A stretch of 64,000 bases of DNA, taken from Sphaerolaimus hirsutus (lineage: Eukaryota; Nematoda; Chromadorea; Monhysterida; Sphaerolaimidae). Shown piece after piece: positions 1 through 64,000 of this stretch; within the stretch, counting starts at the first letter, position 1, and the number at the start of each line of letters is the position of its first letter. The translations under genes were made by a program, and so were the position numbers. A model generated the notes under the pieces. It did no database searches. It was not told the origin of the DNA and was given only the letters and a program-made list of their open reading frames with translations. The stretch spans positions 3,345,206 to 3,409,205 of the forward strand of contig OZ038459.1 of NCBI GenBank assembly GCA_964036195.1, written 5' to 3'.

Positions 1-900
1 AATAAAATGACACATTTTACAAAATTTTTACAAAAATTGTACAAAAACTGTACAAAAAATCAGAAACATGCATGCAAGGCCAGAAAAATGTTATAATTAG
101 ACCTATACATGAAAAACCTGTGACAAATTTTTCCCTTTTCTTTTCAAAAGTTGCATGCAGTATGTATTGTTAGCTAGCTGCAAGTGTAAAGTTACAATTA
201 TTGATAAGAATGGTTTGCATTTTCAGTAGAAGGACTACTGGAGTGTGCTTGGCACATTTGTAAAATGTCATGCAAAGTGTCAATTGTCATGACAAATGTA
301 AAGTAAAGTATCAATTGTCATGCAAAATGTCAAGTGTCATGTAAAATTTCAAGCACAGTGGCAATTGTCATGACAAATGTCATGCAAAGTGTAAATTGTG
401 TATCGAAATCTTGTGTTTTTGTATCCATAGTATGTTTTATATCCAAATCTTATGTTTTTGTATCCAAATGTTCACATAAGATTTGGAGTCAACAACAACA
501 TAATTTGGATACAAAACATAAGATTTTGAAATAAAACATGAGATTTGAACACAGTTTGCTTGACAATTCTTTAATTTTTACATGGCATGACAATTTACAC
601 TTTACTTTACATTTGTCATGACAATTGACACTTTGCATGACATTTTACATGACATTTGATACTTTACAATGCTTGGGACTGCCCCCAGATCCATGAAAAA
701 ACAGGTAGAGACTCAAGCAATGAGACAAAATTTTACAAAAAATACAAATTTTTATACAATTTTACAAAAATACGAATTTTTATACAATTTTACACAATTT
801 TTATTTTTATTCTTAAATTTTCCATTTTATTTTATTTTATTCTTGAATATTCCATTTTATTTTTATTTTATTTATTTTTTCTGAGATTTTGCCAACCCTG
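1..900 (-). mobile_element. hAT-type non-autonomous element (CAGGGTTGG family), cut by window start
   Basis: This AT-rich stretch is an inverted relative of the complete element at 25394-26383. It shares the terminal (G)CCAACCCTG, the TTTTATTTTTATTT arms and the inner GTATCCAAATCTTATG motifs. Its right terminus is at 900; the other end lies outside the window, so its duplication cannot be checked. Nested in it is a Harbinger-like MITE end (…GGGACTGCCCCCAG, about 674-690). Small reading frames here are low-complexity and not coding. Confidence 0.7.
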
Positions 901-981
901 CGTGTAACACAACAACAAAAGCTCAATATCGAAGTCATTCTACACAAAAAAAAAATAGAAAAATCAACCGACCTCGCTCAC

Positions 982-2506
982 CCCTCCTTCCAAATCAAAA
1001 ACAGTCCACTCAAACTGGACACTTTCACTGCCCCTCCCACTTCCCAACTGCACTGCAGCATAGCGTTTGTCCTCGTACGGCCGCACAGTTACATTGCAGC
1101 ACAAAACGGCGTCGGATCTGTCGTTGTCCACCTCGGGGCACCCGGCGGCGTTGTGCATGTTGGACAAGGTTCGAACGCAGGTGCTCGCTGGGAAATTTGG
1201 GTTGTTGATATTTTAGGCAGGAAACTTTCAGGGGAATGGATTTTGGATGAAGTTGTGTTGCGTGACTTTTTGGGAGTTGCGATTTTGAACCGGTTAGATG
1301 TGTATGGATGTATTTATATTATGCACTTGTATCAAAATACGTTTTAATTGGCACAAAATCAATATTCATTGAAGGCACTTATGAAAAATTCTTCAAGTGC
1401 TTGTGCAAGCTGACTCTGTAAACAGACTATTTGCTACCTAAACAGACACATGTGGCAGTCCAAGACCCTGTAAAATGTCCGAGTTGTCATTTTGCAGGGC
1501 ATTTTACATGACTTTTGTCACTTTGCATGACATTTGACATTTTACAGCGTATTTTACAGGTCTGGGACTGGCACATGCAGAAACATTAAATTCACATTAA
1601 ATCCACTCACCAGCTTCACCATTCTTCACATTGCAGGTACCATGTTCCCCAGCCAAGTTCATCAGATTCACACCGCAGTGGTCCATTCCATTTGGACAGT
1701 CACAGGCACAATTTGAGTGAAAGTGGGGGATTGCAAAATCATAACTGCCCACTATTGGGTAGTTTTGATGCAGTGATTTGTAGGTGATTGTGAGTAGATG
1801 GTGGCTGGGTGAAGTGTTGAATGGGGGTAGGGGATTTTTTTTGTGATTCAAATTGAACTGGTGCTGATTTTACAAGTGGGGAAGTAAAAACTGTTTTAGA
1901 AGTCTGATATTAAATGAGAAGTGAGAAGTGAACTGAGAAGTGAGAAGTAAAATGAAAGGTAAAATGATAAGTGTGATGTGAAATGAGAAGTAAAATGAGA
2001 AATGTGGGGTGAAATGAAAAGTAAAATGAGATGTGAGATGAGAAGTTAAAAGTGAGGTAAACTTTTTCTTCACTTCTTGTTTTACTTCTTCCTTCTCATG
2101 TTACTTCTCATTTCTAATCTAATTTTTACTTCTCCACATGTGAAATTAACCCCAAGATTATTAAATTCAATGGTTACCTTTTTGCTGCAACATCATCAGA
2201 ATTTGGTTCACTTTTGACCAACATGCAAACAGTTTCCTTTGGCTGCAGCTCAACACTCATGTCCAATTGTTTGAAATTTTTAGAAATTGTCATGCCATCC
2301 AACTCAATCAAATCCTCTAGCTGCCCCCTGGGATCCAGCAAAAAACTTGAACAATGGATTTTATTCATTGTTAAAAGTGATGCAACTTTGTCAGCGATAG
2401 TTTTGTCAATAATTTTGCCATTTGAAGACTCCTTGTTCAATGAAGCACTTTTTGCGTGAGTGAAAATTGGGATGAACAAAAGGGCGATTTTCCAAATTGC
2501 AAATTC
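982..2506 (-). CDS. Secreted/membrane protein, possibly EFF-1/AFF-1-type fusogen (3' end outside window)
   Basis: Exons on the minus strand are 2506-2178, 1744-1611 and 1187-982. All borders are GT-AG and phases agree (2, 1, 0). The chosen start gives a signal peptide (MEFAIWKIALLFIPIFTHA) and lies about 100 bases below a TATA box at 2601-2610. An alternative upstream Met at 2569 would put 21 polar residues ahead of it. The mature part has a Cys cluster (NCACDCPNGMDHCG, then HGTC) and a segment CPEV…LCCNVTVRPY…YAAVQLG…QFEWTVFDLEGG. The Cys-rich region followed by a CCN…PY…FEW segment reminds me of nematode EFF-1/AFF-1 cell-fusion proteins, which act at the plasma membrane. I could not align it, so the family call is tentative; gene structure is much firmer. 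The last visible exon ends at a good donor (GGG|GTGAGC), so more exons lie to the left of the window. Intron 1 holds a GA-rich repeat and intron 2 a MITE. Confidence 0.55.
1452..1574. mobile_element. Harbinger-like MITE (GTGGCAGTCC…GGACTGGCAC)
   Basis: A short copy of the abundant family with near-perfect ends GTGGCAGTCCAAGACCCTG and CAGGTCTGGGACTGGCAC and TGTAAAATGTC/TTTTACA interior motifs. It lies inside intron 2 of the minus-strand gene, away from the splice sites. Confidence 0.75.
1880..2130. repeat. GAGAAGTGA/AAATGA simple repeat
   Basis: Degenerate purine-rich tandem units (GAAGTGAGAAGTAAAATGA-like) on the plus strand switch to pyrimidine-rich TTACTTCTTC after about 2065, making a partial foldback. 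It lies in intron 1 of the minus-strand gene. Confidence 0.6.
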
Positions 2507-2600
2507 CATTCTTGTTCGATATCCGGAGGTTTCTTGACTCTGTAATTTAGCGGATTTTTCTTGCAGCATTTGTTTGCTACCATAATACCTGCGTGGTGTC

Positions 2601-2610
2601 TTTTATATAG
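2601..2610 (-). promoter_or_regulatory. TATA box of the minus-strand gene
   Basis: On the minus strand this reads CTATATAAAA. It sits 95 bases upstream of the chosen start codon, giving room for a short 5' UTR. Confidence 0.45.
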
Positions 2611-2995
2611 CATGAGTTTTATTGTTTTCGAAACGCCTTCGCATTTTAATTTGACAATGATGTAAAATGAGCCAAAAATGAATCATGAAATTTCGCTATT
2701 TATCGAAGTTTCTCGAAGTGACGTCTCGTTTATTGGAAAGAAGTTGTCACAAATCATTGGCCTTCGATCGTAAACTGGCTGGTGGTGATGGCAACAATTA
2801 TATGGCAATTAAAAGTGATAAAATTTGTAGCATTTCATCGTTTTATGGTCTATTATAAATACTATCTCATTTCATTGACACCACCCTTTAGAACATTGTA
2901 ATTTGATAACCCATTACCATTGGAGATACACACGTTTTTAGTACCGTATTTCACCGCTCATTGTTATGCAGTGATAAATAATATTGGGGCAGGCC

Positions 2996-3202
2996 TGATA
3001 CGCACACGTGCCCGATACGCACATATGCCCGTTTTTTTTACTTGACACTTTTTCAAGTGATTTTCAGATATAAGTGAAGTGAAAAAAGTTCACTAATGTC
3101 ATTGCGCAACTTTTTCTCACTTTACTCATATCTGAAAATCACTTGAAAAAGTGTCAAGTGTAAAAAACGGGCATATGTGCGTATCGGGCACGTGTGCGTA
3201 TC
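2996..3202. mobile_element. Foldback element with TGATACGCACACGTGCCC arms
   Basis: Two arms of about 90 bases are near-perfect reverse complements (TGATACGCACACGTGCCCGA… and …CGGGCACGTGTGCGTATCA). They also share CTTGACACTTTTTCAAGTGA and TTTTCAGATAT, with a short loop near 3100. Intergenic. Confidence 0.75.
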
Positions 3203-3608
3203 AGTGCACCCCCAATAATATTACCCTCATTACGCGGGACCTACACAGGTGTAAAATTGAATTTTTCAGGAATTTTTGAAAGGTTTGCCCAAATTTGCAT
3301 TTAATGTGCGATACACATAGCATTTCAAAAAAATAATTCGGCCATTCGCGAGGCAACCTCCAATTGACATGTAAATATGGTGTATTCAGTTATACTAATT
3401 TTTAGGTATTATACGCCAATATCCTATTTGAAGCCACCAATCCTGTTTGTTCATGGATGTAACCATTGTATAATATTTTGAAAATACGTTAATACCTAGT
3501 TATTTGCTTATTGGTTTAACATCACGTCTGTAACAGATACATTATGTTACAAAAGTTCTCGGACAACATTTTCTGCTTGCCTTTTTAAATCCCTGGACAA
3601 CTCGCCCA

Positions 3609-3735
3609 CCTTGCAAAATTCCCTGTAAAATATCAATTTTCGTTTTAGTGGTATTTTACATGACTTTTGACACTGTGCATAACATTTCACATTTAACAGG
3701 AAATTTTACAGGATTTTCGGTTCAGGGGACTAGCA
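3609..3735. mobile_element. Diverged Harbinger-like MITE
   Basis: The interior matches the family (CCCTGTAAAATATC … TTTTACATGACTTTTGACACT … TTTTACAGG) but the outer ends have decayed. The rest of 2600-4250 is AT-rich intergenic DNA in which I see no gene. Confidence 0.4.
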
Positions 3736-4269
3736 TATTTTGTTGTTTTGTTTTGTTAGAGAGGCACTCTTGTTGTTTTCTGTTCCAGCCTGTATCATTT
3801 ACTTTATTTGTCATACCAATCCGGGAGTTGCTCAAATGGGCATGATGCCCCACAAGATGTTATGTAGACTGCAATATGAGTAATTGACAGGTGTTATTTG
3901 CACTTGCATTTGACTTGGCAATTTCTAAGCCAAGTACCATAAATAAAATTGCATTGAATTTTGTTTGCTTCATTGTGACTTTGTCTTTGTAAACTTTCGA
4001 TTTTATTATCACTTGAAAAAGTCCCCCCGTTCACGAACTTTTCGAATGTTTATTTAGACCCCCGCCGCTGTGTGTACATAATTAACCGGCCCGACCGATA
4101 TTTGTTTTCATAAAAAGGCGTGCTGCGGAAAATTGATCGTAAACTGTGTAAATTGCCAAAAATCTTCATTTACCGTCCGCTGTCAAATATAGAGTTTCTA
4201 ACCGATATTCTCTAATCGAATTCAGTTTCTTATCGTTTCTTCGCGAGTAAATAAAAATGATCAATGATT

Positions 4270-4840
4270 TAAAAAAGTGACAGCTCCAGCTTCAGCATCC
4301 AACTTCACGGGATTCACAGTGAAGTATCTTTCACGCTTATCACTACCGAGTGTGATCATCAATTTCAAAGCTGTTGAAGGTACTTCACGATGCTGGAACT
4401 TTCACAGACATATACATTTAGTCAGTGATGCCAGCGTTAGGTGTGAAGTGTCTTCATCACGAAACAATTCGTTGAGCACAGTGCAGCACTTCCGGTCTTC
4501 GTGAAGGGTCTAGAAGCGTCGGGATTGCGTTATTTTACTTCACAACACTTCAGCGCGCATCACACGCCCATTATCACAGCAAAAAATGGGTGTGTGATAA
4601 GCGGTGAGGTGTTGTGAATAGGCTTCATGCAAATACGTGGCATGAATACATTTCACTGTGCTACCAGTCCAGACACTTCACGATGCTTCACAAACGATGC
4701 AAATTATTCTGTGAAGGTTGGTAAAGTGCGCTTCACCAATTTTGATTGTCGTTATGATAGGTGAAGTGAGTGAAGTGATAGGTCTTCGCAGAGACTTCTT
4801 CACGTGCATACAGCCCGCTTCCACACGCTTCACGATTTTA
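4270..4840. repeat. CTTCACG/GTGAAG-rich inverted-repeat region
   Basis: Many CTTCAC and GTGAAG motifs alternate in both orientations, giving a foldback-rich block. Related pieces occur near 12560-12750 and 30350-30430. No coding potential is seen; 4840-5500 is AT-rich DNA with nothing recognised. Confidence 0.4.
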
Positions 4841-5516
4841 TCTTTTTTCTGTATATGCCGTGTATTTTTATGTCGATTGAATCCGATATCACTTTAAAAA
4901 AATTACACTTAGCTTATCCTATTCATATTTTATCTATTGCCACGCTTATCATTCGTCGGTTACTGTAATCGTCTGAACCTTTTCGCAATCGATCATTGCG
5001 GGCACGTGCCTCTATTTATATTTATTGATAAAAATGCGCGCGCCGCAGGTAAAAATCACGCTGATTTTCATATTTGTGTGTTTACTGTTTATGGCGAGCT
5101 GATAATCGATGATAAATATTTGACTTTGCCAATTGCGTCTGTTTGAAGACAATATTACATTTTTCGGGTACCCGTTTATGTTTATTTAGAAGGTTGAAAT
5201 GTCTGTGACAGTTCTTTTGGTGATTTAGAAATGTATTTGACGATCGAATTTCGAAATATGGCATAGGTAAACTGGGGTCGTACAGAAAAATTCAAATCAA
5301 TGTCAGTGGAGTTACCCCATCGAGTGAAGAGAAATGTAAAACTTCAGTAGCTGCTAATTAAACAATTCCACTACGCGATTCCGATCCGAGGTCCGAGGTG
5401 TTTCTGGCAACACAATAATTTATTGAGCCGTCAATAAGCGCCATTCAAAGCGGACGGAAAGTTCCTCATTTCCCCCACAACTACATAATCAAATATGAAT
5501 CGAAACTACGCCCCTG

Positions 5517-5692
5517 GTGGCAGTCTCAAATCCTGTAAAGTGTAATGTCAAGTGTCAAATGCGATGTCAAATGTGAAGAAATGATGCTAAAAATTTATCA
5601 CTGAAATTCGACACTTTGCATGACAATCGACAAATTTGTATGACATTTCACACTCGACTTTATATTCATTTTACAGTGTGCGAGATCGTCCC
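5517..5692. mobile_element. Harbinger-like MITE
   Basis: It starts GTGGCAGTCTCAAATCCTGTAAAGTG and ends ACAGTGTGCGAGATCGTCCCC, with the family's ATGACATTTGACAC interior. Downstream, 5700-5880 is GC-rich and 6250-6560 is CpG-rich. Neither offers a supported exon; they may be regulatory DNA of the gene starting at 7034. Confidence 0.55.
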
Positions 5693-6074
5693 CTACTCCC
5701 TGGATCCCTCACTCTGAACACGTCCCTCCAAAGTACCCACACTTCTGTGCACTCATGCAAACTAAACCCATTTACCCAAACATATCCTTATCAAAATCGG
5801 GTCCGCCGCCGCCGGCGACGTATCTTTGAGTGGCGCCACGAGTGGGTTCGCCGTGCCATGAGCCACTCCACTTGAAATGCATGATTCCTATATTGATCCA
5901 TGCATTTGCAGAACCATTCCAATCCAGTGTGCTGCGTGACTGATTGAGAAGTATTTTACGCGTGTTTAGGTACTTGTTTATATATTTACCTACCTATGTA
6001 TTTTTATGTGCATAGACACGGACACCAAGCATACACTCGAAAATTGTCCCTGCACACGCCGGAGTTCACCACTG

Positions 6075-6245
6075 AAGTTTTGTAAACATCTGTAAACTCA
6101 TTAATCAGCCTTAAATGCATTTGAGTTGACTAGAGTGAACTATTTTTACTATCCGTCAACTTCAGTTAACGAAACCCTAATTACAGTAAACTTAAATGCA
6201 ACACAAACGTAATTTATGAGTTCACCAAAATTTCAGTTTATTGCC
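6075..6245. mobile_element. Foldback element, AACTCATTAATCAG…TTATGAGTT family
   Basis: Arms read TAAACTCATTAATCAG…GCATTTGAGTT and TAAATGC…AATTTATGAGTTC. Related copies lie at about 9126-9275, 20830-20990, 23950-24080 and 44325-44500, all sharing GCATTTGAGTTTACCGGAAT. Confidence 0.5.
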
Positions 6246-7033
6246 ATTAAAACAGTCTGTGCAGCGCCATCGATCCACACACGATCAAACGCGCTGATCA
6301 ATGTGGTGTGCCACTTGTGAAGTCGCTTCACGAGTTGCCGCGGCAATTCTCTGCGCCACTGGTTGTTTGTACAAGCCGGCGGCGCGTGCGTGACCGATCA
6401 CATGCGTGAACGTGCACATGCATCCAGCGCGTGACTGCCGCATGTGACGCCCGCGCACACGGCGCCCTACCTGTGATCGTTCCTGTGCGGCCTGCCCGCC
6501 GGCTTACTGTAGCCCGCCGCGGGGCAACTATCTTGGATGAGTGCCAAACGGAGGGAACTGTTTTGCGTGCGAAAGCGAGAAGTATAGTTATGTCGTTCTA
6601 CCTACACACACACTAGTTGAAAACGACACCAAATGTCAACTGGTTCCGGTATCAATTCATAGATTGCTGAGTTGACGTGTAACCCTACCCATTTTTGTAT
6701 ACACATATCGGTCATTCATTCGTGTATTTACATTGCACATTCCGCAATATTTTTTTCGACACTACAACTTCATTCATTTGCAACATGATTGAAACCTTTT
6801 ACTTTTGTACGTCGTTGGTGCATTCGTGAGCAAACTTCGAATTGGAATGGGAAGCAGTTCACATTTGGTGATGTTGTCAACTAGTACGTGTAGGGCCTGT
6901 CTTGTCTGTCAACTCATCCGTTATCATCTGTCAACTCATGCAGATTACAGACCCAGCAAAAATCACCACCAACCAGAAAGCAGATTTAATCAAATTAACC
7001 TAATCTAAACCCACTGAATTTGATCCAATTAAA

Positions 7034-10000
7034 ATGCGTCTGAAACTGTGGCGTCCGCTGGCGCTGCTGCAGGGGGTCACTTTTTATTTGCACGCTGCTT
7101 TCGCTTGTTACGGCGCCGCCACTTCTAGAGGGATTGTTGGGGGGTTGGCTGGACAGCAGACTGGTTTGTGTTTTTTGGGGGTTGTGGTTTTGAGGTTGGT
7201 GTTTAGTGTTTAGTGCGATTAGCGTTGAAAAAATATTTGGGAGATTTATATTTATCTAAAATATCATCAACATATGATATTTTTTTTCCTAGGTTTTTTT
7301 CAGAGAGGGTTTCAGGTTTGTTTTTTCAGGGTTTTTTCATTTTCTTTTCTTTTGAGAGATTTACTGAGATTACATTTGGGTACTTTTTTCCTGAAAATCA
7401 TCGATTTTCGATGCTAAATGTGATGTTTTTCAAGGAGCTTTTGGTGGTGCATTGTGCTTACAAAGTTCGAAAAAGTGTGATTAAGCTGTGATCAACTCTC
7501 GTTCCCTCAACGGACACCTCATTCCGGTAAACTTAATCACGGTTCAAATGCGTTCAAAGCTGAACAAAAACGTACGATGAAAGATGGGGCGACAAAAACA
7601 TGAATTTTTCCGTCGCTCATTGCATGCAATAAAATCTGCATCTGCATCTGCAATGCATCTGCATCTCCACTCACGAAATTCCCCCCCCCCCTTGCCCAGG
7701 CTCCGTAGGCACCCCCAACCAGCAGCACCTGGGTGCCAGGAACGTGCTGCCCGGCGGCGACCCCAACGCCAACAGCGGCACCGCCCAGACCGGCCTGGGC
7801 AACGTGGCATTGGAGCGACCCCTGGCTGCAACTTCCAAGGGACCTGCGACCAGACAGGAGCACTTGACTTGTTTTGATTTTACCCAGAATTGTAGATGGA
7901 GGAATGTTGCTGGAGGGGTGGATCAGGTGATTTTTAATTGTTTTTATATTTTTCTGGGCGCAGTGCTGCACTTTGTAAAGTGTAAATTCGAGTGGCAAAT
8001 GTCAGGTAAAATGTCAATCAAATGTAAATTTTTTTTACTGAACTTTTGACACTCTTCATGACATTTGTCAAACGTACACGAAATTTTACATGACATTTGA
8101 CACTTTACTACACACTTTACATGGTGCGGCACTGGCACGTGGTGTGCAAAGTTTGACAGGGTTCAGTAAACCCCCTAAACCCCCAACCCCCACCCCTCAG
8201 CTCGACTGGTGGCTGGGCAGGGGCACCGTGGACCCAGTGCTCCTATTAGCGGGCACTGGTGCCGACCAGCCCCCGAGGTCACCATTTGCAATAGCTGCAA
8301 CGAATGTGGCCCAGCAGCCGCAAGCGGCCGCCATTTTGAGCTCGGACCCCATTTTGTGTCAAAAGACCAATGGCGAGATTAGGTTCAAGTGAGTGGGGGG
8401 GGAACTTTTTTCTAGGATGTAGTTTGAGTGGAAAAATTGGGAGTATGTTTTTGTGTGAGTAATGGTTATGGGAAAATGCCATGGCGCTAGCGCCATTGTA
8501 ATGGCGGCGGAGGGCGTCAGCGCCAATGCCACACTGCCCCCCCCTGTGGCGATGAATACTCAACTCTCTTCTGAACTATTGAATTGAACTGTGGAAAATT
8601 TTTGCCCGGTTTTTGTCGGGTATAGGTGTCGGGCACCAGGTTCGGCTTCGGGTTTGAGTATCGGGTTTTAGTTTTCAAAAGTTTTCGGGTTTCAAACATT
8701 TGCGGTATAGGGATTAGTTCACAACCCATAAAAAAACTCAGTTGACTTTTTCTCAACCCACCCTCAGATACTGGACCTCAACCGGTGTCCAATTACGTCT
8801 ATGCCTCAAGGCAGTGTCAAGAGACTTTCCCAATTACGACTATTGCACCAGAATTCCATCCGGGGGCCCAGGACCAGCGTTTGTGAGCATCCCAGGCCCC
8901 ATAAACGAGCCATTTGAGATTTTGCTGCGAGTGGAGAACTTCGTGCTGTTCGATGGCTTGGTGCAGGGCGGCTACGCCATGTTGGACGATATTGAATATT
9001 TTGGAGAGCTTTGCGACGGTTGGTGGTGGGTTTTTTTTTTTTTGGGGGGGGGGTTATTTGAGTCGTGAAGTGAGTGATTGGCGCTGTGCATACTGGTTTA
9101 CTGCCACTACAATGTGTAACCTCATAAGTTAACTTTGAATGGCATTTGAGTTTACTGGAATTAGGTGTTCATATAAATACTACAGTTGACGGAGAGTAAA
9201 AGTAACTCGATTCCAATGAACTCAAATGCTGTCAACGGTGATTTATAAGTTTACTAATTTTGTAAAATTTAATTACAAACTTAAATTTTGCACAACTGGC
9301 TCACGCTAGAAGCATGCCAACGATATTAAAGGCATGCGGCCTTCATAAAAAGACGACAAAATTCATAGGTATCTATTGTAACATTTACGTAAATGTATTA
9401 ACAACATTCGCTTTTTCATTTTTCACAAAAATCGCACGCTTTTATTTTTCATTGGTACGCTTGCAATGTGAGACATAAGTATATAGCAGTGCGTGCAGAC
9501 TGTCGAATTTTTGAATACCTAGTTACTGGGGGGAGTGTAAAACATTAAAAACTCTCCGGAACAGTCGATCATACATTGCTAAATCTAATTCAATCGCTTT
9601 CAATTTCCCTCCAATAACTACTTCCCCCAAAAACACCCCCCACCTAGCAGAAGCGCCCAACCCCCGAGGGCAGATCTCGCCCAGGGCGCCCTCCCCCAAC
9701 GGGATCGACACCAACTCCATCGACGACAGGCAGCCGTCCGGGGGTGGGGGTGGGGCAGGGGGCGGGGGCAGGGGTGCCGTGCAGCTGTCGGATACTTGCG
9801 ACATTTTAGAGTGCGCTTTTTCTCATGGTGGGTTTGGGGTTGTGGGTTTTTGAGGTTGGGTTTATTGTTTTGACTAAGTATGTATGTTTTGGGGAGATTT
9901 TTTGACACTATGAATTTTGACAATTATTTTTTACATTTTTTTTAACATGGGCCAATTCCGCGAGAAGACCAGTAAATCGTATGTTGTATTTAAGTGGTAA

Positions 10001-11991
10001 GTGACAAGTGATAAGTGGTAAGTAAATGATGAATGATTTTACTTGCCACTTATCGCTTGATATCGCTCGCTCCCCTCTCGCATCTTATTTTGAAAACCCA
10101 AGACCCATTTTCAAATCAAATCAAACCACCGCCGGACAGGCGACTGCCGCTCGTGGGTCCGGGCATCAGCGTGGCGGCTGGGCGCAGGCCCCGTGGGCAA
10201 CCCTTTGACGGGGGTGCGCGGCGACGCGTCCCGACTTCCCTACGACCCCGCAGGTGCCAGTCTCAGACCCTGGAAAATGTCCTGGGAAGTGGCAAATGTC
10301 GTGTAAAGTGTCTAAGCTATGGAGAATGTCAAATGTCATGAAAAGTGTCCAAATTTATGGAAAATACTTAGCAAAATGGCAAATGGCATGTTAAGTGTCC
10401 AAGGTTATGGAAAATGTCAGATGTCATGAAAAGTGTGTAAGCTCATGGAAAATGCCCTGGAAAATGGCAAATGTGTTTGCCATTCTCAGACCATTTTCCA
10501 TGACTTCAGACACTTTCCATAACATTGGACATTTTCCACAGCATTTTTCACAACTTTAGACACTTTCCACAACTTTAGACACTTTGCATGACACTTGACA
10601 CTTTCCAGGGCACTTTACAGGGTCTGGGACTGCCCCCAGGACACTACGCATACGCAACGGGGCCAGCCAGACGCGTGCGGATGTCCACGCCCCCGTTTCA
10701 GTTGCCCAGCGATGTCAACTTGATGTTTAGTTATTATAAGGCGAGTAGGGATACGGGATTGAGGCTGTTGGCTAGAAGGAAGGGCGATAATAGATTGCAG
10801 TTGGTGTTCACGTTGGTTTTGGTAGCGGGGTTTTTTTGGGGGGGCGGGGGGGTGATTGTGTTTGTTTTATATTTCTTTTGTGGTTGATGAGCGTAATGTA
10901 AATAGGTATTAAAGATAACGTTGTCATTGATTGTGAGTTCGCATACTGCGATCTGTCAACTCACGTTCCCTGTATAAATTAAAGGACACATTCAAACGAA
11001 CGTACGTGTTAATTCAACTGAATATGATGTCCACAGGCACAGGGTACCTGCATGGTTTATTGTCAGTTGTCAATTGACATTTGAAAGTCAAGTCCAGCAC
11101 GCTGTATAATGTCATGTCAAACGTCAAGTGTCACGGACAGTTGACAATTTCAGTCCAATCCAGAATTCACTCTAGAATTTTCCAACCATCTTCACCCGAA
11201 ATTCAACATTTCGCAGCGCTCCGCAAATTTCGGCGGACGCGCGGCGTTGGTTCCGCGAGGTACGTCAACTGGACGCCGGGGATTATGACGCGGTTAGATT
11301 AATTAATAATATCGTTTTAATTAAATATGTATTTCCTCGAAATACACTCCCCACGAAATACACCCCCCCCCCCTCGAAATACCTCCCCTCAACATAACCA
11401 CTATGAATTTATAACCCCCCTCGAAATACCCCCCCCCCCAATTGAGTGTAGGTAAAGTCCAGGCAATGCAAACACACGTTCAAACAATGGCTTTGTTACG
11501 TTAGGACAGGGTTTATTTATACCATCTACACACCCACATAAGTTTATAGACTCTTACATAAGACAGTTACGCATTATTTAATTTTTCTACATTTTTAATT
11601 TTTATTATTTTACTCACAACAAATACGTACTGCGAGTTCAAAAAATTTCTGGCGAAAAAATAAACTCCCCCTCGAAATACCCCCCTCGTTCAACTTCCCC
11701 CCTCAAAATTTCCACTATGAAAAATTCCCCCGTGGGCGTAATTCGAGGCAATACGGTCCGTAAGTAAATATTTCTCACCCGCCTCACTTGAATATGGAAA
11801 TGCCTTCACTAAAGGCTATCAACTTTTTTGCCGTTCACATTCATTTTCAACGATTCTCATTTCGTCACTCAACAATTTCGACAAATCCCGTTTCGCAGTT
11901 AATTTTCGAAGCGATGGATCTCGGCCCGAACGCGTACGTCGGCATCGACGAACTAATATTGACTGATTTACGGGGGCAGCATTTGTGTTGA
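7034..11991 (+). CDS. Secreted two-MAM-domain protein
   Basis: Exons are 7034-7163, 7700-7926, 8201-8388, 8768-9018, 9651-9827, 10140-10253, 10640-10811, 11217-11259 and 11899-11991 (464 aa, TGA stop). Every intron is GT-AG and every phase agrees. The start (AAAATG) opens a signal peptide, MRLKLWRPLALLQGVTFYLH. After a low-complexity linker comes MAM domain 1 (exons 2-4): CFDFTQNCRWRN, LDWWLGRG, the Cys pair in CQKTNG…LRLCLKAV and GYAMLDDIEYFGELC. A Gly-rich linker leads to MAM domain 2 (exons 5-9): CDILECAFSHGDCRSW, the hydrophobic core, GPNAYVGIDELILTD, and a final Cys. MAM domains are extracellular adhesion or interaction modules; the layout resembles nematode secreted MAM proteins. No membrane segment or GPI signal is seen, so secretion is inferred. 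Intron 6 (10254-10639) is an exact copy of a Harbinger-like MITE, so it looks recently gained; introns 2, 3 and 8 carry other MITEs. Confidence 0.85.
7956..8139. mobile_element. Harbinger-like MITE in intron 2
   Basis: Ends GGGCGCAGTGCTGCACTTTG and ATGGTGCGGCACTGGCACG with the family interior (GTAAAGTGTAAATTCG, TTTTACATGACATTTGACAC). Confidence 0.6.
8475..8710. repeat. GCGCCA foldback piece plus CGGGTATCGGGTT degenerate repeat in intron 3
   Basis: ATGGCGCTAGCGCCAT-type palindromes at about 8480-8535 are followed by GTCGGGTATAGGTGTCGGGCACC-like degenerate units to about 8710. The latter match the interior of the hAT element at 59209-60219. Confidence 0.5.
9120..9490. mobile_element. Two MITE pieces in intron 4
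   Basis: 9126-9275 is a copy of the GCATTTGAGTTTACTGGAAT foldback. 9285-9490 contains CTCACGCTAGAAGCATGCCAA…ACGCTTGCAATGTGAGACATAAG, the family also seen at about 24604-24660, 27255-27480 and 53670-53870. Confidence 0.45.
10254..10636 (+). mobile_element. Introner-like Harbinger MITE forming intron 6 of the MAM gene
   Basis: The element begins GTGCCAGTCTCAGACCCTGG exactly after the exon's CAG and ends GGGTCTGGGACTGCCCC. A second CAG (10637-10639) is followed at once by the next exon. The CAG/CAG pair is the target duplication, the element's first two bases are the donor, and the downstream CAG is the acceptor. Removing 10254-10639 restores an unbroken reading frame (Ala-Gly-His-Tyr). The interior is palindromic GGAAAATGTC/GACATTTTCC arrays. 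Confidence 0.85.
11325..11758. mobile_element. ACCGTATTTCCTCGAAATA-family foldback in intron 8
   Basis: From TATTTCCTCGAAATACACTCCCC to GGCGTAATTCGAGGCAATACGGT, with C-run blocks and CTCGAAATACCCCCC units inside. Confidence 0.65.
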
Positions 11992-12149
11992 TTTACCTAC
12001 ATTGATTGAACCTGTGATACGCGTAAATTTACTTTTCACGTTTTTGAGCTGTTTTCGAAAGTGTTCCTACATCTCAAATTGAAAAGGTGTTTTTTTCGCC
12101 ACGCGTTGTATTGTGGTTGTATTCGCGTCTGTATATAGGTGCGTTAGTG

Positions 12150-12285
12150 ATGGAATTGGCACAGCGCCAGATAAAAATGGCGTCAGAAAAAAATGGCGCC
12201 AGACGCCAGACAAAATGGCGCCAGGCGCCAGACAAAACATCAAAGGTACCCAAGGCGCTGGCGCCATTCCAACGCTAAAATACTC
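12150..12285. repeat. GCGCCA-rich foldback remnant
   Basis: Repeated GGCGCCAGACGCCAGACAAAATGGCGCC, starting AGTGATGGAAT. It is a relative of the TAGTGATG…CATCACTA elements. The flanking 11992-13080 holds no gene that I can see. Confidence 0.5.
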
Positions 12286-12790
12286 TGTGCATTGTGCAAA
12301 GCAAAACGGTGGTATTTCTGTTGTGACTAAGTAGCAGTGGCTTTTGAATCGTTCCCGAGCATGATAAACATTTTCTCGGCGCTTCAAAAGTTCTTCACAA
12401 TGTGATTTTCCCACGCTGATATCATTCGAAATGCCGCTTGCTTTGTATGAAAAACGAGCTTACTCACTGGCGGGGAAAATGAGTTTTCGCCGTTTTCCGT
12501 CCGTTTAACGAAAAGTTCTAAAAATCAAGGTTGGCAAAGGCTAAAAGTAATTAACTATTCTTCACACAACTTCACCGTGCTTCACATCGTGTGAACCTGT
12601 AAAGGGCATTTATCATTGAGGGCATTTTAACTTTTTGTTCGATTCACACTTCCGTAAGTGCTGATTTTTGTGTGTAAAGCTTTTTTGATTCAAGTGGGAA
12701 AGTCGCTGTGAAGTGCTGTGAAGTTTGCGTGTGAAGCCACTTCACGAGGTTTCGTAGTGATAGTTCCTTCCCGACAACCATTTTTCCCAT

Positions 12791-12900
12791 GTGTCAATCC
12801 CAGAGTTTGTAGAAATCCCTTTGAATGTTACAAGCCATGCAAACTGTCAAAAGTCAGTTTACCATTTCTGAGGGCATTTTACAGGGTCTGGGACTGCCCC
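12791..12900 (+). mobile_element. Short introner-like MITE copy outside known exons
   Basis: It starts GTGTCAATCCCAGAGTTTGT and ends TTACAGGGTCTGGGACTGCCCC followed by CAG, the same asymmetric termini as the intron-forming copies. The flanking DNA shows no obvious coding sequence, so I do not call it an intron. It could lie in an unseen 5' exon region of the next gene. Confidence 0.5.
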
Positions 12901-13082
12901 CAGACCTAGTTTCTTTCCAATTTCCGGTGCAATAATGTACATGCATAATCATTTACCTATAGGTATTTACAGTTTTTAATATTTATGAACTTGTAAACAA
13001 AAACTATATACAGGTGGAAAAAATAAAGATAGCCTGTGTGAATTTATTATAAATTCACTCACACCGCAATAAATTTTCATAT

Positions 13083-13494
13083 ACCGTATTTCCTCGAAAT
13101 ACCCCCCGGGGGGTGATTGTTTCAGAGTGGTCCCGAGAGGGGGGGGGGGGGGTTAAACGAGGGGGGGTATTCCGAGGGGGGGTTATCATTTCGCCAGAAA
13201 TTTTTCAAATCCTAGTACAAAATCGTCGTTTGTGATGTACACTGGGGTAGAAAAATGCATCAATAACTGACATGTATAGACTCCTGTAGACTAATAGTAG
13301 TACGTAGATGGTATAAACACTGTTCTAACGTGATCACGACATTGTTTTAACGTGTGTTCTGCACTATGCATTTCGTATTTCGGGGGTATTTCGAGGGGGG
13401 GGGGGTGATTGTTTCATAGTGGTCTCGAGAGAGGGGGCGGTCAAAGGAGGGGGGGCATTTCGAGGGGGGAGGGTATTTCGAGGAAATACGGTAG
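13083..13494. mobile_element. ACCGTATTTCCTCGAAATA-family foldback
   Basis: Starts TACCGTATTTCCTCGAAATACC, ends GGTATTTCGAGGAAATACGGTA, flanked by TA, with long G-runs inside. Confidence 0.75.
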
Positions 13495-14004
13495 GTAGGT
13501 ATTCGTACGTATACTGAGCTTTGCACGCTTCGAAGAGTATGTTACCATATTCTTATGAATGATGTCATGTGAAAAATTACGCACTAAATACACCCACACT
13601 GAAACCATCCAACCAAAGTGATTAAGCGTATCAAATATTTTTTGGTTCCTTTCATCGATGCGGTGCGGTAGATTCCACTTACAAGTATTTATGCGCTAAT
13701 TAGCTCCAATAAAAACAACAGGTATTCTAAAATCTAAACACTAGGGTACACCGTTCAATACAAATACAATACACGCGTACACACGTTTTCACCTCCAGAT
13801 TTTGGTTGTAAGCTGGCTGAAACATTTGGCAGCTGGTACCAAGTGAAATGCCACCGCTCACTTTTAGGAACATATGCCACCCCCACCGAATGAAATTGCC
13901 GCTCAGCTAGTGTTGGTAAATTCGGCGATATAAACTTTTATTTAAATGTTGGCAACAGTTTGCTTCGTTAACGTAGAAATAGCACTTTGCAACAGCAAAT
14001 GACA

Positions 14005-14318
14005 TGGCTGTAAAGTGTGAAAAGTCAAGTGTCGAATGTCATGCAAAATGTCAACGGAAATAAACATACAGTATTTCCTCAAAATACCCACCGGGGGGTG
14101 ATTGTTTCAGAGTGAGAATTTTGAGGGGGGGGGTTAAACGAGGGGGTATTTCGAGGGAGGGGGGTATTTCGAGGGAGGGGGGATTTCGAGAGAGGGGGGT
14201 ATTTCGAGGGGGGTACTTCGATGAAATACGGTAGAAAAGATATTTTGACTGAACTTTGAATAGGTTCTTTGCATGACATTATGCACTTCCCACTTTACAA
14301 TGTGCGGGACTGGCACAT
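14005..14318. mobile_element. Harbinger-like MITE with nested CCGTATTTCC element
   Basis: The outer element is marked by CTGTAAAGTGTGAAAAGTC and ACTTTACAATGTGCGGGACTGGCAC. Inserted inside it at about 14068-14233 is a foldback from AGTATTTCCTCAAAATACCC to GGTACTTCGATGAAATACGGTA. Confidence 0.65.
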
Positions 14319-14456
14319 GTAAATTCCGAGTGCTAAATAGTGAGTGACTCAGAATTATTTACAACCGCTATTCATATCTCGCCGCACTGGCACGCACTTT
14401 ACAGAAATCTCGTGTAATAGCGTTGGGAAAGTTGTATGCCCCCCCCCCTAAAAGAG

Positions 14457-14673
14457 TACCGTATTTCTTCTAATAGAACGGCATACCTCCAATAGAACGG
14501 CACCTCCAATAGAACGGCACCTCCAATAGAACGGCAGGTTTTGGCACTTTTTTTGCACTCGCGAAATTAATAGAACGGCAGCCTCCAATAGAACGGCACC
14601 TCTAATAGAACGGCCGGTAAAAAAGTTGACGAAAAAATAGAACGGCGCTCTTCTATTAGAAGAAATACGGTAA
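14457..14673. mobile_element. TACCGTATTTCTTCTAATAGAACGGC foldback variant
   Basis: Its ends are reverse complements (TACCGTATTTCTTCTAATAG / CTATTAGAAGAAATACGGTA). The inside is a short tandem array of CTCCAATAGAACGGCA, about 17 bases per unit, on both arms. 14674-15715 otherwise holds AT-rich DNA and no exon I can support. Confidence 0.7.
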
Positions 14674-15715
14674 TGAATGCGCATATGCCGAATTGAGCAA
14701 CTGTTTTCAATCTGCCTACATTCTCCTTCTGAGCATTTATTAGACTTTTACGCACATTTTCAGTTCTTCAAAATACATAGTTAGGTATTGCAATTGCAGA
14801 CTACATATTTAGGTAGTTGAACTTGAAAGGTGCCAGTGCCAGTGCCGCGTACTGCTAAGTACACTGTCAAGTGAAAAATTGGGAAAAAAGTGTCATTTTT
14901 TTTCTTTCTCTGTATCTAAGTGCTCGCGAAAGCTCCTTATGTAAACTATTTAATTGCGAAAGCTGTAAAATTGTAAAACTGTTTTTAGATGTGACATTTT
15001 TGGAACTAGTAGTCATTTCCGGTATTCTTTGTGTGTGGAATACAAACAATATTCAGAAAAAGTTCATCAAATATACCCGCACAGTTTTTCAATAGAAAAA
15101 ATACAGTTTCCCGAATAAATCCGTTTACAAAGTGCGCAAGCATTGAGGTTAAAAGTTTTTATAGGTTCATTCATTTATTTATACTTTACCGGTAATTTGA
15201 TACTTCGCTTGTCACATTTAATATCAGTTTTTACTGTATAAACCCATGCCGCTGCAGTAATCGCACTTCGAATCGACTGCCTAAATAAATTCCCTGCAAA
15301 ATTACCGCCAGCAAAATCTATCAAAATGGTTGAGGCGCCAAAATCGACGACAACGATAAGCACGATAGCAATCAAGGCGGGCGAACGATGCCGTCTGGTG
15401 AGAAATTCATTTTGCCCGACAAATATTCGTCGGGCTGCCCGACTCATAAATAACAATGTCGTTATGGATACCTAATTCATGCACTCATCGACTTTTAGAA
15501 GGCGTCCCACATTCACTTTCAACATATTTCTCACTGCTTCTTCCCACAAAAAGTGGATTTATCGACTTTTTGTTGGATGAAGCTGTTGGCAAGTGAAATC
15601 GGAAAATTCGGAAATGGTGAGAAATATGCTGAACCACTGATGCCATTTCCGCGTTTATCCAAACTTTCGCAATTTTGGACTTATCGACCTCAAGTCGACT
15701 CAAACCCGACCCCAG

Positions 15716-18700
15716 GTTCTAGCCGTGCTGCGCTCCGCCGACAACTGGGTGCAACTTCGAGTTGACAAATGCGAACCTCCGATGTTGGACGTGGGCTCGA
15801 CCTTGGACGAGGCGCACGAGTTGGCCCAGCTGCATGCAGAGTTGATGCAGAAACTGAGGAATAAACAGGAGAATATTGAGGATTTGCTAGCGCAGGTGCG
15901 ATTGTGGGGGGGGGGTGAAATTTGGATGTTTTTTGTTGAATTTTTTTTTAGAAAAAAATCCAAAGTTGGCCAGGCAGTTGTTGAAGAAACTTTTCCCGAT
16001 AAAATAGTTTCGAATTGAAAAATTCGACAAACATTTTCGAAGTTTCAATAAGTTTAAGGCAAAAAATACTTGTCGAAAGCAGACATTATTGAAAACCCGG
16101 ATGAATCGACTTGAATGTAGTGATGTGAAAAGCGCCAGAACTTTGGCGCTAAGCGCCAAAAGCGCCATGGCGCTTTTCCGACTCCTAGCGCCAAGCGCCG
16201 ATGGCGCCAGAGCCAGAAGCGCCATGGCGCATTTTTGCTTTGGCGCCAAGCGCCAGCGCCAGGCATTTTGTTTCTGGCGCCAGTCGAAAATAGCGCCAAG
16301 CGCCAAAAGCGCCATGGCGCTTTTTCCTTTGGCGCTAGCGCCAGGCGCCAGCACCATGGCGCTTTTACATCACTACTTGAATCATATGCGTCCAAATCGT
16401 TAGAACCAAAATTAAAATCCAAAGATCCGACATCCACAAAACCCTAACGAAAAGTCCAAAAAAGTGCCTTCAAAGTGGTCAAATAACTCAAATTATCCCC
16501 CCACATCAAAAACAGGCCGACCGTCTAGTTCTTGAGCAACAAGAGCCCGACGTGCCCGTGTACGAAGCCATGGCCGCCAGTCTGGGCGGCGCCTGGAAGG
16601 AACTTAACAGGTGACACGCACGCACCCTGGAAAATGCCCTGGAAAATGTCAAGTGGCATGTAAAGTGTCTATAAGTCATGCAAAATGCCCTGGAATGTGG
16701 CAAACGCGTATACAAACTCCTCTGGGATTCGGGCTCTACCTTGAAGAATAAAATGTTTCTGGCGACAAAGTGAACTTCTGGCAGCAGTCGCGCACCCTGT
16801 AAAGTGAACTAGGGGGTATTTCGGGTGGGGTAGGAGCACACTCAGTGCTGGGGGGTATTCACAGGGGTGTGTGTGTGGGGGGGTAATTCAAGGTTATTCA
16901 ACTCTAGGAAATACCCCAAAAACACCCACCACAAAGTGTCAACTCCCCCAGAGCCCTCCACGCGCGCGGCCTCCTCCTGGACACTGCCTCCCAATTCTAC
17001 TCTTGTGTGCGCAAACACGACCAGCTGGTCAGGCGCATGGACCAGGAGTTCAGGATCGGGTCAGAGTACAGCTCGAATCCGGAGATGTTGCAACGGTGGC
17101 TGGCGGATATGAGCGATATGAGGAAAGGTGGGGTTTTGGGGGGTTGGGGGGGGGGGTTAGTTGCAGGTGCCTGTTTTGAGTGTGAATAGTGAGATGAGAG
17201 AAGTGGTAAGTGATCGGTGAAGTGATGAAATGAGTCGAGAGACAAGTAAACAAGTTTCACGTATTTTCGTATAAAAAATTTACTACAAAATTTACTTTGA
17301 AATTCACTTCATCTACAAAATAGTGCCAAGTGCCAGTGACAGGCATTTTGTTCCTGGTGCCATGTGAAACAGTGCCATGGCGCTTTTCCAACCCCCAGCA
17401 TCAAGCAACAAGGACCAATTCTGTGTGGTTTTTTAAAATACCGTATATCCTTGAATAAGACCCCAGGGGCGTTATTATTTCGTCAGAGGTTTTGGAGGGG
17501 GGAGTTATTCAAGGGGGGGTACTATTCAAGGGGGGGAGTTATTTTTTCCTCAGAACTTCCAGGAAAACTTTCACTTTATTCATTGTTTGTATGCATTCCG
17601 TCAACACATCTAATGCAGAAAATGACCAGTTCAACACTAACAAAACAACGTATCCATCCTAAAATTCGTGTTCAATCATCTAAACCTAAAAATATCATAG
17701 GCTAACATTCTTTTGTATTTTTTGTTTCACACACCAAACCCCATTCGATTGCATTTGATGAATCAGCCCAGACATAGCTTTATTTTTCTGTTTGTCTCGT
17801 TTTCATTTTCGTGTGTTGCTCATCGATCGTTTTACCCAGAGGGGGGACTTATTCAAGAGGGGGGAGTTATTCAAGGGGGGGCGTTATTTTTTCCTCACCT
17901 GGCCAACAGGGGGGTGTTATTCAAGGGGGGGTATTATTCAAGGGGGGGGGTCTTATTCAAGGATATAAGGTATCAGAAATAACGCATTTATATTTTTCCA
18001 GGGTTTTTTTCCAGAGAGAATTAAGTATACTCGGCAGACATCACACTCAGTATGAAAACTTACCATAACCCATCTGAATAAAAAACCAAAAATTACCGCA
18101 AATCCTCGAATAAGACCCCCCCTTGAATAACTCCCCCCCTTGAATAAGTCCCCCCTGCTGGCGGGGTGAGGAAAAAATAACTCCCCCCCTTGAATAACTC
18201 CCCCCTCTCAAAAACCCCTCCCTATCATGAAAAGGATACAATGCAAAACTATAAAAGTATAGTAGCCTATGACAGCGACAGCAGATACATAATGTGTATG
18301 CAGTGTATACACATTGTTATGTTGTTATTGTACGGTGAAATACCTTAATTAAACGAGTTTACATACTGCATCCATACAATGAATTAAGTCCACGTTTCCT
18401 GAGGAAATAATAACTCCCCCCCTCGAATAACTCCCCCCTTGAATAACTCCCCCCTCCAAAACGTCTGACGAAAAAATAACTCCCCTGGGGTCTTATTCGA
18501 GGATTCAGGGTATACTGTTTTTTACATAAAAAATATTTAGTTTTTACTATAGGAAAATTAATTACGAAATTTATCACAACATTTTATTCATTAGAGTATG
18601 GTCAGTTTTCATACTAAGTGTGCTGTCCACCGAGTATGCCTATATGGTTTTTTGGGGAGATTTACCTAATTATATATTTTTGCAAATAATCCATTTTCCA

Positions 18701-21700
18701 AAAATCACACATCCCCCCAAGACCTAATCAACACCACCGCCGCTGCAATGGACTACGGCCAGGCGTCCATCAGCAAGCTCCGCGAGCTCGGCCACATGGT
18801 CGACAACGAAGACCGAGAAATGGACTCCCTGCACGCGTGCGAGCGGGTCGAGCAGACCATGCTCAGACTGGTGTCAATCCTAGACCCTGTGAAGTGCCCT
18901 GTAAAATGTCAAGTGTCACGCAAAGTGTCAAAATGCTCTGTAAAATGTCAAGTGTCACGCAAAGTGTCAAAAGTCACGCAAAATGCCCCGCAAAATGGCA
19001 AACGTACGTTTGCCATTTTGCAGGGCATTTTACGTGACTTTTGACACTTTGCATGACACTTGACATTTTACAGGGCGTTTTGACACTTTGCATGACACTT
19101 ACAGGACGTTTTACAGGGTCTGGGACTGCCCCCTAGTCGACCAATGGACGGCCTTGGACGCGTCGTGGGCGGAGTCTGCGGAGAAGTGGCAACATGGAGC
19201 CCTGGCGGCTCAGTGGAGACAGGTTTTGGATAGGATTGAACAGTGGCTTAGGTGCGTGGGGTTGGGGGGGGGGGGGTGAAGGCTATTTAAGTGTCAAGTG
19301 ACAGGTATTTGGATATAGACTGATGTTACCACCACATTCTGGTGACACGAAAAAATACCGTGCCTTGATTTGAGCAAAAGCGATGTACTGAGATTCATCA
19401 GTCAGATGGCATACCGTAATGCTGGATACAGTGATTGGGCAATGAAAAGCCAGATTACCGTATTTCCTCGAAATACCCCCTTCGAAATACCCCCCCCCCC
19501 TCGTTTCACCCCCCCTCAAAATTTCCATTCTGAAAAAATAAAGCATCAGGGGGTAATTCGAGGAAATACGGTAAGTAAGTTAAGTAACCTTTGAAAGGTG
19601 CATCAGGGAAAATAGAGGTGAAATATTCTCACCATTTCGTCAATCCAAAAAAAGCGGTATTCCACAAAAAACCTCCGGTTTCCAATCTTTCCAGTTTCCA
19701 GGTTTATTTTCTCAAAAATATTTTTTTTCCGAAAATCACACCCATTTTTCTGCAACTCCAACCCAAACACCTGCGCCAGGTCCAACGAGCAGTTCCTGAC
19801 CGCCAACGAGCTGGGCGACGGCGCGTACGCCGCTGAACGGCTGCTGCGCAACTGCGACACGCTGCTCGCCGAGCTGTCCGAGCAGGTGCCACTCCCGGAC
19901 CCTGTACAGTGCCGGCTTAAATGTCTAACGTCGTGCAAAGTGTATAGAGCCATGGGAAATGTCCTGCAAAATGGCAAATGCAAGTTTCCCATTTTACAGG
20001 GCATTTTAGATGGGACTTTTGGTGCCACACACATACACACACACTGGTTGTCAACTGGTTTCGGTGTCAACTCGATTTTCAAAAAAATTCAATTTGTCCA
20101 ATAAAGTTCGCATGACAACTTTCAAGTGCACATGACAATAGTGATTCCTTTTCGACATTGCTTGCACCATGTGCAAGCGAAAATTGTCCAGCGACATAAA
20201 CTAAAATCGAGTAGAATCCAAAACCAGTTGGCATCCGATGTGCGTGGCGGCTCTGACCCTTTACATGCCATTAAACATTGTCCAGGACACTTTACAGTGT
20301 CCGGGACTGCCCCCAAGAGCGACACTTTACAACGTGCCGCCCGCGGCATAGATCAGATGCCCAGCGGCGCTGAGAAGGGCGATTTACAGACGCGCTGTGC
20401 GCAACTCATGCAAAGGTTGGACAAGGTGCTCAGGGGGATGAACGAAAGGAAGCCTTTGTTGGAGCAGTCGATCGCGTTTTATAAGAGCGCTGAGGCGGTG
20501 CGTTTTTTGGGGTTGGGATTTGGAGGGTTTTGTTGTAATATTTATTTTTATTGTGATTGTGAAGGTTTGTGACGTTCTTGGAAGGGAAATTATGGAATTG
20601 TGTTATCAATTTTCAAATTGATTTTGAATCTATAGATAAAATGAATATGGGCTCGGCGCCGTTTAATTTTAATGTCAAGTGACAAGTAAACTCATAAGTG
20701 ACGAGTAACCTTGTACACGAGATACCTGCCACTTATAAGTGTACTTGTCAGTTGTTGCCACTTCACTGCCATTTTCCTACTCACATTATGTCGCTGCACA
20801 CACTAGTTCAGCAATAAAATTTTCAATCTTTAGTAAACTCATACATCAGTCTTGAACGCATTTGAGTTTGCCGCGTGGGTCATTTTTACGTTCCATCAAC
20901 TACTGTGATCAACAAACACCTCAATTACAGTACACTAAAATGCCATTCTGACTTTCTGAGTGTGTATTAATGAGTTGACCAAATTTTTTGTTGACTGCCT
21001 GTAATGTGCGCAGCGAAATACTCAGTGCAAATTTTGAGGGGTCGTTCGAGTGGGGGGGGGGGTAATTCAAGGGGTGTCGTACCTCGAGGAAATACGGTAT
21101 TATCCCCGCAGGCCCTAACCGCCCTACACGCCCTCCACGGCGAGTCTCAAGGGGTCGACGGGAGTAGGGCGCACAATTTGTCGGGCCGCGCGGCGCACCA
21201 CGCCGAGCCGGTCGTGCGGCACGGCAACGAATTGGTCCACAGGGCCGGGGGAAGGCAGGCGCATGGCACTAGGGCGCTCGTGGAGAAGGTGGGTTGGGGG
21301 GGGGGGGTTGGGGGTTTTGAGGGGGTAGAGTTGGGGGGCTTTGGGGGTTTTGAGGGGGTAGAGTTGGGGGGCTTTGGGGGTTTTGAGGGGGTAGAGTTGG
21401 GTGGGGGGGTTGGGGGTTTTGAGGGGGTAGGATTAGGGGTTTTAAGGCGCCACGTAGCTTTGGGGAATGCATGGAGTTTTTCGCACGCGGGAATGCATGC
21501 GCTCGTTTCTTGTTGCTCACGCAGAATTATGCGTTTCCAGCAAGTGGAGAATGCAATATTACACTTTGTCAAGCGACGAGGCAAAGCGGCGAAAATCAAA
21601 ATTAGGTAATTTTTTTCAAGATGCCCGTCGATAGTGAAATACCACAATTTTTTTCTGGAGAGAATACCACATCACAAATATTTTTCTCGATCTTTGACAG

Positions 21701-24700
21701 TTGACACTTGACATTTGTTTTGACAACTTGCAGAGCGTTCATGTTGTCACGTTTGTCAAAAGCTTCCCCTTATCAGATCAACGAAGTGGAACAATTAGCC
21801 AATTCGATCGAAGACATTCTCACGTCGAAAGAGAAACAGATAACAGAAGGTTTCGAACGGGAATACCGGCAGGTGGGTGGGCGGGGTTTGAGGAATATTT
21901 CGCTTATAGCTTTGGGAAAGATTTAAATTGGACATAGTCTGTCTTGGAGACAACTTTTGATCATTTTTCACGTGGCATTTGGCAGTGAGTGACGGAAAAG
22001 CGGCAGAAAAAACGCTAAGCACCAATGGCGCCACGGCGTGGCGCCATTCCATCACTATTGGCGAAAGTGCAGCCCGGCAAAAGAATGACTTTATTCAAAT
22101 GGGTAACTCTACTCTTTACAAGGTAACGTACTAAAAACATGATGCATCCAATAAGTTACCTGGCGTATTCCTCGAAATACCCCCGGGGGTTAATTTTTTC
22201 AGAGTGAGATTTTTGAGGGGGGTTAAACGGGGTTATTTATATTTTGCCAGAAATTTTTTGAACTCCCAACACTAATTTGTTGTTTGTAATGTACACAGAA
22301 GTGGAAAAAATGCAACAATAAGCACCATGTATAAGAGTCTATAGACTTATATAAGTATGTAAACACCTTCCCGGTCACGTCCGGCAGCCATTTTTTGATT
22401 TTACTTCTTGTATCCTATCCCCAGTTCTAGGGCGCCCCCGAGGCTGAAACTTGGGGGAGATATTGTCGCAACCCCCCTCTACTTCGCATGAATTGGGGGG
22501 GTCGCTGCGACCCACCCGATTCATGCGAAGTAGAGGGGGGTTGCGACAATATCTCCCCCAAGTTTCAGCCTCGGGGGCACCCTAGAACTGGGGATAGGAT
22601 ATAAGAAGTAAAATTTAAAAATGGCTGCCGGACGTGACCGGGAAGGTGTTTAGATGGTGTAAACCATGACGTGCTAATGTAACAAAGTCATTGTTTTGAT
22701 GTGTGTTCTGCACTGCTCGTTTCACAAACCGCAGCTTTTGTTATTTACACTGTACACGTTATCTTTACACTCAATTGGGGGGGGGGGGTATTTCGAGGGG
22801 AAGTTCATAGTGTCCATTTTGAGCGGGGGTATTTCGAGCGGGGTATTTCGAGGAAATACGGTACATACGCCTGCGTTTTAGTCGTGTAGACCTCAAACGA
22901 AGTCGATACCAGAGTTGCGAAAGTGTATTTACACTTACCCGAAATACCCGGGTAAATGGGTATTTATATTTACACTTACACTTACACTTTCATAAAATAC
23001 CCATACACTTTTTTTACACTTTCCTGAGCAAAATACCCGGGTACAGAAAGTGTATTTTTTTCTTTCAGATGGCCCTGTTTTATGCTTTTGAGAAAGCATA
23101 AAATAGGGTCATGTACAAAAAAATAACTGCATAGTGCACACATGCAGTTATGCATTGAATGTAGAAAATATGGCAAATGTACAAACTAGCCTTTGATCTC
23201 CAACGTTTGATCAGTACTCATGGTATTCTACAGTTTCATCATACTTTTGTAAAAAGGACAAGATCAACGGAAATTCACCAGCTGGACACAAAGTCAACTG
23301 GCTTTTGCATTGACATTTGCTGCATGTCCATTCTTGCATTCAAACAGTGTGTATCGCATTGCTTAATCAGTAAAATATCAACACTGAAAAGTGCCGATAT
23401 TAGGGAACTTCATACCACTACAGTATTTGTTACAGTCTGAAATGTTTCATAAACAACAGTAAAACGTGAAATAATGCATGAAAATGACAAATAAATTGAT
23501 CTAAAGGTGAAAACAGTGGCGTTTTCTAATGCTCAACAGTGATAGCTCTAGTGATTTTTACACTTACACTTTTTTTACACTTTCCTAGGTATTTTTAAAA
23601 TACCTTACACTTTTGGTATCCATACTCAAAATTTGGAAAGTGTATTTACACTTACACTTACACTTTCCAAAAATACCGGTATTTTAACAACTCTGGTCGA
23701 TACCTCGATAACGATAATATTTCGATCCAGTGAAAAAATGTTCATCGCAGATTTTCGAATGGCTGGAGACTGTATTCGAGTCGTTTTTGCGCCAAAACTA
23801 CAGCTGGGGACGCACTGTGACCGAAGTGACCAGTTTCATACAGAGGTGCAACGCTATGAGCAGCGAGGCCAGTGTACGTGAGAATTTTGTTGGGGAATTG
23901 GGTTGGATATACACACATAAATAGTTTTTTACGGAAATTTTGAAAACTCGTAAATCAGCTATGGGCGCATTTGAGTTTATAAGAATGAGGAGTGTGTCAA
24001 CTACTCTTGATGGGAATAAAAATTACTCATTCCGGTAAACTCAAATGGGCTCAAGGCTGATTTAAGAGCTTTCAAAATTTCGCTTGAAAAGTATTAAACA
24101 CACTAGTTTTGCTACGAAATTTCAATTTTTTTTTTGGGAAACTCACAAATCAGATTCGAACGCATTTGAGTTCACCGGAATAGGGGTGTCTATTTACGAT
24201 TGTTGATACATTTACGCAAAAAGACACAAAAACACAAAAACACTCAATGCAAATGTATGAGTTTTCAAATTTTCTGAATTTTCGAAAGAAAACTAGTGCG
24301 TGGTATTTATCGGTAAATTCGCACACGCACACTGGAAATTTTCACAAAACAACCACACCCAACAAATAAATACAGCAACGTGAACCCGGTCTGAGCACCA
24401 TAATGTCAAAGGCAAAATCCATTGGAGGGGACACTTATCGAAGGGCGGGCGATTTGCAAAATCGTTGGACACGTGCCAGAAATGGACTAAACCACAGAGT
24501 CACCGCGGCGTCCAGCTATCTGAGCTTTGTTAAAGTTCTCGATGAGGTAAAGTGTTTTTAGTTAAAGTGTCAAGTTCCTAGTGTAAAGTGAAATACTCCA
24601 GTGACTTTACACCTTGCACGGTTCGCGCTGGAAGCGTGCCAAAGTTATTTGACCATGCTATTTTCATAATACCGCATATCCTCGAATATAACCCCCCTCG

Positions 24701-27700
24701 AATAACTACCCCTCTGGAAGAAAAGAATACAATACAAAAATGCAAAACAATATTAGCCTACCACAGCGACAGCAGATACATTATGTGTATGCAGTGTTAT
24801 ACACATCTTTTCGTTGTTGGACAGTGAAGTACCTCAATTACAGAGTTGACAGACAGCATTTATCCAATGAATGAAGTCTATGTTTTCTGAGGAAAAATAA
24901 GTCCCCCTCGAATAACTCCCCCTTTGAATAAATCCCCCCTCAAAAACGTCTGACGAAAAAATAAGACCACTGGGGTCTTATTCGAGGATGACGGTAAGTG
25001 TAAAAATGGGTTTGCCATTTGCAGAGGGTTTGTCATCATTGATTATGACTCAACAATAGTGCACAAAGCACAAATGGCTCATGCAAATGTAGCATAAACA
25101 AAACTCATCCATTGTAAATTTTATCGCCATTTTTAACTCGACCATATTGCCATCAAATCAAATCCATGCATCCAAAAGCACCACCTTGAATAGTGCCCCC
25201 ACTTTAAAGGTAACAATAGAACTGGACTGGATGGAAACCACGCTGCAAAGGCGAGATCCCCGCGCCCAGAGGGAAATTGAAAGTCGATGGGTCACTTTGG
25301 AGCAATTTGTGCAAAAACTTCGACAAACTGCGGAACACACTACGTCTGACATTAGTAAAGGTGAGGTTTTATCGAATATAAAAGTGTGCTGAGCAGGGTT
25401 GGCAAAATCTCAGAAAAGAATAAAAATAAAATGGAAAATTGAAGAATAAAATAAAATAAAATGGAAAATTTCAAAATATAAAAAAAATTGTATAAAAATT
25501 CGAATTTTTGTAAAAAATTTGTAAAATTATTTACAAATTCATATTTTTGTAAAAATTGTATAAAAATTCATATTTTTTGTAAAATTTTTTTCTGTTGTTT
25601 ATAGTTCAACCTGTTCAACCTAGAGCTGGGGCAGTCCCAAGCCATGTAAAGTGTCAAAATGTCATATGAAATGAAATGGAAAGTGTCAATTTTCATGAAA
25701 ATGTTAAGTAAAGTGTCAATTGTCATGACAAATATAAATTAAAGTGGAAACTGTAAAACAAATTGTATCCAAATTTTATCTTTTGTATCCAAATCTTGTT
25801 GTTTTTGTAACCACATCTTATGTGAACATTTGGATACAAAAACATAAGATTTGGATACCAAATTATAAGGGTTGGATACCAAAACATAAGATTCAGATAC
25901 ACAATTTACACTATGCACGACATTTGTCATGACATTTATACTTTGCTTGACATTTGAGATGCCAATTGACTCTTTACTACATTTGTCATGACAATTGACA
26001 CTTTGCATGATGTTTTGCAAATGCGCCCAGCACACTCCAGTAATCCTTCTACTGAAAATGCAAACCATTCTTATCGAAAATTGTAACTTAACACTTGCAA
26101 CTAGCTGACAATACCTACTGCATGCAACTTTTGCAAAGTAATGGAAAAATTTGTCACACGTTTTTCATGTTTAGGTCTAATTATCACATTGTTCTGACCT
26201 TGCATGCAAGATTCTGATTTTTTGTAAAATTTCTGTAAAATTTTTGTAAAATGGTCCATTTTATTATTTTTTTTGTATTTTGGAATAAAATAAAATGAAA
26301 CAAGAATAAAATAAAAATAAAATACGTTTTTATACAATTTTTATACAATTTGTATACAAATGATTTTTATAAAACCAACCCTGGTGCTGAGTATGAAAAA
26401 TACTTACCTAGTTGTTTGTTTTTTTCCACCACATTTTGTCGGTGCAGCCGGTCCATTTTCAGCATTTATTTTTTATGCCTCTGCGTATGTTGTAGTTTAT
26501 GCGCTTCAAAAATATGTGGAGTGTTGTGCCGATTCTGAGTTATAAAAGGTCACTGCACGAGAATATTATTCACCGTTTCTCATAAGCTTTTTTGACTACT
26601 TTACACGGTTCTAAAAAGAATTTTCGGTACACTTCGAAAGATGTACTTGTGAACATTTTATATTTTAGGTAATGTGAATTCCTTTTTGTACAAAACGCTA
26701 AAATATTGTCTGGTATTTAGTTCATAGCTCCGTATCGATTAGAGTATAAGAACAGTGGTGCTGAATAATAAATATACTTACACTATCCGACTCTTGAAAA
26801 AATACCTACTCAAAACTTTGTTCCTTTCATATAAATACCGTTACTCAACATTACCGACAAACAAGTTCAAAAAAACACCATTCAAAAATCCTTTTCGATA
26901 ACAAACACTCTCAAAAATTCTCCGACCCCGACATAGTGATGTAAAAATCGCAACGGCACTTTTCTGCACCTCAGCGCCATAGTCAAAAAGGCGCCAAACG
27001 CCATGGCGCTTTCTGCTCTGGCGCTGGCCCCTCGCCAGCGCCATGGCGCTTTTAAATGTCTACCAAAAAACCTTGCAGCCGGCGAGGAAGGCGACACAGC
27101 GGCGGGAAATCACGCCCGACAATCTACCGGTGCCGCATTGGAGCGGGCCGAGCGATTGCGGGAACAAGTCAGACAGTGGAAACAGTCATTGGGACAGATC
27201 GACCAGTTGAATAAGACTATTGAAGAGGTGCGTGCTGGGTATTTACTCCAGCAACTTTACACCTTGCACACGTGGTTCCTCCTGGAAGCGTGCCAACGAT
27301 GCTTAACCCATGCCACATTCACAAAAAGTTCAACATATTCATTTCTGTTATAACATGAACCATCATCGTGTTCATGGCAACGATTTTTTCATTTTTTCAC
27401 TAAAATCACATGCTTGAATTATCATTGGCACACTTCCAACATGAGACATAAATCAGTGCGAGTGCAGAGTATCAAGTCCGCCGGGTATATTTGTGTGGAG
27501 CCTGATTGAACAAGTGGCTCAAACTAATGCAGTTCAAAACTTTCAGCTTTAAATTCCTGCAAATACATTTTTGGACGAATCTATGTATTGCATTGATTGA
27601 AGACTCTATTTGATTGCCGTTTTTAGCCAAATTCAGTGCCGAAAGTGAAATTCAACCTAAATATAGGTAATATGACTAATGCAGATGTGCCTACAAAAAT

Positions 27701-30700
27701 AAACATTGACACACGGTGCATATTGATCCATTTCCAATCTCACACAAAAACAACCAGCATTTTCTGACCTTAAGCAATTCAAATTCAAGTACCTCTGCAA
27801 ATATTCTGATAACTTCCCTCAGATGGCAGTGTCGCACCCTGTAATATTTATGCCAACGGTCACCCAATGTGACAAAAAGGAAAATAATTTCATTACTATA
27901 CTTTAGACATTTTGCACAACATTTGACAAATCTGTACGACATTTTTGATGACATTTAACACATTGCGTGATACTTTTATAGGGTGCGGGACTGGCCCCTC
28001 CCCTGGTAAATACTGGTAGTAACTTTTCCATCAACTGAATCCCCATTGATTATTCTAGGTAGATTCCCGCGCGTAGTGATGGTAAGCGCCATGGTGCTGG
28101 CGCCTGACGCCAGCGCCAAAGGAAAAAGCGCCATGGCGCTTTTGGCGCTTGGCGCCAAAAATCCTGGCGCTTTTACCATCACTACCCGCGACGCGACTAT
28201 CAATACCTCCACACAGGTGGAATTCTGGATCCGCGAAGTAACCGACGTTGTAACGTCCACCGAGCGACGTTTGCCAACGTTGTCGAGCAGCGAGGAGGCC
28301 AGTCGTTTGGTGCAAACGTTGGATCCTTTCGACAGGCAGAAGGATACCCAATTGAGCAAATTGGACACTGTACATAGGCAGGCTACCGCTATGAAGTGTA
28401 CGTTGGGTCGGTGTTTGCGGGTGTTTGCATGTTGCTATGCACACTGGAATTGTCAACTGGTTTGAGTGTCAATTCTGATTTTAGTTGACTAGTCGCAGGA
28501 CGATTATCAGGTGCACATGCGGTGATGTTGGAAAATAATTTATAGTAGCAAATGCATTTGAACACCAGTTTGCAACAGATCAATTAAGGTCTGAATCAAC
28601 AATTCGGCGCAGTTCACCTCCGATACCATCGTCAAATATTTAGTGTGTGTAAAGCCTTTGGGTGAGAAAAGTACTTTTGTTTCCTAAAATGTGTGCGTGA
28701 AAAAATTATCACCGCGAAAAATGAGCTTTGTCCAAAATAATCTGGGGTCAATTCTGTAAGTATACTTGGCGGACCTCACACTTTGTATGAAAACCTACCA
28801 TAACCCATCTGAATAAGGAAGCGAAATTTTTACAGTTTTTCGTCATTACGTTTTGTTTTACTATGCAATAATTCATTTTATCACGAAATACAAGATTTAT
28901 CACAAGATTTTATTCATTAAATTATGGTAGGATTCTGCGCAAACTTTGTGATCCGCCGAGTTTACCCACTCACAAAATATGCCTCAACCCTCTCAGCATT
29001 CAATTTCACACCCCAAACACCCCCTACCCCTCAAACAACCCCCCCCCCAACCCCCCAGTCGAAGACACCGAGCACAAAGTGGAGCAAGTCCGCCGCAGCC
29101 ACCAAATTATAATCGACCGTCTAGTAGAGATCCGAATGCACCTGACCTCCCTGGTGCCAATCCCAAACCCTGTAAAATGCGCTGTAAAATGTCAAATGTC
29201 ACGCAAAGTGTCAAAAGTCACGTAAAATGCCCTGCAAAATGGCAACTCGGTTGCCATTTTGCAGGGCATTTTTCGTGACTTTTGACACTTTGCATGAGAT
29301 TTGACATTTTACAGGGCATTTTTCAGGGTCTGAGACTGCCCCCTGGTGCACACGATGCGCGAAAAAGAGCGACGCGCGCGCCTCCAGCCGCCGAAAGTGA
29401 CCAGGCAGCTCCAAGATGTCACTGTAGATGAAGGACACAGGGCTACGTTGACGTGCAATATTGAATCGGACCCCCCTGCCAGTTTGCAGTGGTTCAAGGA
29501 TGGGCTGGGCGTGTTGCAGGATTATAGGACCACCTTTCAGAATGGTTGGTGAATGTGGAGTTTTTAAATATGATAGGGGGTATTTCGAGGGTGGTTGGGT
29601 CTATTCAAGGGGGGGTAATTCGAGGAAATACGGTAAATTACTACCGTATTTCCTCGAAATACCCCCCATCGAAATACCCCCCCCCCTCAAAATGGGCACT
29701 ATGGAATTGTGGTCCGGGAAATGCATAACAGACGTTCAAAACACGTACTGTGTTACATTAGAACATCGTTTATACCATCTACATCCTTATATAAGGCTGG
29801 AAAAACTTAAAAATGGTGGTTATTGTTGCATTTTTCACGTTTCTCTCTCAAAATTCTCACTCTGAAACAATAAACCCCCTGGGGGTATTTCGAGGATATA
29901 CGGTATTTTATTTCCCAGGTACCGCTACGCTGCACATCGACGAGGCGTATCCTCAAGATGGGGCTGTTTTCACGTGCCGCGCGCAAAACGAAGTGGGCAC
30001 CGCGGAAACTAGGTGCAGGCTGACCGTTAGAGCCAAGCCCAGGGGACACAGGTGTGACAAAATTTTGATGTTAACGCAGCAGGAATTTGAGGTTTCATAT
30101 CATTTTAAGTGTTCATTGGTGAAAATCGGCTGAGAAATGGCCGAGAAATTGAGTTTTGAAGTGGCATGCATTCACCCACGGATTCCGGATTATAAATACG
30201 TCTGCACGCGAATTACATAATTCGGGCAATGGACGTATTTTTCCGCACATGCCATTGACCCCGCAAAAATCCAATATGGCGAACGCGAAAGTCCCATAAC
30301 TGGACACACCGATAATCGATGTCAAAAGGCCTAACAGACGAACTGTCGTTGGGGAAGCACTAGTACAGTGAGTGAAGCATCAGGAATCATTAGCATGACG
30401 ACACTTCACAACGCTTCACCGCGCAACCACACACCCATCTTTTACTGTGTATACGACAGCGACATTACACCTTACAATGGAATCTACCATATCCCATCTG
30501 AATAAGAGAACAAACATGAAAAAATTGCATTATATTTATCAAAGCAATTTCCAATTCAATGATAAAAAAATTTTTTTATATTTTTTATTCAGATGGTATA
30601 TGGTATATTTCGTTGTAAGGTGTAATGTCACTGCAGTATACCCTTCAAATTAGTCCACTCAAAAAATTGCCAATCCAATAACTTTTCTCCAGACCCTCTA

Positions 30701-33700
30701 TCAGTCCCAGTCTAGTCAATCAAGTGGTCACTGAGGGGCAGAGAATCGCATTTGAAACCAGAGTGGCTGGAGAGCCAGTTCCCGAAGTTCGATGGTTTAT
30801 AAATGACCGCCCGGTGACTAGTGGAGGCGAAATACAGGTGGGCGTTCTGTTTTTTTAAACGTTTTTTTTTGCAGGAGCTTATGCAGAATATTGTCAATAA
30901 TTGAAGAATGTCAGGTCGCTGGGTCCAATTTCAGGTTGTTGACCGGTAAAGAATGAAATTAAACGTTTGACATGACATTTTACCTGAATTTATCACTACG
31001 CGTGAAATTTGACATTTTCCAGGGCATTTTACATGTCTTCTGACACTATGCATGACATTTAAAAATGTCCAGAGCATGTTACATGTCTTTTGACAATTAT
31101 GCATGGAATTTGACAATTTCCAGGGCATTTTACATGTCTTTTGACAGTATGCATGTAGTTGGAGATTATCCAGGGCATTTTACATGTATTTTGACACTAT
31201 GCATGACATTTGACATGTTGCAGGGCATTTTACACACTCTGGGAGTAGCACATTGTCACCAATTAAATCCATCCCCTCCCCATCCAGTCAAACAACTAGG
31301 TACCTACAACACTCGTTCATAAAACCCCCAAAACCCCCTCAGATAATCCGCGAGTCGTCCGGCTGGAACAGATTAGTGGTAACGCGCGCCGGACCTGAAC
31401 ACCATGGAGTTTACAGGGTGGAAGCCAACAACAATATGGGTTCAGACCAGTCGGCGGCCACCCTTACCGTGCATCCTAGCAGACCGGTGGTGAGTTCCGG
31501 TGGGGTTTTACGGTACGGTGGAGGTGTTTAGTGGGGATGTTTTGTTGATACTGTTTTGTTGTGTGATGGGTGGTTGGTAACGGTTGTGGTTGATAAAAAG
31601 TGACTGGGAATATTTGTGCGAAAAAGTAACATTGAAGTATCATTCCATGTAATTCCGACTTGACGCTGGAACACACAGCTTTTCTATTCACACACAATTT
31701 TTTTGTCAGAATGGGCAGTTGATACCTGGGATAACTAGTTCCGGTCTCAAATGTCAGATCAATTCAGACATGGGGTTATGTAAAATGGATGTCAAACAAT
31801 ATTTTACATTTTACATGAAATTTGACAACTTTTTGTGACGTTTTACATGTGCTGGACTCGCCCCTGTTTAACTAATTGTAAATATTTTACTATGCAAGCA
31901 GTGTAAATACATCACGAAAACGTCGTAAACTCGTAAATATGTATTTAAAACTACACAAACAATTGAGCCATCTAGTTCCGAATGTCGGTATCTCCATCAT
32001 TTTAGGTTTTTCCAAAATTGCATTTGAAAATTCAAAGTTGGCCCGAGCGGGCAACTTTAAAGTGACAAGTCTTGCCCAAGACTTTTTGAAAAGCTTATGA
32101 AATTGTCTACATTTTCCATATTTTCGACCCTGCAGCCCACGTATATAGCTGGAGTTATGATGATTTGATTGACAGCAGGTCAGCAGATTCGGTGGAGATA
32201 CCCTGTTTCGAGTGATTTTTTTAAGAAAAAATCACTCGAAACAGGGTATCTCCACTTTTACATAGGATTGCTGGGCGGTGGTGGTGCACCCTTTTGGAGT
32301 CAATGGTGCCACTCCTTCAGAATGGCCCCACTTGAGAGTAAATTTTGAGTGGAGATACCCTGTTTCGGACAAAGATTTTTTGGAGGTACCCTGTTTCGGA
32401 CAAAGATTTTTTTGGAGATACCCTGTTTCGGATGATTTTTTTCAAAAACTGAATGGGAATTCTATACCGTAATTCGGATGATTTTTTTCTGTTTTGTATG
32501 GGAATTTGGACTGGTTGCTTCAAATCTATACCATAATTCGGATGATTTTTTCCGTTGGTGGAGATACCCTGTTTCGAGTGAAATTTTTGGTGGCTCTTTT
32601 TGGAGATACCCTGTTTCGAGTGAATTTTTTCGAACTTGAGGGTGGAGATACCCTGTTTCGGATGATTTTTTTTGTTTTTTTCTAAAAATTGGCATATATA
32701 TATATATCTCGGGAACGGTATAAGATATTGAGAAAATTCTTTTTCTATCATGAAGAGATAAGTGCACGTATCACAGATCCGCACTTAACTCATTTTTTCC
32801 ACTTTGGTCTTTACCGACATTCGGAACTAGATGCCTCAATTTCGGTCAGACTTTTGGGGCAAGAATTCTTGATATCTCATTTGCACATTTACATCAGGTG
32901 ATCGAAGAACGCGTGGAATCGCGTACCGGAGTTAGTCCATCGGCTACCGCACCGGAATTCGTCCGACCGTTCTCCACCGAATACCGACTTACGGTGGGCG
33001 ATTCGGTGCGCATCGAGTGCGTGCTCATAGGCAGCCCGCGACCGAAAATCACCTGGTCGCTGAATGGCCGCACCATTTTGCCAGGTGAATTTTTAGTTGT
33101 TTTTAATGCTATTTTTAGCGGTATACAGTGGGTCAAAAACTATAATTTTATGTAAAGTGGTAGGGTACAAAAAATTCAGCTGCGAGGAAACTTGAAAATT
33201 CTGCATATGGAAAATGGGAAAACACAAACAATGAACGGAATGAAAGCAAATAAAATTATTTTGAAACATCGTTTTGAACACTTTTGAACATTCGTGCCAT
33301 GTTTATTTCGGCAAAATATTTGTGTTTGGCACTTTTCCAACAAAACTTCTGTCTGTTATTTTATTGGGAGGCTACCGCTCTAATTTTTTTTAGAGAAAAG
33401 AGCCAAAACCTGCGGTCCCATTGTCCCAATTTCCGTTTCCGGTAGATTTTCCGTTCATTTTTCCGGCACCTGAAAATTTCTCACCTACCATTTTCCGGCA
33501 GCCAAAATTTTTCACCTTTCCATTTTCCAAAAAACGTCGTCACCCCCCTCAAACAACCCCCCCCCCCCCTCCAGGCAGTGCTCTATGCTCCTTCTCGAAC
33601 GCGGGCGACACCTACTCGATCGTGATCCCCCGGGTCTCCTTGGAGCACCAAGGGCGCTGGCGTCTGCACGCGGAGAACATCAGAGGGGAGGCCGACTGCG

Positions 33701-36700
33701 AGACGTCCCTGGTTGTTGTGGCCGGCGGTGCGCTAGATTCGCTCGTGTGCCGTGTCACTGCAGGGGGGCGGTCCCGCACTTTGGAGAGTGTGGGGTGAAG
33801 TGTCGAGTGTTGTGTGGATTTGGAAAGTGTCGAGTGAAATGTCGATGAGAATGTATTTTACATATCTTTTTAATTTTTGTTGACACTTTACTTTACATTT
33901 GACACTTTACTTTACATTTGACACTTTACTTTACATTTGACACTTTACTTTACATTTGACACACCCTGTAAAGTGTCATGTAAAGTCTCTCAAGTGTCAT
34001 AAAAAGATACCAAATGTCATGCAAAATGTGAAAAGTTCAGTATTTTATAACTGTTTTCACTTTATATTTTGATTGACATTTTGCATGACACTTTACTTGA
34101 CACTTTACGGGGTGTGGGACTGCCACCAGATGAGCACTTGTGCTGGCTGAGCGACAATAGGCCGCCCAGTCGCACTAGCGCTGGTCTGGCTTTTTGTGTT
34201 GTTGTGGAAATGTGTTTACTTTACTGGAAAGATACGTATAGCGCGTGCGCACCAGTTTAAATACTGGTGAAATTTTAAAAATTTGGTAAACATTTTATTT
34301 CCCTTTGTTTTCTGCACGCGGTAAAATTAAAATTTTATTTAGTGATTAAATTTTAAATACTTTACATTTACATATACTTTGAAAAGTTTGGTACTTTTAA
34401 CAACTCTGGCTTTTTGCGCCGGGTTTTTTTTGTCCTGTTCCCTTTGTCATAGTCACAGACAGTCACGGAAAAATGCGGCCGTAAACTCGAGGGACGCCAT
34501 TCGGTATTTTTCATAAAGCCACTTAGAAGTTTACTTGTCACTCACACACTACTTGTTACTGTTTTATTGCAACATTTCCTAAAACTGTCAGATTCCCTGG
34601 TGATTTGATTCGCGAGGAATTGTAAACATTACGTTACTATTATCTTTCCATGATTTTCTCTTTCGCGTTCCCCTCCAGCGACCTGGTATTGTGCCCACAC
34701 CAAAAAAATTGTCTTCATGTTGGCAGAGTGCCAATCATAACTCGCACATGTTTTGCTTTATTTAAAGCGCAGAATCTGATATGATCATACGTTTACCAAG
34801 TCATTTTTGCCATTCTACAAGAGTTTATCGTCAGCTGGCACTCTGCCAAACATTCAGACACGAACAATCGCACTGAATACACAAAGAGTGCACACAAACA
34901 CCCCCCCCCCCCCGCAGAGACCCTTCACGTGCGCCCTGCATCGGGCCAACGAGTGAGCCCTGCGCCGGCGGGCAACCCGCCCCACTTCAGCACCACCCTC
35001 GTGTCCGTGGTCAGCCAGATTGGTGGTGAGGCTGTGCTCAAGGGAATTGTTCAGGGTCTGTTGTGGGGGGGGGGGGGGATTTTTGGGTGGATACCTGGGT
35101 TTGGGGGGCCCTGGTTATTTTGTGTTCTGCCATTTTTTCTGGATACAGGCAGCGCAGTACCTACCTACCGTATTTCCTCGAAATACCCCCGGGGGTGGTT
35201 GTTTCAGAGTGATAATTTTGAGGGGGTATTTCGAGGACATACGGTAGCTCATTTTTTCTTAAACCTTAGCGTAAAGAAATTGGGATTGGGTAAATCCTCG
35301 AATAGGTCCCCGGGTGAGTTTTTTCAGAAACTTTTTACTGGGGAAGGGGAGTAATTCGAGGATTACTACGTAGATTTTTGGAACGCTACATATGGGCGGC
35401 CACACCACACCCCATCCCAACATCCCAGGCACCCCCCGCCCGGAAATCACGTGGATGAAAGACGGCCGGCCATTCGACCCCTCATCGGCTGGCGCCCGCA
35501 GCAGTTATTCGGCCGACGGGACCGTGTCGTTGACGTTCACCAACGCCCAGCAGCACCACTCGGGCAAGTACACGTGCAGCGCTAAGAACGCCGCTGGTGT
35601 CGCCACGAGCAGCGCCCAGGTGGGTGGGCGGGGCTTGTGGGGTGTTGTGTGTTGATACTGAATGGATGTTTTGGATAGACGGGCGTGTGACCTTGTGTCA
35701 ATGGTATTTACTGGGCAGATTACTTCGTTTTGAAAAAATGACGATACGCAAGATGTAATGTAAATACTAAATTGACGAAAGGATAGTGAAAAAAATGTAG
35801 GATAAATTTGTGAGAGTAAAAATTTGTCTGCTTGGAAAACTTGGTTGCATTCAAAATGGGAGATTTTATGTAAAGTTCCTCAAAATTTGCTGATGGAATA
35901 ATTATCCCCTGGGTAGTGATGTAAAAAGCGCCAGACTTTTGGCGCCAAGCGCCAAAAGCGCCATGGCGCTTTTGGCATGCGAGCGCCAAGCGCCAATGGC
36001 GCCACAGCAAAATAGCGCCAAGCGCCAAAAGCGCCATGGCGCTTTTCTAGACCATGGCGCCAAGCGCCAATGGCGCCACGGGATGATGGCGCCAAGCGCC
36101 AATAGCGCCAGCGCCAAAAAAATTTGCTGCATTAAGTGCAGCGATGCAAATGCAGTGCTATCTATTTGTTTGTCAACTGGTTCCCATCCCAATTCAAAGC
36201 TTGCTTGACAAGTAACACTTTCCAGTATTGTATACACACATACCATATTTCCTCGAAATACCCCCCTTCAATTAACCCCCCCCCCTCGAAATACACCCCG
36301 CCTGGAACAAGGTAGATCATGTATCCAATGAACATGATACATTTATAGCTGCGAATTTACATCGCAGCTATACATGGCATTGTTTATGGAACGAACTATG
36401 GTAATATGAACAAAATATATCCTATTTGGTTATCTAATTACGTTTTGGGTACAAAAAACTATACTTTACTATGACCCTTCATAAAAATTCCCCCCGAACA
36501 AGCACCCCTCGAAACGGGTCTGCACTTGTACGCACAAACGCCCGGCACGCACAAACGCCTGGCACGCACAAAATGAAAACTCGGTACGCACAAACGCCCG
36601 GTACGCACAAAACTGTAGCTGTGTGTGTGTGTGCAAGTTGATAATAATGTCAACTGCCAATTTATGTAGTTAGTTAGCATGTGCTTTTTTGGTTTCCATA

Positions 36701-38964
36701 AGGGGCAGACTACATCATCATGGCGATGAAAGGTATGAGTCTAACCAAAACTTATGTATTTGTAAGATTGCCAAATCTCACCAATTTTTTGAGTGCATGT
36801 TGGGTGCATTCACTTGTAATTGCGCGTAAGTGCGGTGTACATACTCGTGTCGCGGGTGGGGGGGCGTGTAAGAACATAATTGTGCAATTAGTTCCCCCAA
36901 CCCCAAATCGATGTAGGTAAATACATACAAAAATAGACCCTAATTAAGCGATTATTGCCCCGGCAGTTTTGTGCGTGCCGGGCGTTTGTGCGTACCGGGT
37001 TTTCATTTTGTACGTGCAGGGCGTTTGTGCGTGCCGGGCGTTTGTGCGTAGGAGGCCTGGCCCCTCGAAACACCCCTCAAAATTTGCACCCTGAAAAAAT
37101 AAACCCCCTGGCTGTATTTCGAGGAAATATGGAAGGTACTACATGCCGGTACTTCATACCACAGCAACCGGACAACTTCATTTGCAATATAATGCAACAC
37201 TATGCATTTGAACGCTCGTCATCAAGCCTTGAATTGGGATGAAAACCAGTTGACATAAAATGTCGTTGAAAACTAGTGCGTGTAGGCCCATTTTTTGGTT
37301 AAAGTTTGGAATATCCTTGCAATTGCATGGACATGGTTTACAAAATAAGCAGATAGAGGGTTTGTTCTTCCTGTAACATACTTACAGTAAGACATTTATT
37401 ATACTTATGTAACTCATGCAGGCAAGGTCTTTTTACATAAGAAAAATGATTATTTTTTTGTACTACTTGGCGCTTTTTTGGCGCTTTATAAAACATTAGC
37501 GCCAAGCGCCAAAAGCGCCATGGCGCTTTTCGGTAGCACAGCGCCAAGCGCCAATGGCGCCACAGCAAAAAGGCGCCAAGCGCCAGCGCCATGGCGCTTT
37601 TACATCACTACCCCTGGGGGTGTCACGGGGGAATACGGTTATTTTTACTGCAAAACAATGGAAAAATATCAAAATCCCGTGTCGTGGCAGGGTTCTCACG
37701 TATGTACTGGCCATCACAGTTCTCACTTGCCTTGCCACATACTTGCCAAATGCACCACTCACTAAAAACGAGTCCACAACCCCCAACTACCCCCCCCCAG
37801 GTGCTAGTGCGCGCAAAGACCTCCGCCCCAGACTTCATGCAGCGTCTAATCAGCAGGGAATCCGCAGAGGGGGAGCCAGTCCGCTGGTCGGTCAAAGTTA
37901 TTGGGGACCCCCCGCCCACTGTGCGCTGGTTGAGAAATGGGGACCCCATTCCCAATTGTCCAGAGGTGCAGCTGCTCGACGAGGGACAGGGGGTGTTCAC
38001 GCTTTATATACCTAAGGTGGGAGGGTTGGGGGGTTGATTTTTGGGGGTGTTTTGTGTGGGTGGTTGGTAGAAAGGTGGGTGTTAGGTTTCTGTTGTGGAA
38101 TTGCATTGAACTTCGATATTTCGCTAAAACTTGAATTTTACGAAAACCTGAATTTTACTAAAACCAATCCTGATGGGGTGTAACGATTTGCTATCTACCT
38201 GAAAACCACAGGGGTACAAACCTAAAAAGCCCTGTTTCACCCTCATTTCTGGCACACAGCAGACCTGTCAAATTACAGCACTCAAGTCGATCCACTTCCA
38301 ACCTTCAAAAACGTCCATAAAAACAAAAAAAAACGAAAAAATTTCAGGTGGAGCAAGCTGACGCGGGTCAGTTCACCGCGCACGCTGAAAATGCCGCTGG
38401 GGAAGCGCGCAGCACGGCAGATTTAGTTGTGCGGCCACCAGGCGCCCCGCCAAGTCAATATTATCACGTGACACAGGTAAGGCTCGGGGAAATTGGTCCT
38501 ACACACACTAGTTGACATTGACAAGGACACCAAATGTCAACTGGGACTGGGACCAGCTAAGATTCACATCACCCATTGTCATGAATAGCATGTATCAAGT
38601 TTATAGAGATTTATTTTATATTTTATGTTGTTGTAAGAGATTATTATGTTGTAACAGAGTTTTTTTTCCCAGGTTTTTTTATAGATTTAATTGTATGTTA
38701 TTTTTGAGAGTTACTCTGATATTATTGAAATATCTTGTCCAAAAACTAATAATTTTTTCAATCCTAGTCATGAAGCTAAAACACAATAACCCCCCCCCAA
38801 ACCAGGTAACCCAAGCCCGTCAAGTGGCAGGCCAGGAAGTCTCTCGCAATGAAACTTACTCTGTGGAGACCCCCTCGGGGACCAAGACACCAGTGCTGCA
38901 TGGACCCCCTGCGACGCAAATGAAAAAACCCGCACCCCCAGCTGTCCCACCAAAAAGGAGGTAG
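15716..38964 (+). CDS. CCDC141/CAMDI-like protein: spectrin-type repeats plus five Ig domains (5' exon not found)
   Basis: Exons: 15716-15895, 16516-16610, 16952-17127, 18722-18870, 19136-19251, 19780-19885, 20318-20497, 21112-21292, 21736-21872, 23751-23873, 24376-24546, 25210-25360, 27079-27227, 28217-28397, 29059-29153, 29346-29544, 29919-30051, 30693-30837, 31343-31489, 32898-33084, 33575-33727, 34130-34183, 34918-35055, 35429-35619, 37801-38016, 38348-38476, 38806-38964; 4,041 nt, in frame, TAG stop. The first exon opens in phase 0 after an acceptor with no Met, so an upstream exon is missing. Residues 1-120 (DNWVQLRVDKCEPPMLDVGS…VYEAMAASLGGAWKELN) recall the CCDC141 N-terminus. Spectrin-like helical segments (VDQWTALDASW, IEQWLR, WMETTLQRR) run to about residue 720. 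Five I-set Ig domains follow, each split by an intron; only Ig1 keeps both Cys. The tail is proline-rich and ends AVPPKRR. A cytoskeletal scaffold role is inferred. The exon 8/9 join (alternative donor 21289) and the borders at 18871, 29154 and 33728 are uncertain. Confidence 0.8.
16118..16375. mobile_element. TAGTGATG…CATCACTA GCGCCA-rich foldback
   Basis: Ends TAGTGATG and CATCACTA are inverted. Flanks CTTGAATG and CTTGAATC match at 7 of 8 bases, an hAT-style 8-bp duplication. The inside is almost wholly GCGCCAAGCGCCA and its complement. In intron 1. Confidence 0.7.
16611..16951 (+). mobile_element. Harbinger-like MITE pieces making up intron 2
   Basis: The donor itself is an element end: CAG|GTGACACGCACGCACCCTGG with GAAAATGTC units behind it. 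A second left end (GCAGTCGCGCACCCTGTAAAG, about 16783) and a GGGGGTATTTCG foldback (about 16808-16915) follow. The intron closes with GTGTCAACTCCCCCAG. The 3' end is too worn to name with certainty. Confidence 0.5.
17446..17968. mobile_element. CCTTGAATAAGACCCC foldback variant
   Basis: Starts CCGTATATCCTTGAATAAGACCCC and ends GGTCTTATTCAAGGATATAAGG, with GGGGGAGTTATTCAAGGGGGG units inside. A sister of the CCGTATTTCCTCGAAATA family. In intron 3. Confidence 0.7.
18094..18515. mobile_element. CCTCGAATAAGACCCC foldback variant
   Basis: Starts ACCGCAAATCCTCGAATAAG and ends GGTCTTATTCGAGGATTCAGGGTA, in intron 3. Related copies are at 24668-24994 and 55499-55875. Confidence 0.7.
18871..19132 (+). 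mobile_element. Introner-like MITE forming intron 4 at a CTG target
   Basis: The element begins GTGTCAATCCTAGACCCTGTG directly after exon base 18870 (…AGA CTG) and ends GGGTCTGGGACTGCCCC. CTA (19133-19135) then GTC GAC continues the exon. CTG/CTA is the presumed target duplication. Frames on both sides are fixed by neighbouring phases, so a simple GT(18871)-AG(19136) splice would shift the frame by one base. In-frame borders are GT-TA, TG-AG or GT-GT. A longer product, GT(18873)-AG(19116), would keep the frame by reading VVWDCPL from the element's end. The interior is inverted TGTAAAATGTCAAGTGTC / GACACTTGACATTTTACA arms. Confidence 0.8.
19455..19573. mobile_element. ACCGTATTTCCTCGAAATA-family foldback
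   Basis: Starts TACCGTATTTCCTCGAAATACCC and ends GGTAATTCGAGGAAATACGGTA. In intron 5. Confidence 0.75.
19886..20314 (+). mobile_element. Introner-like MITE forming intron 6
   Basis: Starts GTGCCACTCCCGGACCCTGT right after …GAG CAG and ends CAGTGTCCGGGACTGCCCC. AAG follows, then the exon AGC GAC ACT. The duplication is CAG, worn to AAG on the right. Splicing GT(19886)-AG(20317) is canonical and phase 0. A CACACACTGGTTGTCAACTGG-type element is nested at about 20020-20100. Confidence 0.8.
21299..21432. repeat. G-rich minisatellite behind a donor site
   Basis: Four units of about 35-39 bases, GGGGGTTTTGAGGGGGTAGA plus GTTGGGGGGCTTT, start 10 bases into intron 8. They give long false reading frames on both strands. 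Confidence 0.75.
22163..22862. mobile_element. CCTCGAAATACCCCC foldback with a nested long palindrome
   Basis: Outer ends TATTCCTCGAAATACCCCCGGGG and GGGTATTTCGAGGAAATACGGTA. Inserted at 22361-22651 is a near-perfect inverted repeat with arms of about 135 bases, from AAACACCTTCCCGGTCACGT to ACGTGACCGGGAAGGTGTTT, turning over near 22505. In intron 9. Confidence 0.75.
22920..23695. mobile_element. hAT-type non-autonomous element, CAGAGTTG family
   Basis: Ends CAGAGTTGCGAAAGTGTATT and TTTTAACAACTCTG are flanked by a perfect 8-bp duplication GTCGATAC (22912-22919 and 23696-23703). Subterminal repeats of GTATTTACACTTACACTT. It ends 55 bases before an exon, in intron 9. Confidence 0.9.
24668..24994. 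mobile_element. CCTCGAATAAGACC foldback variant
   Basis: From TACCGCATATCCTCGAATATAAC to GGTCTTATTCGAGGATGACGGTA in intron 11. It shares an internal GACAGCAGATACATAATGTG-like stretch with the copy at 18094-18515. Confidence 0.65.
25394..26383. mobile_element. hAT-type non-autonomous element, CAGGGTTGG family, complete
   Basis: Ends CAGGGTTGGC and CCAACCCTG carry a perfect 8-bp duplication GTGCTGAG (25386-25393 and 26384-26391). The element starts 33 bases after an exon, in intron 12. The arms are AATAAAATAAAATGG-rich. A Harbinger-like end (GGGGCAGTCCCAAGCCATGT, from 25628) is nested inside, as in the sister copy at 1-900. Confidence 0.9.
26934..27058. mobile_element. TAGTGATG GCGCCA-rich foldback
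   Basis: Starts TAGTGATGTAAAAATCGC and ends CCATGGCGCTTTTAAATGTC just 20 bases before an exon. Confidence 0.55.
27834..27999. mobile_element. Harbinger-like MITE in intron 13
   Basis: Ends TGGCAGTGTCGCACCCTGTAA and TTATAGGGTGCGGGACTGGCCCC with TGACATTTAACACATTGCGTG-like interior. It is not at the splice sites. Confidence 0.65.
28074..28184. mobile_element. TAGTGATG…CATCACTA GCGCCA foldback
   Basis: Compact copy with inverted ends TAGTGATGGTAAGCGCCATGG and TGGCGCTTTTACCATCACTA. Flanks CCCGCGCG and CCCGCGAC agree at 6 of 8 bases. It lies 32 bases before an exon. Confidence 0.65.
29154..29342 (+). mobile_element. Introner-like MITE forming intron 15 at a CTG target
   Basis: Starts GTGCCAATCCCAAACCCTGT right after …TCC CTG and ends GGGTCTGAGACTGCCCC. 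It is followed by CTG (29343-29345) and the exon GTG CAC ACG. CTG/CTG is a perfect duplication. The 192-base insert carries in-frame stops, so it must be removed. In-frame excision leaves no AG at its 3' edge (for example GT-TG). The only canonical alternative I find is a weak GT(29191)-AG(29334) that would keep VPIPNPVKCAVK-type residues. Confidence 0.85.
29567..29904. mobile_element. Two adjacent ACCGTATTTCCTCGAAATA-family copies in intron 16
   Basis: A right-hand fragment ends GGTAATTCGAGGAAATACGGTA at about 29635. A second copy runs from TACCGTATTTCCTCGAAATACC (29643) to GTATTTCGAGGATATACGGTA (29904), 14 bases before an exon. Confidence 0.7.
30950..31250. repeat. MITE-derived array of GACATTTTCCAGGGCATTTTACATGTC
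   Basis: Five to six tandem units of about 50 bases (TTTTGACACTATGCATGACATTTGACATT plus CCAGGGCATTTTACATG), ending CACTCTGGGAGTAGCAC. This is an internally amplified Harbinger-like MITE in intron 18. Confidence 0.6.
31735..31866. mobile_element. Diverged Harbinger-like MITE in intron 19
   Basis: CTAGTTCCGGTCTCAAATGTC … TTTTACATGTGCTGGACTCGCCCC, with the family interior. Confidence 0.4.
32190..32675. repeat. GGAGATACCCTGTTTCGGATGATTTTTT tandem array
   Basis: The motif GGAGATACCCTGTTTCG(A/G) occurs about seven times on the plus strand (from about 32196, 32342, 32374, 32414, 32559, 32602, 32643) and once inverted (about 32228-32254). It alternates with a TACCGTAATTCGGATGATTT variant. Spacing is 30-140 bases. 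Intron 19. Confidence 0.75.
33764..34126 (+). mobile_element. Harbinger-like MITE splitting an exon at CAG
   Basis: The element GGGGGGCGGTCCCGCACTTTG … GGGTGTGGGACTGCCAC is flanked by CAG (33761-33763) and CAG (34127-34129). The right CAG is the acceptor of the exon at 34130. The left junction reads CAG|GG and gives no GT. The coding frame runs open from the exon ending at 33727 up to the element and resumes in the same frame after it (…CRVTA-DEHLCW…). The donor must be an upstream cryptic site (GT at 33728 or 33752, both phase 1) or non-canonical. Internally it has four TTTACTTTACATTTGACAC units. Confidence 0.75.
34197..34408. mobile_element. Short hAT-type element (…AACAACTCTG family)
   Basis: A perfect 8-bp duplication GCTTTTTG (34189-34196 and 34409-34416) flanks it. 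The right end TTTTAACAACTCTG matches the CAGAGTTG family; the left end is worn (TGTTGTTGTGGAAA). It sits five bases inside an intron whose donor is at 34184. Confidence 0.75.
35167..35368. mobile_element. Two short CCGTATTTCC/CCTCGAATA foldback copies in intron 23
   Basis: 35167-35246 runs TACCGTATTTCCTCGAAATACC … GGGTATTTCGAGGACATACGGTA. 35286-35368 runs AAATCCTCGAATAGGTCCCC … GTAATTCGAGGATT. Confidence 0.65.
35914..37610. mobile_element. Composite TAGTGATG…CATCACTA element with nested insertions
   Basis: The left end TAGTGATGTAAAAAGCGCC and right end GGCGCTTTTACATCACTA are flanked by a perfect 8-bp CCCCTGGG (35906-35913 and 37611-37618). Between GCGCCA-rich arms (35914-36120 and 37465-37610) lies about 1.3 kb of inserted DNA. 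This includes a CCTCGAAATACCCCCC foldback (36241-37132) that itself carries CGCACAAACGCCCGGCACG repeats (36520-36610, inverted at 36960-37045). Intron 24. Confidence 0.7.
38500..38560. repeat. TACACACACTAGTTGACA repeat end
   Basis: CCTACACACACTAGTTGACATTGACAAGGACACC is a terminus-like motif that recurs at about 6604, 20022, 28437, 37225-37285 and 43945. It is an unnamed MITE family in introns and spacers; the second end is not clear here. Confidence 0.35.
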
Positions 38965-39578
38965 GGATTTGTGTGAGGAGAGAATTTGAATTTGATTATG
39001 AATTTTTAGGCTGTCATTCTTGAAGAAGCGCTCTGTTTTATGTGTGACTTTTTGTGTTGCTTTGAGGCTTTTTTAAATGTATTTGATGTTTTTAATGTAG
39101 GTATATGCATTTTTGGGTGAGAAAATGACTGCTTTGCTGAACCATTTACTGATGGTCTACACAATTTACATGTGTGTATATCAACTGTAATGAAATTATT
39201 AGAATGGTATGTGGACAGTGCTTATTTTTGAAAACTGGTCTACTCACCAAACATTACTTGACATAATTTTTTTCTGAATTAGTTCCTTTGTTAGTACTAG
39301 ATGTCATATACATAAAAGCAGAATGTTGGTTCATAAAAATGATGTGATTTTTGTGATTACCCAAACATGAAACACATTTATTTCAAGTTGATTATTGCAG
39401 TTTCAAACTTGAATTTAGATTGAATTGAAAATGAAACCACCCACAGGAGTAACCACATATGTACAAAATTAATGGAAACATAAAAAGAAATCACCAATGG
39501 GAGAAGACATTATCACTTTGTTAAATACAATTTTATAAAATATTGTCACACCGCACAAACACAAACAGCAAACACAGA

Positions 39579-39584
39579 AATAAA
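39579..39584 (+). terminator. Polyadenylation signal AATAAA of the spectrin/Ig gene
   Basis: AATAAA lies about 615 bases after the stop codon in an AT-rich 3' UTR. It is followed at 39594-39622 by a (GATT)n microsatellite that probably marks the cleavage region or start of spacer. Confidence 0.5.
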
Positions 39585-39593
39585 ATTGTCAGT

Positions 39594-39622
39594 CGATTGA
39601 TTGATTGATTGATTGATTGAAA
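39594..39622. repeat. (GATT)n microsatellite
   Basis: Seven uninterrupted GATT units, just behind the AATAAA. Confidence 0.9.
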
Positions 39623-39853
39623 GATCAGGTACTGAGCCGATAACACAACCTTAAAGGTACTCTGTAAAGTGACATTTAATATTTACTTTTTGTCTATTTT
39701 CAGCTATTTTTGGTTGTATTTATCATCTATCTGACCCCCCACAGGGGGACAATTGTACGAGACACCTGAACACGCGAGAACGTAAGCGTCCAACACGTGA
39801 CATAAATCCATAAAACAATGTTTAATAATATGTAAAACATCCTAATGTCACCT

Positions 39854-40050
39854 GGTGACGTTCCCGCACCCTATAAAGTGTAACCTCAAGTGTCAAATAT
39901 CATGTGAAATGTTATACAAATTTGTCAATTGACATGCAAAGTGTCAACCATTCAGTAATGAAGCACTTTTTATTTTGATTGACATTTACATGACACTTGA
40001 CAGTTTGACATCTAACTTCACTCTTTACAGGGTGCGGGACTGACTGCCCC
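39854..40050. mobile_element. Harbinger-like MITE between two convergent genes
   Basis: Ends GGTGACGTTCCCGCACCCTATAAAG and TTTACAGGGTGCGGGACTGACTGCCCC. It fills much of the spacer between the spectrin/Ig gene and the tubulin stop codon. On the minus strand it supplies a possible AATAAA near 39968. Confidence 0.7.
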
Positions 40051-40104
40051 CTGACGCCCGTTCAACCAACCAACCCCCCAACCACTCACCCCCAACCCCC
40101 CAAA

Positions 40105-47002
<6,898 letters not shown>

Positions 47003-47240
47003 TTTCGCCGCTTTTTTACACTTTTCAACGCGACCAAACGGCTATTATCCTGTTAAATTAATTTCTCCACAGCTATCAATGTAATAAATATTTACATCCA
47101 CCAAAGGGATCTTAATCAAATACCGTAAAAACAGTACTGATCAATAAATACACTAAAATACGCAGGTAAATCTCAAGGCAGGGAGAATTTCGCTCAAAGC
47201 GTGTTTAGCATGTCCAGCCTTCACCCAGCTAGGGCCACAT

Positions 47241-47247
47241 TTTATAT
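47241..47247 (-). promoter_or_regulatory. Possible TATA box of the beta-tubulin gene
   Basis: On the minus strand this reads ATATAAA, 239 bases upstream of the start codon. The interval could be 5' UTR. No other core motif is clear. Confidence 0.25.
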
Positions 47248-47469
47248 GCGTCGCGGGCGCATGCATTTACCTACGCAGCGGGGCACCCCCACAAGCTTCG
47301 TATGGTTTTGTTTGGGGACGCGCGCCCGCTGCCCATGGCAACCAAATAGCGCGCCCTATAGTTACGGTGAGGCAATGAATGAGGGACTTTTGCTTGAGGG
47401 ACAAGTCCCGCAGGGAGGAGAGTTGCCATTTTTAAGGGATGAAATATTTTGTTGAAAATTTAGATAAAA

Positions 47470-48010
47470 ACTGATTTGGCAAGCGGAAACGGAAAAAAAT
47501 TTGCACTTGCCCGAAAACGGAAACGGACATTTTTTTGCACTTGCCGGAAAACGGAACGGAAAACGGAAAAAAATTGCGTGCGGAAAGCGGAACTGTGGGA
47601 CTGCCAATGGGGGTTGGGGCCTGTGGGGCTGGTTAACCCACCAAATCGCCCAGCTATCTATCTATCCCGGAGGAAAGTTGTTTGCTTGCTATCCATTGAA
47701 ATCCCCACCAAATCGGCCAGCTATCTATCTACCTATCCATTTTCAGTGATCTTTAAGAAACTTTGCCGCAATTTTTGTTCAATATCAGAATTTTGACTTT
47801 TTCATAATTTTCGCCTACAAAACCACTAGCTCATGTTCCCTATGGCCTGTTTTGGCCATTTATGCTCTTGTATACCTATTTTTACCTGCATTTATCCTAT
47901 TTTTCAGTGAAATATGGGTAAAAATAGGTATACAAGCACATATATACCCAAAAATGTCCCTCTTTTCTTCCTTCTACACCTTCAAAAAGCCTATATATTC
48001 AACCCCCGTG
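47470..48010. repeat. Degenerate CGGAAAACGG repeat and small inverted repeats in spacer
   Basis: 47470-47600 holds GCGGAAACGGAAAAAA units (a complement-like block is at 63680-63990). 47640-47740 repeats CCACCAAATCGCCCAGCTATC twice. 47867-47945 is an inverted pair around TGTATACCTATTTTTACC. Confidence 0.5.
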
Positions 48011-48167
48011 AACCCCCCCCATAAAAAAATTGCAGCCATGAGTCCCTCCAGAGGAGCGATTTGCTATCTATCCGACCCCCGGAGGGTCAAAATCTGGACA
48101 CCCGCAGTATGTCCCAGATATCCCATTAATCTATTGTCATTGTAATTGTAAGGTACATTGAGCAGTG

Positions 48168-49052
48168 CAGAGTTGTTAAAAGGTACGTACGTTTACTCGA
48201 AAAATACGCGTACGCGCGTACGCGGTAAATACGTTTACATATACTTTTTAAAAAAATACCGTACGCACTCGTACGCGTACATTTTCAAAGCATACGCGTA
48301 CATAAAATGTATTTCAGAAAATTCAATGTGGGGGATATTTATAAAGTGACCACAGTGCTATGTATTTACAGACGTGGTTCCGTTGAATTTAAAAGATACG
48401 CGGGGGTAGCGCGCTTTAAAAAAAAACGCAACCAAATCGAAATGGCTGCGGAGACAATCCAAGTGGAAACGAGTCGCGAGAGCGACGATGGAATGGATGA
48501 TTCATCCGGCACCGCTGAAATCGGTTGCCCCATCCCAAACTCCATCCCAAACAGCCGTTGAAAGGTTGTTTAGTGCCGCTGCACTGGTTTGTGTTGGGAA
48601 AAGGTTGCACCTCGCTCCCGAAACATTACAGAAGGAGCTTTTCATTCGCTTCAATTATAAGAAGTGTTTCTAGTGATTTACCAGATTTGGATGAGTTAGG
48701 TTATATTTTTGTTGCCGCTATTCTTGCTATATTTATCTCCTACAATAAATAGACCCTGAAAACTATGTTTTCTATCATTTTCTTAAACAAAAACATATGT
48801 TGTGCTGTACACATATGAAAAAGTGCCCACTTGACACCCACTTGAAATAATATTGACGCCTCACGAAAGGTGTAGCGTCAGGAATGACGAAAAGTGGTCG
48901 TCTCTACACTCGCAAGAAAAGTACCCAAATTTACGCGTACGTACGAGTAAAAAAAAAGTATTTTACGTTTTCGATACTTTGTGGTGAGTAAAAAAAAAAT
49001 ACTTACGTTTACATATACTTTTGAAAAAAGTTCAGTAATTCTAACAACTCTG
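48168..49052 (+). mobile_element. hAT element copy A with a transposase C-terminal remnant
   Basis: 885 bases, ends CAGAGTTGTTAAAAGG and TTCTAACAACTCTG, perfect 8-bp duplication GAGCAGTG (48160-48167 and 49053-49060). A frame at 48488-48673 reads VERLFSAAALVCVGKRLHL…LQKELFIRF, the conserved hAT dimerisation region. The BED finger and catalytic domain are absent, so the copy is non-autonomous. It appears identical to copy B at 53877-54761. Confidence 0.92.
48488..48673 (+). pseudogene. hAT transposase C-terminal (dimerisation) fragment, copy A
   Basis: About 40 codons match the hAT C-terminal dimerisation domain (AVERLFSAA…LAPETLQKELFIRFNYKK then stop). The upstream residues are non-homologous and there is no catalytic core, so it is a relic carried in the MITE. 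Confidence 0.75.
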
Positions 49053-49237
49053 GAGCAGTGTAACGTATACAGTTTACTAAAAATTTGTCACTTCACTGAA
49101 AAAGTTTGAGACTTCACTGAAAATTTTCAGTCTTGAGCACTGATATTAGTCACTTTTCTGAGTGAGGGACCGGTCCCTGTGCATTTATAAATGCTAATGC
49201 TTAAGCCACTGCAAAAGATAATCAACTGCATGAAAGG

Positions 49238-49757
49238 TATCGATGGCAAGCAAAACTTCGATAATTCGAAGACGATTTAACTCTAGAAAAATCCTTTAAA
49301 ATATCTTCGAAAATTCGAAAATTCAAAAAGGTTATCGAAGTTTTTCAGTTATTTTGGTTGAAAATGTGTAGACATCGATTTCGAAACAATGTGTTGTAAG
49401 TGCAGACGTCGATTTCAAAACATCAATTCCACATGGATATTTTCGTGGCAGCAGAAGATATAAGTGCACATCTGTCTGCATTAAGAACTTGGAAAGCTGC
49501 AAAACATACAGATGTATTCAAAATTCAGCAGAAAAATTCGAAACTGATAAATTATAAACAAAAAATTGAAAAGTATTCCAAAAAATTCTAAAACTATGTT
49601 TGGCAAAAAAAAATCGAAAATTCAAAAGCTTTTTTTGCAACAAAATTTTTTTGAAAATTCGAAGTAATTTAAAATTTAACTTAAATTTTTTTCACTTTTC
49701 AGTTGTAAAACGTAACCGTCGTAACGTAACTTTTCAGTAAAACGTTTGCCATCGTTA
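49238..49757. repeat. TTCGAAAATTCGAAA repeat element
   Basis: A block of degenerate GAAAATTCGAAAATTC units bounded by CGATGGCAAGCAAAACTTCG and AAACGTTTGCCATCG. Similar edges bound the block at 51212-52474. Confidence 0.5.
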
Positions 49758-49869
49758 ATGAGAAGCGGGGCGAGAATCTTGAGGGATATGTCCGACTCGA
49801 TATTGGATTTTATCAATTCAGCCGTCAGAGGGGACCGTGTCAACTTTGTGTCAACTGATAAACATCGTG

Positions 49870-49950
49870 CACAGTTATGTAAAATGCCCTGGGAAATGGC
49901 AAACGTACGTTGACACTTTGCATGTCATTTTACATTTTACAGGGCACTTC
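49870..49950. mobile_element. Small Harbinger-like MITE fragment
   Basis: ATGTAAAATGCCCTGGGAAATGGCAAACG … TTTTACATTTTACAGGGCAC, without outer ends. Confidence 0.4.
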
Positions 49951-50083
49951 TGGGAATTACGTAAATTAAGTATAACACACAAGTGGCGAGGAACGTTCCA
50001 GGTGCGGCGAAGTAAAGTTATGCGAAAATTCAAGCACTAAGTAAACCTCACTAAAAGCATGCGCAGTCTTAACTCAAATAATT

Positions 50084-50514
50084 CCCCTGGGGCCAGATTT
50101 AATTCACCCTACAGATATTTTTAAGTTATGCACTACGCCCGACACGCGTCTCCCTACACGCCCGACAAAACCGTGTACAAAGCATAGCCGAGTTATGCGC
50201 GTAAGGCGCCCTACAAACAAATATTCGATTCAATTCTCACGTTTTGTCGGGCGCGTAGCCTACAAAATAAAAAAAAAAATAATAATAATAATATTCCTCT
50301 CCATTTTCCTTTTTCTTTTTTGTATTTTTATTCTGACAAATTGCAGCTATGCCCTACACCCGAATCGCATCTCCCGACACGCAATTGAATTGCGTTCTCG
50401 CGAGTTGCGTGCACTTAGGGCAACAGTAAACAATCTGTAGGGAGGCTGCCCGATTTCGGGCGCATTACATGCATGTAGGGCGCATTACGCGAGAATTGAA
50501 TCTGGCCCCAGGGG
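50084..50514. mobile_element. CCCCTGGGGCCAGATTTAATT foldback
   Basis: Ends CCCCTGGGGCCAGATT and AATCTGGCCCCAGGGG are exact inverted repeats. Inner arms pair GGGCGTAG and CTACACGCCC motifs. It is a relative of the element at 52936-53585. Confidence 0.75.
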
Positions 50515-51211
50515 TATTTTTCAACTAAATACGGCACAACCAGATGCACTTGTCACTTTACCATAACTTACCACTTGTCCCCATTCGAAATTGTCACCTA
50601 GAAAACATACAAACACATATTGCGATGTACGCCGAAATGCGGCACCCCGTTGCCTAGGAGCCAGTGCGCCCACGCCGTGCCCAGTAAAATAAATACACAG
50701 ATCTCTAGGGAAATTTAAATATGTCGATTTGTAGATGGAGGTTTGTGGTGTTTTCCAATTTTTTTGGTAATTTTTGTTGAAAATGCATGTGTACAAGAGA
50801 AATCTGTAGTAGGAAACCTTGGGAGGCCAAAGAACATGGATATATTCAAAACTGCACGTAAAAATTTGAAAATGGGGAAAATTCAAAGTATTTGAAAAAA
50901 TTCAAACGAAATTTGCAAATTTAAAAATTCAACTTTCCGTTTTCTGATGGCAATTTGTTTTTCTATTTCCATTAAAAAAATTTCCAGGTCATTTTACATT
51001 ATTCAGCTAAATTTTTAATTTTTCGGGCTTACTTTCTGTTTTGTGGCTCAACTTTGTTTTTGTTTTGGCTGCAATATGTTGTTTTTCCAGCATTTTGACA
51101 ACATTTTTTCCAACTGTGTTTCTAGCTTTTTCTACCGTACTTTATTTCACTACACGTGGAATATCGGTTCCGGTTCGCGTATGAGCTTCGGTTCCAGTTA
51201 TTAGTTACAAC

Positions 51212-52474
51212 TAACGATGGCAAAAAAAGATTCGAAAATTCGAAAACATTTTCGAATTTTCGAATTTTTTCATAATTTTCGAATTTTTATTCCACCCCTG
51301 GAAAAAACACTTAAAAATCGATTTATTTTTAAAAAAATTCGAAAATTCGAAAATTCAAAAATTCGAAAATAGTTTTCGAATTTTTCAGGGAATTCAAGGT
51401 GACAAAAAGCTATCTTAAGTTCAGCGTACTAAATAAAGCAACAATTGATATGCGGTGGGTCTGAAATAGTCTAATGTAACGAAAAAAACCCATTAAAAAA
51501 CATTGAAATGGCATCCGCGGCGGCAGCGGCGGACTCCATCTATTTATGACATCAGGGAGCCACCCAAACAATTAGAACCGCGGCGCTCTACTTCCGCGGA
51601 TAGCAGGGACGTATCCAGGATTTTCGAGCGGGGGGGGGGCTGCTTGTTTACGGAGCCCGGCGAACGGGGGGGGCTCAGCCCCCCCTTGAAATTTCGCCTA
51701 CATAGTGACGGAATGGCGCCATGGCGCTGGCGCCATTAATAGGCGCCACGTCATGACGCCATTGGCGCTGGCGCCAGCGCCAGAAACCGCTGTATATGTA
51801 TGTAAATACACGTTCATATACAGTGGCGGGCACACGATTTCATGGATTTGTGTCACCCGGGACCGATCCGCTGATAATTAGGTGTTGGAAGGGTGGATCG
51901 CGCGCTAGCGCGTTAAATTTTTGCACCTACCGTGAAAAATGTATCGGAAAAGTTGCATTTCCCGGGATATTTTAGGTCTCACTCCGGGAGCGGGGGGGCT
52001 GCAGCCCCCCCCCGCCCCCCCCTGGATACGTCCTTGGCAGATAGAGACTGCGGTCAATCAAAAAAATCGCTCGCGGGTCTTCCGAGGAGCAGTCGCACAA
52101 ACTTTTTTTGGAAGGCATTCTGCCCCAGTGAAAATGGTGCTAACTGATCCACATAAATGTTTCTACTATTTGTCATGTTAAAGTGACGTGAAATTGTCAT
52201 GTCATGCTTCACTTACAGTGAAATTAAGGTTAAAAGGGGCTCAAAACATGAAAACAGTCCAAATACCGTGTTTTAAGCTTCAAATTCTGTTTTTCTAAAA
52301 AAATTCGAAAATTGCCAAAAAAGATTCGAAAATTCGAAAATTAAATTCAAAATTCGAAAATTCGAAAATTAAATTCAAAATTCGAAAATTAATTTGGGAA
52401 AAAATTCGAAAATTCATTTTAGAAAAAACACTTAAAAATTTAAATACTTTTTTCTGGGAGGTTTGCCATCGTTA
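51212..52474. mobile_element. TAACGATGGCAAAAAAAGATTCG element with nested GTATCCAGGATTTT element
   Basis: The outer repeat consists of ATTCGAAAATTCG units between TAACGATGGC and GCCATCGTTA. Inside, 51606-52036 is a second element from GGGACGTATCCAGGATTTTCG to CCCTGGATACGTCC. That one has G-run and C-run blocks and a GCGCCA piece at 51713-51785. Confidence 0.6.
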
Positions 52475-52935
52475 CGACAGTGACAACATCGTCGTCAGAA
52501 TCCATTATCGTCTAAATTCCTAATCTGGAGCCTAATATTGCTAGGTGACACTATTTTCACTAGATTCGTATTTTGACATAGGTAATTTGCACATGTGCCA
52601 TTATTTTCTGTGCGTTACCGCACACACGCGGTCTTTTTTTTGGTACGTGTTATCGTGCATTTTCGTTTTTGTTGTTTTACGCTTTTTCAAACGGTGCAAT
52701 AGGTGAAAAATGGCACTGCTCAGAGTTGTGATTTTCGAAATTGTCGGTTCCGGTTCTAAGAACTTTCGGTTCGGGTATCGCTTCTGTGTATAAAGTTCTA
52801 ATATAAGTTCCGGTGTAGGTATGAATTTCGGTGCCAGTTCCAAAATATGCTAGGAACCGCGGTTCGTTCCGGTTCCCAACTCTATTACGGATGGGTATGA
52901 ATTTTACGTTTTGTTTGATCGTGTGGATGTCAGGT

Positions 52936-53585
52936 CCGGGGCCAGATTTAATACTCCCTACAGATTTGTAGGGTAGGGCGTACGCCCGATAGATTTTTCA
53001 AAGTTCAGCCGCATCGACGCACATGCACCGAGAGCATGGCGGTTCGTAAAATACACGAAACTATCCCTTAAGGTCGCCGATATTGCAATATGACGGTTAT
53101 CGCTTCGATTTTGGCTCGGAAATCACGATTTCATCATTTCGTGGCCGTCTGCCAATTCGTTTTTTATTTTATTTTGTCGGGCAGGTTACTCGCAAAAGTC
53201 GCGCTTTTGTACGCTCATGCATGCATTTCTTTCTTGTCGCTGCCCTCATGGTTTCGGTTGCAGACAGTGAACACTAAAAAAGTGACCCCCTGACTACACA
53301 AAAGCGTGACCTATGCGAGTAACCCGCCCGACAAAATAAAATAAAAAACGAATTGGCAGACGGCCAATAAATGACGAAATCGTGATTTCCGGGCCAAAAT
53401 CGAAGTGATATACATCATATTGCAATATCGGCAACCTTAAGGGATGGTTTCGTATATTTTACGAACCGCCTTGCTCTCGGTGCATGTGCGTCGATGCGGT
53501 TAAACTTTAAAAAATCTGTCGGGCGTATTAAATCCGTCTGCCCTACCCTACAAATCTGTAGGGAGTATTAAATCTGGCCCCAGGG
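52936..53585. mobile_element. 650-base palindrome, CCGGGGCCAGATTTAATACTCCC family
   Basis: Arms of about 250 bases on each side are near-perfect reverse complements (for example GCGACGATATTGCAATATGACG-type and TGCAATATCGGCAACC stretches, and GCACCGAGAGCATGGCGG / CCGCCTTGCTCTCGGTGC). The frames seen on one arm are not coding. Confidence 0.8.
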
Positions 53586-53659
53586 TTCATTATATAGTAA
53601 AGCAGTAGTATTTTATTTAGGTAGTATACTCGGCGTACATGATACTCTGCCATCGCACT

Positions 53660-53870
53660 AATTTATGTCTGGTGTTGGAAGCGTGCCAATATTATTAAAT
53701 CATGCGATTTCCGTAAATAGATGAAAAAATTCATCGATGTGAATATGTTTATGAATAACATTATAACAACAATCAGTTTTGTCATCTTTTTATGAAACTA
53801 GCACGTGTTAACAATCGTTGGCACACTTCCAGCGTGAACCACGCGTGCAAGGTGTAAAGTAACCGGAGTA
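53660..53870. mobile_element. GTTGGAAGCGTGCCAA…CACTTCCAGCGTGAACC MITE
   Basis: Inverted ends around TTGGCACACTTCCAGCGTG and GCGTGCAAGGTGTAAAGT. The same family is at about 9285-9490, 24604 and 27255-27480. The younger hAT copy B follows directly. Confidence 0.5.
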
Positions 53871-53876
53871 TAACGG

Positions 53877-54761
53877 CAGAGTTGTTAAAAGGTACGTACG
53901 TTTACTCGAAAAATACGCGTACGCGCGTACGCGGTAAATACGTTTACATATACTTTTTAAAAAAATACCGTACGCACTCGTACGCGTACATTTTCAAAGC
54001 ATACGCGTACATAAAATGTATTTCAGAAAATTCAATGTGGGGGATATTTATAAAGTGACCACAGTGCTATGTATTTACAGACGTGGTTCCGTTGAATTTA
54101 AAAGATACGCGGGGGTAGCGCGCTTTAAAAAAAAACGCAACCAAATCGAAATGGCTGCGGAGACAATCCAAGTGGAAACGAGTCGCGAGAGCGACGATGG
54201 AATGGATGATTCATCCGGCACCGCTGAAATCGGTTGCCCCATCCCAAACTCCATCCCAAACAGCCGTTGAAAGGTTGTTTAGTGCCGCTGCACTGGTTTG
54301 TGTTGGGAAAAGGTTGCACCTCGCTCCCGAAACATTACAGAAGGAGCTTTTCATTCGCTTCAATTATAAGAAGTGTTTCTAGTGATTTACCAGATTTGGA
54401 TGAGTTAGGTTATATTTTTGTTGCCGCTATTCTTGCTATATTTATCTCCTACAATAAATAGACCCTGAAAACTATGTTTTCTATCATTTTCTTAAACAAA
54501 AACATATGTTGTGCTGTACACATATGAAAAAGTGCCCACTTGACACCCACTTGAAATAATATTGACGCCTCACGAAAGGTGTAGCGTCAGGAATGACGAA
54601 AAGTGGTCGTCTCTACACTCGCAAGAAAAGTACCCAAATTTACGCGTACGTACGAGTAAAAAAAAAGTATTTTACGTTTTCGATACTTTGTGGTGAGTAA
54701 AAAAAAAATACTTACGTTTACATATACTTTTGAAAAAAGTTCAGTAATTCTAACAACTCTG
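53877..54761 (+). mobile_element. hAT element copy B, identical to copy A
   Basis: 885 bases, same ends as copy A, perfect 8-bp duplication TATAACGG (53869-53876 and 54762-54769). It contains the same transposase C-terminal remnant at 54197-54382. I see no difference from copy A by eye. Confidence 0.92.
54197..54382 (+). pseudogene. hAT transposase C-terminal fragment, copy B
   Basis: Identical relic frame to that of copy A. No catalytic part. Confidence 0.75.
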
Positions 54762-54942
54762 TATAACGGTAGCGACGTAATTTCAACCAGAAACACTCAA
54801 ATGTTTAGTAAATATGTTTATTGAGCCCAGTAAATACACCGTGGCGCTATGTACACTATTTAGTTGACTGTCGGTCAACCGACTTCGGTAAACTTCACTT
54901 TTTGCGTTTTAGTTGACACGAATGGCCATATACACACTAGTT

Positions 54943-55190
54943 TTCACCGTGACTTTTGTGAAAACTGAAATGGCGAAATGGCGACATTCAGCCTACTCTT
55001 ATTGTATGCTACCTACCTAGGTATGTTTTATTTTTCAAATTTTCAAATTCAAACTGTCATTAATTAAAATTCTCATTAAAATTAAATAAAATCATTCAAC
55101 CGTGTTGAAAAATTTGAAATTTGAAAAATACGCATTTGAAAAAATTCAGTTTTCCCACGAAGTCACGGTGAAAACTAGTGTGTGTAGGTA
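54943..55190. mobile_element. TACACACTAGTTTTCACCGTGACTT foldback MITE
   Basis: Arms ACACACTAGTTTTCACCGTGACTT and AAGTCACGGTGAAAACTAGTGTGT pair around an AT-rich loop. Confidence 0.75.
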
Positions 55191-55498
55191 CAATGTATCA
55201 TTCTGTCCTCACTGGTTGACAAATACATCAGATTATATGTTTCCGCGAAGTGAGATGCATAAAAAACAGATTTTCGGTTGAGCGACGGTCAAGTGAAATG
55301 CATAGCGTGCGCAGCTACCATTATATCGCGATGCTATTTACCGCATACATTGAATACAACATTTTAATAGCGAAGTATCATTCAATAAAATAATAAAAAA
55401 TGTAATAATCTCAATCAAAATTAATCATAATTTCCCAATAATACACATAAAAATATAACGAATATTTCATAAATATCGTCGATATGTATAAATACACT

Positions 55499-55875
55499 TA
55501 CCGTAAATCCTCGAATAAGTCCTCCCCCTCGAATAACTCCCCATGTTAGCTGACTTTGGAAAAAAATAACTCCCCCCCCTCGATCAACTCCCCCATACTT
55601 TATGTGGTAGGAAAGACGTAATGTATAAAAACGCTGTAAAGATCTGTGTATATTAAAAAGAATGTATTCTTTTGCACCTAATGTTCACTAGCATTGATTT
55701 CATTGCATTAAATACGGATTCATGTATGAATTTAACCCCATTCATATAATATATTGATAATGTATTTGACGTAATATTCTGACGAAATAATAACTCCTCC
55801 CCTCAAATAAGCCCCCCCTCAAGAAATTCTGACGAAAAAAAACTCCCCGGGGACTTATTCGAGGATTTACGGTAC
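55499..55875. mobile_element. CCTCGAATAAGTCC foldback variant
   Basis: From TTACCGTAAATCCTCGAATAAG to CTTATTCGAGGATTTACGGTA. It is full of CTCCCCCCTCGA-type units. Confidence 0.75.
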
Positions 55876-56212
55876 TTTTTATCTGTTTCGTTGACGCGCC
55901 AAGTCCAGTTCGGGATGGCTGAATACAAATTTTTTTTGCGTTCAGCAAACCCCACCCCGAAAATTCAAAAAAACAAGCAATTGACATTTGACAACTTTTA
56001 CCGCCATTTTACATTTTACTCCGGCAGGGCTGGAGAGACCGGATTTGCGGTTTGAACTCTACACACTATATGCAATGCATAATAACCCAAGTCTACCCAG
56101 AATATTGTAGATAGAACAGCACCCACATGTATCTTATGGGGTTTATGCACTAGCTATCCAAAAGTAGTGTGGCGTAGAAAATTGACAATTGAAATACACA
56201 GAAATTCCATCT

Positions 56213-56607
56213 ACCGTATTTCCTCGACATACCCCCGGGGGTTTATTTTTTCAGAGTGGAAATTTTGAGGGGATATTTCGAGGGGGGCTTATTATTTTGT
56301 CAGAAATTTTTACATGAACTTCATAGTAAGGAACACGCTTTTTCATACCTAAAACCGGTAATCAACATGACAAAATAGGATATATTGGACCTATAAACGT
56401 ACATCGCTATACAAACTGTGTATATGTGGTGTATATATAGTGCAAACTAGCAGCAAGTACATCATATACATTGTATACCTGATGTACATCATTGCATACG
56501 GGGGTATTTCGAGGGGGGGGGGGTATTTTTTTCCCAGCTCAAAAACACCTGGGGTATTTCGAGGGGGGGGGGGGTAATTCAAGGGGGTATTTCGAGGAAA
56601 TACGGTA
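56213..56607. mobile_element. ACCGTATTTCCTCGACATACC foldback
   Basis: TA-flanked, ends TACCGTATTTCCTCGACATA and GTATTTCGAGGAAATACGGTA. The centre around 56400-56500 (TGTATATGTGGTGTATATATAG) recurs in the copy ending near 63320. 56610-57830 holds no gene I can support. Confidence 0.75.
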
Positions 56608-57834
56608 TGTGGTCATATTATATGGTACCCACTTGTGAAATCTGTTGTGATCTTACACTTTCAATACAATGAAATAAACTCGGCAGACATGAAACAAGTC
56701 AGCTTTCCTTCTTTTATGTACGAGTAAGATATGTCTCAAATTCGAATTCGAACGGACGGATTCCGTTCAATTCGCAGTTTATTTAAACCGATTGAACTTT
56801 CAAATGTCAAAAATAAATGGATAAAGCACGGATATAAAAATACACACTCGGAAAGCTAGATATCTCGCTCAAACAGTGCTAACGAATTCCTAAAAAGGAC
56901 GAATGTGATAGATATCCAGTATGTTAATTTGGCACACGTCGGGTTACGTATTATACAAATGAGATGAAAGACGCAGGAATTACGTTTGCGTTACTCCTTA
57001 CATCTGTGGAATACAATTAAGCGACTGGAAATGATCGCAAATGTGTCAACTAGTGTACGGGCCGCCATTTGTGATCATTTCCGATCGATTTACAGTGATA
57101 ATCAGTGACGCGAACCTGCGTTTTTCGCTCTCATTTGTCTGAAACGCAGAGCGACTTGGACATGGGCCAAATTCACATGTGACCCTATCGTTTGTTTATA
57201 CCGCACTCGTACAAAAATTCTTTAGACCATTGACTTCCATAATGTCCGCCGAGTTTACCTACCTATGTAAAATGGAAAAATCTTGCAAAGCGCCAGAAGA
57301 AGGGTGCAGGCAACATAAATATTTATAAAAATGACAAAAGGACAAAAACGGTGCTTTTCATTTAGAATACAATGTCAGACTAATTCAAGGATACTCCGCA
57401 CACCGCATGATATGCGTCTGTCCAGATAAAACACTCCATCATGACATCACCATTGATTTCAAACCAGTTTAAAAAAAAAAACAACAGAAAAAACGCTTCA
57501 AGAGAAAAAGATTCGTCGATTGTACGTGACTCAGCCTTCTTCTTTTTTGTGATACTGCGTGCGTGCCTAATTGCTCGCGTGTTATCGATTGAGACATAAG
57601 TAATTTTGGACGCATACTTTGCGGTCAGCCGGGTATATTTAAATACATTCAGCACTTTTCTAAGGATTCAGAGTCAGAAAAAGATGGTGCGAGTAGCACC
57701 ATACTGAAAATTGTGGCAATCGCAAATCGTTAATTACATCATATTTACAGCACCATGACACCCTTTCTATCACTTTTCAGTACAGCAACATTTACATTTA
57801 ATTATTAGCGCCTGAAAAAATTCTTAAATACATA

Positions 57835-57840
57835 TTTATT
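57835..57840 (-). terminator. Polyadenylation signal AATAAA of the adenylate kinase-like gene
   Basis: TTTATT on the plus strand (AATAAA on the minus strand), 237 bases beyond the stop codon. Confidence 0.4.
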
Positions 57841-58076
57841 TCAACCCAAACAACATTTATATAACCCAAACATGTGCAACATGGAGACACCGACATAATA
57901 GGTCAAAACAAAAATGAAAATACCTACCTATATAAACAGTCGTTAGCTTGGCAGCCGGCCAAAAAATATAAAAACATCTGAAAAATTATTTCACCAAAAA
58001 AGTAAAGCACTTGCCATAGCGAAAGAACTCAACCACAAAATGAATTTGTACACTGTAATCCTTTCTGAGCACATTC

Positions 58077-61000
58077 CTACTTAACCTCAAGCACCTCAAC
58101 CTCATCAACCTTCTCCTCAACCTCCCCCTCCATTTTCTCAACCTTCTCCTGTACAACCTCCTTTACCTCCTCAGTTTTCTCTTCCAAAACCTCCTTTACC
58201 TCCTCCTTTTTCTCTTCCAAAGCCTCCTTAACCTCTTCCTTTTTCTCTTCAACAGCCTCCTTAACCTCTTCCTTTTTCTCTTCTAAAGCCTCCTTAACCT
58301 CTTCCTTTTTCTCTTCAACAGCCTCCTTAACCTCCTCTTTTTTCTCCTGCACAGCCTCCTCAACCTCCTGCTTAATGGGCGGAGTTTTGAGTGACTTTTT
58401 AGACCTCTTACTGATCTCGCTGCCGGCTAAGGACTGGGTATCAGTGCCGCTCTGCCGCTTGGGTGTTTCGTCTGAATCTGGGGGCAATCCCGAGCTCTGT
58501 CAAGTGTCAAGTCAAAAGTGTCAAGTGTAGATTTTATTACTGAAATTTTGACACTGTGTATGAAATAACGGCAATGTGTCAAAATTCACATTTTTGACAC
58601 TGCAGGACCGGCATAACTTTACATGACATTTGACAAATTTGTATGACACCTTGCATTACAATTGACAAATTTGTATGACACTGCGTGACAATCGACAAAT
58701 TTGTATGACACAGCATGACGATTGACAAATTTGCAGGACACTTTGACACTTTGCATAACAATAGAACAAATTTTAATGACACTTTGCATGAAAGTAAACA
58801 CTCGCGTGACGCTCTACATGGCACTTGACAGTCAACTTGACACTTGACAAGGCTCGGCACCGGCACCTGGCTCAGCTGCGGCCGCACTCGCACTCGCAGC
58901 CCCATTGACCGCAGTGGCAGCATCACCGTCGTTCATGGGCTTGCTGGCGCCGTTGTCCTTGGGGATAAACAGGGCCCCGTCCACGGCGGACACCACGTTG
59001 GGGAAGATCGATTCCACCCCCGCGTCGCTGTCCACCTGGGGGGGGGTTGGGGGGTTGGGTGGGGGGTTGGGTGGGGGGTTGGATAGGGGGGGGGGGTTGG
59101 ATGGGGGTGGGGTTTTTTTTTTTTTTGGGGGGGGGGGAATGGATAGAACAGTGATAGAACACTTTGCATTGAAAGCGGCCGTGATCACTTGAGTAATGAA
59201 CTGAACATTAGGGTTGGGAATTTCAAAATGTTCGGGTTCAGGTATCGAGTATCGGGTCCTAAAAATTTCGGGTCGGGTATCGGGTATCGGTTCCAAAAAT
59301 CTCGCGGGTATTGGGTTCAGGTTCGGGTATTGAGGTCGGGTATCGGGTCGGGATTTCAGGTCAAAATGTCGGGTATCAGGTAATCGAATTGTCGGGTATC
59401 GTGTAATAGAATTGTCGGGTATCGGGTAATAAATTATGGGTATTGGGTGATAAAATCATCTGGTATTGGAATGAACAAGAAAAATACAGCATGGTGTAGT
59501 GTATCTATCACAAGGTGTATAACTAAGTGCAAATACACATGGAGATGCAGCAGTATTTCTAAAAAACTTGTCTTGCTCAAGAAAAAAGCACGGCCATTGA
59601 ATTGTGGTATAAAACATAGATACAGTTGTTGTGGGATACCAGGGTGGCTGAGGCTCCTAAAAATAGTGAAACATATTAACATTCATTTTGGTGAATTCAG
59701 ATTGGCCCACAGTGTTATCTCAACATGCTTGGGTAATAACTGCTGACTAACCCAGTCAGACTGTCTAACTAACTGAACAAGTGCAAATCAACACACTTAG
59801 AAAAGAAAACTGGGATCAAGTGCACCCAGATATCTGGCAGCCATTTTGGCTAATGGAGAGGCAGCTATCTGAATTGCTTTCAATTGAATCAAATTTTTCA
59901 AATGTGAATGAAACCATGCAGTACAGAATAAAATCAAATCCGAATTAATTGAAACAAACCAATTAGAAGTGTCTAAACTACAACTGCCCCAAACAACTGG
60001 AAGTTGTATTCACAATGCTTCCAAACTGCTTGAAAGATTGAACTGTGGGAAATTTTTGCGGGTATTTTTGGGTATTGAGTGCAGGTTCGGGTATTGAGGT
60101 CGGGTATCGGGTTCGGGTTCGGGTAGAAGAGTCGGGTTCGGGTATCGGGTTTCGGTTCCAAAAAGTGTGCCGGTATCGGGTTCGGGTTCGGGTCGGGTCG
60201 GGTCGGGTTCCCAACCCTACTGAACATGTTAATTATTCGACCATGTGCATTGTTTGCATACGTAACATGCATTGTTTTGCTATCGTGAAATTCAGCGCAT
60301 GCTCCTACAGAAAATATCACAATTTATTTTGCCAAATAGAGCGATTTTTACTGCGCTTTTGCGCGACGTGCAAGTTGTCAATGAATGTTTTTCAAATTAC
60401 TTTTGACATTTTGCATGACATTTGACACTTTACAGGGTGCGGGGTCCATGCTAAACTTCAACGCAAAGTGTGCGGTCCGTAAAATATAGCGAAGCTACTA
60501 AGAAGTTGCTGGGAACATTTTTTATAGAATAGAGAGAAGGGTGAAGAAAAAATTTAGGCAAATTGAAATATTTTTGCAAACGTACATTCCATACAACAAG
60601 AATCGTTGCCAGGCCGTGAAGTGAAAAAGTGATTCAAGTGAAAAAATAATGGCAGCATGGAAAGGGCAATGGGGTGTAGGATGTAATTAAGCTTTATCAG
60701 GAGGGGCCACTCCGAGACCCTGTAATATGTAAATTGGCGTTCAAAAAGTCAAATGACTGGTAAGAAATAAAGTTCGACATATTACAGGGCAATTTACTTG
60801 ACTTTAGCATGGCATGGCATCTTTGACAGTTTTCAGAGAATCTTTCATAATTTTAGACACTTTACATGACATAAATATTTTACATTTTACATGACTTTAG
60901 TCACTTTGCATGACATTTTACATTTCACAGTATCTGGAAGTGGATCAAGGCTGTAGTCAATTATTACCCATTGAAAACACACCACCATTCCACCATATTC

Positions 61001-63575
61001 AGCAGCGTAGGCATTACCTAGTCATACTTCTCCATGCACAATTACAATTTGGTGTTTACACATAACGGGGGTGGGGGTAATAAGTGTTGAAATCAGTAGA
61101 TACTCATCGTGGGGGTTGGATATTGCGTTACTTTGTGATAACATTGGAATGGGGGGGGGGTTGCACACAGAAAAATTAATGACTTTTACTAACTTTGTCC
61201 GATGCCGCCTAAATATCACGTTTTTTCTATTTTTTTATATTTAAAGGTTGATCTGGCGATTTCCTTTATATTGAGTATACCGTATTTCCTCGAAATACCC
61301 CCAGGGGGGTTATTTTTTCAGAGTGGAAATTTTGAGGGGGGTACTTCGCGGGGGGGGGGGGGGCTTATTCGAGGGGGGGGGGTTATTATTTCGCCAGAAA
61401 ATTTCGCAAAGGTCCTAGTAAAGAATAGGCTTTTTCATACCCTAAACTGGTAATAACTACAGCGAAAGAGGTTATACTTGGACGGGGAGTATTTCGAGGG
61501 GGGGGGGGGGTATTTTTTCCCCAGCTCGAAAACACCTGGGGGTATTTCGAGGGGGGGGGGGGTTAATTCAAGGGGGGGGGGTATTTCGAGGAAATACGGT
61601 ATTTACTGTATTTTATCTAAGATTTGGCTGAAATACAAACCGCGATTTAGCTTTTCCATTTCAGCCATTTCGCGTGGGCAGCGCGCAGGTCGCGTACGTT
61701 CGCCAAAAAGTGTCCGTTTCAAAAAGCGAAAACATTTGAAATTGAGTAAACTATTTAGATCGAATGGAGCATACGCGGCCGAAAACCTATCAACAACAGC
61801 GTGAAAAGCACCCCACTAGTCACCCCCAGGGGCCAGTCCCAAGCGTTGTGAATTTTAAAAGACCCAGTAAAATGTCATGTAAATGTTATGTGTATCCAAA
61901 TATTATTGCATTGTTTCCAAATGTTATGTTTTTGTATCCAAATGTTACTTTTTGACATTTTATTTTGATACAAAAATCTAAGATTAGGATATACATGAGA
62001 CTTTATACAGTATTTTACATGACATTTGACACATACCAGGACTTTTTACATGACATGACGTTTTACAGGGTGTTTTACATGGCACATGACATTTTACAGG
62101 GTCTTTTACATGACACATGACATTTTTCAGCATCTTTTTTACTTTACAGTGTCTGAGACTGGGTCCAAGGGTCCCTAGGGACCATGCACCATGCAAATAA
62201 GTGCAGTGGCGCGCCTGCTCAACCCACGCAAGGGTGCGCTCACCTTTGGCTTTGCACGTACCACAACGAGTTTTTTGGCGTCCTCGAAACGTTTGAGCAT
62301 CAGCAACGTGTGCTGTTTGAAATTGGCCAAACGTTTCGTCGTTGCCGTTAACGTATCGTCCGACCGCTTTGATGACGTCTGGATTGTCGATGGTGAAAAA
62401 TGTGAATTGGCGGGGATTAATATTCAATTTTATTGTTTATTTTATAATTATAAATTTTTAGACATAGATTTGCCATATTACACATTTTCCTGATGTGGGG
62501 AGCTTTCTGTAAACTTATTAGAAACGTACTGTATTAGAAACGTAAAAACACAGCACAATTTATCATTTTACGGGGGGTGTTCAGTCGAGTCGAAACACAA
62601 GTTAATGCGGTGAAAAATGTTACTCAAAAAATTTATGTACTAAATTAATGTAGTGATATTGGAGATTTCGCAACATCCGGACAAAATGGCATAGTTTCCG
62701 TACCGCAAAATTGTTATGTTTACCGTACCGGTGCACGCTAAACCGGAACCGATAAAACGCAAACCTTATTCCTTCTAGCTTCCAACTGTTTAGCGCAGTA
62801 AGCCTCGGTTCCGTCTATCAGCAAAACAATATCTAATCTGCCGACAGTTTGCTCAAAATCTATCGCCTGGTCCACGGTTCTTGGGTAGCCGTCGATAAAA
62901 TAACCCCACGCCTTGCTATGTGAAGATTTGTGAATACCTTCGTGCACTAATTTTCGCACCAGTTTCTGCGGTGTTTTTGGGGGTTCATTTTGGAGTGGAA
63001 TGAAATTTCGAATGTTTTTTTTCAGCGTGTAAATTTTAATGGGTATTTGAATGGGGGCTTATTTGAGGGGGGTTATTATTTCTCCAGATGTTGTTGTGAA
63101 GGATCGTAGTAACGGATATGCTATTACATACACAGAAGTGGTAATCAATGGACCAAATATTGGCCCTAATTAATACATTATGTACATTGCATACATGATG
63201 TACTTCATTCCAGACGGGGGTATTTCAAGGGGGTTTACTTTTTCCTCAGCTCGCTCAGACCTGAGGTAGTTCGAGGGGGGGGGGTAATTCAAGTGGGAGT
63301 ATTTCGAGGAAGTACGGTAGCAGTAATAAGGAGCACAGCAAAATACAAACTTCACCGACCGACTGAACTAAATCGCCCGCGTCAATAGCCGTCTGCGCCA
63401 GTCTCCATTTGTCGCTCAACGTGCCATTTTTGGGCAATTTTTCTTTGTGTTTACGCAATTCGCGCCGCAACATCGCCCCGGCGGACACGTGCACGAAGCC
63501 GTCGTACTTTTTCACCAGCCGCTTGCAGTACTCCGACTTGGACATGCCGGGGGCGCCTGAGTGGAAGTTGGGCAT
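58077..63575 (-). CDS. Adenylate kinase-like protein with Glu/Lys repeat tail
   Basis: Exons on the minus strand are 63575-63360, 62965-62765, 62378-62244, 59035-58867 and 58477-58077. They total 1,122 nt, 373 aa, with consistent phases and GT-AG borders. Residues 1-190 are adenylate/nucleoside-monophosphate-kinase-like: GAPGMSKSEYC, YDGFVHVSAGAMLRREL, GDLVQSKLVRKLV, GYFIDGYPRTVDQAIDFEQ and SDDTLTATTKRLANFKQHTLLMLK, the last resembling the short-LID AK1/AK5 type. Such enzymes swap phosphate between ATP and AMP. The P-loop is altered (GxPGMSKS instead of GxPGSGKGT), though its Lys stays, so activity is uncertain. After an Ala-rich linker the last exon holds about six 11-residue repeats (EEKKEEVKEAV-like), predicted as one long charged helix. 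The last intron (58866-58478) is an exact MITE copy. The start was chosen because it places the P-loop near the N-terminus. The first donor lies in a GTCGGTCGGT run; the site at 63359 fits the frame. Confidence 0.82.
58100..58360 (-). repeat. 33-bp coding repeat (11-residue unit)
   Basis: About six tandem units of GAGGAGAAAAAGGAGGAAGTTAA-type sequence encode EEKKEEVKEA(V/L). Units alternate AV and AL, suggesting duplication of a 66-base dimer. Confidence 0.8.
58481..58866 (-). mobile_element. Introner-like MITE forming the last intron of the kinase gene
   Basis: Read on the minus strand it starts GTGCCGGTGCCGAGCCTTGT right after exon …GAG CCA G and ends GAGCTCGGGATTGCCCC. CAG then precedes the exon AT TCA GAC. 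CAG/CAG duplication (58867-58869 and 58478-58480); canonical GT-AG; 386 bases, almost the length of the copy at 10254. The inside has repeated ATTGACAAATTTGTATGACAC units. Confidence 0.85.
59209..60219. mobile_element. TAGGGTTGGGAA hAT-type element in kinase intron 3
   Basis: Ends TAGGGTTGGGAATTTC and GGTTCCCAACCCTA with a perfect 8-bp duplication CTGAACAT (59201-59208 and 60220-60227). Both arms carry CGGGTATCGGGTTCGG degenerate units (59230-59460, 60057-60210). The centre (59460-60040) is unrelated unique DNA without a transposase frame. Confidence 0.88.
60713..60944. mobile_element. Harbinger-like MITE in kinase intron 3
   Basis: GGGGCCACTCCGAGACCCTGT … TTTCACAGTATCTGGAAGTGG with family interior. 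Confidence 0.55.
61278..61603. mobile_element. ACCGTATTTCCTCGAAATA foldback in kinase intron 3
   Basis: TA-flanked, ends TACCGTATTTCCTCGAAATA and TATTTCGAGGAAATACGGTA, G-run blocks inside. Confidence 0.8.
61830..62166. mobile_element. Harbinger-like MITE in kinase intron 3
   Basis: CAG|GGGCCAGTCCCAAGCGTTGTG … ACAGTGTCTGAGACTGGGTC. It contains GTATCCAAATGTTA motifs and several TTTTACATGACAC units. Confidence 0.65.
63045..63320. mobile_element. CCTCGAAATA-family foldback, worn left end, in kinase intron 1
   Basis: GGGGGCTTATTTGAGGGGGGTTATTATTTC … GTATTTCGAGGAAGTACGGTA. The right end lies 40 bases from the first exon. Confidence 0.6.
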
Positions 63576-63679
63576 CGTGTTGGACGATGATTATTGCTGA
63601 ATGACGAGTTTCAGTTAACTTCAGTTGTCACTTGACGAGGCAGTTGCAAATTTTGGCTGGAATTGATTACTCGTCCCTA

Positions 63680-63990
63680 GGGTGTCAAATTTCCGTTTTT
63701 CTTTTCCGTTTTCCGCAGGCAATTTTTTTCCATTTTCCGTTCCGTTTTCCGGCTGCTGAAATTTTTTTCTCCATTTTCCATTCCGTTTTCCAGCAACTTT
63801 TTTTCCGTTTCCGTTTTTCCGGCTCATTTTCCGTTTTCCGGCTAAACTTTCAGTTTTTCCGCTTTTTTCCATTTTCCGCCTCAATTTACAGTTTTTCCAC
63901 TTTTTTCCATTTTTTGCCTCAATTTTCCATTTTCCGCCTCATTTTACCTTTTTCTGGCTCATCTTTCTGTTTTCTGATCAGCCAAACTGG
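63680..63990. repeat. TTTTCCGTTTTCCGGC degenerate repeat
   Basis: Pyrimidine-rich repeats of CCGTTTTCCG(G)C fill the region upstream of the kinase gene. Blocks at 33420-33530 and, inverted, 47470-47600 are similar. A frame on the minus strand (KRKMSRKNGNGKK…) is a product of the repeat. Confidence 0.6.
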
Positions 63991-64000
63991 TAAAAAATTC

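Follow-up and report, generated by a model that had tools for sequence, protein, structure and literature searches.

Introners have been reported in 175 of 3,325 genomes, and many of the families concerned carry TIRs or target duplications (Gozashti et al. 2022, PNAS, PMC9860276). As described in that paper, some introner cases involve a gain or loss of codons, and among animals and land plants introners are placed in two groups only, both of them animals, with copepods being named. For example, the legend to its Fig. 2C describes introners of Chrysochromulina sp. that bring their own 5′ splice site and rely on the insertion site for the 3′ one. The term “Harbinger” is absent from the main text of PMC9860276. 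In Fritillaria borealis, non-canonical introns have been tied to introner transposons with weak splice sites (PMC13326754, citing Henriet et al. 2019).

A second relevant system is NuwaI, a transposon group of the PHIS superfamily and kin to PIF/Harbinger, which duplicates a CWG target and for which 16 surveyed animal genomes were positive (PMC4482050, 2015). As described there, NuwaI TIRs are 12–61 bp long and usually start with GGG, and the autonomous partner possesses ORFs for a DDE transposase and a Myb/SANT protein. In the literature searched, which mostly excludes subscription papers, no report of a NuwaI introner was found, and work linking introners with Harbinger concerned fungi only.

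The locus considered here lies in a 64-kb stretch of DNA, the whole of which was analysed and is referred to below as the window. A near-palindromic MITE of 383 bp occupies positions 10254-10636 on the plus strand, with termini GTGCCAGTC...GACTGCCCC (in longer form, GTGCCAGTCTCAGACC...GGTCTGGGACTGCCCC), and is flanked by CAG on either side. As read from the sequence, these triplets are the two copies of a target duplication, with the 5′ copy (10251..10253, +) on the exon side and the 3′ copy (10637..10639, +) giving the acceptor AG. The element plus one CAG (10254-10639) reads GT...AG and constitutes a putative phase 1 intron, with borders (marked by slashes) CAG/GTGCCA...CCCCCAG/GAC. Its removal unites two open frames, ...GDASRLPYDPA/GHYAYATG.... 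The upstream coding exon (10140..10253, +) has a codon score of P = 0.013 versus random windows, and the downstream coding exon (10640..10800, +; 3′ limit approximate) one of P = 0.017 over 150 nt, with a weak coding signal over its first 96 nt (score 0.9 in a 96-nt, best-of-six-frames test). All of this confirms the original prediction with regard to the MITE, the CAG duplication, and the GT-AG borders. Its proposal that the element gives the donor and the duplicated CAG the acceptor is likewise supported.

RNA of the element plus CAG is predicted to fold into one long hairpin at -186.2 kcal/mol (z -15.2; mean of shuffled controls, -97.15 kcal/mol, n=100), with four unpaired bases at one terminus and seven at the opposite one. 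The protein encoded at 10254 gave no Pfam match and no convincing PDB match. A MAM domain, suggested by the pattern of the gene at 8.7-10.8 kb, was rejected, as Pfam returned no MAM even at E ≤ 10; matches of this gene in PDB were weak only, the best being plasminogen (E = 0.18).

Removal of an element together with its duplication restores the frame after any insertion into an ORF, and frame restoration alone is therefore no proof of splicing. The same observation would automatically be made if these were ordinary, exon-disrupting MITEs in which a TIR rich in G and the CWG target happened to yield GT and AG, the genes concerned being damaged, polymorphic, or pseudogenes. We regard such disruption as unlikely. 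Stronger evidence for introns comes from a CAAG acceptor at 19886, from the decayed yet GT-AG copies at 16611 and 58866, and from a uniform sense orientation, each of which is presented below.

Family termini are present in the window beyond chance. For instance, GTGCCANTC occurs nine times versus 1.83 expected in 64 kb, and GACTGCCCCCAG, with up to two mismatches, 18 times versus 2.42 expected. A terminus matrix, trained on copies of the window itself, yielded 56 sites above 8 bits, versus 2–5 per shuffled window (10 shuffles). From sites of at least 20 bits, about 24 elements were grouped by hand. Both ends could be placed for 17 of the 24, some second ends being lower-scoring or set by eye, and these paired elements range from 110 to 428 bp. 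The family is thereby one of short, TIR-bounded, multicopy sequences, that is, of MITEs. Most members have asymmetric ends (GTG.../GGGG...), and one GT end plus one GG end is found in 12 of the 17 pairs, six of them non-exonic. Because of this asymmetry, inside exons and out, the GT donor end is a property of the family. Searches with one exact 23-base terminus gave no matches in either viral_contigs or genome_contigs, and Rfam gave no match.

A perfect CWG duplication flanks five of the 17 pairs (10254, 16611, 29154, 39855, and 58866, with the qualification that the right end of 16611 was set from its acceptor), in support of the MITE anatomy and CWG duplication originally described. Two further pairs show the duplication with a one-base slip, as judged by eye (33765 and 41850), six are one base off (5517, 7957, 12791, 18871, 19886, and 61830), and four have no clear duplication (1452, 27823, 42405, and 60704). 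The target rule holds beyond coding sequence, as in the non-exonic member at 39855..40050 (+), which has a perfect CTG duplication. PIF/Harbinger elements proper duplicate TWA, and this class was rejected, as the clear duplications of the window are CAG or CTG, the CWG set of NuwaI. With respect to the earlier assignment to PIF/Harbinger on the basis of TWA or CWG, the CWG part stands and fits NuwaI as described in PMC4482050, while the TWA part does not.

One member, at 33765-34126, lies antisense to an Ig gene, with a flank score in the coding range on the left (21.0) and in the non-coding range on the right (-3.6). It may sit just past the end of an exon, or it may be a seventh insertion that damages an exon, and it is entered in the counts as non-exonic.

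Other repeats also occur in the window. Two 885-bp elements, at 48168-49052 and 53877-54761, are 100% identical. Their inverted ends read CAGAGTTGTTA, and 8-bp duplications (GAGCAGTG and TATAACGG) flank them without mismatch. This pair, which we take to be hAT-type, looks recently mobile from its sequence. A GCGCCATGGCGCTTTT-rich repeat family with recurring AKSAMALLALGA-like reading frames is located at 16133-16363, 26949-27050, 28067-28170, 35927-36115, and 37537-37596. In addition, the plus strand contains 15 occurrences of GGGGGTATTTC and 11 of GAAATACCCCC, with sites at 13382, 14142, 16812, 22784, 29576, 35222, and 61538, among others; the site at 16812 falls within the 16611 intron. Finally, a minus-strand reading frame for beta-tubulin is interrupted by 200 N at 45051-45250, which represent a gap or masking.

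Six elements interrupt coding sequence (10254, 16611, 18871, 19886, 29154, and 58866). Among the 16 elements with both flanks scored (96 nt, best of six frames), these are the only ones in which both flanks exceed zero. Codon scores reach P ≤ 0.017 for each of their 12 flanks (0.0024 for the right flank of 16611). In all six, the GT end lies upstream in the sense of the gene, an arrangement expected by chance in 1 of 64 cases, and this uniformity argues against coincidental disruption. So does the open, coding-like state of the flanks, considering that the copies at CAG look old by the identity of their arms (0.60-0.79). Every one of the four copies at sense CAG (10254, 16611, 19886, and 58866) gives a putative in-frame GT-AG intron. 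It is these four of the six exonic copies that show what characterizes introners, namely, related sequences that each cover an intron over its full length.

The MITE copy at 19886-20313 (+) together with CAAG forms a putative GT...AAG intron in phase 0 (19886..20317), with borders CAG/GTGCCA...CCCCCAAG/AGC. The duplicate having become CAAG, only splicing at the AG keeps the frame, and excision of the element plus three bases would not. Joined in this way, the product gives a Spectrin match that covers residues 2-84 and crosses the join at 34/35 (E = 1.2e-4; 22.9 bits, under the curated cut-off of 29.9), and either half alone gave no Spectrin match at E ≤ 10. On the minus strand, the copy at 58481-58866 plus CAG constitutes a putative GT-AG intron in phase 1 (58478..58866), with borders CAG/GTGCCG...CCCCCAG/ATT. 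Its downstream flank scores 4.6 in the 96-nt, best-of-six test, in which 10% of random stretches exceed 5.4.

The exonic copy at 16611-16951 (+) is additional to the five loci of the original prediction. This decayed member follows an exonic CAG, runs GTGACACGC...CAACTCCCCCAG and then A, and has the best-scoring in-frame GT-AG pair at its borders, CAG/GTGACA...CCCCCAG/AGC. Both of its ends are decayed and another element has landed within it, a second family terminus being nested in the intron at 16781, yet GT, AG, and frame are kept. The GT-AG product reads ...AWKELNRALHARGLLLDTASQFY... and gave no Pfam match. Retention of GT-AG and frame, both here and at 19886 with its CAAG, is not what disrupted exons would lead one to expect.

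The remaining two exonic copies are located at sense CTG. One of them, at 18871..19132 (+), has CTG on its left and CTA on its right, with no in-frame GT-AG at its borders. Exact removal (CTG^GTC) would imply an intron with GT...TA ends, and it restores a DUF7799 domain in which residues 1-69 fall on profile positions 41-109 at 74.1 bits; protein and profile lengths are equal, and the ORF beyond is intact. By comparison, GT-AG splicing (CTG^TCG) shifts the frame and yields a product with a score of 59.7 bits; with the in-frame pair that scores best, 192 nt of the element would be retained. A TE-internal splice pair was also considered and rejected, its product scoring 59.0 versus 74.1 bits for exact removal. 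If one G were absent from the assembly at this point, the border would be a canonical CTAG/GTC. Barring that, 18871 has no way out as mild as that of the other copy, at 29154..29342 (+), which has a perfect CTG duplication. Exact removal of the latter implies GT...TG ends, and the nearest in-frame AGs lie 24 and 42 nt past the second CTG, within the exon. Both precede the I-set domain, which, after joining, starts at residue 48 of the protein, and by this reading 29154 could be spliced with a loss of 8 or 14 codons.

The original prediction counted no fewer than four further introns with shared termini, at 18871, 19886, 29154, and 58866. Related termini were indeed found on all four copies, and 19886 and 58866 read GT...AG in frame. 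The part that was not supported concerns 18871 and 29154, which had been taken for GT-AG introns of the same design; both are at CTG and are devoid of an in-frame AG at the border. The lack of a usable border AG in the two CTG copies is also a point in favor of plain exon disruption.

Alternatively, all copies, those at CTG included, might be excised precisely under the guidance of the hairpin, leaving GT...TG or GT...TA ends at CTG. We consider this very unlikely. It would account for the 18871 domain scores and intact ORF, and the hairpins of the CTG copies are strong (-186.6 kcal/mol for 18871 and -127.0 kcal/mol for 29154). Also in keeping with it is the exonic CAG:CTG ratio of 4:2, set against 155:107 sense-strand triplets available in the coding intervals. 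As these ratios are close, the counts alone show no filter. Opposed to it are the ordinary introns of the window, which have GT at 11 donors and AG at 16 acceptors but were selected as such, and the arms of the CTG copies, which are the most intact among the six exonic copies (0.85 for 18871 and 0.89 for 29154), as if older ones had been purged. The single G possibly missing at 18871 would moreover render that case canonical.

It is hardly probable at all that the MITEs instead landed at the exon edge of pre-existing introns and replaced their sequence. Other members do reside in non-coding parts of genes; for example, the element at 42405..42783 (-), with one GT and one GG end, is located upstream of a beta-tubulin exon, inside a larger intron. 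At 10254 and 58866, however, the intron is made up entirely of the element and a single CAG, with the duplication straddling it, and at 19886 there is one extra base only. Removal of the element at 18871 likewise joins a domain match of equal protein and profile lengths.

Splice-site strength was estimated with donor and acceptor matrices entered by hand. By these, GTGCCA is a weak donor (-0.2 versus 8.6 for the best), which is in line with exon disruption. Ranked among in-frame pairs, the border pair was first at 16611, second at 58866, sixth at 10254, and outside the top eight at 19886. For the most part, the ordinary introns of the window have GTG as their first bases, and many of them close with a run of C followed by CAG; the ends of the MITEs resemble them for that reason. 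Ordinary introns tend to open with runs of G and to finish with runs of C, as in GTGGGGTTTTGGGGGG...CCCCCCCCCCAACCCCCCAG. Five or more G in a row were found in the first 60 nt at 6 of 11 ordinary donors versus a background of 8.1%, and five or more C in a row in the last 60 nt at 10 of 16 ordinary acceptors versus 7.9%. Examples include donors at 17128, 19252, and 21289, and acceptors at 29058, 33574, 44792 (-), and 59036 (-). These sites were picked by eye and are all GT or AG, since GT and AG were sought; donors near 9068, 10827, and 28396, and acceptors near 9643, 18712, and 44075, were left out as doubtful. The ends of ordinary introns could pair in RNA. There is a slim chance that ordinary introns and MITEs alike are held together by their ends in this way, with the hairpin relaxing the need for AG and the MITE being excised from mRNA at CAG and CTG.

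With regard to age, measured as the identity between the first and last 90 bases of an element, the CAG copies have values of 0.79 (10254), 0.60 (16611), 0.74 (19886), and 0.72 (58866). Compared with the CTG values above, this hints that CTG copies are young and CAG copies older (n=6). Such a pattern would be expected if selection tolerates only sense/CAG insertions for long. The family had also been called active, a description not borne out by own-arm identities of 60-89% in the six exonic copies. Coding intervals were set by hand and total 6,123 bp, with 15.6% of CWG sites being coding. Against this background, the six exonic copies of 24 are not a significant excess (P = 0.16). A preference for exons is unproven, and depletion from exons is absent. 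An exonic share that is not above expectation is compatible with disruption, although one that is not below it would be odd for disruptive insertions.

Taken together, it is quite probable, judging from sequence, that a non-autonomous NuwaI-type MITE acts as an introner here, its TIR serving as donor and the duplicated CAG as acceptor. The element would be transposed by a NuwaI transposase, insert at CWG, and duplicate the three bases. Its upstream TIR starts with GTG, a putative donor, in place of the usual GGG, and its downstream end, ...GACTGCCCC, supplies a short C-rich tract ahead of the duplicated triplet. When the target is a sense CAG and the GTG end lies upstream, the element plus one CAG would amount to a full GT...AG intron of the U2 type, whose excision would restore the mRNA exactly. 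The strong hairpin would set both splice sites side by side and may thereby help splicing. Insertions at sense CTG, with no in-frame AG at the border, are likely young. They may be mis-spliced, spliced at an AG deeper in the exon at the cost of some codons, or in the process of being lost, presumably with selection acting against them.

Introners are a possible cause of bursts of intron gain. In this family, the transposon class, the target rule, and the origin of the splice sites can all be read from sequence. Copies of seemingly different age exist side by side with built-in controls (sense CAG versus sense CTG, and sense versus antisense), and which insertions become introns can be counted within one genome. 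The matches in the window (Ig, Spectrin, DUF7799, tubulin, and adenylate kinase) in our judgement fit animal genes.

As in NuwaI, the family has a CWG duplication and an animal host, and the GG end of most pairs may correspond to a GGG-type TIR. It differs in that the upstream TIR is mostly GTG, not GGG, and it is known here from MITEs alone, within the window. Intron formation by NuwaI is not among what PMC4482050 describes in its account of the element. The family resembles that of Fritillaria borealis in its introner transposons, weak splice sites, and link to introns that break the GT-AG rule, as summarized in PMC13326754. Unlike in that species, the ordinary introns listed here are GT-AG, and only the two putative CTG cases deviate. 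As an introner-like family in an animal, it compares with the animal introners of Gozashti et al. (2022). A close counterpart in that paper, to judge from its figure legend, is Chrysochromulina, in which the element likewise brings the donor, the acceptor is drawn from the site of insertion, and the target is duplicated. Those introners have duplications of 4 bp and show no sign of TIRs, whereas the present family has 3-bp CWG duplications, clear TIRs, a long hairpin, and animal-like genes as its hosts.
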